This document shows, in pieces, positions 1 to 56,369 of a stretch of DNA of 56,369 nucleotides. Position numbers and translations under genes: made by a program. The stretch spans positions 1 through 56,369 of the forward strand of contig CALLUG010000027.1 of assembly GCA_938011315.1 (NCBI GenBank). The letters run 5' to 3'. Numbering within the stretch: the stretch's first letter is position 1; each line of letters opens with the position of its first letter. The notes beneath the pieces were generated by a model. The model had not been told where the DNA came from. It made no database searches and was given only the letters and a program-made list of their open reading frames with translations. This DNA comes from an uncultured Flavobacteriaceae bacterium. GTDB taxonomy: Bacteria; Bacteroidota; Bacteroidia; Flavobacteriales; Flavobacteriaceae.

Positions 1-104
1 GAAAGATCATAATCAAATCTCCAAATTCCTAATATGAAATCGCTTGATTGTGACTGTATAAACATGCTTGTAAAGCAGGAAATTATTAAAATTGCTGTTT
101 TCAT
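1..104 (-). CDS. Start of an exported protein, cut by window edge
   Basis: An ATG at 104 (minus) opens a frame that stays open to the window edge, 34 full codons. The first 20 or so residues look like a signal peptide: MKTAI, a hydrophobic stretch, then Q-S-Q-S before SDFILGIWRFDYDL. The start lies 20 bases downstream of the stop of the giant RHS-like gene, so it is probably the next gene of that operon. The G-I-W segment after the signal is reminiscent of the opening of lipocalin-like folds, but too little is visible to name a family. That this is a gene is an inference from the signal peptide and the spacing. Confidence 0.55.
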   Translation of the reverse strand, partial: MKTAILIISCFTSMFIQSQSSDFILGIWRFDYDL

Positions 105-124
105 GGGTTTGTTATTTTAGTAAC

Positions 125-3100
125 CTAGTCTTTTTGTTGTAGATTTTCATTAGTGCCTATACAAGAGCAAGAGTTATCATTGTCATCACCTATATAGTTA
201 TAGGTATTTTTACTGGTAAGTTTAAAGCCACCTATACCACTAGAATGGTTGTCACTTGTTGTCTCAGCGCCTTCGAAAGAGGTTCCAGAACAACTTTCAC
301 ATGTTCCAAATACTTCGGTATATGTTGTGCATAAGCGTCCGCCACTATCATAACAATACACTGTACCTACGTTATTGGCATCTAAAATGGCTATGAGCTC
401 GTCTGTACGTTGATCATAAACATAACTACTCATGCTTGAACTCACAGGGTGCATTCTAAAATCGTCTAAGTAAAGCTCTGATCCATAATAAGAACCACCT
501 GTCTTGAAATACAAATTGACATTTGTACTCGGGTCTAGTGTGATATAGTAGTTTAATAAAATCCATTTTCCTGCTCTTTCTGATTCTGATACAGGAACTG
601 CACTTCCATTTAGGATAAGCTGCAAATAACTGTAACGAAAATAATTGCCTTCAATGTGTGCCCAAACAGATACTTTATACGTTTGTGGCCTAAAAGCTTT
701 GCTTAAATCGTCGTAACTACTGCTTACTTGACCATTAATTTCAAACGCTTTTTGATTTGAATCTGTGAGTGCTATTGATGCTAAGCCTGTATGTGCATTA
801 TCGGTTGATACATGCGCTGCACCGCCAATACCACCTTCAAATATATTGCCAGAGGCAATATACTCTGCTCCAGAATAATACATCTCTGAATATTTAGCAT
901 TTCCTGACGCTGTTATTTTACTACCGTAATCTACCGACTTAGAGGAGGCAAAATTGTTGTTAATGTCTCTAGTTTCAATTGGACTCGACCAATGGGTATA
1001 AGCCGTAATCTCCGACACTTCTTGCCATTTATCATTGGTAGGTATGCCTGCTCCCCAATCAAAGTAAGTCGTATGCTTATCTACTGTAGTATTGTAAGTA
1101 CCCGTTACTGGATTGACCGCATCTCTCCATATATAGCTTTTGTGTTTACGCCATACCGGATATTCAGCTCTTGAGCTTGTTTTGTTGCCCAACTCGTCAA
1201 CATAAGACCACTTATCATTCCATGTGGTGATACTTGCATTTAATGTTTTTGAGCCTAACATCGTTATACTCATCGCTTCTTGAGTAAGCATGTTTTTGTT
1301 ATTAGGATTGGTTACTTTAGATCCCATTTGTGGGTAGTTCTCATAGGCTGGGATTTTGATATTAGTGATGCTTGTACCGTTAGGTAGGTTAGTTTTAGTT
1401 CTTAAAAATTCACCTGTTTTAGGGTCTGGATCGAAAAATTCTGTTGTTGTTTTAAATCCATTAGCTATAACGTCGCTAGACTCTTGAATCAATGGATAAG
1501 TAATCTTTGTCGATACGTTAGCAAATCTTTTATTTAAAGTTAATGAAGATCTAGATTCCATATATAAATTTTTTGTGAAATTCACAGAAAATCCAACGGA
1601 AGATGAGCCAAAACTAAAAGGGACTTTAACATATCTAGCATTAAAGTCATAGATAGATTTCATCGACAGAAAAGACTCTTGCAAACTACCATTATTTGTA
1701 TTAGCTAATTCCTCAAAAGGCTTATAATTATTTATTTTTTTACTCATTAGATGCCCTTCAGAATTAAACTCAGACAAATCCAGTAAGCTTCCTATCATAG
1801 CAGTATTATCTATCAGTTTAACATCTGCTCCTAAGGTTTCATTTGGCAAATCATGTTCAGTCACTTCAGATTTAAAATGATTACCTATCATAAGATTGGG
1901 TTCAAAGATATTTACAGCAGGTTTTAATACATCAAAATGATATCTAGTAGCTCCCAGTGAGGATCCGTCTGTCCCTACTTGCTTCATAGTAACATATTCG
2001 TAATTCACTTTAGGACCTGGAAGTTCTGCCTGATAAGCAACATATTTATACCCTCTAACTGGGGCATAAGACGTAATTCCGGAAGATCTACCTTCTACTG
2101 GATGGTCATAACTATATTCTACCTTAAAAAACTCACCAGTATTTGAATGGGTCGCAACAGATTTGGCACGTATTCCTCCTCCCATATCTGCCTTTGGTGT
2201 TCTATTGGCTATTAGACCATAGTACATTGTGTGACGTTTTCTATTGCTCGAACCTAAACTTGAACATCCGGGGTTTGAAGGTATATCACCTCTATCTTTT
2301 ACTTCATAATCATAACTTGAAGGGCAAGTTGAAGACTGCCAAAGTTCTTCCCCTGTTAAAATATCATCAGATTTCATCCCTGATATTAATGGTCTTACTA
2401 TTAAGTCACCATAACCTAGATTTTTTGCAACGATTAATTCAAGCTTATCCGGGTTAACATAAACTACTTCGGGTAACTTATCTTCTGAAATTCTTTTAAT
2501 ATCTAAGTCAAATGCTGTTCCAAATCTGTCGCAATCATCAACTACACTACTAGTTTCTGTTAATCTTCTTACCATCCATAAATCTAAACCAACTTTTTTA
2601 TTGACCTCAAAATAGTCTTCAAAATTCACCCAAGCGTTTTCAACAATATCAGTTGTGTTGTTTTTAACAATTATCTTATAGTATTCAGAATCATAATCTT
2701 CCACCTGAAAGGTAAGACCTTCAGTCCAAAACCTACGGGCAAAAGCTTCGGTATAATAATCATCTTCTTCATACTCTATTTTTATTTCGCTCCCAAGAGG
2801 TGTTTTTATAGTATTCATACTCCATAAGGAGACATCGTCTTTATAATAACCCCAAGGATCTTTATCACAGTCTCTATAATCATAACAATAATGGTAATCT
2901 GTGTTCTTACCGTTATACTCAAACTCATATTTAGGCATATATGTAGCCCCTCTTTTACCTAAAAACTGTACTGAATTTAAGGTTAGTCTTGCTTGATTGG
3001 TGTCTGCATTGTTTGCTAAAGAGTAGTCTTGATCAAACTTAATAACTTTAAGTGCTTTTTCGTAAATAGAGTAATTACCGTTAGAACTTACTTGTAAATC

Positions 3101-5569
3101 ATTTTTGTCTAATACATTTTTCTGCTGATTAATAACATAAAAAATATCGGTCATTGTGTTCCAATTAACAGTCCTAGATGTATCAGCATTATCTATTAAA
3201 TTCCCATAATTGTTATCAAGTTTGACATTATCATCCTCATTTTTTATAAGAATAATCTCATCTAACTTTAATGATTTTTGTGGTATATAATTTACCCAAT
3301 TATCATCTTCAGGATTATCGCCCTCATTAATTGATGGGAAATCTTTGTAATTAGGTCCTCCTACTTGTGCGCCTTCATTATCATCACGAAGAGATTTTAC
3401 TAATAAAGCCGTATGAGTACGTGTTACTACTTTATTTAAATATACTAATTGTTTTCGGCCCCAAGAATAATCTCTAACTCCGTTAGTCTTATCGAAAACT
3501 AAGTTATTATATGTTTCCTGTTCCTTTGGTGTACGCCATACATATCCATCAGTCCAAGTTCCATAATCAAAACGAATCCAATAACCATAGTCGCCTTCAG
3601 TTGGATGCTTTATACTACTATTACTCCTTTTTATATAATCAGGACCTGTTATAGCGGTTAATAACCAGTGTGTTGCATAAGGCTCTGTTTTACGTTGCTC
3701 ATGATAAAAACGGTGTTCAGAAAAATTCTGTGGATTATCGGGGTCAGAATCTGCTTTTGGGGTTAACTGTCTGTAAAATTCTTCATATTGATATACCGGT
3801 TGAGAATAGTGATATGTCTTACCATCGGCAGAAGTAATTCTATACCCTCCTATCCCTTTATCTAATGCTCCTGGTTGATTTTGTCTATCAAAATCTTTTG
3901 ACTCAAAAAAATAACCTCCTGAATTTATTAGGGCATTAATTTCCTCGTTAGTAAACGATTCAATGAAATTTGTATTCTCTACTCTTCCGGTTCTGTTTAC
4001 AGGAGTTCCTGAAAAAAAATCATTTACATTATTTACAGAAGAAACAGAAGAATTGATATTAATTTGATTTACCATTAGGTTGGAATGCAACTGATGGTCA
4101 AAATAAAAATGTATATCATTAACTCCATTGCCAAATTTTTTATCAAACTTTAAACTGGAATCAAAATGATGATTTACAATAGCACTATTCTTTTCATACA
4201 TTTTAAAAGGAGAAAACACCTGATTAAATAAATTTAAATAGTTAGTTAGATTTCCAGATTGTAATAATGCATATGCTGCTAACTCTGGATTGTTATTTTC
4301 TATTGCGTCAACAAAAATCTCTCTAAGAACTTTAGCTCCTGATATTGTTCCTAAGTCATTATTAGTTTCATATTCTAATTTATACCCCTTTCCTATCAAA
4401 TAAGCGTTATCTAGCAAGCGAGGTTTCATACTTCCTGATAAACCTTGGGCGTTTACAACATAGCTATCATAAGCAGGATTTGAAAACGAATGTTGATATT
4501 TCTCAAACGTATCATCAAAATCTATGATTTCTTTTTCTGATTGTGGTAAAGGTTGATCGTAAGTATCCATATAGTAATCTCTATTATGCTCAAAAGAAAT
4601 TGTTTCTCCATAAGTAATGTCATCAGATAATTTTGGATTATTATTCAACTCATTATAATGTAGAGGTCCCCAAACCTTATTAAAATAAAGTTCATCTTTT
4701 TCAAATTTTACTTTTGAATACCCAAATTTCAAAAATGTTGAACCACCTATAGGTATTTTAACGCTTGCATCAAAAGAAGTAACATCTGCAGAAACAGAAT
4801 TATTAGAACTATAAGAAGCCTTTCCTGTTCCCGAAGATTTAGCTTGTATTACAAGACCAGCAGTACCAAATGATACACCGATAGAGTTATTGTTGTTACC
4901 ATAACTAATGCTCCCTTGAAGACTGCCATTAGTACTACCTGAAATACCAATACTACCTCCATTTACAGAACCTTTTTTTAAGCTTCTGCTTAAAGAAACG
5001 CCTGCATTAGCGCTCCAACCCTCAGAGCTACTATAACCTACACCAACGGACGCACTTAGCCCAGTGGAAGGTTCTGTAATAGACAAACTAACAGACCCAC
5101 TTTGAGAACCATTGGAGTCCCAAGAATAGCCAACGCCTATTTCAACTTCAACCTTTTCCCCTACACCTAGTGAAACTGTAATAGTTTCTACCTCATAACT
5201 ATAATAATTTCTATTGCGAATTGTACCTCCGCTCCAATCATCAGGATAACCATTAATTGTTCTATTTATTACCCCAGGGTTTAAATTCCATCCTAAACCT
5301 ACCCATGTAGCTTCTTGATCGTAAGCAATACCAGCATGATAAGCCAATACTAACGGATAACTACCCTCAGGCGATGGAACATCTAATAGCGGTAGAACAT
5401 AATTTACATCGCCCGTAAGAAGACTAACCATATCTGTAGCGTCTACTGGCTCGAAGCTACCTGCTTCTGGGGCTTTTGGTCCTTGCCCTTGGGCATTAGC
5501 TTGTTCTATACTTAATAATAAGCTTGAGAAAATTAACAGTGTTGTTAGTAGGTGTTTGTTTAACTTCAT
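125..5569 (-). CDS. Giant secreted RHS/SpvB-like protein without toxin core (1814 aa)
   Basis: An export signal (about residues 1-26, ending ANAQ) is followed by the conserved opening of Bacteroidota RHS/SpvB-like proteins: FEPVDATDMVSLLTGD (39-54), YHAG (77-80) and WVGLGWNLNPG (89-99). Residues about 130-290 are Gly/Ser-rich with alternating polar and hydrophobic residues, suggesting beta-strands. A long middle part follows, then about 1610-1710 resembles a jelly-roll carbohydrate-binding module. From about 1716 there is a YD-type motif (YVYDQRTDELIAILD, then YCYDSGGRL). The last 70 residues are Cys- and Asn-rich. I see no RHS core domain, no C-terminal toxin and no obvious type IX sorting domain. 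It follows an OmpH-like gene and a lipoprotein gene on the same strand. Surface display or secretion is inferred; the substrate or target is unknown. Confidence 0.8.
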   Translation of the reverse strand: MKLNKHLLTTLLIFSSLLLSIEQANAQGQGPKAPEAGSFEPVDATDMVSLLTGDVNYVLPLLDVPSPEGSYPLVLAYHAGIAYDQEATWVGLGWNLNPGVINRTINGYPDDWSGGTIRNRNYYSYEVETITVSLGVGEKVEVEIGVGYSWDSNGSQSGSVSLSITEPSTGLSASVGVGYSSSEGWSANAGVSLSRSLKKGSVNGGSIGISGSTNGSLQGSISYGNNNNSIGVSFGTAGLVIQAKSSGTGKASYSSNNSVSADVTSFDASVKIPIGGSTFLKFGYSKVKFEKDELYFNKVWGPLHYNELNNNPKLSDDITYGETISFEHNRDYYMDTYDQPLPQSEKEIIDFDDTFEKYQHSFSNPAYDSYVVNAQGLSGSMKPRLLDNAYLIGKGYKLEYETNNDLGTISGAKVLREIFVDAIENNNPELAAYALLQSGNLTNYLNLFNQVFSPFKMYEKNSAIVNHHFDSSLKFDKKFGNGVNDIHFYFDHQLHSNLMVNQININSSVSSVNNVNDFFSGTPVNRTGRVENTNFIESFTNEEINALINSGGYFFESKDFDRQNQPGALDKGIGGYRITSADGKTYHYSQPVYQYEEFYRQLTPKADSDPDNPQNFSEHRFYHEQRKTEPYATHWLLTAITGPDYIKRSNSSIKHPTEGDYGYWIRFDYGTWTDGYVWRTPKEQETYNNLVFDKTNGVRDYSWGRKQLVYLNKVVTRTHTALLVKSLRDDNEGAQVGGPNYKDFPSINEGDNPEDDNWVNYIPQKSLKLDEIILIKNEDDNVKLDNNYGNLIDNADTSRTVNWNTMTDIFYVINQQKNVLDKNDLQVSSNGNYSIYEKALKVIKFDQDYSLANNADTNQARLTLNSVQFLGKRGATYMPKYEFEYNGKNTDYHYCYDYRDCDKDPWGYYKDDVSLWSMNTIKTPLGSEIKIEYEEDDYYTEAFARRFWTEGLTFQVEDYDSEYYKIIVKNNTTDIVENAWVNFEDYFEVNKKVGLDLWMVRRLTETSSVVDDCDRFGTAFDLDIKRISEDKLPEVVYVNPDKLELIVAKNLGYGDLIVRPLISGMKSDDILTGEELWQSSTCPSSYDYEVKDRGDIPSNPGCSSLGSSNRKRHTMYYGLIANRTPKADMGGGIRAKSVATHSNTGEFFKVEYSYDHPVEGRSSGITSYAPVRGYKYVAYQAELPGPKVNYEYVTMKQVGTDGSSLGATRYHFDVLKPAVNIFEPNLMIGNHFKSEVTEHDLPNETLGADVKLIDNTAMIGSLLDLSEFNSEGHLMSKKINNYKPFEELANTNNGSLQESFLSMKSIYDFNARYVKVPFSFGSSSVGFSVNFTKNLYMESRSSLTLNKRFANVSTKITYPLIQESSDVIANGFKTTTEFFDPDPKTGEFLRTKTNLPNGTSITNIKIPAYENYPQMGSKVTNPNNKNMLTQEAMSITMLGSKTLNASITTWNDKWSYVDELGNKTSSRAEYPVWRKHKSYIWRDAVNPVTGTYNTTVDKHTTYFDWGAGIPTNDKWQEVSEITAYTHWSSPIETRDINNNFASSKSVDYGSKITASGNAKYSEMYYSGAEYIASGNIFEGGIGGAAHVSTDNAHTGLASIALTDSNQKAFEINGQVSSSYDDLSKAFRPQTYKVSVWAHIEGNYFRYSYLQLILNGSAVPVSESERAGKWILLNYYITLDPSTNVNLYFKTGGSYYGSELYLDDFRMHPVSSSMSSYVYDQRTDELIAILDANNVGTVYCYDSGGRLCTTYTEVFGTCESCSGTSFEGAETTSDNHSSGIGGFKLTSKNTYNYIGDDNDNSCSCIGTNENLQQKD

Positions 5570-5631
5570 CTTGTTGTTTTGTTTTCAAGGTTTTTATCAC
5601 AATACAAATCGCCTTATTAGGACTATTGTAG

Positions 5632-6303
5632 TTATGACTTAGATTCCTGCTTGAGCGGGAATGATAATTTTGGTTCGTTTTTTAATTTATCTGTTGGTAT
5701 CTTAAATTTTACTTCTCCTGTATATAAGCCTAAGTCTTCTATTGTAAAACTAAGGTAATCCTCGTCTAATTGCTTTTCATCTCTTGGGTACACAAACATA
5801 ATTGTGGTTGCTTTACCCATACCATACATACGTGGGTAGATAAAATCTATCAAATCTAATGTGTCTTTGGTTGTATGTGTAAATAAATGTACTTTCTTAC
5901 CCATACCGAAAGCCAATTGGTTTACCATAACTCCAAACTCAGTTCTATTTTTTGGCGCTACGCTTAATAATTCTTTGTTGTTTTGGCTCATACTTAAATT
6001 AAAATACAGGTATTTACTATAGCGCGTCCTAAGTGCTTTTATCTCAGTTTCTGTACTACTATCGTTCAACTCCTGTTGCACTAGTAAATCTGTTGGACGA
6101 TACATCAAACTGTAGTCAACACCGTTAATTGTTTTATGTTGCACGTAACCATTAGCATCTTCTTGAAGAAAAGCCATCAACTCATTTTTAGTATTGAATG
6201 TGCTGGTATTACAACTTACATAAAGCGTAACACTTATTAACAATATGATTCCTTTGAGTTTAGAAATAGTCCTTATGTTATTGTTTGCCTTCAAATTCCG
6301 CAT
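5632..6303 (-). CDS. Hypothetical lipoprotein (223 aa)
   Basis: I do not recognise the family. A hydrophobic stretch at about 18-30 ends in V-S-C with Cys31, a lipobox, so the mature protein of about 190 residues is probably lipid-anchored. The rest is a soluble alpha/beta-looking domain with the segments IDFIYPRMYGMGKAT and LSFTIEDLGLYTGEVKF. Its start overlaps the end of the upstream OmpH-like gene by 26 bases, which indicates translational coupling, and the giant RHS-like gene starts 62 bases downstream. The three genes form one transcription unit, so it may help fold, anchor or export the giant protein. That role is inferred only from position. Confidence 0.7.
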   Translation of the reverse strand: MRNLKANNNIRTISKLKGIILLISVTLYVSCNTSTFNTKNELMAFLQEDANGYVQHKTINGVDYSLMYRPTDLLVQQELNDSSTETEIKALRTRYSKYLYFNLSMSQNNKELLSVAPKNRTEFGVMVNQLAFGMGKKVHLFTHTTKDTLDLIDFIYPRMYGMGKATTIMFVYPRDEKQLDEDYLSFTIEDLGLYTGEVKFKIPTDKLKNEPKLSFPLKQESKS

Positions 6304-6820
6304 TTAATCCTTCTAGTATTTTACTTGTTAAATCTGTTGCTTCGTCTGCATACATAATATTACCTGTACCACTAGCTCCAAAAATAATTTTGTAGCCTTT
6401 TTGTTTTCCGTAATCTTTTACGTAGTCATTAATGTCGTTAATTACGGTTTGCGTCGATTTTTTATCATCTTCTTGTATTTGTTTTTCAACGGCTTGCTGG
6501 TAGTTGTTAATTTGTTGTTGCTTGTTAGCCAATAATTCTTGTTTAAGTTCTAACTCTTTTTTAGACATTTTAGAACGCTCTTTCTCATATTGCTTCAACT
6601 CACCTTGCCAGCCAACTACTAAACTGTCTACGTTTGCCTTAAGCAATTTTGCTCTGCCTTCAAACTCAGTACGAACAACTTTTGTACGTTTGTAGCCTTC
6701 TAATAATTTATTGACATCAACATAAACTTGGTCTGATGTGTTATTCAAATAAAAAAAAGAAACTATACTTAATAGTAAAGCAATAATCGATAAAGGTAAA
6801 GCTAGTTTTTGCATAGACAT
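6278..6820 (-). CDS. Membrane-anchored OmpH/Skp-like protein
   Basis: This 180-residue protein has one N-terminal hydrophobic segment (about 6-26) without an obvious cleavage site. A long Lys/Glu/Gln-rich coiled coil (about 50-130) follows, then a C-terminal Skp-like segment with YVKDYGKQKGYKIIFGASG and the typical IMYADEATDLTSKIL ending. Skp/OmpH proteins are periplasmic trimers that hold unfolded outer-membrane proteins with helical tentacles. This copy would stay tethered to the inner membrane. It is the first gene of the unit with the lipoprotein and the giant RHS-like protein, so it could be a dedicated chaperone for that product (inference). Two other OmpH genes lie at 15.8-17.3 kb. A second in-frame ATG lies at 6814. 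Confidence 0.8.
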   Translation of the reverse strand: MSMQKLALPLSIIALLLSIVSFFYLNNTSDQVYVDVNKLLEGYKRTKVVRTEFEGRAKLLKANVDSLVVGWQGELKQYEKERSKMSKKELELKQELLANKQQQINNYQQAVEKQIQEDDKKSTQTVINDINDYVKDYGKQKGYKIIFGASGTGNIMYADEATDLTSKILEGLNAEFEGKQ

Positions 6821-7158
6821 TTTAATTAATTTGTAAATGGTTGTTAATTTAATGGGCGCTAAACTATTAAATTTTCCTTAATAAAAAAATTCACAAATTG
6901 TTTTTTATTAACAAGTGTTAATTAATTGCTTTTATCTAGATGCGCCGTTAAACTTAAAAAATGATTTTATCATGTATTTAAGATAGGTCTGTCTTAATTT
7001 TAATCAACTAGATTTTTTAAGGGTAAAGACATTTATTTTTAAAATCCTTGGCGGAAAGGTGACATTTATTTACACTAAATGCTAATGAATATAGTAGGTT
7101 TTTAAAACATTTTATAATCACAACCAAATTCAGCACCTCCCTACAAAAATCCTATTAT
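6821..7158. other. Intergenic region, nothing recognised
   Basis: This 338-base AT-rich gap separates the anchored OmpH-like gene from the TlpA-like gene; both are on the minus strand. It should hold the promoter for the OmpH-lipoprotein-RHS unit. I found no clean match to TAnnTTTG with a properly spaced TTG, no strong hairpin with a U-tract, and no open frame longer than about 15 codons. Confidence 0.5.
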
Positions 7159-8298
7159 TTACTCACTTAACAAAGTACGCATTGTTATAAAAAAATCGTC
7201 TTTTGCTCCTACAAAAACGCCTTCAATAATTCCTTTTGGGCTTATCACTATTTTTGTTGGAAATGCATTGACAGCATATTTCTCAACAAGGTCATCTCCG
7301 TTTTTATTATTCAAAATATGTGTCCAAGTTAAATCATTATCCTGTATTGCAGCACTCCACCTTTCTTTTATATCTCTCGACCCAACGCCTATTAGCTCAA
7401 TTTTGTCTTTATTATTTTTATAAAAAGTTTTTAGTTTTGGCATTTCTGACATGCAGGGAACACACCAACTTCCCCAAAAATCTAGCACAACATATTTTTG
7501 TAAATTTTCAGAAAGCCTAAATGTATTACCTTTATACGTTTCGTACACAAAATTTGGTGCAACTGCATTAACAGAGGCTTTAGCCCAAAAATCTATTTTG
7601 GTTTTAAGTAACACCCCATAGTCCGACGCTTTTACTTGCTGCGACAAATTATTATACTGTGCTATAATTACGTTTTTGGGCTCATTTATAAGCAAAAACG
7701 GACTTAGCTCTAAGTTATAATTATTCTTTACAAAATCAAGCGGTGCTTTTTTCATTTTTCTGTAAGCAACTCTTTCTTTAGCCTCTGCTATTTTTATTAC
7801 AGAATCTTGTGCCTTTGTTGCGTACAAGCTTTTTACTTTGTATGACAGTTCGTACCTGCTAGCATAATCATCTAAAATAGTTGACCGATAGCCTGTATAT
7901 TGCTCGTTCAAAATATTGCCACTAGCAGTATATTCAACTTTATAATCGCTCATTACTGCGCTAATCTTTACTGTACTATTAGGGTAAATAAAAAACTTAA
8001 TTATTTTTGATGGAACAGCAAACAAACCGCCATCAGGAAGTGTTTTAAGCATTTCATCTAGTTGGATTGAAACCTCATGAGGTTCCTTTATAAGGGTATC
8101 TAAGGTAAACATTCCGTTTTGTAATGTTACTGTTTTGTAACTAAATGAAAACTTCTTTCCAAGTGGAGTAAGTCTTACTTTGGCTGCTGCAGATTTATTG
8201 TTTTTTATATCAACTAGTATTGTAGCCTGTTCTGTTTGTTTTTCACAGCTTACTAAAAGTAATAGTATAGCTGTTATTAAAATGTTTATTTTGATCAT
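7159..8298 (-). CDS. TlpA-like thiol-disulfide oxidoreductase lipoprotein
   Basis: The N-terminus is a lipobox signal with Cys18 (LLLLVSCEK), so the protein should be anchored on the periplasmic side. Residues about 25-240 form the extra N-terminal region common in Bacteroidota TlpA relatives (DUF4369-like beta domain, then helices). Residues about 245-379 are a thioredoxin-fold domain with the active site WCVPC at 278-282 in FWGSWCVPC, and a cis-proline-type segment (AVNAFPTKIV). Such proteins reduce or exchange disulfides in exported proteins, for example during cytochrome maturation. The client is unknown here. The gene stands alone, with gaps of 338 and 189 bases to its neighbours. Confidence 0.88.
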   Translation of the reverse strand: MIKINILITAILLLLVSCEKQTEQATILVDIKNNKSAAAKVRLTPLGKKFSFSYKTVTLQNGMFTLDTLIKEPHEVSIQLDEMLKTLPDGGLFAVPSKIIKFFIYPNSTVKISAVMSDYKVEYTASGNILNEQYTGYRSTILDDYASRYELSYKVKSLYATKAQDSVIKIAEAKERVAYRKMKKAPLDFVKNNYNLELSPFLLINEPKNVIIAQYNNLSQQVKASDYGVLLKTKIDFWAKASVNAVAPNFVYETYKGNTFRLSENLQKYVVLDFWGSWCVPCMSEMPKLKTFYKNNKDKIELIGVGSRDIKERWSAAIQDNDLTWTHILNNKNGDDLVEKYAVNAFPTKIVISPKGIIEGVFVGAKDDFFITMRTLLSE

Positions 8299-8487
8299 AA
8301 ATATTTGATGATTATTAAACTATTTATTTTAGCTTACTTATATCAATGATAGGCACTAATTTAGTAAACACTGTTTTATACTCAGTCATAATAAACTGTT
8401 TTTTAATTTAAACTGGAGTGCTTTAATTTTGAAGTATTAACTTGCCTAAAAATCTATAGTTTATAATAGTTACTAAAAATGGTTCTA

Positions 8488-9249
8488 TCAACCCAAAAAA
8501 AGGCTTACTTCTTCATAAAATGCTCTTGGGTTTTCTGCATGCAACCAATGACCAGCATTACTAATTGTTTTAACTAAGGCTTTTGGAAACTGAAGTGGTA
8601 TACTTTGAGTATCTTGTGCTGTAATATAACTAGAGTTTTCTCCTTTTAAAAATAAGGTAGGCCCTGTAAATTTCAGATTGTTTGGCAATGCCTCTCCTAC
8701 CTGTGCGACCTTAGCTTTTAAAACATTCAAGTTAATACGTAAGGCTAACTGCCCTTTGTGTACCCAATACAAATTTTTTAATAAAAATTGCCTTACCCCT
8801 GGTTCTGAAACATATTGTGCGAGAGCATTTTCCGATTGTTGTCTAGTTTTTAAAACATTAAAATTTAATGCGGATAAGCCATTTAATATATCGTGATGAT
8901 GTATTGGGTAAAACCGTGGGGCAATATCTGCAATAATGAGTTTTGATACTAAGTGTGGATATTTTGCTGCAAAAAACATTGCGGTTTTCCCACCCATAGA
9001 GTGACCTAATAATACAATGTTTTTTAACTGATGTGCTTGGCAATACCGTTTTAAGTCTTCAGCTAAAATATCGTAATTAAACTCGTCTGCATGAAAACTT
9101 CGTCCATGGTTACGTTGATCAACTAGATGCACTTCAGCCTCCTGACTAAATTTTCGACCTAAAGTTTTCCAGTTGTCACTCATACCAAGAAACCCGTGAA
9201 GAATTACAAAAGGAGTTCCTTTACCTAATACATTGGCGTGTAATAACAT
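8488..9249 (-). CDS. Alpha/beta hydrolase (YbfF-like esterase)
   Basis: This 253-residue single-domain protein has the alpha/beta hydrolase landmarks: oxyanion-hole segment ILHGFLGM, nucleophile elbow GHSMGG with Ser84, a cap region, and catalytic His234 in NAGHWLHAENP. VDQRNHGRS after strand 4 is typical of the YbfF esterase and lactonase-like branch. It probably hydrolyses an ester or thioester in the cytoplasm; the substrate cannot be read from sequence. Its ATG shares a base with the stop codon of pdxJ upstream (TAATG), so the two are translationally coupled, as is common in Bacteroidota. Confidence 0.88.
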   Translation of the reverse strand: MLLHANVLGKGTPFVILHGFLGMSDNWKTLGRKFSQEAEVHLVDQRNHGRSFHADEFNYDILAEDLKRYCQAHQLKNIVLLGHSMGGKTAMFFAAKYPHLVSKLIIADIAPRFYPIHHHDILNGLSALNFNVLKTRQQSENALAQYVSEPGVRQFLLKNLYWVHKGQLALRINLNVLKAKVAQVGEALPNNLKFTGPTLFLKGENSSYITAQDTQSIPLQFPKALVKTISNAGHWLHAENPRAFYEEVSLFLG

Positions 9250-9962
9250 TAGCTTAATTTATGAAGGTACATATTTACGACATTTTCGACCCCTAAGTAT
9301 AAGCTTTCCGAAATTAAGGCGTGACCTATAGAAACTTCTAGCAAATTAGGAATATTGTCTTTAAAAAACTTAATGTTATCTAACGACAAATCATGTCCTG
9401 CGTTAACGCCTAACCCAATAGTATTTGCCAAAGCAGCACAATTAACATAAGGGGTTATGGCTTCTTTGTTGCCTAAACTATACTGCTGGGCAAATGCTTC
9501 GGTGTATAATTCTATTCTATCTACTCCTGTGGTTTTGGCGGCTTCTACCTGCTTTAGGTTTGGGTCTAAAAAAATAGAGGTACGAATGTTGTTTTCTTTA
9601 AACTCTGTAATAATTTCTGTTAGAAATGCTTTGTGTGTTATAGCATCCCAACCTGCATTGGAGGTAATAGCGTCGTGAGCATCTGGCACTAAAGTAACTT
9701 GAGTTGGCTTTACTTTTAAAACCATATCTACAAATTTTGCTATAGGATTTCCTTCAATATTATACTCGGTATATACCTCAGGTTTTAAGTTAAACGCATC
9801 TTGGTAACGAATGTGACGTTCATCTGGCCTAGGATGTATTGTAATGCCTTGTGCTCCATAAGCCTGAACATCCTTTGCAAAACTAAGCACATTGGGGGTA
9901 TCTCCACCTCTAGAGTTTCTGAGAGTTGCAATTTTATTAATATTAACACTAAGTTTTGCCAT
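9249..9962 (-). CDS. pdxJ: Pyridoxine 5'-phosphate synthase
   Basis: PdxJ condenses 3-amino-2-oxopropyl phosphate (from PdxA) with deoxyxylulose 5-phosphate to give pyridoxine 5'-phosphate, the ring-forming step of DXP-dependent vitamin B6 synthesis. The 237-residue length fits the family. Visible signatures are the N-terminal LSVNINKIATLRNSRGG, ITIHPRPDERHI (phosphate and substrate binding), the TLVPDAHDAITSNAGW segment and GVNAGHDLSLDNI near the end. It is the first gene of a two-gene unit with the hydrolase and is divergent from the CBS protein gene across 94 bases. Confidence 0.96.
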   Translation of the reverse strand: MAKLSVNINKIATLRNSRGGDTPNVLSFAKDVQAYGAQGITIHPRPDERHIRYQDAFNLKPEVYTEYNIEGNPIAKFVDMVLKVKPTQVTLVPDAHDAITSNAGWDAITHKAFLTEIITEFKENNIRTSIFLDPNLKQVEAAKTTGVDRIELYTEAFAQQYSLGNKEAITPYVNCAALANTIGLGVNAGHDLSLDNIKFFKDNIPNLLEVSIGHALISESLYLGVENVVNMYLHKLS

Positions 9963-10056
9963 TGCACAAAAAAATTAAAGCACAAAAATACAAAGTAAGT
10001 TAGCCTTAGTATCTTAATTTTTAATTAATTTGCAAAAGCTACTTAAGTAATATATT

Positions 10057-10713
10057 ATGGCCCTAAGCGATTACATTACAAATGACATTAAGCCATTAAG
10101 TTCGACAAGGCATATTGGAGAGGTTCAAAAAATATTTAACCAATTAACATATTCGCACATCCCAATACAAAAAGATGGATTTTATATTGGTTGCATTTCC
10201 GAAACAGATATATATGCCTTTGATAGCAAAAAACCTATCACCGATATTTTGTATACCATAGAAGGATTTTATACCAGAGAAGATGCGCTATGGATTGATG
10301 TTCTAGAAATTTTTGCGCAAAATGATGCCAATATTTTACCAGTATTAAGTAAAGAGAATGAGTATTTAGGCTACTATGAACTTAAAGATATTATTTCTTT
10401 ATTTAAAACAACACCTTTCTTTTCTGAAAATGGATCGCTTTTAATTGTCGAAAAAGGCTACAACGATTACACTTTTAGTGAGGTAAGTCAAATTGTAGAG
10501 TCTAACAACGCAAAACTACTAGGACTGTTTGTATCCAAAATAAAAAACGATGTCGTACAGCTTACTATCAAAGTAGGCGTTTCTGGGTTAAACACTATTA
10601 TCCAATCGTTTAGGCGCTATGGCTATAATATTATTTCTGGGCATGAAGACGACGCTTATATTGAAAATTTAAAAGAACGCTCCGATTACCTTAATAAATA
10701 CTTAAATTTATAA
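10057..10713 (+). CDS. CBS-pair protein with C-terminal ACT-like domain
   Basis: Residues 1-125 contain two CBS motifs (HIPIQKDGFYIGCISETDIY, then ANILPVLSKENEYLGYYEL), the usual adenosyl-ligand sensor. Residues about 127-205 look like an ACT-type regulatory domain, with a glycine-containing turn and the VQLTIKVGVSGLNTIIQSF strand-helix pattern. No catalytic domain is attached. The nadK start is only 3 bases after its stop, so the two are co-transcribed. A role in sensing adenylate or NAD(H) state for the NAD kinase is plausible but inferred from the pairing alone. Confidence 0.85.
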   Translation: MALSDYITNDIKPLSSTRHIGEVQKIFNQLTYSHIPIQKDGFYIGCISETDIYAFDSKKPITDILYTIEGFYTREDALWIDVLEIFAQNDANILPVLSKENEYLGYYELKDIISLFKTTPFFSENGSLLIVEKGYNDYTFSEVSQIVESNNAKLLGLFVSKIKNDVVQLTIKVGVSGLNTIIQSFRRYGYNIISGHEDDAYIENLKERSDYLNKYLNL

Positions 10714-10716
10714 GCT

Positions 10717-11607
10717 ATGAAATTTGCAATTTTTGGACAGCATTATAATGAAAATTCAAAACATGCGCTTAGAACACTCCTAGATGTTTTACAAGAAAAA
10801 CAGATTACTATAGTTATTGAAGCTGCATTTTACGAAACTATAAAAGCCAAAAAAGATTATAATTTTGAATCTACAAAAATTAGCACATTCAAGGACTTAG
10901 ATGCATCTTTTGATTTACTAATTAGTATTGGTGGCGATGGCACAATTTTAAGAGCAGTAACCTATATCAAAGCCTTGTCCATTCCTATAATAGGAATAAA
11001 CACGGGACGATTAGGATTTTTAGCTACCATACAAGAAAATAATATTGCCAATGCTATTGATAGTATATTGAACGAAACATACAGCATCTCAGAACGGACA
11101 CTAATAAGCATTGCAACAACACCAAAAAATCAACATATCCTAGACTTTAATGTTGCGCTAAACGAAATTACAATAAGCCGAAAAAACACAACCTCTATGA
11201 TTACCGTAGAGACAACACTAGATGGCGAGTACTTAACATCTTACTGGGCAGATGGCCTCATTATAGCCACCCCTACAGGTTCTACAGGGTACTCACTAAG
11301 CTGTGGAGGCCCCGTAATTATGCCGGGGTCAGATAACTTTGTAATAACCCCTATTGCCCCACACAACCTTAACGCACGCCCTCTTATAATCCCAGACACC
11401 ACCGTTATTACCCTTAGAGTTACAGGGAGGGAAGCAAACCACTTAGTATCGCTAGATTCTAGAACTGCAACTCTAGGCAATGAAACGATTATCATTATTT
11501 CAAAAGCAAATTTTAAAATAAAAATGATAAATCTCGACAACGAAAGTTTTTTAAATACCCTACGAAAAAAATTACTTTGGGGAGAAGACCGTAGGAATAA
11601 ACAATAA
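10717..11607 (+). CDS. nadK: NAD kinase
   Basis: NAD kinase phosphorylates NAD+ on the adenosine 2'-hydroxyl to make NADP+, the only de novo route to NADP. At 296 residues it is full length. The catalytic GGDGT motif is at 72-76 in SIGGDGTILRA. The second conserved block WADGLIIATPTGSTGYSLS and the following GGP are present, then the C-terminal beta domain. It forms a tight pair with the CBS-ACT gene upstream. The next gene, porG, has its own consensus promoter 46 bases after the nadK stop, so nadK is likely the end of a two-gene unit. Confidence 0.96.
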   Translation: MKFAIFGQHYNENSKHALRTLLDVLQEKQITIVIEAAFYETIKAKKDYNFESTKISTFKDLDASFDLLISIGGDGTILRAVTYIKALSIPIIGINTGRLGFLATIQENNIANAIDSILNETYSISERTLISIATTPKNQHILDFNVALNEITISRKNTTSMITVETTLDGEYLTSYWADGLIIATPTGSTGYSLSCGGPVIMPGSDNFVITPIAPHNLNARPLIIPDTTVITLRVTGREANHLVSLDSRTATLGNETIIIISKANFKIKMINLDNESFLNTLRKKLLWGEDRRNKQ

Positions 11608-11652
11608 ATCTGTTTTAATTCTGTTTATCTCTTAATACTAAACTGCAAATTA

Positions 11653-11681
11653 TTGTAGCCAATTCTTATTTACTATATTTG
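11653..11681 (+). promoter_or_regulatory. Bacteroidota-type promoter of the porG operon
   Basis: TTG at 11653-11655, an 18-base spacer, and TATATTTG at 11674-11681 match the consensus TTG-N19-TAnnTTTG. Transcription should begin near 11687, leaving a leader of only about ten bases before ATG 11697. A TTG that would extend the frame upstream (11679) overlaps the TTTG box and cannot be the start. Confidence 0.75.
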
Positions 11682-11696
11682 CGAACTTTTATGTTT

Positions 11697-12389
11697 ATGA
11701 GATATTTTTTTATCCTAATTATGAGCCTTTTATCTTACCAAAATAGCTATTCTCAACTTTATGAAGTTGGTGTATTTGCAGGCGGAAGTAATTTCATTGG
11801 AGATGTGGGGCGCACAACATTTATTGCACCAAACAGTAGTGCTTTTGGTGGCGTTGTAAAATGGAACAGAAGTCCTAGACACTCTTGGCGACTCTCCGCA
11901 ATAGCATCGACCATAGAAGCCCTAGACAGTGACTCTAACGACCCTAGGAGAATGCAAAGAAACCTCTCGTTTAACTCTAGTGTTTTTGAAATTTCTGGAG
12001 GAATGGAATTTACTTTTTTTGATTTTAACCAACATGATGAGAAAAATAAATTTACCCCCTATTTATATTCTGGACTAAGTGCTGTAAATCGTGATAGCTT
12101 TTACTTTAACGCCAATGGAGTATTGGAAGAAGACGATGATGCACGTTGGACAGTTGCTATCCCAATTACCCTAGGAGTAAAAGCAAAAATCTCTAGACAT
12201 ATCATTATATCGGCAGAGGTAGGCGCTAGATTTGCTTTTTCTGATGCTCTAGACGGAAGCCTCCCTGACGACGATACCCTAGCAGAACAATTTAGTTTTG
12301 GAAATGAAAATAATAACGATTGGTACGTCTTTTCTGGAATGATACTAACCTATACTTTTGGAAAAAAACCTTGCTACTGTTTTGATTGA
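11697..12389 (+). CDS. porG: Type IX secretion outer-membrane protein PorG (DUF6089)
   Basis: PorG is an outer-membrane beta-barrel of the type IX secretion system; in Porphyromonas gingivalis it interacts with the PorK/PorN ring. Here the 230-residue product has a signal peptide (RYFFILIM... ending NSYSQ) and the family's opening YEVGVFAGGSNFIGDVG. Alternating beta-strands follow, with a final aromatic strand (YVFSGMILTYTFG). The order porG-uppS-bamA-ompH-ompH is the same as in P. gingivalis, which supports the call. I chose ATG 11697; ATG 11691 is also possible. The last 8 bases overlap the proposed uppS start at 12382. It forms a functional set with gldKLMN 6 kb away. Confidence 0.85.
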   Translation: MRYFFILIMSLLSYQNSYSQLYEVGVFAGGSNFIGDVGRTTFIAPNSSAFGGVVKWNRSPRHSWRLSAIASTIEALDSDSNDPRRMQRNLSFNSSVFEISGGMEFTFFDFNQHDEKNKFTPYLYSGLSAVNRDSFYFNANGVLEEDDDARWTVAIPITLGVKAKISRHIIISAEVGARFAFSDALDGSLPDDDTLAEQFSFGNENNNDWYVFSGMILTYTFGKKPCYCFD

Positions 12390-13125
12390 TATAAAAGCTG
12401 AAATACAACAACACCCTCTCCCCGATCATATTGCAATTATCATGGACGGTAATGGACGTTGGGCAAAGCAAAGAGGCAAACTCCGGGTATTTGGGCATGA
12501 AAACGGAACATCTGCAGTAAAACAAATTGTAGAAGCCTGTACAGAGCTAGGTATTAAAAATTTAACACTCTATGCCTTTTCTACAGAAAATTGGAAACGC
12601 CCCAAACTAGAAGTTCAAACCCTTATGAAATTACTTATTTCTTCACTAAAAAAAGAAATGAAAAATTTACATAAAAACAACATCAAATTAAATAGTATCG
12701 GCGACATAAAAACCCTACCAACAAAAGTATTTAACGAGTTAGTTGATGTTATTGAACGAACCAAAAACAATACCCAAATGACCTTAACCATAGCACTAAG
12801 CTATGGCTCCAGAGATGAATTGATAAATACTGTGAAAGAAATATCAATTAAAGTTAAAAATAATATAATTTTGCCAAATAACATTGACGAATCAGTAATT
12901 AATGAGCATCTTTACACGCACAGATTACCAGATGTAGATTTATTAATTCGTACCAGCGGCGAAAAACGAATTAGTAACTTCCTTCTATGGCAAATTGCGT
13001 ATGCAGAGCTATATTTTACAGATGTACTATGGCCGGATTTTACAAAAAATGATTTATACAAGTCAATTAGAGATTACCAACAAAGAGAAAGACGTTTTGG
13101 AAAAACTAGCGAACAACTTAAATAA
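12382..13125 (+). CDS. uppS: Undecaprenyl (isoprenyl) diphosphate synthase
   Basis: This cis-prenyltransferase elongates farnesyl diphosphate with isopentenyl diphosphate to the C55 lipid carrier for peptidoglycan and O-antigen. The catalytic aspartate motif IIMDGNGRWA, the FSTENWKRP segment and the C-terminal RTSGEKRISNFLLWQ diphosphate-binding block are all present. I chose a TTG at 12382, giving 247 residues and MIDIKAEIQQH; it overlaps the end of porG. A longer frame from TTG 12358 is possible. The only early ATG lies inside the catalytic motif, so the gene must start at a non-ATG codon. bamA follows after 10 bases. Confidence 0.93.
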   Translation: MIDIKAEIQQHPLPDHIAIIMDGNGRWAKQRGKLRVFGHENGTSAVKQIVEACTELGIKNLTLYAFSTENWKRPKLEVQTLMKLLISSLKKEMKNLHKNNIKLNSIGDIKTLPTKVFNELVDVIERTKNNTQMTLTIALSYGSRDELINTVKEISIKVKNNIILPNNIDESVINEHLYTHRLPDVDLLIRTSGEKRISNFLLWQIAYAELYFTDVLWPDFTKNDLYKSIRDYQQRERRFGKTSEQLK

Positions 13126-13135
13126 ACAACACACA

Positions 13136-15700
13136 TTGAAAAAACAGTATCTTTACTTAATAATAGTCGGTTTCTTACTAAGTAACCTTACACTATTAGC
13201 ACAAACCCCTACCATACAAGACGGTAAGGTCTATACGGTTGAAGCCATTAGTGTTGCAGGAAATACCAATTACTCGTCTAATATTATTATTGCCTTTTCT
13301 GGACTTACTATAGGAACAGAAATTATTTTGCCCACCAGCAAGGAGATAGAAACCGCCATTAAGAAACTATGGGAGTCTAAACTTTTTAGTAGCGTAGACA
13401 TCTATATAACAAAAGTAAATGACAATAATATCTCTCTAGAAATAGAACTTACCGACTTACCACAGCTAGAAAAATTAACCATTACTGGAGTTAAGAAATC
13501 TAAGTTCAAGAAAATTATAGAAGAAAATAAACTCCAAACAGGGAGTAAAGTAACAGAAAATCTAATTACAAACGCAAAAACCTTTTTAGAAGATAAGTAT
13601 CGTAAACGAGGGTACCTAAACGCTAAAGTAAACATTAAAACTGCAGATGTTATTGACTCACTAGAAATTAGAAGAGTTAACATGGATGTTAATATTGACA
13701 AAGGGCGACTTATAAAAATAAAAGACATCACTCTTAATGGTAATGAAAAATTTACAAAAAAGAAATTACGGAAACTACTAAGGAAAACAAAAAAAAGAAA
13801 CTTTATCCGTTTTTACAAACGTTCAAAGTATATAGAAAGTAACTTTAAAGAAGATTTAGCAAAGGTTATAAATAAGTACAAAGAAAAAGGTTATAGAGAT
13901 GCTCGTATCTTATCCGATTCCTTGATTAAAAATTCAGACAATACGATAAGTCTTAATATCAATTTAGCCGAAGGCGAAAAATACACCTTTGGCGACATTA
14001 CTTTTTTAGGAAACACCGTTTATACTGATCAAGTTTTAGGCCAAGTCTTAACAATTAAAAAAGGAGATGTGTACAATGGCATTGAGCTACAAAAACGAAT
14101 ACAAGACCAAACAAGACCAGACGCCAATGATTTAGCAAACCTATACCAAAACAATGGTTATTTATTTTCAAGAATAATTCCCGTAGAGACAAAAGCTGAC
14201 GGCAATATTATTGATATGGAAATTCGAATTGTAGAAGGAAAGCCTGCTTACATAAACAAAGTTAAAGTCTCGGGAAACCTTGTCACTAACGATAAAATAA
14301 TTTACCGAGAAATGCGAATTCGCCCAGGGCAGTTATATAATAAAGCAAATATATTACGTACAAGAAGGGATTTGGGGCAGCTTGGCTTTTTTGATGCAGA
14401 ACAAATTGCTCCGGAATTTGCTAACGTTAATCAAGTCGATGGCACCCTCGACATTGAAATTGACGTTGTAGAAACAGGTTCTAGCCAAATACAATTACAA
14501 GGTGGCTTTGGTGGTGGCGGTTTTATAGGAACTTTAGGGCTTTCATTCAATAACTTCTCTATAAAAAACATTTTTAACAAATCGGCCTATAAACCCGTAC
14601 CAAGAGGCGACGGTCAGAGCATATCATTACAATTGCAAGCAAGTCGCTTTTTTCAAACCTATAGCTTTTCATTTAGTGAGCCTTGGTTAGGAGGTAAAAG
14701 ACCCGTTAGATTTACAGGCTCTATTTCTAGATCGACGCAGTTTCAATTTAATCCACTCAATAGAGATACCGATAGAGATAGCCGATTTAATATTACAGGA
14801 ATTAGCTTAGGGATACAAAAACGATTGTCTATACCCGATGATTCTTTCCTATTGTCTCAAGCATTGAGTTATCAAAATTTTGATTTACAAAATTTCAACT
14901 CTGCATTGTTTACCTTCGGAAACGGAAGCTCAAACAACCTAGCCTATACCGTATCCTTAAGACGAAACGATACCCGATTTGATCCTATTTATCCAACCGC
15001 TGGCTCCGACTTTACTATAGAAGGAAAATTTACCTTACCCTACTCAGCTTTTAACGGAGTAGATTATAGCGCCTTAAGAAGTGAACGTGATGCCGTTTTT
15101 GAAGACCTACAAAGTGACCCAACAAATCAAGATCTAGCCAATAGGCTTTCTGAAATTGATCAAGAACGATTTAACTTTCTAGAATTTTATAAAATTAATT
15201 TTAGAGGACTATGGTACTCACAACTTACCCAAAAGTTAATATTAAGACCAAGTATTGAGTTTGGCTTCTTAGGGGCTTATAACAACGATAGAGGGGTTGT
15301 CCCTTTTGAGCGTTTCTTCTTAGGAGGAGACGGATTAGGGCAAGGTAACCTCGACGGAAGAGAAACAATTGCACTTAGAGGCTATGCTAATAACTCCTTA
15401 ACACCACAGGATGGAAGTGCGATATACAACAAGTTTTCTTTAGAACTACGATATCCCTTAGTCCTAAAAGGAACTACAAAAATATATGCTCTTGGCTTTG
15501 TTGAAGCTGGTAATGCCTACGAAAATTTTAGAGAGTTCAATCCTTTTAATGTTAATCGATCTGCTGGTGCAGGTGCTAGAATTTTCCTACCTACCTTTGG
15601 ACTATTAGGAATAGATTTTGGCTACGGGTTTGACCCGCTTCCTGGGCAAACTCGCGCAAACGGACTTGAAACGCATTTTATAATTGGACAACAATTTTAA
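13136..15700 (+). CDS. bamA: Outer-membrane protein assembly factor BamA
   Basis: BamA (Omp85) is the essential insertase that folds beta-barrel proteins into the outer membrane. The start is set at TTG 13136, just after uppS, because the product then begins KKQYLYLIIVGFLLSNLTLLAQ, a clear signal peptide; the open frame extends upstream into uppS without support. The 854-residue protein has about five POTRA repeats (roughly residues 25-420, each with a GN/LxG-type turn such as ISVAGNTNYSSN and ITFLGNTVYTD). A 16-strand barrel follows, with the FFLGGDGLGQGNLDGRETIALRGY region (lid/loop 6 with the conserved RGY) and a terminal FIIGQQF strand. It sits with its periplasmic chaperones (ompH genes). 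Confidence 0.95.
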   Translation: MKKQYLYLIIVGFLLSNLTLLAQTPTIQDGKVYTVEAISVAGNTNYSSNIIIAFSGLTIGTEIILPTSKEIETAIKKLWESKLFSSVDIYITKVNDNNISLEIELTDLPQLEKLTITGVKKSKFKKIIEENKLQTGSKVTENLITNAKTFLEDKYRKRGYLNAKVNIKTADVIDSLEIRRVNMDVNIDKGRLIKIKDITLNGNEKFTKKKLRKLLRKTKKRNFIRFYKRSKYIESNFKEDLAKVINKYKEKGYRDARILSDSLIKNSDNTISLNINLAEGEKYTFGDITFLGNTVYTDQVLGQVLTIKKGDVYNGIELQKRIQDQTRPDANDLANLYQNNGYLFSRIIPVETKADGNIIDMEIRIVEGKPAYINKVKVSGNLVTNDKIIYREMRIRPGQLYNKANILRTRRDLGQLGFFDAEQIAPEFANVNQVDGTLDIEIDVVETGSSQIQLQGGFGGGGFIGTLGLSFNNFSIKNIFNKSAYKPVPRGDGQSISLQLQASRFFQTYSFSFSEPWLGGKRPVRFTGSISRSTQFQFNPLNRDTDRDSRFNITGISLGIQKRLSIPDDSFLLSQALSYQNFDLQNFNSALFTFGNGSSNNLAYTVSLRRNDTRFDPIYPTAGSDFTIEGKFTLPYSAFNGVDYSALRSERDAVFEDLQSDPTNQDLANRLSEIDQERFNFLEFYKINFRGLWYSQLTQKLILRPSIEFGFLGAYNNDRGVVPFERFFLGGDGLGQGNLDGRETIALRGYANNSLTPQDGSAIYNKFSLELRYPLVLKGTTKIYALGFVEAGNAYENFREFNPFNVNRSAGAGARIFLPTFGLLGIDFGYGFDPLPGQTRANGLETHFIIGQQF

Positions 15701-15832
15701 GTTTGGCATGGTATTTTCTATACCCTTGTTAATTATTTGCGTTAGACTTTAAAATTTTTCAAAAATTATTTCGTTAAATTTGAAACCTCTAACTTAAAAT
15801 TAGTTTTTAATTTGTTAAAAAAAGTTTTTTAT

Positions 15833-16753
15833 ATGAAATTTGCAGCTTTTAAAAACACAAAAGTTCTTTATTTAATAGCATTATTTATAAGTTATGGTAC
15901 TTATGCACAAAGATCCGTTAGAATTGGATATATAGATACCGAATATATATTACAAAACGTAAACGAGTTTAGTGAAGCATCAACCCAGTTGGATAGTAAA
16001 ATTGGAAAATGGAAAAAAGAGATTGAAAATCGGTTGGCAGATTTAGAACAAAGAAAAGAACAACTAAGAAACGAAAGTGTATTACTTACTAAAGAGCTTA
16101 TAAAAGAACGGCAAGAAGAAATTGATATCGACGAAAAAGAAATATTAGATTATCAACAAAAGCGCTTTGGTCCCAATGGCGATTTAGTAATACAACGCCG
16201 TCAACTAATGCAGCCTGTTCAAGATCAAATTTTTAATGCCGTACAAGAAATAGCATCAAAAGGAAAGTACGACTTTATATTTGATAAATCGGCAGATGTC
16301 GTTATGCTTTACTCTGCTGATAGATACAATATCAGTGATCGTGTTTTAAGCCTAATTACACGCTCGTCTAACAGAAAGCAAGCTACTAACAAAAAAGAAC
16401 GCAAAGCGGCAGAACAATTGCGAAAAGAAGACATAGAAGCAGCCACAGCAGCTATTCCTACCAACTCGCAAGAAGCTAGAGCAAAAAAAATAGCAGAGAA
16501 CAAAGAAAAACGAAGATTAGAAAATGAAAAATGGAGAGCAGAAAATGCTGCTAAAAGAGAAAAAGCACTACAAGAGCGAGAAAAAGAAAGACAAGCAAAA
16601 TTAGATGCTAGAGAGAAGAAAAAGAAAGAAAGAGACGCCAAAGCTTTAGCTGATAAAAACGCTAGAGAAAAAGCAATAGAAGCCAGAAAGAAAAAAATAA
16701 TAGACGCTAGAAAAAAAACTACTAAGGCTAAAGACAGTACCTCAAATAAATAA
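15833..16753 (+). CDS. OmpH/Skp family chaperone with long charged tail
   Basis: The start is placed at ATG 15833, giving a 306-residue product with signal peptide KFAAFKNTKVLYLIALFI... ending TYAQ; a TTG at 15812 would add seven residues. The core (about 25-180) is Skp-like: VRIGYIDTEYILQNV, a charged coiled coil, then YDFIFDKSADVVMLYSA. Residues about 180-306 form an extra tail made almost entirely of Lys, Arg, Glu and Ala, probably a long helix. Skp proteins guard unfolded outer-membrane proteins on their way to BamA, encoded 132 bases upstream. The long tail is absent from the second copy next door. Confidence 0.9.
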   Translation: MKFAAFKNTKVLYLIALFISYGTYAQRSVRIGYIDTEYILQNVNEFSEASTQLDSKIGKWKKEIENRLADLEQRKEQLRNESVLLTKELIKERQEEIDIDEKEILDYQQKRFGPNGDLVIQRRQLMQPVQDQIFNAVQEIASKGKYDFIFDKSADVVMLYSADRYNISDRVLSLITRSSNRKQATNKKERKAAEQLRKEDIEAATAAIPTNSQEARAKKIAENKEKRRLENEKWRAENAAKREKALQEREKERQAKLDAREKKKKERDAKALADKNAREKAIEARKKKIIDARKKTTKAKDSTSNK

Positions 16754-16789
16754 TATAACTAAAACATAATTAATAACAATTACTTAAAA

Positions 16790-17290
16790 ATGAAACACTT
16801 AAAAACTATTGTACTAGCAATTACACTTTTTATTGGAAGCATAAGCTTTATTAATGCGCAAAGTAAAGTTGCACATATTAACACCCAAGAGCTAATAGCT
16901 TCAATGCCCGAATATAAAGTTGCACAAGCTGAAATTGAAAAATTTGGTAAATCACTTCAAACAGATTTAGAAAACATGACTAAAGAAGTGCAAAATAAAG
17001 CAACACAGTACGACTCTGAAGCAAGCACAAAAACAGACGAAGAAAACGCAAAACGCTTTGAAGAAATGCAAACGCTACGCCAAAATATTTCATCTTTTAG
17101 AATAGATGCACAAGAAAAAATGCGTAAAAAAAATGCAGATTTAGGTGCTCCCATCAACGAGAAAGCAATCGCTGCAATTCAAAAAGTAGCTAGATCTCAA
17201 GGCTTTCAGTATGTTATGGATAGCTCTACATTAATCCTTGCAGAAGGGAAAGACTTAATGGCAGACGTTAAAAAAGAATTAGGAATATAA
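16790..17290 (+). CDS. OmpH/Skp family periplasmic chaperone
   Basis: This is a 166-residue protein of classic Skp size. A signal peptide (ending SFINAQ) is followed by KVAHINTQELIASMPEYKVAQ, a coiled-coil middle and the C-terminal IQKVARSQGFQYVMDSSTLILAEG segment. Its role is to shield outer-membrane proteins in the periplasm before BamA-mediated insertion. It lies 36 bases after the longer OmpH gene and ends just before a strong terminator hairpin, so bamA-ompH-ompH is probably one unit starting at the porG promoter. Paired OmpH genes next to bamA are usual in Bacteroidota. Confidence 0.93.
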   Translation: MKHLKTIVLAITLFIGSISFINAQSKVAHINTQELIASMPEYKVAQAEIEKFGKSLQTDLENMTKEVQNKATQYDSEASTKTDEENAKRFEEMQTLRQNISSFRIDAQEKMRKKNADLGAPINEKAIAAIQKVARSQGFQYVMDSSTLILAEGKDLMADVKKELGI

Positions 17291-17320
17291 CCCTATTTCA
17301 AAAAACAACAATACAACCCA

Positions 17321-17358
17321 AAGCTGCCTTTAATGTAAAGGCAGCTTTTTTATTTTTA
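17321..17358 (+). terminator. Intrinsic terminator between ompH and murI
   Basis: A perfect 12-bp stem (17321-17332 with 17336-17347), a 3-base loop and a T-rich run to about 17358. The murI ATG follows at 17365, leaving no room for a promoter downstream of the hairpin. Confidence 0.9.
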
Positions 17359-17364
17359 TTATAT

Positions 17365-18150
17365 ATGAGTAAACAGCCTATTGGTATATTTGATTCTGGT
17401 GTGGGGGGAACTTCCATTTGGTATGAAGTACATAAATTATTACCTTACGAAAACACAGTGTATCTTGCCGATAGTAAACATGCCCCATACGGCACAAAAA
17501 CACCCAGTGAAATTATTAGGTTAAGTCTCAAAAATACAGAACTGCTTGTACAAAAAAACTGTAAACTAATTATTGTTGCCTGCAACACCGCTACAACTAA
17601 TGCTATACAAACCTTACGAAAGACTTACAACATTCCTATAGTGGGCATTGAACCAGCCTTAAAGCCTGCTGCATTACAAACCAAAACAAAATCAATTGGT
17701 GTTTTAGCAACAAAAGGAACGCTATCTAGCAATCTATTTCATAAAACTACAGATTTGTATGCTAATAACATACGGGTTATAGAACAAATTGGAGAGGGTA
17801 TTGTTGGCCTTATTGAAGCAGGAAAACTTCATTCAGAAACAATGAAAACTTTGCTTAAGTCTTACCTAAACCCTATGTTAGACGCAAATATAGATTGCTT
17901 AGTGTTAGGCTGCACGCACTATACTTATTTAATACCCATATTAGTAAAACTATTACCGCAGCATATAAAAATTATTGACGCAGGAGAAGCTGTAGCTAAA
18001 CAAACTAAAGCTGTTTTAACGCATCATAAACTAATAAATACAACTAACGACTACCCGTCTATTACATTTTATACAAACGCAAACACAAAGGAACTAAAAG
18101 CCTTAATTAATCCTAGTAATACATTTAAGGTAACATATCTAGATTTTTAA
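17365..18150 (+). CDS. murI: Glutamate racemase
   Basis: MurI interconverts L- and D-glutamate, supplying D-Glu for peptidoglycan stem peptides. All landmarks are present in the 261-residue protein: GIFDSGVGGTS near the start, the first catalytic cysteine (Cys73) in VACNTATT, and the second (Cys183) in LGCTHYTYL. It is the last gene of the porG-uppS-bamA-ompH cluster. A strong terminator ends only about 7 bases before its ATG, so its mRNA must start before the hairpin and carry or read through it; attenuation is possible. It converges on gldN. Confidence 0.96.
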   Translation: MSKQPIGIFDSGVGGTSIWYEVHKLLPYENTVYLADSKHAPYGTKTPSEIIRLSLKNTELLVQKNCKLIIVACNTATTNAIQTLRKTYNIPIVGIEPALKPAALQTKTKSIGVLATKGTLSSNLFHKTTDLYANNIRVIEQIGEGIVGLIEAGKLHSETMKTLLKSYLNPMLDANIDCLVLGCTHYTYLIPILVKLLPQHIKIIDAGEAVAKQTKAVLTHHKLINTTNDYPSITFYTNANTKELKALINPSNTFKVTYLDF

Positions 18151-18270
18151 TAGCTTCTTCTAACGGAAATTATTTTTTTGATTAACCCTATTTTTTTTAA
18201 AATTGTACCATCGAGATTGTAAGAAAACACTTTTTTAGGCAAACAAAAAGGGCTTAAATGACTTCAAAAA

Positions 18271-18310
18271 AAACATCCCTAAAACTTTACTTAAAGTCTT
18301 AGGGATGTTT
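18271..18310. terminator. Bidirectional terminator between murI and gldN
   Basis: Positions 18271-18290 pair with 18291-18310 to give a stem of about 19 pairs with a single A-C mismatch at 18283/18298. A run of six A just before it gives a U-tract for minus-strand transcripts (end of gldKLMN). On the plus strand it is followed by a weaker T-rich run that can serve murI. Confidence 0.88.
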
Positions 18311-18344
18311 ATTTTATTCAGAAAATTATAATTCTAATGCTGTT

Positions 18345-19235
18345 TTAATAACTCCACATATCTTGTTCATAGTTTCGAATTTGTTCTTTAATTCTATCCG
18401 ATTCTAACAACTGCATTAAGGCATTCTCATTTATATATTGAAAAATCTTTCTGTCGCCTTGGGTATTTTCTTCCGCATATATGGTAGCACTAAATCTTCT
18501 AGAATTTAATAAATGATCGAAAGAAATTGGTACAGCACTATTTTTGCCATTAAATGTTTTTGCTTTGTGCAATACATTACGAGCATCTGGAAAAAATATC
18601 CAAAACAACTCTATTTGGTCTGGCTTATCATCGTTAAGCGTATTTACGTCTGCAACAACTGGAGCTAAACCTAATAATCTGTATTTTAGTTCCCCTAAGC
18701 GTTTATCGAAATAGTAAATTCCTTTAATTCTATATTCTGAAACGTATGCAGCATCTACTTTAGTTTTGGTAATAAACTCCGGAGAAATGGTTTCTCCTGC
18801 ATTAAACTGCTCATATCCAAAATCTGAAGTATCTATACGAACTAAAGAAGCTTCAACATCTTTTAAGGTTCGTTTTGCATTAAAGTAAGAATCATCATAA
18901 ACATGTTTTATATCGCCTCTTTTAATACTGTTTATTAAAACATCATAAAGTGAACGTCTGTCTCTGCCTATATTATTGGTGTCAATTGGATAATAGAGAG
19001 GAAAATTAACACGTTCGTCCAAAACAATTTTTTCCCAAATTATTTTTTTGTATAAAATATCTCTATCATCAACATAGCCATACTCCAAAGGTCTGTCATT
19101 GTCTAACTCAATTTGTGCTTGTGTTTTAACACCTATTTCGTCTGGACTTTTAGCATTTAGAATATTTGCTTGAGCAAACGATACTGTTAATGCAAAAACA
19201 AATACAATAGTTAATAAGGCTTTTTTATAATTCAT
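18345..19235 (-). CDS. gldN: Gliding motility / type IX secretion protein GldN
   Basis: GldN (PorN) is the periplasmic partner of lipoprotein GldK; together they form the ring that links the motor to the type IX translocon. The 296-residue product has a signal peptide (ending TVSFAQA) and the family's core: PLEYGYVDDRDILYKKIIWE, FPLYYP, the YKLRYLLGLAP-like block (here GELKYRLLGLAPVVADV) and ELFWIFFPDARNVLHKA. It is the last gene of gldKLMN, 15 bases after gldM, and ends before a strong bidirectional terminator. Loss of gldN abolishes gliding and secretion in Flavobacterium johnsoniae. Confidence 0.95.
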   Translation of the reverse strand: MNYKKALLTIVFVFALTVSFAQANILNAKSPDEIGVKTQAQIELDNDRPLEYGYVDDRDILYKKIIWEKIVLDERVNFPLYYPIDTNNIGRDRRSLYDVLINSIKRGDIKHVYDDSYFNAKRTLKDVEASLVRIDTSDFGYEQFNAGETISPEFITKTKVDAAYVSEYRIKGIYYFDKRLGELKYRLLGLAPVVADVNTLNDDKPDQIELFWIFFPDARNVLHKAKTFNGKNSAVPISFDHLLNSRRFSATIYAEENTQGDRKIFQYINENALMQLLESDRIKEQIRNYEQDMWSY

Positions 19236-19250
19236 GTTGCTAATTATTTA

Positions 19251-20816
19251 TTAATTTGTTAACTCTATCAACACAGGCGATACTTTTTTGAGCTTAATAT
19301 TTACGCCTTTAGCTTTTACTTCAATATCTCTTATGTATACCGTAGAGCCTCGTCTTGCTTTACGTAGAGCAGATTTTGCTCTACCATCTAATTTGCTGCC
19401 TCTTACTTTTACTGTTGGTTGCCCCTGTACTTTAAAGCTAAATCCATTGACGGTTAAAGGCAAGTCAAAAGCAAATTGTTCAAATTCGGCGCTAATTGTA
19501 GCTATTTCCAATCCGTTACGTTGCATTTTAATCGCTCCAGATTGTCTACTAACGGCGCCTGTTGGACGTGGTAAATCTTTAATTCTAAATTTACGAGAAT
19601 CTTTAGCAGGTGCTGCGCCATCGGGTAGTTTACCCGTAACATTAATGGTAACTTCTCTACCTTTTATTCGAGAGGGGTCTAGCATATACTGAGAGCCTTT
19701 AACTCTAGTTAATCCTTGAGCGGTAGCACTTACGTTGTTGTCTGACACTCCTGCAAATGATATTGTCATTGGGTTTTTAACACCTCTATACACTACATTC
19801 ATCTTGTCGGCAGATATGGTTGCTGATTTAGGTTTTGCTACAGTTACAAATGAAGACTTTACGGGTACTTCTATCTCTTTTCCTCCTTCTGCAAAAATTA
19901 AATTACCTTCAATTTTATGTTCTCCTACAGCTCCAGTTCCTACTTTCAATTTTACTCTACCTTCTTCAATGGTAAACTGGTTTTCTCCAAGTTTTCTGCC
20001 ATCTAACGTTAACTCTACTCGTGTAGGCTTCGTAGAATTGTCTTTTCTTCCTAATACAATTTGACCGTCAAACTGTTCGCCGTTAAAATAAGCTGACTTA
20101 GGAGATTCCATAAGTGTTGTATAGTTGTTAAAGGATACTTGCTTATTAAGTTCACCTTGTAACATTGCAGATAGCACATTAGACTCTGTTGTTTTTATAT
20201 CTGCCTGTATTTGTGTCATTTTTGTTAATGATGCTACTAAAGGAAATCCTTTATAATGGTAATCTAACCACTCTACAGACACACCGTCTCTATTGGTTAC
20301 TTTATCTGTATTAAAGTTTTTAATCACATCATCAGAAATGTTTTTAAAAGAAGGATCGCCTGCTAAAACGCTTACAACACCTTCTCTAAATTTTTTCATT
20401 TCAGACAGAAAAGCTTTTCCTTCTGGTTTAATGATATCGCCTTTAAAAAAATTATTATCTAGGAAGTCACCTTTATCCATAGTTTCATAATCTTTTATAT
20501 CTTCTGTATCTTCAGTCATTTTAGATTTTAACCCTTCAAGGTAATTATTAAAACCTTCTGCCAAACTAGATATTTGATCTCCTTTTTCTTTTAGAGGGCG
20601 ATATTTTTCTGGTTGCTCGCTTGCTTTTTCTGCAAGACCTGCTAAAAATGCTGTATTACGCTCTGTTGCTGCAATATTAGATTCGATTAATTTTTCATTC
20701 ATCAATCCAAATGCAGATAATACTTCTTTAGACATATTTAATGCCAACATTGCTATGAATATTAGATACATTAAATTTATCATTTTTTGTCTTGGGGTCT
20801 GTTTTCCTCCAGCCAT
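19251..20816 (-). CDS. gldM: Gliding motility / type IX secretion motor protein GldM
   Basis: GldM forms, with GldL, the proton-driven inner-membrane motor that powers gliding and type IX secretion. One N-terminal transmembrane helix (about 13-32 in QKMINLMYLIFIAMLALNM) carries the conserved Glu of SKEVLSAFGLMNE just after it. The 521-residue protein then has a long periplasmic part of four domains (D1 helical, D2-D4 beta-rich; for example LTVNGFSFKVQG near the end) that reaches to the GldK/GldN ring. It lies 40 bases downstream of gldL in the operon gldK-gldL-gldM-gldN. Confidence 0.96.
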   Translation of the reverse strand: MAGGKQTPRQKMINLMYLIFIAMLALNMSKEVLSAFGLMNEKLIESNIAATERNTAFLAGLAEKASEQPEKYRPLKEKGDQISSLAEGFNNYLEGLKSKMTEDTEDIKDYETMDKGDFLDNNFFKGDIIKPEGKAFLSEMKKFREGVVSVLAGDPSFKNISDDVIKNFNTDKVTNRDGVSVEWLDYHYKGFPLVASLTKMTQIQADIKTTESNVLSAMLQGELNKQVSFNNYTTLMESPKSAYFNGEQFDGQIVLGRKDNSTKPTRVELTLDGRKLGENQFTIEEGRVKLKVGTGAVGEHKIEGNLIFAEGGKEIEVPVKSSFVTVAKPKSATISADKMNVVYRGVKNPMTISFAGVSDNNVSATAQGLTRVKGSQYMLDPSRIKGREVTINVTGKLPDGAAPAKDSRKFRIKDLPRPTGAVSRQSGAIKMQRNGLEIATISAEFEQFAFDLPLTVNGFSFKVQGQPTVKVRGSKLDGRAKSALRKARRGSTVYIRDIEVKAKGVNIKLKKVSPVLIELTN

Positions 20817-20856
20817 AACTAATTTATATTATTAGGGAATGAATTAAATTTTTAAA

Positions 20857-21501
20857 TTAGTTTTTGTTCATTGCCGTTAGCATACCGCCATAAACACCAT
20901 TTAAGGATGATAAGTTAGAGGCTAAAGACTGCATTTGCTCTTTTAACTTTGCTGCATTTTCAATAGATTCTTGATTGATGGTTGCTTGCCTATTAACGCT
21001 TTCTAGTTGTACTTTGTATAAACTGTTTAACGACTCCATTTGTGATGCTGCCAAAGACATTTCTTCTCCGTATTTTTGGGTTGCAGAGATAGACGCTACT
21101 GTTGGAGATATGTTTTTTGCTGCGCCTTCAAAGTTTTTAATACTGTTTCCTAAGCTAGCCATAAGTTCTCCATCTATTTTTGCTTCTTTAAGGAGATTGT
21201 CTAGTTTTTTTGATAGTACACCTTCTGCACTTTCTTTTTTCTCTGCTTTTACTTTACTAGACCCACTTCCAGATAGTTCAGGATATACTAATGACCAGTC
21301 TAATTCATCGTCTGGACTTTCAAACGCAGATATTGCAAAAATAATAGCTTCTGCAATTAAGCCAATCGTTAGCATTAAATTACCTGTAAATATTCCATAT
21401 TCATAATGAGTAATTTTAAATAGTGCTCCAATAATTACTATAGAGGCACCAAAACCGTATGCCATATTCATTAATCTCGTTTTTACTTTTGACTTTGCCA
21501 T
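20857..21501 (-). CDS. gldL: Gliding motility / type IX secretion motor protein GldL
   Basis: GldL forms the pentameric cytoplasmic-side part of the GldLM motor. Two transmembrane helices (about 11-28 and 36-58) hold the key charged residues, including the Lys-His-Tyr-Glu of FKITHYEYG between or in them. A cytoplasmic helical tail of about 150 residues follows. The 214-residue length is usual. It lies between gldK (79 bases upstream) and gldM (40 bases downstream). Confidence 0.96.
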   Translation of the reverse strand: MAKSKVKTRLMNMAYGFGASIVIIGALFKITHYEYGIFTGNLMLTIGLIAEAIIFAISAFESPDDELDWSLVYPELSGSGSSKVKAEKKESAEGVLSKKLDNLLKEAKIDGELMASLGNSIKNFEGAAKNISPTVASISATQKYGEEMSLAASQMESLNSLYKVQLESVNRQATINQESIENAAKLKEQMQSLASNLSSLNGVYGGMLTAMNKN

Positions 21502-21580
21502 AACTTTTTTATTTTTTTTAAAGGGTTGTTTATTACGTAGTTCTTAACGTACTACTTGGATTATTTTTTTAGTTTATTTT

Positions 21581-22927
21581 TTAGTGTTTTTTTCTAACAG
21601 ATCTTGTGCCTTTGTAATCTTGAACGGTACGGAAGCCAATATAACTTCTTGCTGAGTCTGAGTATTCGTAATCTCTTGAACTTACTTGTAAAAAATAAGC
21701 AACATCTTTCCAAGAACCACCTCTTACAACTTTACGTTTGTTGTTTTCGTCGTTAACACTTGGATTTATAGTAGAGGTATATTCGTAAGATGAGGGGTCG
21801 TAAGATGAATTTACCCACTCCGAAACATTACCTGACATATTATACAAGTTATAATCGTTTGGCTCAAATGATTTTGCTTCTACAGTATACAACGCGTCAT
21901 CTGCAGCGTAATCTCCTCTTACGGGCTTAAAATTTGCGTAGAAACAACTTCTGTCATTTTTAGTATAAATACCTCCCCATGGGTAGGTTGCACCTTGCAA
22001 ACCTCCTCTTGCTGCATATTCCCACTCACTCTCTAATGGAAGTCTAAATCGTCCTACAGGCTGTGCTTTTCTTGAACGCTGATAGCCATTTTTATAATTG
22101 GTTCGCCATTGGCAAAATGCTTTTGCCTGATCCCAACTTACGCCAACTACAGGATAATCCCCATAAGCATCGTGCGAAAAATAATCATTGTGCATTGGTT
22201 CATTGTATGAGTATTTAAAATCTCTAATCCAAGCAGTAGTATCTGGGTAAATTAGTATTGTGTCTTTTGAAATAACATCACTTCGTTTTAACTTTTTGTT
22301 CTTTGCTGCAGCCTCAATGTCTAAAGTAGTGTACAAAAACTTAAACTCTGTAACATCCCAAGTACGCTGTCCATTGTAAGATTCTTCTAAAGGGATATAC
22401 ATTCCATCCATAACTTCTGAGTACAGCTCATCTGGATAGCTAGCCGTATCAAAAATTAATGCAATGTCAGTATTTAATTTTTTAGCTCCTTGATCACCAT
22501 AAGTGTCTTGCATATATTGCTCATAAGGTGTTAAATTACCTGAGCCGTTTGCTCCTCTATAAGCATACTCACCAATATCGCCATTTCCAGGAGTTCTTCC
22601 CTCTAAATCAGCAAGATCTGCAAGTTTTGTTCTTATAATAGAGTCTCTTACCCAATTTACAAATTGACGGTACTCGCTATTTGTAATTTCTGTAGCGTCC
22701 ATATAAAAAGATCGCACAGTTACTGTTTTTGTTGGGGCATCTTGCACACCTGCTAAGTCATCGTCAGATTTCCCCATAATAAAAGCACCTCCCTCTATAA
22801 GCTCCATACCATAAGGTTTTTCTGATTGCCATTTTTTACCTTTAACACCTACTAACTCTCCTTTATCCCCAGAGTAGCAACTCGTGATTAAAGTTAAAAT
22901 AGTCATTAATAATATACACTTTTTCAT
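21581..22927 (-). CDS. gldK: Gliding motility lipoprotein GldK
   Basis: GldK (PorK) is an outer-membrane lipoprotein that forms the periplasmic ring with GldN. The signal MKKCILLMTILTLITSC places the lipid-modified Cys at 17. The body is a formylglycine-generating-enzyme-like (FGE-sulfatase) fold: GGAFIMGKSDDD, YMDATEITNSEYRQFVNWV, PVVGVSWDQAKAFCQWR, FRLPLESEWEYAARGG, NMSGNVSEWV and VVRGGSWKD. In GldK this fold is structural rather than catalytic. A possible minus-strand promoter box TATTTTTG lies at 23004-22997. gldL follows. Confidence 0.96.
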   Translation of the reverse strand: MKKCILLMTILTLITSCYSGDKGELVGVKGKKWQSEKPYGMELIEGGAFIMGKSDDDLAGVQDAPTKTVTVRSFYMDATEITNSEYRQFVNWVRDSIIRTKLADLADLEGRTPGNGDIGEYAYRGANGSGNLTPYEQYMQDTYGDQGAKKLNTDIALIFDTASYPDELYSEVMDGMYIPLEESYNGQRTWDVTEFKFLYTTLDIEAAAKNKKLKRSDVISKDTILIYPDTTAWIRDFKYSYNEPMHNDYFSHDAYGDYPVVGVSWDQAKAFCQWRTNYKNGYQRSRKAQPVGRFRLPLESEWEYAARGGLQGATYPWGGIYTKNDRSCFYANFKPVRGDYAADDALYTVEAKSFEPNDYNLYNMSGNVSEWVNSSYDPSSYEYTSTINPSVNDENNKRKVVRGGSWKDVAYFLQVSSRDYEYSDSARSYIGFRTVQDYKGTRSVRKKH

Positions 22928-23061
22928 GTTCTTAACAATAATAGGTTATTTATTTTTTGAGAATGTAAACATATTTAAAAAAAACAACTTTTCAAGCAAA
23001 AATAATACATTTTATCTTAAAAATATACTTTTTATCGGAAAAGTACATTGCAAAATTATGA

Positions 23062-24231
23062 TTACACACTGTTTTTTTGGTATGCTTTATACCATCTCTT
23101 TGGTATTACACCATTATTTGCACCTATGTAATCTTCATGGGTGCATGGTAATAACGCCTTTCTTTTTAATTTATTATTAACTTTTAATAAAAAAGGGATT
23201 TCCACCCACCATCTTTCTGTTTTAATGCTCTTGTAAAATATAAGCTCTTGGTCGTCTAAGAGTACAGTAAATTTCTTATGGTCTATATTTTTATCAAAAT
23301 CATCATCATTAATTCTACAATTGACCCCTTCTATAAAATACCACATTATTTGTGCAATTAACATTGTTGTTTCATTATCCTTTTCTTTTGAAGGTTTGTA
23401 TTCGTAAATTCCAAATGATGACACTTTATTACTAATCCCTGCGTATCTAGAAATTGCACAAATTTCTTTTCCGTCAAACCCATTAGGCGAGTGTTTTTGC
23501 GCTTCACTTAACTCGGAAGATCGGATACTCTTTAGGTCTAAACTTACAATATTTGCATCACGCATTAAGGGTTCTACTTTATTGATATTCTCTACAATTT
23601 CCCCCAATCGGTATGCTTCAAAATAGAGCTTATCCATTAAGTCAATTTCTTCTTGAGCGTTAAAATAGGTTTGATAGCCAATAGCTGTATAGTTAAATAA
23701 GTTATAGGGCTCTTCTAAAATAATTTTACCTAAAAAACGATTATTTTTAAGTGAAGCTGTAGCATCCCCTAAATCGAAATTGCTATCTACATTTACCAAA
23801 TTTACCATAGGCATTACGGTATCGTAAGCGCGATAATTTGCATAAGTTAGGTCTTGACTCCCACCTAGTATAATAGGGATAATGTCTTTTTTAAGTAAGG
23901 TTGTTAGCAATGTTCTAAGTGCAAAATAGGTATCTTCAATTGTTTTTCCTTTTTGAATATCTCCTAAATCTGCTATACTTGTATGCCAATTCCCTGGAAA
24001 AAGTTTATAAAAAGCTTTTCTAATCCTATTTAGTTCAAAGATATCGTTAGTATAATCAATGGCGTTTCTAGTTTCTAAAACGCCAACAATGGCAATATTC
24101 ACGTTGTTTAGGTTGGGGATTCCGTTATCTTGTGAGTGTATTTTTATTACCTTTCCTAAGGTTTGGTTTGTTAATGCACTACTATGAGTTAATACACTGT
24201 CTTGAACAGGGGAAAGAAAATCGAAACTCAT
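23062..24231 (-). CDS. Ureohydrolase-fold protein with degenerate metal site
   Basis: The 389-residue protein aligns with the arginase/formimidoylglutamase family (IAIVGVLETRNA..., ADLGDIQ, PIILGGSQDLTYANYR, VNLVNVDSNFDLGD, NIVSLDLKSIRSSE). It lacks several manganese ligands: the GGDH histidine is Gln (GGSQD, 123-127), DAHxD reads DSNFD (149-153, His lost), and the SxDxD pair reads SLDLK (230-234, second Asp lost). It may therefore not be a working hydrolase despite usual annotation as formimidoylglutamase. It starts 5 bases after topA and lies upstream of gldK, an order I recall from other flavobacteria. Function unknown. Confidence 0.85.
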   Translation of the reverse strand: MSFDFLSPVQDSVLTHSSALTNQTLGKVIKIHSQDNGIPNLNNVNIAIVGVLETRNAIDYTNDIFELNRIRKAFYKLFPGNWHTSIADLGDIQKGKTIEDTYFALRTLLTTLLKKDIIPIILGGSQDLTYANYRAYDTVMPMVNLVNVDSNFDLGDATASLKNNRFLGKIILEEPYNLFNYTAIGYQTYFNAQEEIDLMDKLYFEAYRLGEIVENINKVEPLMRDANIVSLDLKSIRSSELSEAQKHSPNGFDGKEICAISRYAGISNKVSSFGIYEYKPSKEKDNETTMLIAQIMWYFIEGVNCRINDDDFDKNIDHKKFTVLLDDQELIFYKSIKTERWWVEIPFLLKVNNKLKRKALLPCTHEDYIGANNGVIPKRWYKAYQKNSV

Positions 24232-24236
24232 AACAA

Positions 24237-26735
24237 TTATTTCTTTTGAGTCGTTTTTTTCTTTTTAGGACTTGCTTTTTTCTTTTTTTTAGGAGCGTTT
24301 TTTTCTATAATTGCGACGACATCTTCTAGGGTAAAACTAGACACATCTACTGTTTTTGCAAGTTCTATTTTTACTTTTCCTTGAATGATGTTATGTCGTC
24401 CCCATCGTGCTTTTTCTACGCGTATGCCTTCGGTTTCCCAATGGTGAATTAATTTATCCTTTTCTTTTTGAATTTTGTCCTCTATGAGTGTTACAATATC
24501 CGAATCGGATAGGTTATCCCAATCGTATTTTTTGTTTACATTAATAAACATACTATTCCACTTAATAAATGGTCCAAAACGACCTTTCCCTTTTTGTACA
24601 GGTAAATCTTTGTACATATATATTGGCGCATCTGCTGCTTCTTTTTCTTTAATCAGCACAACGGCATCATCCATTTCTATAGTTAAGGGGTCTGCGCCTT
24701 TTGGAAGCGAAACATAGGTTGCTCCAAACTTAATATAAGGGCCATAGCGTCCATTACTTACAATGACTTCTTGGTCTTTATATACTCCTAAATCCTTAGG
24801 GAGTTGAAACAAATCTAAAGCTTCTTCGTAGGTAATTGTGTTTAGTTGTTGGTCTGGCGATAAGCTTGCAAATATTGGTTTTTCTTCGTCGTCTACAGTT
24901 CCAATTTGTACCATAGGGCCAAACTTACCCAAACGCACACTTACGCGCCTTCCTGTTTTGGGGTCTTCTCCCAAAATACGCTCACCAGATTCTCTTTCGG
25001 CATTAGCTTGAACATCTTCTACTTTAGGATGAAATTCTTTATAAAAACTCTTCATCATTTCTGTCCAATCTTCTCTTCCTTCTGCTATATCATCAAAACT
25101 AGCTTCAACCTTGGCCGTAAAGTTATAATCTAGAATAGTTTCGAAGTGGTTTACCAAAAAATCGGTTACGATCATTCCTATGTCTGTCGGCACCAATTTT
25201 CCTTTATCAGAGCCTACTTTCTCTGAAAGTAAATTATCGTTCAATTTACCTTCCTTGAGTGTAAGCTGTGTGTATTTTCGTTCTTTTCCTTCTATAGTTC
25301 CTTTTTCTACATAGCCTCTATTTTGAACAGTAGATATAGTGGGCGCGTATGTAGATGGTCGACCAATCCCCAACTCTTCTAAGCGTTTTACTAAAGAAGC
25401 TTCCGTAAAACGGTATGGAGGTCGTGAGTAACGTTCTGTTGCATTAATGTATGTATTGAGCAATGTATCGTTTTCTGTTATTGCAGGCAACATTCCTTCT
25501 TGCTCAAAATCTTCGTCATCACTACCTTCTAGATACACTTTTAAGAACCCATCGAAAGTAACGATTTCGCCGTTGGCTGTAAATAGTTCTTTATGGCTTG
25601 ATGCTCCAATTTTAACATTGGTTCGTTCTAGCTTTGCTTCGCTCATTTGAGATGCGATAGCACGCTTCCATATTAAATCGTATAGTCTTGCTTGGTCTTT
25701 ATCTATATTTACGGAGTGTCTAGAAAAATCTGTGGGACGAATCGCTTCGTGGGCTTCTTGTGCGCCTTTAGACTTTCCTTTATAATTTCTTGGTTTACTA
25801 TATTCTAAACCGTAGGCGTTCGTGATTTCAATTTCTGCAGCTTCTCTTGCGTCATTAGATAGGTTAACACTGTCTGTTCTCATATAGGTAATAAGCCCTG
25901 CCTCGTACAAACGCTGAGCCATTGTCATTGTTTTACTTACAGAAAAGTACAGTTTTCGTGAAGCCTCTTGCTGTAATGTTGAGGTTGTAAAGGGTGCTGC
26001 AGGCGATTTTTTTGCTGGTTTTTTATCTAATTTAGAAACGTGAAAGGTTGTTTGTGCATTTAATTCTAAAAAATGCTGCGCCTCCTCTTTAGTAGAAAAG
26101 TTTTTAGGCAATTTTGCCTTAAATAGTTTTCCATTTACGGTAGAAAATTCAGCATCAACTCGATAGGATTTTTCTGGAGTAAATTCTTGTATTTCGCGTT
26201 CACGTTCTACAATTAACCTAACGGATACAGATTGCACACGCCCCGCAGACAATCCACCTTTTACTTTACGCCACAATACAGGAGACAGTTCGTAACCTAC
26301 AATACGATCTAAAACACGTCTTGCTTGTTGCGCATCTACTAAATTGTAGTCTATATCTCTAGGGTTTTTTACTGCTTTTTGTATGGCCGTTTTTGTAATT
26401 TCATGAAATACAATACGTTTTGTTTTCTCTTTATCTAATTTTAAAGACTCTGCCAAGTGCCAAGCTATTGCCTCTCCCTCCCTATCTTCATCACTTGCCA
26501 ACCAAATTATTTCTGCTTTTTTTGCTAATTCCCGAAGTTTTTTTACAATTGCTTTTTTGTCTTTTGAAACTTCATATTTTGGTTTAAAATCACCCTCTAC
26601 ATCAACGCCTAGTTCCTTTGAGGGCAAATCTGAAATATGCCCAAAGCTAGATTCTACTTTAAATTCTTTTCCTAGAAATTTCTCTATTGTCTTTGCCTTT
26701 GCAGGCGACTCGACAATTACCAAATTTTTAGCCAT
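24237..26735 (-). CDS. topA: DNA topoisomerase I
   Basis: Type IA topoisomerase that relaxes negative supercoils by single-strand passage. I chose the ATG at 26735, giving 832 residues and the family's start AKNLVIVESPAKAKTIEKFLG (TOPRIM); an upstream start at 26768 would add 11 unsupported residues. TOPRIM DxDxxG region (WLASDEDREGEAIAWHL), the catalytic tyrosine in LITYMRTDS and the SAGRVQSV motif are visible. The C-terminus carries Topo_C-type repeats (GRRVSVRLGKFGPMVQIG, SNGRYGPYIKFG, KGRFGPFIKW) instead of zinc ribbons and ends in a Lys-rich tail. The degenerate ureohydrolase follows after 5 bases. Confidence 0.96.
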   Translation of the reverse strand: MAKNLVIVESPAKAKTIEKFLGKEFKVESSFGHISDLPSKELGVDVEGDFKPKYEVSKDKKAIVKKLRELAKKAEIIWLASDEDREGEAIAWHLAESLKLDKEKTKRIVFHEITKTAIQKAVKNPRDIDYNLVDAQQARRVLDRIVGYELSPVLWRKVKGGLSAGRVQSVSVRLIVEREREIQEFTPEKSYRVDAEFSTVNGKLFKAKLPKNFSTKEEAQHFLELNAQTTFHVSKLDKKPAKKSPAAPFTTSTLQQEASRKLYFSVSKTMTMAQRLYEAGLITYMRTDSVNLSNDAREAAEIEITNAYGLEYSKPRNYKGKSKGAQEAHEAIRPTDFSRHSVNIDKDQARLYDLIWKRAIASQMSEAKLERTNVKIGASSHKELFTANGEIVTFDGFLKVYLEGSDDEDFEQEGMLPAITENDTLLNTYINATERYSRPPYRFTEASLVKRLEELGIGRPSTYAPTISTVQNRGYVEKGTIEGKERKYTQLTLKEGKLNDNLLSEKVGSDKGKLVPTDIGMIVTDFLVNHFETILDYNFTAKVEASFDDIAEGREDWTEMMKSFYKEFHPKVEDVQANAERESGERILGEDPKTGRRVSVRLGKFGPMVQIGTVDDEEKPIFASLSPDQQLNTITYEEALDLFQLPKDLGVYKDQEVIVSNGRYGPYIKFGATYVSLPKGADPLTIEMDDAVVLIKEKEAADAPIYMYKDLPVQKGKGRFGPFIKWNSMFINVNKKYDWDNLSDSDIVTLIEDKIQKEKDKLIHHWETEGIRVEKARWGRHNIIQGKVKIELAKTVDVSSFTLEDVVAIIEKNAPKKKKKASPKKKKTTQKK

Positions 26736-27142
26736 ACTTGTTTTTTTGAAGCTACAAATGTATGTCAAAAAAAATTTACGAACCTAATTTTAAACAATAA
26801 TAGCAGGACTTTTTTAGTAATAACAAATTTATTTATAGACCGTAATATAAATTGCTCTTTTAATTCTGAACATCTAATACGTTATTAAATGCATCTGTAT
26901 TTACTGTAGATTAATAGTGCTAGTTTTTCAAAATTACTCCATTTTACAACAACACAATTTTAATTTCAATAAGACATTAGATCTTAAACAGGACTATATA
27001 AGGAGGTGTGTAGCCATTAACATCTTTTACTGAGCGACTATTAAGTCGTGATTAATAGAATTATATTTTTACATAGCATACCTCTAGAGTGCTTAGCAAA
27101 AGGCATTTTGTAAAAAGTAAATAAATAAACTCCAACTACTAT
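26736..27142. other. Intergenic region upstream of rplM
   Basis: topA (minus) and rplM (plus) diverge here, so it should hold the topA promoter and the upstream part of the rplM promoter. Visible structure: at 27035-27058 two mutually exclusive small hairpins, 27035-27039 with 27044-27048 or 27038-27044 with 27052-27058. I see no open frame of note. Confidence 0.45.
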
Positions 27143-27172
27143 TTGTTAATCAAATATATAATTGTAAATTTG
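27143..27172 (+). promoter_or_regulatory. Promoter of rplM-rpsI
   Basis: TTG at 27143-27145, a 19-base spacer and TAAATTTG at 27165-27172 match the Bacteroidota housekeeping promoter exactly. Transcription should start near 27179, about 43 bases before the GTG of rplM. Confidence 0.82.
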
Positions 27173-27221
27173 CAAACTCTTTTTGAGAGACGAATGTTTA
27201 ATTTAGAAAAAATAATTTAGT

Positions 27222-27677
27222 GTGGATACATTAAGCTACAAAACAATTTCAGCAAACAAGACCACTGTAAACAAAGAGTGGGTATTGGTTAATGCCGAAG
27301 GACAAACATTAGGGCGCTTAGCTTCAAAAGTAGCAATACTTATAAGAGGGAAGCATAAACCTAATTTTACACCACATGTTGATTGCGGAGATAACGTAAT
27401 TGTTATTAATGCAGAAAAAATTAACTTGTCGGGCAACAAATGGTCGGACAAAACATATATCCGCCATACGGGTTACCCTGGTGGGCAAAGAACATTAACC
27501 GCTACAGAAATGTTTGGAAAAGACCCCGCAAGGTTAATAGAAAAATCTGTAAAAGGGATGCTACCCAAAAATAAATTAGGAGCTGCATTATTTCGTAATT
27601 TAAATGTTTTTGTTGGTGATAAACATTCTCATGAAGCTCAAAAACCAAAAACAATTAATTTAAACGATTTTAACTAA
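27222..27677 (+). CDS. rplM: Ribosomal protein uL13
   Basis: uL13 is an early-assembling protein of the large subunit. The 151-residue product has the family blocks WVLVNAEGQTLGRLASKVA, HVDCGDNVIVINAEKI and KTYIRHTGYPGGQ, then MLPKNKLG. The start is GTG at 27222, which gives MDTLSYKTISANKTTVNKEW, the usual flavobacterial N-terminus; no ATG fits. Its stop overlaps the rpsI start (27677), so L13 and S9 are translationally coupled, as in most bacteria. Confidence 0.97.
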   Translation: MDTLSYKTISANKTTVNKEWVLVNAEGQTLGRLASKVAILIRGKHKPNFTPHVDCGDNVIVINAEKINLSGNKWSDKTYIRHTGYPGGQRTLTATEMFGKDPARLIEKSVKGMLPKNKLGAALFRNLNVFVGDKHSHEAQKPKTINLNDFN

Positions 27678-28063
27678 TGGAAGTAATTCACAAAATAGGT
27701 CGTAGAAAAACAGCTGTTGCTCGTATATACGTTTCTGAAGGAAAAGGAACTATTACTGTAAACAAGAAAGACGTTAATACATATTTCCCTACAGCAACAC
27801 TACAATACAAAGTAAATCAGCCACTAACATTAACTCAAAACGAAGGTAATTTCGACATCAAAGTCAATGTGTTTGGTGGTGGAGCTAACGGACAAGCAGA
27901 AGCTGTACGCTTAGCAATATCGCGTGCAATGTGTGTGGTAAATGAAGAAAATAGAGCTGTTTTGAAACCAGAAGGTCTCCTAACAAGAGATCCTAGAATG
28001 GTAGAACGTAAAAAATTCGGACAGAAAAAAGCCCGTAAGAAATTTCAGTTCTCTAAACGTTAG
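27677..28063 (+). CDS. rpsI: Ribosomal protein uS9
   Basis: uS9 binds the head of the small subunit, with its C-terminal tail reaching the P-site tRNA. The 128-residue product shows the family start HKIGRRKTAVARIYVSEGKG, the FGGGANGQAEAVRLAISRA block and the conserved C-terminal VERKKFGQKKARKKFQFSKR, ending in the Lys-Arg that contacts tRNA. It shares one base with the end of rplM. A 9-bp hairpin (28073-28105) lies 9 bases after its stop. Confidence 0.97.
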   Translation: MEVIHKIGRRKTAVARIYVSEGKGTITVNKKDVNTYFPTATLQYKVNQPLTLTQNEGNFDIKVNVFGGGANGQAEAVRLAISRAMCVVNEENRAVLKPEGLLTRDPRMVERKKFGQKKARKKFQFSKR

Positions 28064-28072
28064 ATTTCAACA

Positions 28073-28190
28073 TATGATTTGCTATTTGCTCAATCTCAAA
28101 TCATACTTAAATAAAAAATAATTAACACACTTTTTATTAAATAGTGTAAAAACCAGTTATTGTTGTCCATGATATTACAAAATATCAGGA
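28073..28190 (+). promoter_or_regulatory. Hairpins in the rpsI-rpsB gap (candidate leader)
   Basis: Two stems are visible: a perfect 9-bp stem 28073-28081 with 28097-28105 (no U-tract), and 28166-28176 with 28181-28190 (10 pairs, one bulged A, 4-base loop). No good TAnnTTTG promoter was found in the 214-base gap, so rpsB may be read from the rplM promoter with these hairpins in between. A ribosomal-protein-binding leader is possible but not shown. Confidence 0.4.
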
Positions 28191-28277
28191 TTTAGTTTAG
28201 CATCTAAATGTCTAAGGCGAAGTATAAAAACAGACCACTTAAACATTGCTAATTCAACAGAACGTAAACTATACAAA

Positions 28278-29054
28278 ATGGCAAAATTAGAAGTAAAAGA
28301 GTTACTAGACGGAGGTGTACACTTTGGTCACCTTACAAGAAAATGGAATCCAAATATGGCGCCCTATATCTATATGGAGCGTAATGGTATTCATATCATT
28401 AATTTATATAAAACCGTTGCAAAGCTAGACGAAGCCTCTCAAGCATTGAGTAAAATTGCTGCTTCTGGCAGAAAAATATTATTTGTAGCAACAAAAAAAC
28501 AAGCTAAAGATATTGTATCTGATAAGGCAGGTAACGTAAATATGCCTTACATTACAGAAAGATGGCCTGGTGGCATGTTAACCAATTTTGTGACGATTAG
28601 AAAAGCCATAAAGAAAATGGCAACTATAGACAGAATGAAAAAAGATGGCACCTTTATGACGCTTTCTAAAAAAGAACGTTTACAGGTTGACCGACTAAGG
28701 GCAAAGCTAGAAAAAAACTTAGGTTCTATTTCTGATATGACACGCCTTCCTGGAGCACTATTTGTTGTTGATATAAAAAGAGAACACATTGCAATTAAAG
28801 AAGCACAGAAATTAAACATTCCTATTTTTGCAATGGTCGATACTAATTCAGACCCACGACAAGTTGATTATGTTATTCCTGCAAATGATGATGCCTCAAA
28901 ATCTATTGACAAAGTTTTGAGTTATGTTACAAATGCTATTGCAGGTGGCTTAGCCGATAGAAAAGCAGGTAAAGATGCCGCTAAAACTGAAGAAAAAACT
29001 AAAGAAACTGCTGCTCAAACTCCAGTTGCAACAGACACTAAAGAAGAAGAATAA
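28278..29054 (+). CDS. rpsB: Ribosomal protein uS2
   Basis: uS2 binds late to the small subunit and is needed for bS1 docking where bS1 exists. The 258-residue protein has LLDGGVHFGHLTRKWNPNM, ILFVATKKQA, TERWPGGMLTNFVTIRKAI and the LPGALFVVDI/AIVDTNSDP-type block (here FAMVDTNSDP). Its last 30 residues are a Lys/Glu/Thr-rich tail typical of Bacteroidota S2. It is followed by tsf after 100 bases that contain a terminator-like hairpin. Confidence 0.97.
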   Translation: MAKLEVKELLDGGVHFGHLTRKWNPNMAPYIYMERNGIHIINLYKTVAKLDEASQALSKIAASGRKILFVATKKQAKDIVSDKAGNVNMPYITERWPGGMLTNFVTIRKAIKKMATIDRMKKDGTFMTLSKKERLQVDRLRAKLEKNLGSISDMTRLPGALFVVDIKREHIAIKEAQKLNIPIFAMVDTNSDPRQVDYVIPANDDASKSIDKVLSYVTNAIAGGLADRKAGKDAAKTEEKTKETAAQTPVATDTKEEE

Positions 29055-29073
29055 CCAAATTATTACATAGTAT

Positions 29074-29127
29074 ATCAAGTCGTTTGATTTTTTTTCTTAA
29101 AAGAAAGATGTTAAACGACTTTCATTT
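29074..29127 (+). terminator. Terminator/attenuator between rpsB and tsf
   Basis: Outer stem 29074-29082 with 29110-29118 (9 pairs), an inner T-rich/A-rich stem, then TC and six T. It should partially terminate transcription before tsf. Partial termination between rpsB and tsf is also known in E. coli. Confidence 0.7.
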
Positions 29128-29154
29128 TTTAACAAATAGAAATTTATAGACGTT

Positions 29155-30120
29155 ATGACAAAAATTACAGCCGCAGAAGTAAATAAGCTTAGGCAAGCAA
29201 CAGGCGCTGGTATGATGGATTGTAAAAAAGCTTTAGTAGAGGCTGAAGGCGATTTTGACAAGGCCATTGACGTATTGCGTAAAAAAGGTCAAAAAGTAGC
29301 AGAAAAAAGAGCAGACAGAGACTCTTCTGAAGGGGCTGCAGTTTCAAAAATTAATGCAGACAAAACTTCTGGTGTAGCAATAGTACTAGGTTGTGAAACA
29401 GATTTTGTAGGTAAAAATGAAAGTTTTATTGCTCTAGCCAACCAACTTGCAGATATTGCTATAAATTGCAGTACAAAAGAAGATTTTTTAGCTGCAGATT
29501 TTGGCGGAATGACTGTTTCTGAAAAATTAGTAGAACAAACAGGTGTTGTTGGAGAAAAATTAGAAATTAAAGCTTTTGAAAGATTAGATGCTCCTTATAT
29601 AGGCACTTATGTACATATTAATAAAATTGCTGCCCTAGTTGCATTGTCTTCTAAAACAGATAAATCTGATGTACTAGCCAAAGATGTGTCTATGCAAGTT
29701 GCCTCTATGGGCGCTACTACGCTATCGTATAAAGATTTTGACCCAGCATTTATCGCCTCAGAAACTGAAGCTAGAATTGCTGCAATTGAAAAAGATAATA
29801 TAGAACTTGGGCGTTTAGGAAAAACACTAAAAAATGTACCTAAATACATTTCTATGGCACAGTTAACTCCTGAAGTTTTGGCACAAGCGGAAGAAGATGC
29901 TAAAGCCGAACTTAAAGCTGAGGGAAAACCAGAGCAAATTTGGGATAAAATTCTTCCAGGTAAAATGGAGCGATTTATTTCTGACAATACAACTTTAGAT
30001 AAGGAACAATGTTTATTAGACCAAAATTTTATTAAAGACGATAAAATTACTGTTGCTAAGTATGTAGCATCGCATGGTGAGGTTTCTATTTCAGAATTTA
30101 AACGTGTATCACTAGGGTAA
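29155..30120 (+). CDS. tsf: Elongation factor Ts
   Basis: EF-Ts releases GDP from EF-Tu to recycle it for aminoacyl-tRNA binding. The 321-residue protein starts with the UBA-like domain (AAEVNKLRQATGAGMMDCKKALVEAEGD), followed by the signature VLGCETDFVGKN that inserts next to the EF-Tu nucleotide site, then two core domains. It is last in the plus-strand ribosomal block and ends before a strong terminator at 30151-30189. Confidence 0.97.
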   Translation: MTKITAAEVNKLRQATGAGMMDCKKALVEAEGDFDKAIDVLRKKGQKVAEKRADRDSSEGAAVSKINADKTSGVAIVLGCETDFVGKNESFIALANQLADIAINCSTKEDFLAADFGGMTVSEKLVEQTGVVGEKLEIKAFERLDAPYIGTYVHINKIAALVALSSKTDKSDVLAKDVSMQVASMGATTLSYKDFDPAFIASETEARIAAIEKDNIELGRLGKTLKNVPKYISMAQLTPEVLAQAEEDAKAELKAEGKPEQIWDKILPGKMERFISDNTTLDKEQCLLDQNFIKDDKITVAKYVASHGEVSISEFKRVSLG

Positions 30121-30150
30121 CTAACCGTTAGGGTGACTCTAAAAAATCAA

Positions 30151-30189
30151 AAAAAGGTGATTAAAAATTAATTTTTAATCACCTTTTTT
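30151..30189 (+). terminator. Intrinsic terminator of tsf
   Basis: A 13-bp perfect stem (30156-30168 with 30171-30183) flanked by A-run and T-run, so it works on the plus strand for rpsB-tsf and could also act in the other direction. Confidence 0.9.
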
Positions 30190-30285
30190 AGTATAATTAT
30201 TAGCAAATTGAGTTAATACCAAAGATTACTGATGTAGGTCTCAAGAGGCTTACAAACCTCTTTGTAACATTTATGCCATAAAGAT

Positions 30286-30329
30286 ATCAAAAAGAAAACC
30301 TCAACGTGTTAACTAAACAGTTGAGGTTT
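30286..30329 (-). terminator. Terminator of the tRNA-Gly/tRNA-Leu unit
   Basis: A 10-bp perfect stem (30296-30305 with 30320-30329) with a 14-base loop. On the minus strand it is followed by a T-rich run, 8 bases past the end of tRNA-Leu. Confidence 0.8.
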
Positions 30330-30336
30330 CTTTGTG

Positions 30337-30420
30337 TACTGAAGACGGGACTTGAACCCGTACGTCCTAATGGACATTGGATTTTAAGTCCAACGTGTCT
30401 ACCAATTCCACCACTTCAGC
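30337..30420 (-). tRNA. tRNA-Leu (anticodon TAA)
   Basis: The 7-bp acceptor stem pairs GCTGAAG with CTTCAGT (one G-T pair). The D-loop has TTGGTAGACA, the anticodon stem-loop reads GGACTTAAAATCC with anticodon TAA, there is a long variable arm as expected for a type II tRNA, and the T arm is CGGGTTCAAGTCCCG. CCA is not encoded. It is 25 bases downstream of tRNA-Gly. Confidence 0.95.
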
Positions 30421-30445
30421 ATTGGTATGTGTTACAGTTTTGTAG

Positions 30446-30517
30446 AGCGAAAGACGGGATTTGAACCCGCGACCCCCACCTTGGCAAGGTGATGCTCTAC
30501 CCCTGAGCTACTTTCGC
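30446..30517 (-). tRNA. tRNA-Gly (anticodon GCC)
   Basis: The acceptor stem is GCGAAAG with CTTTCGC. D arm TAGCTCAGGGGTAGAGCA, anticodon stem-loop CACCTTGCCAAGGTG with anticodon GCC, and T arm CGGGTTCAAATCCCG are all present. CCA is not encoded. It is transcribed with tRNA-Leu. Confidence 0.96.
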
Positions 30518-30633
30518 AATTAGTAGTTATTTTTAATGAACAAACAACTGTAATCTGTTTCCCTACTTAAAGGAGGTGCAAATTTAAAATATTTATCATA
30601 ATAGCAAAGTGTTTTTATGAAAATAATTTCTTT

Positions 30634-33243
30634 TTAATTTGTTTTCTTTTTTTGAAGCATTCGTTTAATCTCATTAAGCTTCATTAGGGCTTCTACTGGG
30701 GTTAGGGTATTAATATCTGTATGTAAAATTTCGTCTTTAATTTCTTCTAAGAGTGGGTCGTCTAGGTTAAAAAAACTTAGCTGCATGTGATCGTCTTCAG
30801 GTTTCACTTTATTGGTTAACTCTTCGTTGGCATGCGCTTTTTCTAACTGCTTTAGTATTTTATTTGCACGATGTATTACTTGCTGCGGCATTCCGGCAAG
30901 CTTAGCAACGTGTATTCCAAAGCTATGTTCACTACCGCCTTTTATTAACTTTCTTAAAAAAAGTACATTATTTTTTAGTTCTTTTACAGATACGTTATAG
31001 TTTTTAATACGCTCAAAGGTTTCTGTCATTTCGTTAAGTTCGTGATAGTGCGTAGCAAATAATGTTTTTGCTTTTGCTGGATGTTCATGCAAGTATTCGC
31101 TAATTGCCCAGGCTATAGAAATGCCGTCATAGGTGCTTGTACCACGACCAATCTCGTCTAGCAGTATCAGGCTGCGCTCAGATACATTGTTAAGTATCGA
31201 TGCTGTTTCGTTCATTTCTACCATAAAGGTAGACTCTCCCATAGAAATATTATCACTAGCACCTACACGTGTAAAAATTTTGTCTACTACGCCTATTTTA
31301 GCCTTTTTGGCAGGAACAAAACTTCCTATTTGAGCTAAAAGCACAATTAAAGCAGTTTGCCTTAAAATAGCAGATTTACCAGACATATTGGGACCGGTAA
31401 TCATAATAATTTGTTGCGTTTTACGATCTAAAAAGACATCGTTTGGGATGTAGGCTTCTCCTAGCGGCAATTGCTTTTCTATAACAGGATGACGACCTTC
31501 ACTAATATCTAAGTCGTAAGAGTTATCTACAATAGGTAAGGTGTAATGATTTTCTTTGGCTAATTGTGTAAAACCACACAAACAATCTAACTGCCCTACC
31601 AAATGCGCGTTTTGTTGTACGGGTTTTATGTATTGTGCCATCCATATTACTAGTTCTTCAAATAATTGTTGTTCTATTGCTAAAATACGTTCTTCTGCAC
31701 CCAAAATTTTAGCTTCATATTCTTTTAATTCTTCTGTAATATAACGCTCTGCATTAACTAAGGTTTGCTTGCGTATCCACTCTTGTGGTACTTTGTCGCG
31801 ATGCGTATTTCTCACTTCTATATAGTACCCAAACACATTATTGGATGCTATTTTTAGAGATGAAATTCCTGTACGTTCACTTTCACGCTCTAGCATACTA
31901 TCAAGATAATCTTTTCCGGAAAATGCTAATGCTCGTAATTCTTTTAATTCTGAAGAAAACTCAGAGGATATACTCCCTCCTTTTAAGATGTTTACGGGAG
32001 CTGTTTCATTTAGAGTTTCTTTTATTTTTTGTCGTAAAATTTCACAGTCCTGTATGGTGTCTCCAATAACTTTTAAAGCATCATTAGCACAGTTTGCAGC
32101 CAAGTGTTTTATAGGCACAATAGCTTCCAAAGCATTTTTTAGTTGTACAATTTCTCTTGGCGATATTCTTGTGGTGGCAACTTTTGAAATTAAGCGTTCT
32201 ATATCGCCTATTTTTTTTATTTGTTGCTGAATTTTGGTTAGGGTTTCGGGGTTATCCAGTAAGTATTGTACTACTTGGTGGCGACTTTTTATGTTTTCAA
32301 TATGCTTTAGTGGTAAGGCCAACCAACGCTTTAATAAGCGCCCACCCATAGGAGAAATTGTTTTGTCAATAACATTTATAAGCGTTACTGCATTCGTGTT
32401 TGTAGATTGGTATAGCTCTAAATTACGAATTGTAAATCGATCCATCCACACATAACTATCTTCTGCAATACGAGTAATTGCTGTAATATGTTTTAACTTA
32501 CGGTGCTGTGTTTCTGCTAAGTAATGTAAAATAGAGCCAGAGGCAATAATGCCATCATGCAAGTCTGAAACCCCAAAACCTTTAAGCGATTTTGTCTCAA
32601 AATGATTGCGTAGAGTTTCGTTGGCAAAATCTTCTTGATAAACCCAATCTTCTAAATAAAATGAATGAAAGTCCTTACCAAAATCTTTAATAAATTCGGT
32701 TCGCTTTTGCTTGGCAACTAAAACCTCGCTAGGATTAAAGTTTTGCAATAACTTATCAATATAATCTTGATTGCCTTGTGAGGTTAAAAACTCTCCTGTG
32801 GAAATGTCTAAAAAAGAAATCCCAATATGTTTCCCAAAATGTATAGAGGCTAAAAAATTATTAGTTTTAGAATGTAGCACCTCATCGTTTAAGGCAACTC
32901 CGGGGGTTACCAACTCTGTTACTCCACGCTTTACTATAGTTTTTGTTTGTTTAGGATCTTCCAATTGGTCACAAATAGCGACACGCTCGCCTGCCTTTAC
33001 TAATTTTGGCAAATATGTGTTTATAGAGTGGTGCGGAAATCCTGCTAACTCTGTTTCTGTTTCGCTACCAGCACCACGTTTGGTTAAGATAATGTCTAAA
33101 ATTTTTGAGGCTTTTATGGCGTCATTACCAAAAGTTTCGTAAAAATCTCCTACTCTAAACAGCAATAAAGCATCAGGATATTTTGCTTTTATTGTGTTGT
33201 ATTGCTGCATTAAGGGCGTTACCTTTTTTGTTTTTTTAGCCAA
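30634..33243 (-). CDS. mutS: DNA mismatch repair protein MutS
   Basis: MutS recognises mismatches and small loops and recruits MutL. The 869-residue product is full length. The mismatch-binding motif [16 protein letters not shown] holds the Phe-x-Glu wedge (FYE). Connector, lever and clamp follow, and the ATPase has Walker [12 protein letters not shown] and the signature [16 protein letters not shown]-terminal tail for dimerisation ends the protein. The start is TTG at 33243, giving [15 protein letters not shown], the usual flavobacterial N-terminus. It is divergent from the trmH-type gene. Confidence 0.96.
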
Positions 33244-33454
33244 TTAACAAATGGTTTTTGTGTTATTTTTGCAATTAATTTATGGACATCGTAAGACTGC
33301 TAATGTAATTAATATTTAATTTTTTATAATATATTAATTCACATAAGTTATCTACAATTACTGGCAACCTGTTAACACAATACATTATGTTTTGTTATAA
33401 ACAATAAAAAAACTATAAGAGTTTTATAATGAAAAACTGTAACTAAAGTTTATT

Positions 33455-33985
33455 ATGAGAAAATTAAAAAATAATGAATTAAAGCGTTTAAGTGTTGAAG
33501 AATTTAAAACTACGGCAAAAACACCTTTAATAATTATTTTAGATAATATTAGGAGCTTAAACAATATCGGATCTGTTTTTAGAACTTGTGATGCGTTTTT
33601 AATTAAAAAAATTTACCTCTGCGGCATTACCGCCCAACCACCACACAAAGACATTCACAAAACAGCTTTAGGAAGCACAGACACTGTATGCTGGGAATAT
33701 GCTAAAGACACTTTAAATCTTATTACAAAACTAAAACGATTAGACATACAAATACTTAGTATAGAACAAGCAGAAAACACCACAATGCTGAATCAATTTA
33801 CACCAAAAAAAGAAACAACATACGCTTTAGTTTTTGGTAACGAAGTAAAAGGGGTTAGCCAAGAGGTTGTAACTCTTAGCGATGCCGTTATTGAAATCCC
33901 TCAATTTGGCACCAAACACTCGTTAAATATTTCGGTAAGTGCAGGAGTTGTTATTTGGGATTTATTTTCTAAACTAAATCCTTAA
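33455..33985 (+). CDS. TrmH/SpoU-family RNA methyltransferase
   Basis: The 176-residue protein is a compact SPOUT methyltransferase with the three conserved blocks: LDNIRSLNNIGSVFRTCDAF (motif 1, catalytic Arg), TYALVFGNEVKGVSQEV (motif 2) and IPQFGTKHSLNISVSAGVV (motif 3, the knot). It should 2'-O-methylate ribose in tRNA or rRNA using SAM. The short length fits the TrmH/TrmL type, but the target position cannot be read from sequence. A methyltransferase gene follows after 15 bases. Confidence 0.9.
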   Translation: MRKLKNNELKRLSVEEFKTTAKTPLIIILDNIRSLNNIGSVFRTCDAFLIKKIYLCGITAQPPHKDIHKTALGSTDTVCWEYAKDTLNLITKLKRLDIQILSIEQAENTTMLNQFTPKKETTYALVFGNEVKGVSQEVVTLSDAVIEIPQFGTKHSLNISVSAGVVIWDLFSKLNP

Positions 33986-34000
33986 GCTATTTAGGAAACA

Positions 34001-34657
34001 ATGACAAAGACACAGAAATCTCCTTGGCCTACCCAACGTGTTATGCAACAGATATACGACAAGCATCTTTGGGGTGGTGACCGTTTCGATTTTTATTCTG
34101 GCTATGGATCGCATCAAACAGAAATTATAAGACCCTACCTAATTGCTGTTAGCAGTTTTTTGAAATCTCACAAAACTCCTTTAGCTATTTGCGATTTGGG
34201 TTGTGGCGATTTTAACATAGGAAAACACCTGTACAAACACAGCAAAACATACAATGCAATAGACATTGTAGCCTCACTTATAGCAAGAAACCAACTGTTA
34301 TTTAAAGCCCCTAATTTAAGTTTTAGCTGTATGGATATTTCAATAGCTGAATTGCCAAATGCAGATGCCGTTATTTTAAGACAGGTTTTACAACATTTGT
34401 CAAACATCGAGATTAAAAAAATTGTACACAAACTAAGTCAATACAAATACATCATTTTAACGGAGCATTTGCCTTTAGGCAACTTTGTTTCAAATATCGA
34501 CATCATTTCTGGTCAAGGCATTCGACTAAGGCACAATAGTGGAGTGGATATTACAGAAGCACCGTTTGGACTAAACCCTAGTAAAGCTATAATTCTAAAT
34601 GAAATTATTTTACCTAACCGCAAAGGGAACATAAGGACAAATCTATATACAACTTAA
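34001..34657 (+). CDS. Class I SAM-dependent methyltransferase
   Basis: The 218-residue protein has motif I AICDLGCGDFNIG for SAM binding, an acidic post-motif residue in AIDIVAS, and motif IV-like ADAVILRQVLQHLSN. The N-terminal part (WPTQRVMQQIYDKHLWGGDRFDFYSGYGSHQ) resembles small-molecule or lipid methyltransferases, but I do not recognise the substrate. It follows the RNA methyltransferase by 15 bases and ends 6 bases before the convergent folK fusion gene. Confidence 0.82.
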   Translation: MTKTQKSPWPTQRVMQQIYDKHLWGGDRFDFYSGYGSHQTEIIRPYLIAVSSFLKSHKTPLAICDLGCGDFNIGKHLYKHSKTYNAIDIVASLIARNQLLFKAPNLSFSCMDISIAELPNADAVILRQVLQHLSNIEIKKIVHKLSQYKYIILTEHLPLGNFVSNIDIISGQGIRLRHNSGVDITEAPFGLNPSKAIILNEIILPNRKGNIRTNLYTT

Positions 34658-34663
34658 TGCTAC

Positions 34664-35794
34664 CTAACAACCTATTGCCTCAAGTATAGATAAGTAATCT
34701 GCTCTGCTAGCTATGAAATCTTTGTTAGATATGTCGATAATTTTTATATTAAAATCGGGTTGAGTTTTTAAAAACTCTAGATATCCAGAGTTAATTCGGT
34801 CTAGGTAACTATCTTCAATTTGCTGTTCATAATCACGACCACGCTTTTTTATATTATTTTGCAATCGCTCCGTGCTTTGATACAGATAAATGTATAAATC
34901 GGGTTTAGATATATTTTGGTGCATTAGGTAAAATAATTGTCGGTAGAGTTTAAACTCATCTTGATCTAAAGTAATTTTAGAAAAAATTAAAGACTTAAAA
35001 ACATCATAATCGCTAACCACAAAATCTTTAAACAAATCTAACTGGGATAAATCGTTTGTTATTTGTTTGTAACGGTCTACCAAAAAAGACATCTCTAATG
35101 CAAAAGCAAAGCGCTTAGAATCTTTATAAAATTTTGGCAAAAAAGGGTTGTCAACAAAGCGTTCGGCCATTAGTTTTGCATTAAAATCTCTAGCGATTTT
35201 AGTGGCTAAACTCGTTTTTCCGGCACCTATATTTCCTTCAATAGCGATATAACGGTATTTAGAAAATTCGTAATTTTTTATCGGATTTTTCAACCAAATA
35301 TTAATTGGGTTAACCAAACTAGTGTCGTCACAATGTTTAAGTAATGTTGCTATAGTGCTATTGTACTGAGGATGATTCATTTCGGAAGCAATATCGCACA
35401 AGGGCTGCAATACAAACTTTCGTTTACCCATTTCTGGGTGTGGCACTTGCAATACTTGGCTGGATATTATAAGGTCGTCAATTAAAATAATATCTAGATC
35501 TATAGTTCTTGCACTATATTCTTTTGTGTTATAGTCTCTAATGCGTCCCAAAGAAACTTCTATAGCCAGTAGTTGTTCTAAAATTTCGCTAGGCGCTAAG
35601 CTGCTTTCTACACAAAGACAAGCATTTAAAAAATCGTCGCTATCAAAACCAAAGGCTGGCGAATTATAAACTTTAGAGATGCTAGTAATGACTCCAATTC
35701 GTAAATAAATGGCATCAATAGCCGATTGAATATTTTTAAATTTATCTCCTTTGTTACTTCCTAAAGAAATATAAGCTTTATGTGGTATGTTCAT
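34664..35794 (-). CDS. FolK (HPPK) - deoxynucleoside kinase fusion
   Basis: Residues 1-160 are 6-hydroxymethyl-7,8-dihydropterin pyrophosphokinase: SLGSNKGD at the start, then the signature RTIDLDIILIDD (96-107) and VPHPEMGKRKFVLQPL. Residues about 178-376 are a deoxynucleoside kinase: P-loop EGNIGAGKTS (186-195), the substrate segment AERFVDNPFLPKFY, and the lid-like RLQNNIKKRGRDYEQ. The first domain makes the folate precursor; the second phosphorylates deoxynucleosides, probably purine ones. Such a fusion is known in Bacteroidota. folP, the next folate enzyme, lies 1.7 kb away on the same strand. Confidence 0.93.
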   Translation of the reverse strand: MNIPHKAYISLGSNKGDKFKNIQSAIDAIYLRIGVITSISKVYNSPAFGFDSDDFLNACLCVESSLAPSEILEQLLAIEVSLGRIRDYNTKEYSARTIDLDIILIDDLIISSQVLQVPHPEMGKRKFVLQPLCDIASEMNHPQYNSTIATLLKHCDDTSLVNPINIWLKNPIKNYEFSKYRYIAIEGNIGAGKTSLATKIARDFNAKLMAERFVDNPFLPKFYKDSKRFAFALEMSFLVDRYKQITNDLSQLDLFKDFVVSDYDVFKSLIFSKITLDQDEFKLYRQLFYLMHQNISKPDLYIYLYQSTERLQNNIKKRGRDYEQQIEDSYLDRINSGYLEFLKTQPDFNIKIIDISNKDFIASRADYLSILEAIGC

Positions 35795-35989
35795 AATTTG
35801 TTCAAACTAAACAAAAGCAGATAAAATTATCGTCTAATATAAAGGGGTATTACAATTTGACTCCATTAAATTTTGTAGTGACTATATTTAGTTTTAAACT
35901 CTATGACAAAAGCTCAACATTTACTACAAGCAATGTATTTATTGTTGTTTTTGGAGCTTGCAAGGTGTTTTTTTTAGAGGTAATTATTT

Positions 35990-36475
35990 TTAACTCTTTT
36001 TCTTTTTCTTCTTCTTTTTGTCTCCAACAAACACATCGTTATCCCAAACGCCTTTTTGTACTAAGTTATCGTCTTTGTCATAAACTTTTCCTTTTCCTTG
36101 TTTTTTGTTGTTTTTCCATTTCCCATCATATCGTGTTCCGTCTAAGTAGTACATCGTACCCCAACCATGGCGCATATTATTTTTAAAAGAGCCTGCGTAA
36201 CGCTGTCCGTCTTTCCATGTGTACGTTCCTTTTCCTGAAATAATATAGCCCACTAAAGTCCCAGAATATTTAGACTGGTCAAACCAAACAATATTTCCTT
36301 GTGTAAGGGAACGGTTTAATATTTCTACGTCAAAAGTTGCACCTTGATCTACAAATTTGTGCCAGCCATCAGGGTAGTTAGCAGCGGATCCTGGCGGAAT
36401 GCGATTTAGAGTTTGTGCCGTAGCAAAAAATCCAAAAACGCTTATAAATAATGCAGAGAGTATATGTTTTTTCAT
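35990..36475 (-). CDS. Exported MORN-repeat protein
   Basis: The start is set at ATG 36475 (161 residues) so that the product begins with a signal peptide, KKHILSALFISVFGFFATAQ; a start at 36502 would add nine residues. The mature part has three MORN-type repeats of about 22 residues: GYIISGKGTYTWKDG, RYAGSFKNNMRHGWGTMYYL and RYDGKWKNNKKQGKGKVYDK. The last residues are a run of lysines. MORN repeats form elongated beta-hairpin rods that often bind lipids or partners. Its role in the periplasm or at the surface is unknown. Downstream is a 195-base gap before folK. Confidence 0.85.
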   Translation of the reverse strand: MKKHILSALFISVFGFFATAQTLNRIPPGSAANYPDGWHKFVDQGATFDVEILNRSLTQGNIVWFDQSKYSGTLVGYIISGKGTYTWKDGQRYAGSFKNNMRHGWGTMYYLDGTRYDGKWKNNKKQGKGKVYDKDDNLVQKGVWDNDVFVGDKKKKKKKKS

Positions 36476-36623
36476 CTTAAAAAAAATTTTGTTAGTTATC
36501 ATTTCAAAATTTGTCGTTAGCTTATCATTGTACTTACAACGGCTATGATATTGTATATTTGCAAGAAAATATGTGTACGCATATTATTTGATTTTAAAGC
36601 ATATTACCAACTCATGTCCTTTT

Positions 36624-37409
36624 TTAAACCAAATCCTCGCTAACGAGGTTAATTAATTCTTCTGTGTTTTTATACATAACAAATGCTCCATTTTTAATAT
36701 AAGATAGTTTTCCTGTTTCTTCAGAAACTACTAGAGCTATGGCATCTGTTTTTTCGCTAACACCAATAGCTGCTCTATGCCGTAAACCAAATCGTTCGGG
36801 AATATTTTTTTCATTATTAACGGGCAATATAACACGGGTAGCTTTAATAATATTATTGGCAATAATAACGGCGCCATCATGCAAGGGGCTGTTTTTAAAA
36901 AATATACTTTCTAGAATAGCTTTGGTTACGGTAATATTCATTTCGTCGCCAGTATTTACTAAAAAATTAAGGTTATTGTTGCGTTCCAACACAATAATAG
37001 CCCCTGTTTTTGTACTTCCCATTTTTGTACAGGCAGAAATAATATGTTCAATATTTGTTGTATTAATCGTATCTGTTTTTAAGAAATTAATTCGCTTTAG
37101 TAGGTTTCCATTTTTACCAAAATTTGTCGAACCAATCATTAACAAAAACTTTCGTATTTCTTGTTGAAAAACCACAATTAGGGCAATTAGCCCCACACTC
37201 ATAAAGCCACCTAAAATTTTGCTTAATAATTGCATTTGTAAGGCTTCTGTTAATAAAAAAACAAGGTAAATAATAACCATCCCTATAAAAATATTTATAG
37301 CAACGGTACCTTTTACCAATTTATAAACATAGTACAGCAAAAATGCGACAAGAATAATATCGATAATATCGATTAATGTAAATTTTAATAGGTCACTAAA
37401 AATTTCCAA
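36624..37409 (-). CDS. cdaA: Diadenylate cyclase (CdaA/DacA type)
   Basis: This enzyme condenses two ATP into cyclic di-AMP, a signal for turgor, potassium and cell-wall control. The 261-residue protein has three transmembrane helices at about 12-30, 35-53 and 68-82. A DAC domain follows with the catalytic DGA (178-180 in SPLHDGAVII) and RHR (210-212 in GLRHRAAIG) motifs. It ends with a weakly conserved tail. The gene lies 44 bases downstream of folP on the same strand; folP-cdaA pairing is common in Bacteroidota. Confidence 0.93.
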   Translation of the reverse strand: MEIFSDLLKFTLIDIIDIILVAFLLYYVYKLVKGTVAINIFIGMVIIYLVFLLTEALQMQLLSKILGGFMSVGLIALIVVFQQEIRKFLLMIGSTNFGKNGNLLKRINFLKTDTINTTNIEHIISACTKMGSTKTGAIIVLERNNNLNFLVNTGDEMNITVTKAILESIFFKNSPLHDGAVIIANNIIKATRVILPVNNEKNIPERFGLRHRAAIGVSEKTDAIALVVSEETGKLSYIKNGAFVMYKNTEELINLVSEDLV

Positions 37410-37453
37410 AGAGAAAGGGTTTTAAAATTTGAATAAATATAAGGGTTTATATC

Positions 37454-38278
37454 TTAACGCTGCAATTGGTTTGTAAGCATAACGCATTCTATAGCTTCTT
37501 TTACATCGTGTACTCGCAAAATACAAGCGCCATTTAGTAAAGCAACAGTGTTTAAACTACTTGTACCATTAAGTGCTTCTTGTGGAGATGTTTGCAATAA
37601 TTTATAAATCATAGATTTTCTGGAAACTCCTGCCAAAATTGGCTTGTCAATTATTTGCAATAGACTTAGGTCTTTTAAAAGTTCATAATTTTGTTCTAGT
37701 GTTTTTGAAAAGCCAAATCCAGGGTCTATAACAACATCATTAATATGATGTTGCCTAGCCAGTGCAATTCGTTCTGAAAAATAATATATTATATCTTTAA
37801 TTAAGTGGTCGTAGTGTGTGTTTTGTTGCATATTTTGTGGGCTTCCTCTTAAGTGCATCATAATGTAAGGCACGCCCAACTGCCCTACGACTGACATCAT
37901 TTTTGAGTCTAATTGTCCAGCCGAAATATCGTTTACAAGAGCAGCACCGTTCATAATACAGGCCTTTGCGACATGGCTCCTAAAAGTATCTATAGACAAT
38001 AAAGCTTCGGGAAAACGTTTTGACAACAATTTCACTATAGGGAGTATACGTTGCAACTCTTCGGTTTCGCTAATATGCGTCGCTTTTGGGCGTGAACTAT
38101 AAGCACCTATATCTATAAATGTTGCTCCTTCGCGCAGCATATTTTCAACCTGCAAAAGGACTGTATCTTCATTTTTAAATTTTCCGCCATCATAAAATGA
38201 GTCTGGAGTGAGGTTTAGTATTCCCATTACTTTGGGGACAGACAAGTCTATGAGTTGTCCTTTGCAATTTATGGTCAT
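37454..38278 (-). CDS. folP: Dihydropteroate synthase
   Basis: FolP joins p-aminobenzoate to dihydropterin pyrophosphate and is the sulfonamide target. The 274-residue TIM barrel has VMGILNLTPDSFYDGG (loop 1), IDIGAYSSRPKA (loop 2), LSIDTFRSHVAKACIMNGA, LVNDISAG, VIDPGFGFSKTLEQNYELL and the SRKSMI substrate segment. It is divergent from the DUF1599 gene across 108 bases and lies upstream of the diadenylate cyclase. Together with the folK fusion it makes this a folate-related stretch. Confidence 0.96.
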   Translation of the reverse strand: MTINCKGQLIDLSVPKVMGILNLTPDSFYDGGKFKNEDTVLLQVENMLREGATFIDIGAYSSRPKATHISETEELQRILPIVKLLSKRFPEALLSIDTFRSHVAKACIMNGAALVNDISAGQLDSKMMSVVGQLGVPYIMMHLRGSPQNMQQNTHYDHLIKDIIYYFSERIALARQHHINDVVIDPGFGFSKTLEQNYELLKDLSLLQIIDKPILAGVSRKSMIYKLLQTSPQEALNGTSSLNTVALLNGACILRVHDVKEAIECVMLTNQLQR

Positions 38279-38386
38279 TTAAGTTATTTTAGACAAAGCT
38301 ATACTTCAAAGTTAAAAACTTTAAAGCTTAAACTTTGAACAATTAAAAATTTTAATCGAAATTTACGGAAAATTTGATTTACTTGT

Positions 38387-38941
38387 ATGCACAATACCTC
38401 AAAACAATATGACGAAGCTATTTCTGAATGCAGCGCTTTGTTCCTAAAAAAAATGCAAGATTACGGAAGTGCGTGGCGAATCCTAAGGCTACCCTCACTT
38501 ACTGATCAAATTTTTATAAAAGCACAACGCATTAGAAGTTTACAACAAAATGATGTTAGAAAAATAGATGAAGGAGAGCTTAGCGAGTTTATTGGTATTG
38601 TTAATTATTGTATTATGGCTCTAATACAAATAGACAAAGGGGTTGCTGAGCAACCAGACCTATCTTCAAGTCAAGCTACGCAGTATTATAATGAAAAAAT
38701 AACGATTACAAAACAATTAATGCTAGATAAAAATCACGATTATGGTGAGGCTTGGCGAGAAATGCGAGTAAGCTCACTAACAGATTTAATTTTGCAAAAA
38801 TTATTGCGTGTAAAACAAATTGAAAATAATCTAGGAAAAACAATTGTTAGCGAAGGCATTGCTGCCAACTATATGGACATAGTCAATTATGCCGTGTTTT
38901 CCATAATTCACTTAAAAAAACAACTAACTAAGGTCATATGA
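38387..38941 (+). CDS. Tandem DUF1599 protein
   Basis: The 184-residue protein is two copies of one domain of about 90 residues. Copy 1 has DYGSAW (25-30), SLTD (37-40) and IVNY (71-74); copy 2 has DYGEAW (118-123), SLTD (130-133) and IVNY (165-168). The family is listed as DUF1599, also called nucleotide-modification-associated domain 1, and is found in Bacteroidota and phages. The biochemical activity is not known to me. Its end overlaps the start of the next gene by four bases (ATGA), so the two are translationally coupled. Confidence 0.88.
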   Translation: MHNTSKQYDEAISECSALFLKKMQDYGSAWRILRLPSLTDQIFIKAQRIRSLQQNDVRKIDEGELSEFIGIVNYCIMALIQIDKGVAEQPDLSSSQATQYYNEKITITKQLMLDKNHDYGEAWREMRVSSLTDLILQKLLRVKQIENNLGKTIVSEGIAANYMDIVNYAVFSIIHLKKQLTKVI

Positions 38942-40035
38942 AACAACTTGTTGCAATATCAAGAATAATAGTAGGAGGTCTATTTATTTTTTCAGGATTA
39001 ATAAAATTAAATGATCCTGTAGGATTTTCGTTCAAACTGGAGGAGTATTTTGGGCCAACCGTTTTCGACCTATCACTATTTGTACCCTACGCGCTAGCAA
39101 TAGCGATTTTTGTAGTTGTTTTTGAAGTCCTTTTAGGCGTGTTTTTGCTTATTGGCTACAAACCCAAATTTACTGTTTGGAGTTTGCTAATAATGATTGT
39201 GTTTTTCACCTTTTTAACGTTCTACTCGGCATACTTTAACAAAGTAACAGACTGTGGCTGCTTTGGCGACGCTATAAAGTTAACGCCATGGGAATCTTTC
39301 ACAAAAGATATTATCCTACTCGTATTTATACTACTTATTTTTGTAGGAGTGAAGTACATAAAACCGATACTCAAACCCATAGGCATTAGCATAATATCTT
39401 TACTAAGCTTTATTTTTTGCTTTGGTATTGTGTACCATGTACTAATGCACTTACCCATAAAAGACTTTAGACCTTATAAGATTGGTGCTAATATTTATGA
39501 TAATATGATTGTACCAGACAATGCACCCAAACCTATTTTTGAGTACACATGGGTATTTAACGTTGACGGAAAAGAACAAATAATTGTTAACGACGGGGCT
39601 TATCCTACAGTAAAAGGCGACTACGTAAGTTCATCTTCTAAAGAAATAGACCCTGGTTACGAACCTCCAATCCATGACTTTTCGATGGAACGCGAAGGAG
39701 AAGATTATACCTTAGAATTATTGAATGAAAAGAAACTGCTTATTTTTATAGCCTACAACTTAAGTAAAGCAGAAAGTGAAGGCCTTGCAAAATTACAGCA
39801 AGTTAAAAATGAAGCCATAAATAGAGGGTATAGCGTTATAGGATTAACCGCTACTGGACCCACGGAGCAAGAAGCTTTTTCAAAACGTAATGGCTTTGAT
39901 TTTAGTTTTTATTTTTGTGACGAAACGGCACTAAAAACAATAGCACGCTCTAACCCTGCCATATTAAAATTAAAGAAAGGAACAATTACTCAAAAATTAC
40001 ATTGGAACGATATTGATGAGTTAAATCTAAACTAA
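38938..40035 (+). CDS. MauE/DoxX-like membrane protein with thioredoxin-like tail
   Basis: The 365-residue protein matches what is called the BT_3928 family. Four to five transmembrane helices occupy residues 1-165, with the redox-type motif CGCFG at 106-110, as in MauE and related DoxX proteins. The C-terminal half (about 185-365) is periplasmic or cytosolic. Its last 110 residues read like a thioredoxin/peroxiredoxin fold without a CxxC (LLIFIAYNLSKAESEGLAKL, SVIGLTATGPTEQEAFSKRNGF, NPAILKLKKGTI). It overlaps DUF1599 by 4 bases and abuts the permease gene with no gap. Its role is unknown; sulfur or redox chemistry is a guess from the family. Confidence 0.82.
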   Translation: MKQLVAISRIIVGGLFIFSGLIKLNDPVGFSFKLEEYFGPTVFDLSLFVPYALAIAIFVVVFEVLLGVFLLIGYKPKFTVWSLLIMIVFFTFLTFYSAYFNKVTDCGCFGDAIKLTPWESFTKDIILLVFILLIFVGVKYIKPILKPIGISIISLLSFIFCFGIVYHVLMHLPIKDFRPYKIGANIYDNMIVPDNAPKPIFEYTWVFNVDGKEQIIVNDGAYPTVKGDYVSSSSKEIDPGYEPPIHDFSMEREGEDYTLELLNEKKLLIFIAYNLSKAESEGLAKLQQVKNEAINRGYSVIGLTATGPTEQEAFSKRNGFDFSFYFCDETALKTIARSNPAILKLKKGTITQKLHWNDIDELNLN

Positions 40036-41112
40036 TTGATATACTACTTACTAAATAAACTGTTTTATGCCATACTTACATTATTTGGGGTCGTAACCGT
40101 TATTTTCTTATTATTCAATGTCCTCCCTGGAGACCCTGCAAAAATGATGCTAGGGCAAAATCAAGATAGTAAACAATTGGCCGCTGTGAAACAAAAATAT
40201 GGGTTCGATAAACCCATAGCAACTCAGTATGCTTACTATCTAAACGATTTGTCTTTTATATCGTTTCATTCAAAAAATAAAAACGATTACACATACTTGA
40301 GCAAAAACAAATATTCTGCCTCCTCCCTATTGAGTTTAAAAAACATTAGTGTAGTTATAAAACTTCCTTACCTAAGAGAATCGTTTACTAAACAAGGAAA
40401 AAAAGTAGCTCAAATCCTAAAAGAAACACTTCCAAATACATTTGTGCTATCTATAGCCGCTATTGTTATAGCTATATTTTTAGGTATAACTTTGGGCATT
40501 ATTTCTGCTCGATTTAAGGATACATATTTAGACAAAACAATTCAAATCCTAAGTACGTTTGGTATGAGTATTCCTTCCTTTTTTAGCGCCATTCTTTTTG
40601 CTTGGTGTTTTGGATTTCTTCTTCATAATTATACAAATTTAGAAATGACAGGAAGCCTGTATGAGCTTGACGATTTTGGAGAGGAAGTACAGTTAAAATG
40701 GAAAAACTTAATTTTACCCGCTCTAGTATTAGGTATTCGCCCCTTAGCTGTTATTGTTCAGTTAATGAGAAATTCGTTGCTCGAGGTGTTTAATCAAGAT
40801 TATATTCGTACTGCTAGAGCAAAAGGATTAAGTGAGTTTAAACTTATAAAAAATCACGGTCTAAAAAATGCTCTAAACCCTGTTATCACAGCAATTTCTG
40901 GCTGGTTTGCCTCTATGCTAGCAGGAGCAGTTTTTGTAGAATATATTTTTGGTTGGAACGGCCTAGGAAAAGAAATTGTAAATGCGCTAAATACCTTAGA
41001 CCTTCCCGTTATTATGGGGTCTGTACTAACCATTGCAGTATTATTTATTATCATTAATAGTATTGTAGATATTATTTATGTCTGGCTAGACCCAAAAGTA
41101 AAACTAGAATAA
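40036..41112 (+). CDS. ABC transporter permease, DppB/OppB type
   Basis: The 358-residue inner-membrane protein has the family features: an N-terminal helix, the periplasmic segment LPGDPAKMMLGQ, five further helices, and the EAA loop IRTARAKGLSEFKLIKNHGLKNALNP that docks on the ATPase. The start is a TTG directly after the stop codon of the upstream gene (zero spacing). No substrate-binding protein, DppC-type partner or ATPase is encoded nearby, so its partners must be elsewhere. Dipeptide or oligopeptide transport is the family's usual role; the substrate here is not determined. Confidence 0.88.
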   Translation: MIYYLLNKLFYAILTLFGVVTVIFLLFNVLPGDPAKMMLGQNQDSKQLAAVKQKYGFDKPIATQYAYYLNDLSFISFHSKNKNDYTYLSKNKYSASSLLSLKNISVVIKLPYLRESFTKQGKKVAQILKETLPNTFVLSIAAIVIAIFLGITLGIISARFKDTYLDKTIQILSTFGMSIPSFFSAILFAWCFGFLLHNYTNLEMTGSLYELDDFGEEVQLKWKNLILPALVLGIRPLAVIVQLMRNSLLEVFNQDYIRTARAKGLSEFKLIKNHGLKNALNPVITAISGWFASMLAGAVFVEYIFGWNGLGKEIVNALNTLDLPVIMGSVLTIAVLFIIINSIVDIIYVWLDPKVKLE

Positions 41113-41171
41113 CACGCTTTTACAAAACTAAAATTTATCAATATAATAAAGCATTTTTGCTAATCACAGTT

Positions 41172-41921
41172 ATGAGAAAAAAAATAGTAGCAGGAAATTG
41201 GAAAATGAACAATGATTTATTACAAACAACGTCATTAATAACTGCCTTAAAAAAAGAAACGCAAAGGTCCAATGCCGAAGTAATGATTGCTCCAGCATTT
41301 ACCAATTTACAAAACGCTTATGAAGTATTAAAAGACCACACAATAGAGGTTATTGCCCAAAATATGCACTTTGCCAGCCACGGGGCTTATACAGGAGAAA
41401 TTAGCGCAACAATGCTAAAAAGCATTGGTATAAATACCGTAATTTTAGGACATAGCGAACGTCGTGCCTACTTTAATGAAACGGACAAACTATTAGCCCA
41501 AAAAGTAAATACTGCACTAAATAATGCTATGCGTATTATTTTTTGTTTTGGAGAAGAATTGTTAGACAGACAAAACAAAACCCACAATACGATAGTTAAA
41601 AACCAAATTAAAAATGTATTATTTCACTTACCAGAATCAAGTTGGAACCATATTGTCTTGGCCTATGAACCTGTATGGGCTATTGGCACTGGCGAAACTG
41701 CAACTGCAGAGCAAGTACAGCAAATGCACGCTACTATTAGACGTATTATTGAAGAAAAATACAATGAAACTTTAGCAAACAGCGTTTCCATTTTGTACGG
41801 GGGCAGCGTAAAACCTAGTAATGCCAAAGACATTTTTTCTAAACCAGACGTCGATGGTGGACTTATAGGCGGAGCCGCACTTAATGCAAGTCAGTTTTTT
41901 GAAATTGTAAACGCACTGTAA
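41172..41921 (+). CDS. tpiA: Triosephosphate isomerase
   Basis: TpiA interconverts dihydroxyacetone phosphate and glyceraldehyde 3-phosphate. I chose ATG 41172 (249 residues, RKKIVAGNWKMNND). An ATG-less extension to 41157 adds five residues. Active-site pieces are all visible: NWKMN with the catalytic Lys, GHSERR with the His, AYEPVWAIGTG with the Glu and the phosphate loop, and the YGGSVKPSN and GGLIGGAAL blocks. A promoter for prmA overlaps its 3' end. Confidence 0.97.
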   Translation: MRKKIVAGNWKMNNDLLQTTSLITALKKETQRSNAEVMIAPAFTNLQNAYEVLKDHTIEVIAQNMHFASHGAYTGEISATMLKSIGINTVILGHSERRAYFNETDKLLAQKVNTALNNAMRIIFCFGEELLDRQNKTHNTIVKNQIKNVLFHLPESSWNHIVLAYEPVWAIGTGETATAEQVQQMHATIRRIIEEKYNETLANSVSILYGGSVKPSNAKDIFSKPDVDGGLIGGAALNASQFFEIVNAL

Positions 41922-41936
41922 CTTAAACTATTTTTG
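41905..41936 (+). promoter_or_regulatory. Promoter of prmA (inside the tpiA 3' end)
   Basis: TTG at 41905-41907, a 21-base spacer and TATTTTTG at 41929-41936 fit the Bacteroidota consensus. Transcription would begin near 41943, about 19 bases before the prmA ATG. Confidence 0.62.
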
Positions 41937-41961
41937 CAATTTTGCACACAAATTTCACAAT

Positions 41962-42801
41962 ATGACAGACACAACCTATATCGCTTACTACTTCAAGGTA
42001 AAGCCCTTAAACCCTGGAGTAGACATACTAATTGCAGAGTTGGGACAGGCAGGTTTTGAAAGCTTTGTAGAAACAACCAATGGCGTAACAGCCTATATAC
42101 AAAAACAAGAATGGCAAGAACAAATATTAAATGATATTTATATTTTAAAGTCTTCCGAAGATTTCACGATTACATTTACCCACGAAACTATAGAGCAAAC
42201 TAACTGGAACGAAGAGTGGGAAAAAAATTTTCATCCCATAGTGGTCGATGATACTTGTGCCGTACGTGCCCCGTTTCATACCCCTTTTAGTACTCGTTAC
42301 GATATTGTTATAGAACCAAAAATGAGCTTTGGAACAGGACATCATGAAACAACACATATGATGATTCAACATATTTTAAAAAACGACTTTACAAACAAAA
42401 CTGTTTTGGATATGGGCTGTGGCACAGGCGTTTTAGCTATTTTGTCAGAATTAAAAGGCGCAACAGCCATAGATGCTATAGATATCGATAATTGGTGTTA
42501 CCTAAACAGTATAGAAAATGTAGAACGCAATACGTGTAAGCACATTTCTGTTTATCAAGGAGATGCGAGCTTACTACAAGCAAGGACTTACGATATTATT
42601 ATTGCTAACATTAATCGTAATATTTTATTGCAAGATTTAAAAACCTATGCGAACTGCTTAAACCCAAAAGGAATGTTGTTTTTAAGTGGGTTTTACGCTC
42701 AAGATATTCCGAGTATTGAAAAAGAATGCCATAATAATATGTTAAAACTTGAAGAAAAGTTAGAAAGAAATCAATGGGTTTCTTTAAAATTTTTAAATTA
42801 G
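41962..42801 (+). CDS. prmA: Ribosomal protein L11 methyltransferase
   Basis: PrmA trimethylates several amines of ribosomal protein uL11. The 279-residue protein has an N-terminal substrate-recognition domain (residues 1-80). The C-terminal methyltransferase has MSFGTGHHETTHMMI, motif I VLDMGCGTGVLAI, the acidic IDIDNWC and the active-site segment IIANINRNILL. The family is usually about 280-300 residues. clpS follows 13 bases downstream, a common pairing in Bacteroidota. Confidence 0.94.
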   Translation: MTDTTYIAYYFKVKPLNPGVDILIAELGQAGFESFVETTNGVTAYIQKQEWQEQILNDIYILKSSEDFTITFTHETIEQTNWNEEWEKNFHPIVVDDTCAVRAPFHTPFSTRYDIVIEPKMSFGTGHHETTHMMIQHILKNDFTNKTVLDMGCGTGVLAILSELKGATAIDAIDIDNWCYLNSIENVERNTCKHISVYQGDASLLQARTYDIIIANINRNILLQDLKTYANCLNPKGMLFLSGFYAQDIPSIEKECHNNMLKLEEKLERNQWVSLKFLN

Positions 42802-42814
42802 TAAAAAAAATATT

Positions 42815-43090
42815 ATGAGTACTCAAGAAAAAACACTTGAAGATGTTTTAGCAAAGCAAGACACTCAAAAAAACAATGAAATTATACTTTATAACGACGA
42901 CGTTAACACGTTTGATCATGTTATAGATACGCTTATTAGCGCTTGTAACCACTCTGCAGAACAAGCAGAACAGTGTTCTTTAATTGTACATTACAAAGGC
43001 AAATGTATTGTAAAAACAGGAGATTATAAAGATTTAAAACCACGATGCGCTATGCTTATAGATGCAGGCTTAAGTGCAGAAATTATTTAA
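42815..43090 (+). CDS. clpS: ATP-dependent Clp protease adaptor ClpS
   Basis: ClpS delivers N-end-rule substrates to ClpA/ClpC-ClpP. The 91-residue protein has an unstructured N-terminal tail, then the core ILYNDDVNTFDHVIDTL (containing the NDD that binds the N-degron), the CNHSAEQAEQCSLIVHYKGKC helix-strand and a closing LKPRCAMLIDAGLSAEI. It lies 13 bases after prmA and 29 bases before the zinc peptidase, so these three genes probably form one unit. Confidence 0.94.
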   Translation: MSTQEKTLEDVLAKQDTQKNNEIILYNDDVNTFDHVIDTLISACNHSAEQAEQCSLIVHYKGKCIVKTGDYKDLKPRCAMLIDAGLSAEII

Positions 43091-43119
43091 GTATTATACA
43101 AACAAAAAACTAACACATT

Positions 43120-43809
43120 ATGATGGGATATTATATACTTATGGGGCTTATTTTTTTAGTAAGTTCTTATGTAAGTAAAAAATTAAAAAGCAAATTTGAT
43201 CATTACTCCAAATTAAGCCTTAGAAATGGCTTAAGTGGTAAAGAAATTGCAGAAAAAATGCTTGCCGATCATGGTATTACTAACGTTAAGGTTATTTCGG
43301 TTAGCGGGCAACTAACAGACCATTACAACCCTAAAAACAGAACAGTTAACCTTAGTGAGGTCGTTTACAATCAACGTAATGCTGCTGCTGCTGCCGTGTC
43401 CGCTCATGAGTGTGGCCATGCAATACAGCATGCTCAAGCTTACAGCTGGTTACAATTACGTTCTGCTATTGTCCCTGCTGTTGGTATTAGCAGCAAATTG
43501 TCTAATATCGTGCTTATGATAGGTATTGGGCTATCTGCAACTGGAAGTATTTTAGGGAATAGTGTATTTTTAATAGGAATTGTTTTATTTGCAATAACCA
43601 CAATATTTTCGTTCATAACTCTCCCTGTGGAGTATGACGCTAGCAACCGTGCCTTAGCTTGGCTAGAACGAAAACACATGGTAACTCGAGAAGAATATGC
43701 AGGTTCAAAAGATGCCTTAAAGTGGGCTGCAAGAACTTACTTAGTAGCAGCATTAGGATCTTTGGCAAACCTACTCTATTTTATAATGCTTTTTTTGAAC
43801 AGACGGTAA
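43120..43809 (+). CDS. Membrane zinc peptidase (YugP family)
   Basis: The 229-residue integral-membrane protein has a leading helix (3-18), then the zinc motif HECGHAIQ (HECGH at 96-100). A probable third ligand lies in the PVEYDASNRAL segment. Two to three helices span about 115-165 and 205-228. The family (Zn_peptidase_2, B. subtilis YugP) has no well-defined substrate; membrane-protein turnover is inferred. Two adjacent ATGs (43120 and 43123) are possible starts. It converges on the EamA transporter gene 51 bases away. Confidence 0.9.
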   Translation: MMGYYILMGLIFLVSSYVSKKLKSKFDHYSKLSLRNGLSGKEIAEKMLADHGITNVKVISVSGQLTDHYNPKNRTVNLSEVVYNQRNAAAAAVSAHECGHAIQHAQAYSWLQLRSAIVPAVGISSKLSNIVLMIGIGLSATGSILGNSVFLIGIVLFAITTIFSFITLPVEYDASNRALAWLERKHMVTREEYAGSKDALKWAARTYLVAALGSLANLLYFIMLFLNRR

Positions 43810-43860
43810 CTTTCAGTATAAATAAATCAAGATTAAACCCAAATTATATGCAACATCAGT

Positions 43861-44739
43861 TTAGGTTTTCTTTTTATTTGCGAGATAAATTCCAGTTAGT
43901 ATAATAAGGGTAGCAACACCTTGTAAGGTACTAAAGATTTCGCCATCTAGAAGCCCCCATGCAAGTGCAACTATGGGCATTAAGTAGGTTACCGAAGAAA
44001 CAAATACAGGAGTAACAATTTGGACTAAAGTATTAAAAAGTATTTTGGCTAGAGCAGTGCAAAAAATAGCAAGAAGTACAACATAACCTATAGACGATAA
44101 ATACTCTGGATTTTGTGATGTTTCTGAAGAAAATATTCCAGAAAATAATAGTATAACAAGCGCTGGCACAAAAACAATCATATAGTGTCCTAAAGTTAAA
44201 CTTATAGGGTTAATTCCGTGAAGGTGTTTTTTTATAAGATTAACGTTGGTCGCGTACATTATACCAGAAATGAGTACAAAAGCCGCATAAAAATAATTCT
44301 GACTAGGGTTTAGTTCTGCTCCTTTTACAATTAGCAATACCGTGCCAATAAAACCAATAATAACGCCCAAAATTTGACGCTTAGTAGATGAAATATTAAA
44401 GACAAGCATTCCAATTAATACCGTATTTAGGGGAACCAGCGAATTTAGTATAGACGTTATAACACTATCAATTTGAGTTTGCGCTATTGAAAACAAAAAC
44501 ACAGGAATAAAAGACCCAAATATACTAGAAACTGCAATCCATTTCCATTGGGTTTTAGTTATAGGCTTTAGTCGTTTAAACCCAAATACTAACAAGACCA
44601 AGCCACTAACCACAATACGAAGTGCACCTAGCTGGATTGGAGTTAAGCCAATAAGCCCTTTTTTTATTAAAATAAAAGAGCTTCCCCAAATTAAGGCAAG
44701 TAATATAAGGTAAATCCATTTCTTGTTTGCAGCAGCCAT
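43861..44739 (-). CDS. EamA/DMT-family transporter
   Basis: The 292-residue protein has ten predicted hydrophobic helices in two repeated halves, as in the drug/metabolite transporter superfamily (two EamA domains). The opening ...LILLALIWGSSFILIKKGL and the second-half ...GIMYATNVNLIKKHLHG are typical. Such carriers export small metabolites, often amino acids or cofactors. The substrate is not readable. It is downstream of gldD by 93 bases and may be in the same unit. Confidence 0.88.
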   Translation of the reverse strand: MAAANKKWIYLILLALIWGSSFILIKKGLIGLTPIQLGALRIVVSGLVLLVFGFKRLKPITKTQWKWIAVSSIFGSFIPVFLFSIAQTQIDSVITSILNSLVPLNTVLIGMLVFNISSTKRQILGVIIGFIGTVLLIVKGAELNPSQNYFYAAFVLISGIMYATNVNLIKKHLHGINPISLTLGHYMIVFVPALVILLFSGIFSSETSQNPEYLSSIGYVVLLAIFCTALAKILFNTLVQIVTPVFVSSVTYLMPIVALAWGLLDGEIFSTLQGVATLIILTGIYLANKKKT

Positions 44740-44832
44740 TTAAGGTATTTTAAAAATGCAAAAATGAGACTTTTTTAATACTAAATCCTTAAAAAACTTC
44801 TGTTTTATGTTTTAAAATCACACTATATTATA

Positions 44833-45420
44833 TTACTCTTTCCAATTAATGGTTTCCATAATATGCTTTATATCTTTTTTTAAATACTCTGAAGCAGGTA
44901 AAATAGAGTCGTAATTAGGTTTTGCATAAAAATAAAGCGAACCTGTAATAAAATGAGTAAGGCTATCGGTTACATAAAATTGCGATTGCGAAGCAGCATT
45001 TCCTGAAACTTCATAAAACATACCATAAACCTTATTGTTAGGATGCGTATAGGGAGTATATAGAATTTCGTCTGCCTTAACAGTATGGGTCTGCGTAATA
45101 TTTTGAGCATCTTTTAAATACAAATTTAGGTTAGACTCCCTAATTCTTTTATAAGTTATATAAATAGTCCCTTTTAGTGCAGGGTAGTGTATCTCTAATC
45201 CAAAATTATTAGCATCTTGAGAGCTTTTAATATTTTCAATAGGCTTAGAAAATTCATTTCTTTCAAACTCAAAAGGTAGTTGTAAATTTACTTTTTTGTA
45301 ATTTGGTTTTGGGTACTCTAAGCGTAATAAACCTTTAGGTTTTGGAACGCTCTGCTTGTTACAGGAAACAGCCAAAATAAGGGTAAGCAGTAGTATTATG
45401 GATGATCCTTTAAATGTCAT
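44833..45420 (-). CDS. gldD: Gliding motility lipoprotein GldD
   Basis: GldD is required for gliding and chitin use in F. johnsoniae. The 195-residue protein has a lipobox LILAVSC with Cys20, then the family start LLRLEYPKPNYKKVNLQLPFEFERN and an all-beta body with YPALKGTIYITYKRI and ITGSLYFYAKPNYDSILP. Its ATG overlaps the end of gldE by 11 bases. Its precise function is unknown; it is thought to be a periplasm-facing lipoprotein. Confidence 0.94.
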   Translation of the reverse strand: MTFKGSSIILLLTLILAVSCNKQSVPKPKGLLRLEYPKPNYKKVNLQLPFEFERNEFSKPIENIKSSQDANNFGLEIHYPALKGTIYITYKRIRESNLNLYLKDAQNITQTHTVKADEILYTPYTHPNNKVYGMFYEVSGNAASQSQFYVTDSLTHFITGSLYFYAKPNYDSILPASEYLKKDIKHIMETINWKE

Positions 45421-46735
45421 TAATGGTAATTTTAAGTTGTTTTATTCGCTTTTTATCAAGGTCTTTAATAGTAAAAACGTAATTTTTAAAATTTATTTTA
45501 CTATTTATTTTAGGAAAGTTTTTAGATATTTCTAAAACAAAACCTGCTAAGGTCTCTGCTTCGCCCTTATGAATTTCAAAAATATGCTCCTCTTCTAGTT
45601 TTATAATACGATAGAAATCTTTTAAGGTTGTCTTACCTTCAAAGAGGTAATTTTTATCATTAATTTTGGTGTAATTGGTATCATAATCGTCAAACTCATC
45701 ACTAATATCGCCTACAATTTCTTCAATAACATCTTCTAAAGAGATGACCCCAGAAGTGCCTCCGTACTCATCTACAACCACGGCAAGATGTGTTTTTTTT
45801 TCTTGAAACTCTTGCATCAAGTCATCTAGTTTTTTGTTTTCTGGAACAAAAATAGGTGCTCTTAATAAGCTCGTCCAATCAAAGTTTTTTTGTTCTAAAT
45901 ACGGCAGCAAATCCTTAACATACAAAATACCGATAATACTATCAATATTTCCTTGATATACAGGAATTCTGGAATAACTTTTTTTTATAATTTCAGAAAG
46001 CACTTCGTTATATCCTAAGTCTGCATCTAAAGCAAAAACATCTATTCGAGGACACATAACCTGCTTAGTATCTGTACTCCCAAAAGACACAATGCCTTGT
46101 AACATTTTATGCTCTTGTTTTGTTGTGTCTTCTTGACTTGTAAGCTCTAGTGCTTGGGATAATTGGCTTACGTTTAAGTTTGTTTTTTGCTTTCCCAATT
46201 TGTTTTCAATTCTCAATATACTCGTCTGCATTGGTAATGTAATTGGCGAAAAAACGTAATCTAAAACTCGTAGAGGGTAAGCCATAAATTTTGCAAATGT
46301 AATCGCATTTCTACTTGCGTAAAGCTTTGGCAAAATTTCGCCAAAAAGTAAAATTAAAAACGACACTAAAACAACGTTTAAAAAAAACACAATATTGATT
46401 TCTACAAACCAAAATTTGTAAACTGGGTTTAAGTCTCTAAAAAACAAACCACTAAGGTTAGCAAACAAAATAATAACAGCAATATTTATAAAATTATTAG
46501 CTACCAGTATGGTTGCTAATAGTTTTTTAGGACGTTTTAAAAGTTGATCTACAAGGGTAAATGGTTTTGATTTTTTTTCTAAAACCTTAGTAATATCAGC
46601 TTGCGTTAATGAAAAAAAAGCAACTTCTGCACCAGAAATTAATGCCGAACATAGTAGCAAAATAACTAAAAACACAAATCCATATACCGAAGCATTTACA
46701 GAAATAGCACTAAAATTTAGGGAATCCAAGTTCAA
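45410..46735 (-). CDS. gldE: Gliding motility-associated protein GldE (CorC/HlyC-type)
   Basis: The 441-residue protein has the CNNM/HlyC layout. An N-terminal membrane domain (about 18-190) has four helices with ALISGAEVAFFSL and the LLFGEILPKLYASRN motif. Then come a CBS pair (about 210-335, with MCPRIDVFALDADL and VVDEYGGTSGVISLEDVIEEIVG) and a C-terminal CorC/HlyC domain. In F. johnsoniae gldE lies between gldD and ssb, and extra copies compensate for some gld mutations. The order here is mutY-ssb-gldE-gldD, as expected. Confidence 0.93.
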   Translation of the reverse strand: MNLDSLNFSAISVNASVYGFVFLVILLLCSALISGAEVAFFSLTQADITKVLEKKSKPFTLVDQLLKRPKKLLATILVANNFINIAVIILFANLSGLFFRDLNPVYKFWFVEINIVFFLNVVLVSFLILLFGEILPKLYASRNAITFAKFMAYPLRVLDYVFSPITLPMQTSILRIENKLGKQKTNLNVSQLSQALELTSQEDTTKQEHKMLQGIVSFGSTDTKQVMCPRIDVFALDADLGYNEVLSEIIKKSYSRIPVYQGNIDSIIGILYVKDLLPYLEQKNFDWTSLLRAPIFVPENKKLDDLMQEFQEKKTHLAVVVDEYGGTSGVISLEDVIEEIVGDISDEFDDYDTNYTKINDKNYLFEGKTTLKDFYRIIKLEEEHIFEIHKGEAETLAGFVLEISKNFPKINSKINFKNYVFTIKDLDKKRIKQLKITINDI

Positions 46736-46750
46736 AATGTAGGATATTAA

Positions 46751-47191
46751 TTAAAAAGGTAAATCATCTTTATCCAAAGCTTCCTTATGCGACTCTGCAG
46801 GTTGATCTACTACTTGTTGTTTTTGTTGTTGCGATGCGCTGGGGTTTATCTCATTTTTTGTGCTTAAAAACTTAAAGTCTAAACATTGAATTTCTGTAGA
46901 ATAGCGATCTACGCCTTTGTCATCCTGCCATTTACGTGTTTTTATACGGCCTTCTATATAGACTCTATCGCCTTTGCTTAAGTATTTTTCACATAGTTCT
47001 GCTGCCTTATTTTTCACAACAACATTATGCCATTCTGTATTTGTAACACGCTCGTTTGTTTGTTTGTTAACATACGTTTCATTAGTGGCTAACGGAAATC
47101 GACCAATACAGCCGCCACCTTCAAAATGATGCATTTTTATATCATCGCCCAAGTGTCCAATAAGCATTACTTTATTTAATGTTCCTGCCAT
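46751..47191 (-). CDS. ssb: Single-stranded DNA-binding protein
   Basis: The 146-residue protein has an OB fold (residues 3-110: LNKVMLIGHLGDD, RFPLATNE, EWHNVVVKNKAAE, GDRVYIEGRIKTRKW). A Gln/Ser-rich linker follows, ending with the acidic tip DKDDLPF that recruits partner proteins. It binds and protects single-stranded DNA during replication and repair. It sits between mutY (58 bases upstream) and gldE (15 bases downstream). Confidence 0.96.
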   Translation of the reverse strand: MAGTLNKVMLIGHLGDDIKMHHFEGGGCIGRFPLATNETYVNKQTNERVTNTEWHNVVVKNKAAELCEKYLSKGDRVYIEGRIKTRKWQDDKGVDRYSTEIQCLDFKFLSTKNEINPSASQQQKQQVVDQPAESHKEALDKDDLPF

Positions 47192-47249
47192 AACTATACT
47201 ATTTCACGTTTCAAAATTAATGTTTTTAAAGGTAGTAAAATAGTTCTTT

Positions 47250-48290
47250 TTAAAAACTAAAATTAGTTATAAAATTGCTTATTAGTATAGGTACAGGATA
47301 GCGGTCTAAATTTTTGATGTTAATTCCTTGTTTTGGGAGTGCGTCTACATTTACAATCCAAAATCGAGTATAAAGGTGCTGATGCGACAATTTATGCACA
47401 ATTTCTTTCTCATTGTATAATGTAAAATCGTAATTTGAGTTTGCTAAAAAGGTTTTAATCTCTGGAGAGTTTTTAAAATCAGTACAGGTTAAGGGCTTTA
47501 AGGTTTCAAACAAAGGAAATTGATACAAGTTTTTCCAAATGCCTTTATAAGTACGTTGCTCTAAAATTGTTTTGTTGTTTTTAGAAATAAGGACTAAAAA
47601 GTTGAAATACTTTTTATTAATCTTTGTTTTTTTCAACTTAACAGGAAGGTTCTTGATAGTTTCAAGTTGCATAGCAACACATTTTTGCTGAAGAGGGCAA
47701 TTGGCACAATCGGGGTTTTTAGCCTTACACTGCTTAGACCCAAAATCCATAAGTGCTTGGTTATAATCGCCAATATTTTTTTTTGGTAATAATTTTTGTG
47801 CTAAGTTTTTAAAGTATTTAATCCCTTCGGTACTATTGATAGGTGTGTCTATTCCAAAATAGCGTGATAGTACTCGGTACACATTACCATCAACAACCGC
47901 TGCGTGTTCTTCATAACATATAGACGCGATAGCGCTCGCTGTATAATCGCCAACTCCTTTTAGTTTTAGAAGAGCTTTATAGTTGCTCGGAAAAACCCCA
48001 TCAAGCTCCTGCGATATATACTTAGCAGTATAATGCAAATTTCTAGCCCTAGAGTAATATCCTAATCCCTGCCATAGTTTTAAAACCTCCTCTTCTGTGG
48101 CTTCAGCAAGATCAAAAACCGATGGAAATCTAGCTACAAAACTATTATAATACGGTAAGCCTTGTCTAATTTGTGTTTGCTGTAAAATTATTTCTGACAA
48201 CCATACTAGATATGGATTTTTTGTTTCTCTCCAGGGTAAATCTCTTTTATTGTCTATATACCAATTGGTTATAACATTAGTAAAATCCAT
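47250..48290 (-). CDS. mutY: A/G-specific adenine glycosylase MutY
   Basis: MutY removes adenine mispaired with 8-oxoguanine. I chose ATG 48290 (346 residues, MDFTNVITNWYIDNKRDLPWRE); a TTG at 48296 overlaps a promoter-like box. Helix-hairpin-helix LLKLKGVGDYTASAIASI precedes the catalytic Asp region VDGNVYRVLSRYFGI. The four-cysteine iron-sulfur cluster is intact in CKAKNPDCANCPLQQKC. The C-terminal NUDIX-like domain that senses 8-oxoG follows. It is divergent from hup. Confidence 0.94.
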   Translation of the reverse strand: MDFTNVITNWYIDNKRDLPWRETKNPYLVWLSEIILQQTQIRQGLPYYNSFVARFPSVFDLAEATEEEVLKLWQGLGYYSRARNLHYTAKYISQELDGVFPSNYKALLKLKGVGDYTASAIASICYEEHAAVVDGNVYRVLSRYFGIDTPINSTEGIKYFKNLAQKLLPKKNIGDYNQALMDFGSKQCKAKNPDCANCPLQQKCVAMQLETIKNLPVKLKKTKINKKYFNFLVLISKNNKTILEQRTYKGIWKNLYQFPLFETLKPLTCTDFKNSPEIKTFLANSNYDFTLYNEKEIVHKLSHQHLYTRFWIVNVDALPKQGINIKNLDRYPVPILISNFITNFSF

Positions 48291-48351
48291 ACACAAAAAT
48301 AATAATCGACAAAAATAGCTGTTTATAGACTTAAATTTTAATAATTTAGAC

Positions 48352-48383
48352 TTGAAATATTGAATATAAAATACATATATTTG
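48352..48383 (+). promoter_or_regulatory. Promoter of hup
   Basis: TTG at 48352-48354 and TATATTTG at 48376-48383 with a 21-base spacer, giving a start near 48390 and a leader of about 45 bases before the hup ATG at 48435. Confidence 0.7.
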
Positions 48384-48434
48384 CAGCCCACTAACTTAAA
48401 GACAATTTAGTAATAAAAAATAAAATATTAGAAA

Positions 48435-48725
48435 ATGACAAAAGCTGATATAGTAGCTAAAATTTCGGATAAACTTGGTATCGAAAAAGGAGATGTTCAA
48501 GCAACCGTTGAAACTTTTATGACAGAAGTTAAAACATCTTTAGAAGGTGGGAAAAATGTGTATTTAAGAGGTTTTGGAAGCTTTATTGTAAAAACTAGAG
48601 CAGAAAAAACAGGCAGAAACATCTCTAAAAATACAACTATAAAAATTCCTGCACACAATATTCCCGCATTCAAGCCTGCAAAAGTTTTTGTAGAGGGTGT
48701 AAAAACTAATGTGAAAGTAAAATAA
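48435..48725 (+). CDS. hup: HU family DNA-binding protein
   Basis: HU bends and compacts DNA as a dimer. The 96-residue protein has the helical dimerisation part (TKADIVAKISDKLGIEKGDVQATVETFM), the signature VYLRGFGSFIVKTRAEKTGRN and the beta-arm ending in IPAHNIPAFKPAKVF. It starts a plus-strand block with the 29-residue basic protein (40 bases downstream) and ribonuclease G. An IHF-like paralogue cannot be excluded from sequence, but HU is the default call. Confidence 0.94.
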   Translation: MTKADIVAKISDKLGIEKGDVQATVETFMTEVKTSLEGGKNVYLRGFGSFIVKTRAEKTGRNISKNTTIKIPAHNIPAFKPAKVFVEGVKTNVKVK

Positions 48726-48765
48726 GCATTAAAAAACTAAATATTAATTAAAAAAACAACTATTT

Positions 48766-48855
48766 ATGCCAAGTGGTAAAAAACGTAAAAGACACAAGGT
48801 AGCAACGCATAAGCGTAAAAAAAGAAGACGCGCTAATCGTCACAAAAAAAAGTAA
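48766..48855 (+). CDS. 29-residue very basic protein, mS38/bS22-like (COX24 domain) candidate
   Basis: A 30-codon frame starts at ATG 48766. It reads PSGKKRKRHKVATHKRKK followed by RRRANRHKKK: 20 of 29 residues are Lys, Arg or His. The pattern KRxxHKxxTHKRKKRxRxNRHKKK resembles the AURKAIP1/COX24 (mS38, bacterial bS22) ribosomal proteins and similar short proteins kept between hup and rng in Bacteroidota. A ribosomal or RNA-binding role is inferred from composition and this resemblance. The gene lies 40 bases after hup and 177 bases before rng. Confidence 0.8.
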   Translation: MPSGKKRKRHKVATHKRKKRRRANRHKKK

Positions 48856-49032
48856 TCTAAAAAGTAGTTGAGAAACTACTTTTTAGGTTTTCAAACGTTC
48901 TTTGATATTAAATTCATACCATACACATCTACCTATGTGTATATGAATTTTACAGATTAAACCCTGTGAATCAAAATTATGTATCATCCATCTGTCATTA
49001 AATTATATAATGGTAGATTAAAATTAACTATT

Positions 49033-50580
49033 ATGACTAAAGAATTAATTATACGTTCTGGTTCTGACCATGTTGATTTTGCCTTATTAAAAGATGGAAA
49101 ACTAATTGAATTACAAAAAGAAGGAGGTGACAGTAAATTTTCTGTTGGTGATGTGTTTTTAGCCAAAATACGAAAGCCTGTCCCTGGTCTTAATGCTGCA
49201 TTTGTAAATGTAGGCTACGAGAAAGATGCATTTTTGCATTATCACGATTTAGGCCCAAAACTTCCTTCTCTTTTAAAATTCATAAAACGTGTAAGCACAG
49301 GTAAACTTAAAGAGTATTCTTTAAAAGATTTCCCATTTGAAAAAGATATTGATAAGCATGGAAGCATCGTTGATGCCTTAAAAGCTAATCAATCTACATT
49401 AGTACAAATCGTAAAAGAACCTATATCGACTAAAGGGCCTCGAGTAAACTCGGAACTCTCTATAGCAGGTCGATATTTGGTCTTAGTTCCTTTTTCTGAT
49501 CGTATTTCAATTTCTCAAAAAATTGAATCTAAAGACGAAAAAGAACGCCTTAAAAGACTTGTAAAAAGTATAACTCCAAAAGGATTTGGAGTTATTGTAC
49601 GCACTGTAGCAGAAGGCAAAAAAGTAGCCGAATTAGATAAAGATTTACTAAATCTTTATGACCGTTGGACAGCAATGTGCAAAAAATTACAAAAAGTAAC
49701 TCCGCCTACCAAAGTATTGGGAGAAATGAATAAAGCCTCTTCAATTTTAAGAGATATTTTCAACGACTCCTTTACTTCAATTGTAGTCGATGATGAGTCA
49801 CTTTATATTCAAATTAAAGATTATGTTCAGGAAATAGCTCCAAAAAAAGAATCGATAGTCAAACTACATCAATCTCAAGTTCCAGTTTTTGAAAAGCACG
49901 GAATTGAGCGACAAATAAAAACATCGTTTGGTCGTACTGTGTCAATGTCTAAAGGAGCTTACTTAGTTATAGAACATACAGAAGCACTTCATGTCGTCGA
50001 TGTAAATAGTGGTAATCGAGCTAATAATGCAAAAAGCCAAGAAGATACCGCCTTAGAAGTTAACTTAATATCTGCTACAGAAATTGCTAGGCAGTTACGC
50101 CTACGAGATATGGGTGGTATTATAGTTATAGACTTTATAGACATGGCGAAAGCTGAAAACAGAAAAAAACTCTTTAATCATCTTCGTGAAGAAATGAAAG
50201 ATGATAGAGCAAAGCACAAAATATTACCCCCTAGCAAGTTTGGGCTAATACAAATAACTAGGCAACGCGTAAGACCAGAAATGAATATTAAAACTAGAGA
50301 GGAAAGCCCCGATAGTGCTAATAAACATGAGGTTGAAGCTCCAATAGGGATTGTAAAAAAAATAACACATGACCTAGAGCAAGTAACAAAAAAAGACTAT
50401 AATAAGGTAACCTTAAACACACACCCTTTTATAGCAGCCTTTTTAACCAAAGGGTTTCCATCTATTCGTTTAAAATGGTATTTTGAACACAAAAAATGGG
50501 TGAAAATATTACCAAGAGATGCTTACACATATCTAGAGTACCGTTTCAAAAATAAAGACGGCAATACAATTAAATTATAA
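49033..50580 (+). CDS. rng: Ribonuclease G / RNase E family
   Basis: RNase G cleaves AU-rich single-stranded RNA and matures the 5' end of 16S rRNA. I chose ATG 49033 (515 residues, TKELIIRSGSDHVDFALLKDGKL); a start at 48979 would add 18 unconserved residues. An S1-like domain is inserted at about 40-130 (VFLAKIRKPVPGLNAAFVNVGYEKDAFL). The RNase catalytic domain has VVDVNSGNRA and GGIIVIDFIDM for the metal-binding aspartates. It has no long C-terminal degradosome scaffold. A terminator follows directly. Confidence 0.94.
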   Translation: MTKELIIRSGSDHVDFALLKDGKLIELQKEGGDSKFSVGDVFLAKIRKPVPGLNAAFVNVGYEKDAFLHYHDLGPKLPSLLKFIKRVSTGKLKEYSLKDFPFEKDIDKHGSIVDALKANQSTLVQIVKEPISTKGPRVNSELSIAGRYLVLVPFSDRISISQKIESKDEKERLKRLVKSITPKGFGVIVRTVAEGKKVAELDKDLLNLYDRWTAMCKKLQKVTPPTKVLGEMNKASSILRDIFNDSFTSIVVDDESLYIQIKDYVQEIAPKKESIVKLHQSQVPVFEKHGIERQIKTSFGRTVSMSKGAYLVIEHTEALHVVDVNSGNRANNAKSQEDTALEVNLISATEIARQLRLRDMGGIIVIDFIDMAKAENRKKLFNHLREEMKDDRAKHKILPPSKFGLIQITRQRVRPEMNIKTREESPDSANKHEVEAPIGIVKKITHDLEQVTKKDYNKVTLNTHPFIAAFLTKGFPSIRLKWYFEHKKWVKILPRDAYTYLEYRFKNKDGNTIKL

Positions 50581-50614
50581 AAAAAAGACTGTCCCTAAAA
50601 GGCAGTCTTTTTTT
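50581..50614 (+). terminator. Intrinsic terminator of rng
   Basis: GACTG pairs with CAGTC, plus CC with GG after one bulged T; an A-run before and a run of nine T after complete it. Confidence 0.85.
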
Positions 50615-50645
50615 TTACTTATAATCTAAGTTTGTTACACTAATA

Positions 50646-50743
50646 CCAATTGTTGTTTAAAATGAGTTATAAATCATTTAGAATGATATTGTGCTTAGAT
50701 GATATAGAAACGAATTGTATAGCTTATTTTAAGTTATAATTGG
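50646..50743. repeat. MITE-like element, copy 1 (98 bp)
   Basis: The ends form a 26-base imperfect inverted repeat: CCAATT...TTAAAAT..AG.TATA at the left and its complement at the right, with 20 of 26 positions matching. A second related copy lies at 55703. The element carries no gene and has TA on both sides. It looks like a short non-autonomous transposable or RNA-hairpin repeat; the family is not recognised. Confidence 0.62.
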
Positions 50744-50771
50744 ATAAACTTTTATATCGTATTTTGCTCAA

Positions 50772-50894
50772 TCAGCAAGACTTACAGCCTTTAGAGGATT
50801 TTTGTTTTGGTTTCCAAACAAACTTACGCAATAGACTGTACACAGCATACCCAATAATAATAAATACTACTATATTTTGTATTAAGGCATTCAT
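50772..50894 (-). CDS. FeoB-associated Cys-rich membrane protein (40 aa)
   Basis: A 40-codon frame on the minus strand begins 20 bases downstream of the feoB stop. The product has one transmembrane helix (about 4-22: LIQNIVVFIIIGYAVYSLL), a basic stretch (RKFVWKPKQK) and a C-terminal SSKGCKSC with two cysteines. This layout matches the short FeoB-associated Cys-rich proteins that follow feoB in many bacteria. A role in assisting ferrous-iron uptake is inferred from family and position. Confidence 0.85.
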   Translation of the reverse strand: MNALIQNIVVFIIIGYAVYSLLRKFVWKPKQKSSKGCKSC

Positions 50895-50914
50895 ATATTT
50901 TATAATAATCTAAT

Positions 50915-53008
50915 TTATTTTAAAAGTTGAAACACAATTAAAGCCGTTATATACGCAATACTTGTCATGCTTGTTAGTTGTATTATTGGCCATTTCCAAC
51001 TATTCGTTTCGCGTTTAACAATAGCTAGAGTGCCCATACATTGCATCGCAAAAGCATAAAAGAGCAATAACGAAATTCCAGAAGCAAAGGTAAATACTTT
51101 TTTTCCGCTAAGATAAACCTCGGATGCCATTCGTTGTTTAATGGTCTCATCATCTTGGTCTGTGCTACCAACGCTATAAATTGTTGCTAAAGTACCAACA
51201 AAGACCTCGCGTGCTGCAAAAGACGTTACAATGCCTATCCCTATTTTCCAATCGTAGCCTAAGGGACGTATTACAGGCTCAATAGTTTTGCCTATAATTC
51301 CTATAAATGAGTGTTCTAGTTTATGTGCCGCAATTTTTTCTTCTAGCGCAGTAGCACTTAACTCAGGATGTGCCTGAGCAACAATAGTTTCAGCTTCAGA
51401 AAAGGGTTTTCCCGGACCATAAGATGCTAAACCCCAAATAATAATAGAAATAGTTAAAATAATACGCCCTGCTTCCAAAACAAAAGATTTTGTTTTTTCC
51501 AACACTTGTAGTCCTACATTTTTTAGTAAAGGTAGCTTATAACTTGGCATTTCAATTACAAAAAAGGATTTGCTTTTCATTTTTAAAATCCGATTAAGAA
51601 TATAAGCCGAAACTATTGCTGTTAAAAATCCAATTAGGTATAATAGCATTAAGGCTAGTGCTTGGTAACTTAAACCAAAAAAGTACTCGTTAGGAATTAC
51701 AAGACCTATAATAATAATATATACAGGTAGCCTAGCAGAACAGGTTGTAAATGGCGTAACCAAAATGGTAATAAGCCGTTCTTTCCAATTTTCTATATTA
51801 CGTGTTGCCATAATGGCAGGTATAGCGCATGCCGTACCTGATATTAATGGAACAACACTTTTACCGCTCAATCCAAAGCGTCGCATTAGGCGATCCATTA
51901 AAAAAACGACACGGCTCATATAACCACTTTCTTCTAAGATGGCAATAAATAAAAACAAAAAAGCTATTTGCGGAATAAAAATAACAACCCCTCCAATACC
52001 TGCAATAATCCCTTCGGCAATTAAATTGGTTAATGCTCCATCTGGTAGCGTTTGTTTTACCCAATCGGATAGCTTTGCAAACAAGGTGTCTATAAGATCC
52101 ATTGGGAGGTTTGCCCAATCGTAAATGGCCTGAAAAATAGTAAGTAATATCACAAAAAAGATAAGGTAACCCCATATTTTGTGAGTTAGTACACGGTCAA
52201 GCTTAGCTCTTAACCCTGTAGCCTTGGAGGTGTCGATAGTTTGTCCCTCTTTTAAGACCTTATTAATAAACTGGTAGCGTTTTATAGTTTCTTTTTGTTG
52301 TAGGCGTTTAAGTTCGCTTTCAGACTTTGTTTTAAACTCCGAAACGTCTAGCGTTTGCCGTGTCATTTTTCCAAAATTTGCATCTTGGGTAATTACCAAC
52401 CAAAGTTTATAAACTTGCTGATTAGGAAACGTATTTTGTAAACGAGCAAAGTAATCGGGGTCAATTACAGTGGTATCTAAGCACGGCTTAGTAGAGAGTT
52501 CTTTATAATCAAAAATAAGGTCTTTTAGTTTTTGAATGCCAGTATTTTTTCGCGTGCTAATTAAGGCTATTGTTGTGTTTAATTGTTTCTCTAGTAGTGG
52601 AATGTTTAGCGAAATGCCTTTGCTTTTCATAACATCAGACATATTTATTGCTAAAATAGTAGGGATTTGTAAATCTTTAATTTGGGTAAATAAAAGGAGG
52701 TTTCGTTTTAAATTTTCGACATCGCTAACGATTACAACAACATCGGGAAAATCTTTATCTGTTTTATTTAATAACAGTTCAATAACTACATTTTCGTCTA
52801 AAGATGAGGCATTTAAACTATATGTCCCTGGTAAATCTAAAATATGAGCTTTTACCCCTCGTGGCAATTTGCAAATACCTTCTTTTTTTTCGACAGTAAT
52901 TCCGGGGTAATTTCCTACTTTTTGGTGCAGCCCTGTAAGGGCATTAAAGACAGATGTTTTTCCTGTATTAGGATTTCCTATTAAAGCGACATTAATTTGC
53001 TTTGCCAT
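50915..53008 (-). CDS. feoB: Ferrous iron transport protein B
   Basis: FeoB is a GTP-dependent Fe2+ importer. The 697-residue protein has an N-terminal G domain with G1 GNPNTGKTS (11-19), G3 LDLPGTYSL and G4-like INMSD. A helical GDI-like linker follows, then the membrane domain with the two Gate motifs (around LMRRFGLSGKSVVPLISGTACAIPAIMATR and AAREVFVGTLATIYS). It follows feoA with no gap and precedes the small FeoB-associated protein gene, so the order is feoA-feoB-small protein. Confidence 0.96.
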   Translation of the reverse strand: MAKQINVALIGNPNTGKTSVFNALTGLHQKVGNYPGITVEKKEGICKLPRGVKAHILDLPGTYSLNASSLDENVVIELLLNKTDKDFPDVVVIVSDVENLKRNLLLFTQIKDLQIPTILAINMSDVMKSKGISLNIPLLEKQLNTTIALISTRKNTGIQKLKDLIFDYKELSTKPCLDTTVIDPDYFARLQNTFPNQQVYKLWLVITQDANFGKMTRQTLDVSEFKTKSESELKRLQQKETIKRYQFINKVLKEGQTIDTSKATGLRAKLDRVLTHKIWGYLIFFVILLTIFQAIYDWANLPMDLIDTLFAKLSDWVKQTLPDGALTNLIAEGIIAGIGGVVIFIPQIAFLFLFIAILEESGYMSRVVFLMDRLMRRFGLSGKSVVPLISGTACAIPAIMATRNIENWKERLITILVTPFTTCSARLPVYIIIIGLVIPNEYFFGLSYQALALMLLYLIGFLTAIVSAYILNRILKMKSKSFFVIEMPSYKLPLLKNVGLQVLEKTKSFVLEAGRIILTISIIIWGLASYGPGKPFSEAETIVAQAHPELSATALEEKIAAHKLEHSFIGIIGKTIEPVIRPLGYDWKIGIGIVTSFAAREVFVGTLATIYSVGSTDQDDETIKQRMASEVYLSGKKVFTFASGISLLLFYAFAMQCMGTLAIVKRETNSWKWPIIQLTSMTSIAYITALIVFQLLK

Positions 53009-53236
53009 TTAGTATTTGTCAATTACTATTAATGCAGCGGTTTCTTTTCTAATGGCAAGATGGCTGCCATTAATGTTTAGATATAGTGGGTCGGCAAATG
53101 GCGCTTTTTGTACTAGCTGTACTTGGTTGCCTGGCAAACAGCCCATTTCCAGAAGTTTTAAGGGGATATTACTTGATGAGATGTCTGTAATTACACCACG
53201 TTCTCCTTTTTGCAAATCTGCTATTGTTGCTACCAT
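53009..53236 (-). CDS. feoA: Ferrous iron transport protein A
   Basis: FeoA is a small SH3-like cytoplasmic partner of FeoB. The 75-residue protein has the family pattern GERGVITDISSSNIPLKLLEMGCLPGNQVQLVQKAPFADPLYLNINGSHLAIRKETA. Its stop codon is directly followed by the feoB start, so translation is coupled. It is the first gene of the iron-uptake unit. Confidence 0.95.
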   Translation of the reverse strand: MVATIADLQKGERGVITDISSSNIPLKLLEMGCLPGNQVQLVQKAPFADPLYLNINGSHLAIRKETAALIVIDKY

Positions 53237-53278
53237 CCTTATTTAGATTCATTTTAAAGAAGCAAAAATAATAAAAAT

Positions 53279-53953
53279 TTAATTTTTATAAGAGGCTTTT
53301 AAAACTTTAATATCTTTTAACAAACGCTGCATTTCTTCTTGTGCAGTGCCGTCATAAAATCCCCGTATTTCTTTGTTTTTATCGACAAGTATAAAGTTTT
53401 CTGTATGTATCATATCGTAAGCTCCTGCAAATGGAGCATCTTCAACAGCGAGATACGATTTGCGTGCTAGTTCGTAAATTTGCTTTTTATCGCCAGTAAC
53501 TAAGTTCCACTTACTGTCGTTTACACGTTTTTTTAACGCATATTTTTTTAGTTGAGCTACAGAGTCTTGTTCGGGCTTTACGCTATGAGATAGCAGCATA
53601 ACTTCTGGGTCATTTTTTAGTTGTTCTTGAATTTCATACATATGGTATGCCATAGCCACACAAATAGACGGGCAGGTGGTAAAAAAGAAATCTGCTACAT
53701 AAATTTTATTTTCATAATTGGCTTGTGTAATAGTGTCGCCATTTTGGTTTACTAAACTAAAATCTGAAATGTAATGCCCCTTCTTTATATGTTGCATTGT
53801 AGTGTCAACCAACTTTGGGTTTACTGCACTTGGACTAAATACAGGAAGTACAGGGTCTGTTTTTAAAATAGAATAAAAAATAAAAACACTAATTGCAGAA
53901 AAAATAAATAGCCCTATTATAAAAAATCGATAAGGCTTAAAAAAGGATAACAT
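53279..53953 (-). CDS. SCO1/SenC family protein
   Basis: SCO proteins deliver copper to cytochrome oxidase or act as thiol reductases. The start is set at ATG 53953 (224 residues); the open frame reaches a TTG at 53983, but the ATG gives a compact start LSFFKPYRFFIIGLF that leads into a membrane anchor (about 10-30). The copper-binding CxxxC is in FFTTCPSICVAM and the partner His in MIHTENFILVDK. The fold is thioredoxin-like. It follows the feo genes after a 42-base gap and is divergent from rseP. Confidence 0.9.
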   Translation of the reverse strand: MLSFFKPYRFFIIGLFIFSAISVFIFYSILKTDPVLPVFSPSAVNPKLVDTTMQHIKKGHYISDFSLVNQNGDTITQANYENKIYVADFFFTTCPSICVAMAYHMYEIQEQLKNDPEVMLLSHSVKPEQDSVAQLKKYALKKRVNDSKWNLVTGDKKQIYELARKSYLAVEDAPFAGAYDMIHTENFILVDKNKEIRGFYDGTAQEEMQRLLKDIKVLKASYKN

Positions 53954-54067
53954 CTGTACACAATTTTCACAAAAATACTTCAAAAATGTATTGTAAGTCG
54001 TTTTTAACTATTGTAAATTGTTGTTAAAACTATAATGAAATAATATTAAGATTTAGCTTTAAAGTTT

Positions 54068-54075
54068 TACTTTTG
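54068..54075 (+). promoter_or_regulatory. TAnnTTTG box before rseP
   Basis: TACTTTTG at 54068-54075 matches the -7 element and would give a start near 54082, about 23 bases before the rseP ATG. A well-spaced TTG upstream is not seen, so the call is tentative. Confidence 0.4.
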
Positions 54076-54104
54076 CTCGACTATAAAATGTTGACCCAAA
54101 ATAT

Positions 54105-55448
54105 ATGGAGTTTATTATTAAAATTTCTCAGTTTTTATTAAGCCTCTCGCTTTTAATTGTATTACACGAGCTAGGGCATTTTATTCCTGCTAAGTTATTT
54201 AAGACAAGAGTAGAAAAGTTTTATCTTTTTTTTGACGTAAAGTATTCTTTATTCAAAAAAAAGATAGGAGATACCGTTTACGGCATTGGTTGGTTACCAT
54301 TAGGTGGTTATGTTAAGATTTCTGGAATGATTGATGAGAGTATGGATAAAGCTCAAATGGCACTACCACCAAAGCCTTGGGAGTTTAGAACCAAACCTAC
54401 ATGGCAACGGCTCATTATTATGCTAGGTGGTGTTACAGTCAATTTTATTTTAGCCTACATAATATATGTGTGCTTGTCTTTTGCTTATGGAGATGCAGAT
54501 GTTAAAAGTAGTAGCTTAAGGGATGGCTACTTAATAGACAACCCACTGCTAAAAGATATTGGCTTTAAGACTGGTGATAAAATATTGGCTGTAAATGGCA
54601 CTAATGTCGAAAGACACTCCGATGTTATTAAAAACCTTATTAAAGCAAAAACATACACTATAGAGCGTAATGGTGTAACTAAAGACATTGAACTTCCCAA
54701 AGATTTTTTAGGACAATTATCGTCACGAAAAAACAAGGATAGACTTTTTAAGTTTAGAGTCCCTTTTGTGGTAAGACAAGTTTCAGACTCTTCATTAAAT
54801 AAAGATATTGACTTGCAACCGGGTGATGTGCTTTTTGCTGTAAACAACAAAGAGTTACGTTATCATGATGAAGTTGAAACGCGCTTAATAGACTATAAAA
54901 ACCAAACAATAACTGCCGAATTTTTACGTGATTCAAAAAAAATAGTACGTTCTTTAAAAGTAAATAATGAAGGTAAAATAGGAGTTTACCCTGGTGGGCA
55001 AAATAGCTTGTTTGCTAAGCTAGGGTATTTTGAAATTACTAGAAAACAATACAGCTTTTTTGAAAGTTTTGGAGGCGGAGTTACTAAATTTAAAGAACAA
55101 GTACTGGGTTACTTCGACCAGTTAGCTGCAATTTTTAGTCCTAGTACTGGTGCTTACAAAGGTGTGGGTGGCTTTAAAGCTATTTTTGATATTTTCTCTC
55201 CTGTTTGGAATTGGCAAGACTTTTGGAGTTTAACCGCATTTTTATCAATAATGCTGGGCATCCTTAATTTGCTTCCAATACCAGCACTAGATGGCGGGCA
55301 TGTTATGTTTTTGCTTTACGAAATGATTTCTGGGCGAAAGCCTGGAGATAAATTTATGGAGTATGCCCAAACTGTAGGATTCTTTATTCTTATCGCTCTA
55401 GTATTGTTAGCAAATGGGAATGATATTTTTAAAGCGTTATTTCGATAA
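54105..55448 (+). CDS. rseP: Site-2 protease RseP (RIP metalloprotease)
   Basis: RseP cuts membrane-embedded anti-sigma factors and remnant signal peptides. The 447-residue protein has the zinc site HELGH at 21-25 in the first helix. Two PDZ-like domains (about 150-300, including GFKTGDKILAVNGTNV and DLQPGDVLFAVNNKEL) follow, then the third zinc ligand in NLLPIPALDGGHV near 392-404, and a final helix. The start ATG is at 54105. It is followed by tRNA-Asn. Confidence 0.95.
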   Translation: MEFIIKISQFLLSLSLLIVLHELGHFIPAKLFKTRVEKFYLFFDVKYSLFKKKIGDTVYGIGWLPLGGYVKISGMIDESMDKAQMALPPKPWEFRTKPTWQRLIIMLGGVTVNFILAYIIYVCLSFAYGDADVKSSSLRDGYLIDNPLLKDIGFKTGDKILAVNGTNVERHSDVIKNLIKAKTYTIERNGVTKDIELPKDFLGQLSSRKNKDRLFKFRVPFVVRQVSDSSLNKDIDLQPGDVLFAVNNKELRYHDEVETRLIDYKNQTITAEFLRDSKKIVRSLKVNNEGKIGVYPGGQNSLFAKLGYFEITRKQYSFFESFGGGVTKFKEQVLGYFDQLAAIFSPSTGAYKGVGGFKAIFDIFSPVWNWQDFWSLTAFLSIMLGILNLLPIPALDGGHVMFLLYEMISGRKPGDKFMEYAQTVGFFILIALVLLANGNDIFKALFR

Positions 55449-55465
55449 ATTTTTACACAATTTGT

Positions 55466-55495
55466 TTGTTGTGATTGTAAAATAATATATATTTG
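55466..55495 (+). promoter_or_regulatory. Promoter of tRNA-Asn
   Basis: TTG at 55466-55468, a 19-base spacer and TATATTTG at 55488-55495 give a full consensus match, 24 bases before the tRNA. Confidence 0.78.
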
Positions 55496-55519
55496 CGCTC
55501 GCTAAAGCGAAAAAAACAC

Positions 55520-55593
55520 TCCTCCTTAGCTCAGTTGGTTAGAGCATCTGACTGTTAATCAGAGGGTCCTTGGTTCGAGCCCAAGAGGAGGAG
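55520..55593 (+). tRNA. tRNA-Asn (anticodon GTT)
   Basis: The 7-bp acceptor stem TCCTCCT pairs with AGGAGGA. D arm AGCTCAGTTGGTTAGAGC, anticodon stem-loop CTGACTGTTAATCAG with anticodon GTT and T arm CTTGGTTCGAGCCCAAG are present. CCA is not encoded. A consensus promoter precedes it and a terminator follows. Confidence 0.97.
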
Positions 55594-55596
55594 CAA

Positions 55597-55636
55597 AAAA
55601 AAGGTTTCATAATACTATGAAGCCTTTTTTGTTTTT
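55597..55636 (+). terminator. Terminator of tRNA-Asn
   Basis: A 9-bp stem (55603-55611 with 55616-55624, one G-T pair), extended by an A-run and T-run, lies four bases after the tRNA and ends in a long T-rich stretch. Confidence 0.85.
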
Positions 55637-55702
55637 ATAGATCAAACTATCATCTTTCTTTATTCGCTAAATAAAAAAACAGAACTCTTTTTATAACCTA
55701 TA

Positions 55703-55794
55703 CCAATTGTTATTTAAAATGAGTTATAACTAATTTGGAATATAGTGTGTGTACATGACATAGAAAGCCTAAACATAGCCTTGACTACGTTTAG
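55703..55794. repeat. MITE-like element, copy 2 (right end lost)
   Basis: The left end CCAATTGTTATTTAAAATGAG and the following 60 bases match copy 1 at 50646 (same TATAA, ATGA.ATAGAAA and ATAGC blocks). After about 55775 the sequence diverges and the right inverted repeat is missing. An IS3-type left end appears to start at about 55795, so the copy may have been cut by that insertion. Confidence 0.55.
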
Positions 55795-56135
55795 TGATTA
55801 TTCCCCCAATTTAGGGCAGTAAGTTAAGTTCAAAAAAAGCATTAAATTTACTGATATGACACGGAGAAAATTCACTTCAAAATTCAAAATAATAGTTGTC
55901 TTAGAGGCTCTAAACTACAAAGGATAGCGCAGCGTCTTAGAGTTTAGCGTTCAACAGGTAAATTAAATATATGGAAACGAGAGTTTCTTAGTGAAGCAGA
56001 AACCGTTTTTTCAAAGGTTAAAACTTCAAAGAAAAGCGAAGCAGAGCTTAAAGAAAAACGTGTGTTAAAAGTAATAGGTCAAAAAAAGTTGAGCTTGATT
56101 TAATACAAAAACTATCTAAAAGATGGAGAAATGAT
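55795..56135 (+). pseudogene. Decayed IS3-family orfA (transposase subunit)
   Basis: An ATG at 55856 opens MTRRKFTSKFKIIVVLEALNYKG, typical of IS3 OrfA helix-turn-helix proteins, and then hits a stop. Continuing in another frame gives STGKLNIWKREFLSEAETVF and KTSKKSEAELKEKRVLKVIGQ, and a further frame shift restores KKVELDLIQKLSKRW. So at least two frame changes and stops are present and no orfB is found. The upstream TGATTATTCCCCCAATTTAGG resembles an IS150-group left end. The element is inactive, lying between tRNA-Asn and queG. Confidence 0.8.
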
Positions 56136-56190
56136 TAGTAGTATCAATCGGTATTACGTATTTATGCTTTTGGTGTTATCTAAAAAAATG

Positions 56191-56369
56191 CTATGTTTTT
56201 AAAAACTTAATATTTCTTGTTAACCCTGTAAATTTAGTACGTTTTACGGCAGATTTTTGAAATACTTTATTAAAGGTGTCTTGGGTAATCTCTTCCCAAT
56301 CTTTCTTAGACATAGATAGTAATTCTGGATGCGGATTAAACAATGGTTCGCTATGGGGCTTAGAAAAAC
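56191..56369 (-). CDS. queG: Epoxyqueuosine reductase QueG, C-terminus only
   Basis: The frame enters from the right edge and stops at 56191, showing about 58 residues: [54 protein letters not shown]. This is the conserved C-terminal end of QueG, the iron-sulfur and cobalamin enzyme that performs the last step of queuosine synthesis in tRNA. The metal-binding parts lie outside the window. The IS3 remnant ends about 55 bases past its stop. Confidence 0.8.

Follow-up and report, generated by a model that had tools for sequence, protein, structure and literature searches.

The protein that we call P, encoded beside the type IX secretion system (T9SS) genes gldKLMN in an uncultured flavobacterium, is best explained as a non-ureohydrolase protein that arose from a formimidoylglutamase-like enzyme and now likely acts as a binding or assembly factor, most plausibly serving gldKLMN/porKLMN; we give this reading a probability of roughly 0.4. 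Its two parts differ in strength: judged on sequence, it is highly probable that P is no longer a ureohydrolase, and its service to the T9SS, the basis of which is synteny and co-occurrence, is put forward tentatively. We infer the loss of ureohydrolase activity, the binding role and the T9SS client alike.

P has an incomplete binuclear metal site

P is encoded in the window, the 56,369-nucleotide stretch of DNA analysed here, from a genome whose family we take to be Flavobacteriaceae, family and class names being our assumption from named relatives and from the GTDB classification. The gene and its parts are as follows:

23062–24231, minus strand: P, a ureohydrolase-fold protein of 389 aa whose family is class-specific and whose binuclear metal site is broken; open reading frame with ATG start
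23308–24189, minus strand: ureohydrolase domain of P, residues 15–308, from structural alignment; nearest solved folds are formiminoglutamases
23854–23865, minus strand: GGSQ of P, residues 123–126, with Gln126 in place of the first His, an Mn(A) ligand
23773–23787, minus strand: DSNFD of P, residues 149–153, with Asn151 in place of the Mn(B) His and both Asp retained
23530–23544, minus strand: SLDLK of P, residues 230–234, with Lys234 in place of the Mn(B) Asp and the first Asp retained
23065–23307, minus strand: family-specific C-terminal extension of P, residues 309–389 (RWW...PC..DY..A....P.RW)

The Pfam model PF00491 (Arginase) matches P with an E-value of 1.3e-14 and 54.8 bits, over its cut-off of 22, which, together with the AlphaFold2 model and the formiminoglutamase folds described below, bears out the original prediction that P belongs to the arginase/formimidoylglutamase family. 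The motifs GGSQ, DSNFD and SLDLK read at residues 123–126, 149–153 and 230–234 exactly as had been noted, and the claim that half of the metal ligands are gone is likewise correct: compared with HutG of the same genome (GGGHD, DAHFD and TIDMDG), P keeps three of the six ligands of the binuclear Mn site (GGxH, DAHxD, SxDxD) and lacks a His, a second His and the last Asp. At the place of the SG[TS].[FY] loop, which own-genome HutG shares with six core relatives outside the class and which we take to have a role in substrate binding, P reads LKNNRFLGKI. The protein is probably cytosolic, a signal peptide not being apparent by eye.

Similarity-based naming would make P an active formimidoylglutamase, which is very improbable. 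Although the nearest NCBIfam model and the nearest solved folds are formimidoylglutamases, P has lost three ligands and scores 61.6 bits with the hutG model, far under the cut-off of 229.15; among eight P relatives, this model matches six under the cut-off and two not at all. Three further ureohydrolase genes, separate from P, are present in the genome: an intact HutG (265.6 bits with the hutG model), which makes a hutG role for P unnecessary, an agmatinase that passes its cut-off, and an arginase-like protein that narrowly misses its own (217 bits against 227.6). The contig of P carries no other PF00491 gene.

Metal ligands across the P family

The alignment of P comprised 118 members, and sets of ligands were counted on 116, L004 (the same gene as L005), L113 (broken frame), and L108 and L120 (cut by contig ends) having been left out before the 116-row count. 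Loci L055–L094 were picked among the higher-ranked matches of the class, and L095–L124 and L205–L224 among the weak ones; two of the latter, L122 and L124 (family f52), score no better with the seed profile than own-genome HutG and were counted as members since their match reaches the extension. At the first His position (126), 92 of the 118 members have Gln, six have His and five have Asn; at the second (151), His is found in four. Asp149 and Asp153 are kept in 104/118 and 101/118, respectively, Asp232 in 108/118 and Glu277 in 87/118, and an Asp stands at position 234 in 5/118.

With the ligands assigned to Mn(A) and Mn(B) as we take them to be in arginase structures, 92 of the 116 members retain the Mn(A) set (Gln, His or Asn with three Asp), and none has the two Mn(B)-specific ligands together. 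To judge from these sequences, the loss of ligands is selective, one metal position appearing destroyed throughout and the other mostly kept. All six ligands are likewise found in none of the 116; taken with the missing Mn(B) pair, this argues that the substitutions are not due to chance. The original prediction had asked whether the same substitutions are fixed in orthologues, and they are fixed in kind; orthologues with an intact site, named there as what would overturn it, do not occur among the 116 aligned members. The change from His to Gln is not disqualifying by itself: Asn occupies the first ligand position in the solved structure of T. cruzi formiminoglutamase and also in L256, one of the core relatives from outside the class.

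The prediction had further held that an enzyme in need of two manganese ions should not work with these changes and that P would be a pseudoenzyme. Loss of the site indeed extends over all aligned members of the family, and the ligand loss is more general than a single genome, leaving the pseudoenzyme reading well supported at the level of sequence; total inactivity does not follow, as retention of the Mn(A) set in 92/116 members leaves room for a one-metal enzyme or a metal-bound scaffold.

Residues conserved away from the metal site

Glu220 and Trp297 are invariant in an alignment of 41 very diverse P members, in which Arg71, Asp88, Gly90, Gln187, Arg208, Pro221, Arg224, Gly251, Ala264, Gly265, Ala293, Gly302, Phe332, Trp341, Trp342, Cys363, Asp367, Tyr368, Ala371 and Pro377 are conserved in at least 90%; metal ligands are not among these near-invariant residues. 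A less diverse set of 46 members has an invariant Asp232, with Asp149 and Asp153 each conserved in at least 90%, a pattern that a protein needing no metal would leave unexplained. Among 87 P members without the closest relatives, the three-Asp set is incomplete in 21; Glu220 and Trp297 are nevertheless kept in all 21, and all eight signature residues in 14 of them. Persistence of the signature residues in members without the three-Asp set argues, as far as sequence can, that metal would not be a requirement of the whole P family, even if most members may need it.

These counts bear on the idea that P is still an enzyme, hydrolysing with one metal, or else binds a guanidino or amide ligand, and that it would use Gln126, Asp149, Asp153 and Asp232 together with Glu277 in a changed chemistry. 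Retention of the Mn(A) set and of Glu277 in most members is what such a protein would require, and the Asn of the T. cruzi formiminoglutamase provides a parallel at the first position; we nonetheless consider it unlikely, as the Mn(B) ligands are never both present and the 21 members above indicate that the site is dispensable family-wide.

Structure prediction for P

AlphaFold2, given P and 57 relatives, yielded a model with a mean pLDDT of 89.1 and a pTM of 0.91. Residues 15–308 of this model superpose (VIA) on T. cruzi formiminoglutamase (2a0m) with a Z of 33.6 and an rmsd of 2.2 over 275 residues, and on B. subtilis formimidoylglutamase (3m1r) with a Z of 31.3 and an rmsd of 2.5 over 282 residues. 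P is thus like HutG (PF00491, TIGR01227; T. cruzi 4mxr/2a0m, B. subtilis 3m1r) in the fold of residues 15–308 (Z 31–34), in its best family match and in the positions of its motifs; it is unlike HutG in that no member has both Mn(B) ligands, in its score far under the equivalog cut-off, in its extension of about 80 residues and in the presence of a real HutG elsewhere in the genome.

The extension is missing from the own-genome ureohydrolases and from the six core relatives outside the class. Consistent with this, the matches listed when the profile was run against the phylum extend to positions 382–387 for P rows of the class and stop by 316 for rows from outside it. Residues 300–389 alone gave no match in a Pfam scan and nothing at E ≤ 0.001 in a Foldseek search against the PDB (best E 2.0), and the extension reached a best E of 1.9 in a PDB profile search; VIA on the model of residues 300–389 gave at best a Z of 3.4 over 57 residues with an rmsd of 3.8. 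Predicted by themselves with AlphaFold2, these residues reach a pLDDT of 74.3 and a pTM of 0.63. Foldseek, VIA and the PDB profile search having given no convincing match, we did not assign a known fold to the extension, which may yet have one. A gene fusion of P was also discarded: the 527-aa frame of G300 reflects an upstream open frame that looks unrelated by eye.

Occurrence and likely origin of P

With one query sequence and a threshold of E ≤ 0.001, which may take in a few paralogue or partial hits, P was matched in 146 of the 149 genomes of the family (125/125 good ones) and in 276 of the 295 genomes of the class (240/253 good ones). Applied to the 19 genomes without P, a broad profile of 41 rows gave matches in four, all weak and confined to the core. 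The chance that P is a decaying gene or a sequencing artefact of this genome is close to nil: its motifs are degenerate, and the match in G205 lies in three pieces with a TAG and that in G123 contains a TAG, but the full-length frame is intact, the same kind of substitution recurs in the 116 aligned members and the match extends over 276/295 genomes. We therefore regard local decay or artefact as ruled out by conservation.

The ligand set is complete in four of the six core relatives read outside the class. In the other two, Asn takes one ligand position, that of the first His in L256 and that of the final DAHxD Asp in L252. The Mn(B) pair and the SG[TS] loop are kept in every one of the six, and the extension is missing from each. 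In a tree with eight enzymes, P forms one side of a branch with weak support (63/82; 60% of bootstrap trees), and we do not take a single origin of P relative to the enzymes as established, given this weak branch support. P likely descends from a formimidoylglutamase-like enzyme.

Gene order around P

The genes next to P in the window are:

24237–26768, minus strand: topA, ending 5 bases upstream of P
21581–22927, minus strand: gldK (T9SS ring lipoprotein; TIGR03525, 580.8 bits), 134 bases downstream of P
20857–21501, minus strand: gldL (T9SS motor; TIGR03513)
19251–20816, minus strand: gldM (T9SS motor; TIGR03517)
18345–19235, minus strand: gldN (T9SS ring; TIGR03523)

The position of P between topA, at a gap of 5 bases, and the type IX secretion genes was thereby confirmed, and this placement reaches well beyond the family. 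The order topA-P-(PorP)-gldK is found in 30/30 close loci, 18/20 loci across the family and 27/39 better-matching class loci. Counted separately, a gldK or PorP-like gene stands just 3' of P in 30/30, 19/20 and 28/38 of these loci, respectively, and topA just 5' in 30/30, 18/20 and 30/39. Linkage of P with gldK/porP extends over many families, with a PorP-like gene between P and gldK in the linked loci outside the family; in 20 loci taken from the most diverged P members, gldK/porP is just 3' of P in 1/19 and topA just 5' in 3/20. With loci counted as unrelated and L207 left out, the Mn(A) set is kept in 45/49 gldK/porP-linked loci against 15/29 unlinked ones (p = 1.4e-4).

Within the 134-base gap between P and gldK are two boxes resembling TAnnTTTG, which we take to be the Bacteroidota promoter consensus, and these suggest that gldK may have its own promoter.

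Several observations were made around these loci. A gene of the SDR/NAD-dependent epimerase type, transcribed divergently, lies directly 5' of P in nine of 31 mostly unlinked P loci from five families (L065, L083, L258, L208, L209, L210, L211, L217 and L220); the best match of these neighbours is HpnA, sub-threshold, with five of the nine scanned, and they are linked loosely by BLAST, so we treat them as a lead only. In the window itself, BamA, a pair of OmpH/Skp-like genes and murI occupy the plus strand at 12995–18150, a block that extends as far as the gldN 3' end. A 376-aa open reading frame at 34664–35794 is an apparent fusion, its first part matching FolK over the cut-off and its second dTMP kinase under the cut-off, and a 1814-aa open reading frame at 125–5569 (minus strand) matched nothing in Pfam or NCBIfam at E ≤ 0.001. 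SprA of this genome is encoded on a contig other than that of the window.

Association of P with type IX secretion

GldL was matched in 277 of the 295 class genomes. P and GldL occur together in 268 genomes and are both missing from ten, with P only in eight and GldL only in nine (Fisher p = 2.7e-9); in the 253 good genomes, the corresponding numbers are 238, 6, 2 and 7 (p = 1.3e-7). All Fisher tests of P against the T9SS treat genomes as independent, relatedness being uncorrected. GldM was sought in 27 discordant or empty genomes and SprA in only 18 genomes, so a T9SS may have been missed in others. This re-check placed G320 among the genomes with both P and a T9SS, and revealed a T9SS without P in G277, G329 and G435, three of the ten genomes lacking both P and GldL that yet have SprA or GldM. 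When the T9SS is scored as any of GldL, GldM and SprA where searched, 269 genomes have both, seven neither, seven P only and 12 the T9SS only (p = 3.7e-6), and the good genomes divide into 238, 5, 2 and 8 (p = 3.1e-6). Of the five good genomes in which neither P nor T9SS genes were found, three belong to family f33 and the other two are small (0.5 and 1.2 Mb), so support from independent co-loss is thin. In the phylum sample, GldL scored over its cut-off in 59 of 247 genomes, all of the class, and in none from outside it.

Exceptions occur in both directions. In f33, GldL is present in 53 of 81 genomes and recognisable P in none; weak P matches in six of the 81 cover the core only, end by profile position 270 and do not reach the extension. 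The porP-gldKLMN loci read from families f19, f33, f57, f67 and f68 contain no P; two of the f33 loci have long stretches of N and one locus begins near porP, and the genome-wide search of f33 was also negative. Beyond these five families, the only GldL-bearing genomes without P among the 295 are G307 (82% complete) and G355 (68%). Conversely, G402 (99% complete) has P, and GldL, GldM and SprA were not found in it. Its P has all 22 signature residues and is 57% identical to that of G261, compared with 59% for the P of its sister G188, and so has not diverged faster than the latter. The GldL-bearing G188 has no SprA match, so the SprA profile may miss diverged forms. Both G188 and G402, of genus g189, keep P, and T9SS loss or a diverged T9SS is possible in this genus.

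A rule by which P is present with the T9SS and absent without it thus fails, through f33 in one direction and G402 in the other, and P is neither necessary for nor limited to the T9SS. Its distribution fits a replaceable T9SS helper or regulator as well as a separate role. Of the proposed link to type IX secretion, the position of the gene and its co-occurrence stand, and the exceptions both ways count against it.

A general cytosolic role unrelated to secretion, P being a non-ureohydrolase protein that has inherited the topA-P-porP-gldKLMN order and shares its losses by lineage, is a plausible competitor that we regard with some doubt. The T9SS-bearing families without recognisable P (f33, f57, f67, f68 and f19) and the P of G402 are what it predicts; P is also unlinked in most of the diverged loci, some of which have another recurrent neighbour, and co-loss of P and the T9SS is confined to few lineages. 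Against it, the association of P with the T9SS is strong by count, even in good genomes, only G307 and G355 have GldL without P outside the five families, and linkage persists across many families.

The place held by P in other families is approached in f33 by a shared family of genes with a YG.HSPFAF motif and without a Pfam match, which stand before porP (L245:9591-10340, L246:9481-10200 and L247:9072-9881). Genes before porP in the f33 and f67 loci belong to this kind of family without a Pfam match or are a dprA gene, and are not P. In P. gingivalis, the hypothetical gene PGN_1678, just before porP, increases along with porP and porK-N in a double mutant lacking ppGpp according to PMC6994654, and PG_0286 is listed in PMC12119571; we did not use PGN_1678/PG_0286 as a P orthologue, the f33 and f67 genes before porP not being P.

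Discussion

Our preferred reading, of P as a former enzyme turned binding or assembly factor, can be set out as follows. Because no aligned member combines the DAHxD His with the final SxDxD Asp, the two Mn(B)-specific ligands, the water-activating binuclear centre would be gone, and without this two-metal centre hydrolysis of a guanidino or formimidoyl substrate by P is very unlikely. The lone Mn(A)-type site (Gln and three Asp), kept in most members, would probably be structural or ligand-holding, with one metal or ligand. The new C-terminal extension of about 80 residues and the conserved non-metal residues would have become the working surface of P, with Arg71, Asp88, Gln187, Arg208, Glu220-Pro221, Arg224, Trp297, Trp341-Trp342, Cys363, Asp367-Tyr368 and Pro377 as its candidate residues, and P would act as a binding or assembly factor on the cytoplasmic side of the gldKLMN/porKLMN machinery. 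Service to the T9SS is the most economical reading that synteny and co-occurrence suggest.

A more specific proposal, decidedly improbable in our estimate, is that P, once a guanidino hydrolase, is a cytosolic partner of the GldL/GldM (PorL/PorM) motor, its lone-metal pocket binding a cytosolic metabolite without hydrolysing it and its extension docking on the cytoplasmic domain of GldL. If this were true, metabolic state would control the assembly or gating of secretion and gliding.

There are precedents for inactive arginase-fold proteins. In metformin hydrolase (MefH), beta subunits that PMC11399263 describes as inactive form an assembly with an active paralogue; P resembles them in keeping the ureohydrolase fold and differs from them in that its contig has no other PF00491 gene and that it is conserved over a class. 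The T. brucei arginase-like protein (4rhm/4rhq) is without a binuclear Mn cluster (work cited in PMC11271267) and is like P in its arginase fold and lost metal ligands; unlike P, it comes from a trypanosome, appears from its engineered variants S149D/R151H/S153D/S226D to have partly other ligands changed, and has no secretion locus. P differs from such known inactive ureohydrolase-fold proteins in breadth, genomic location and extension, and the open-access literature searched yielded neither the P family nor its location: among the matches listed, no T9SS function of P and no arginase-family protein tied to gldK/porK appeared. With the T9SS core genes porP and porK-N (gldK-N), P shares a common conserved locus in many families; unlike them, it is unrecognisable in some T9SS-bearing families.

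The secretion link of P is a good hypothesis with real counter-examples, and it raises the question of whether the T9SS needs a cytosolic factor besides PorX. P was matched in more than 90% of the sampled class genomes, often within a core secretion and motility locus, without a described role having been found, and its best name match is a catabolic enzyme, which P very probably is not. The P family would represent a broad case of an enzyme fold put to another use, with active relatives and with half-kept and fully decayed sites available for comparison.
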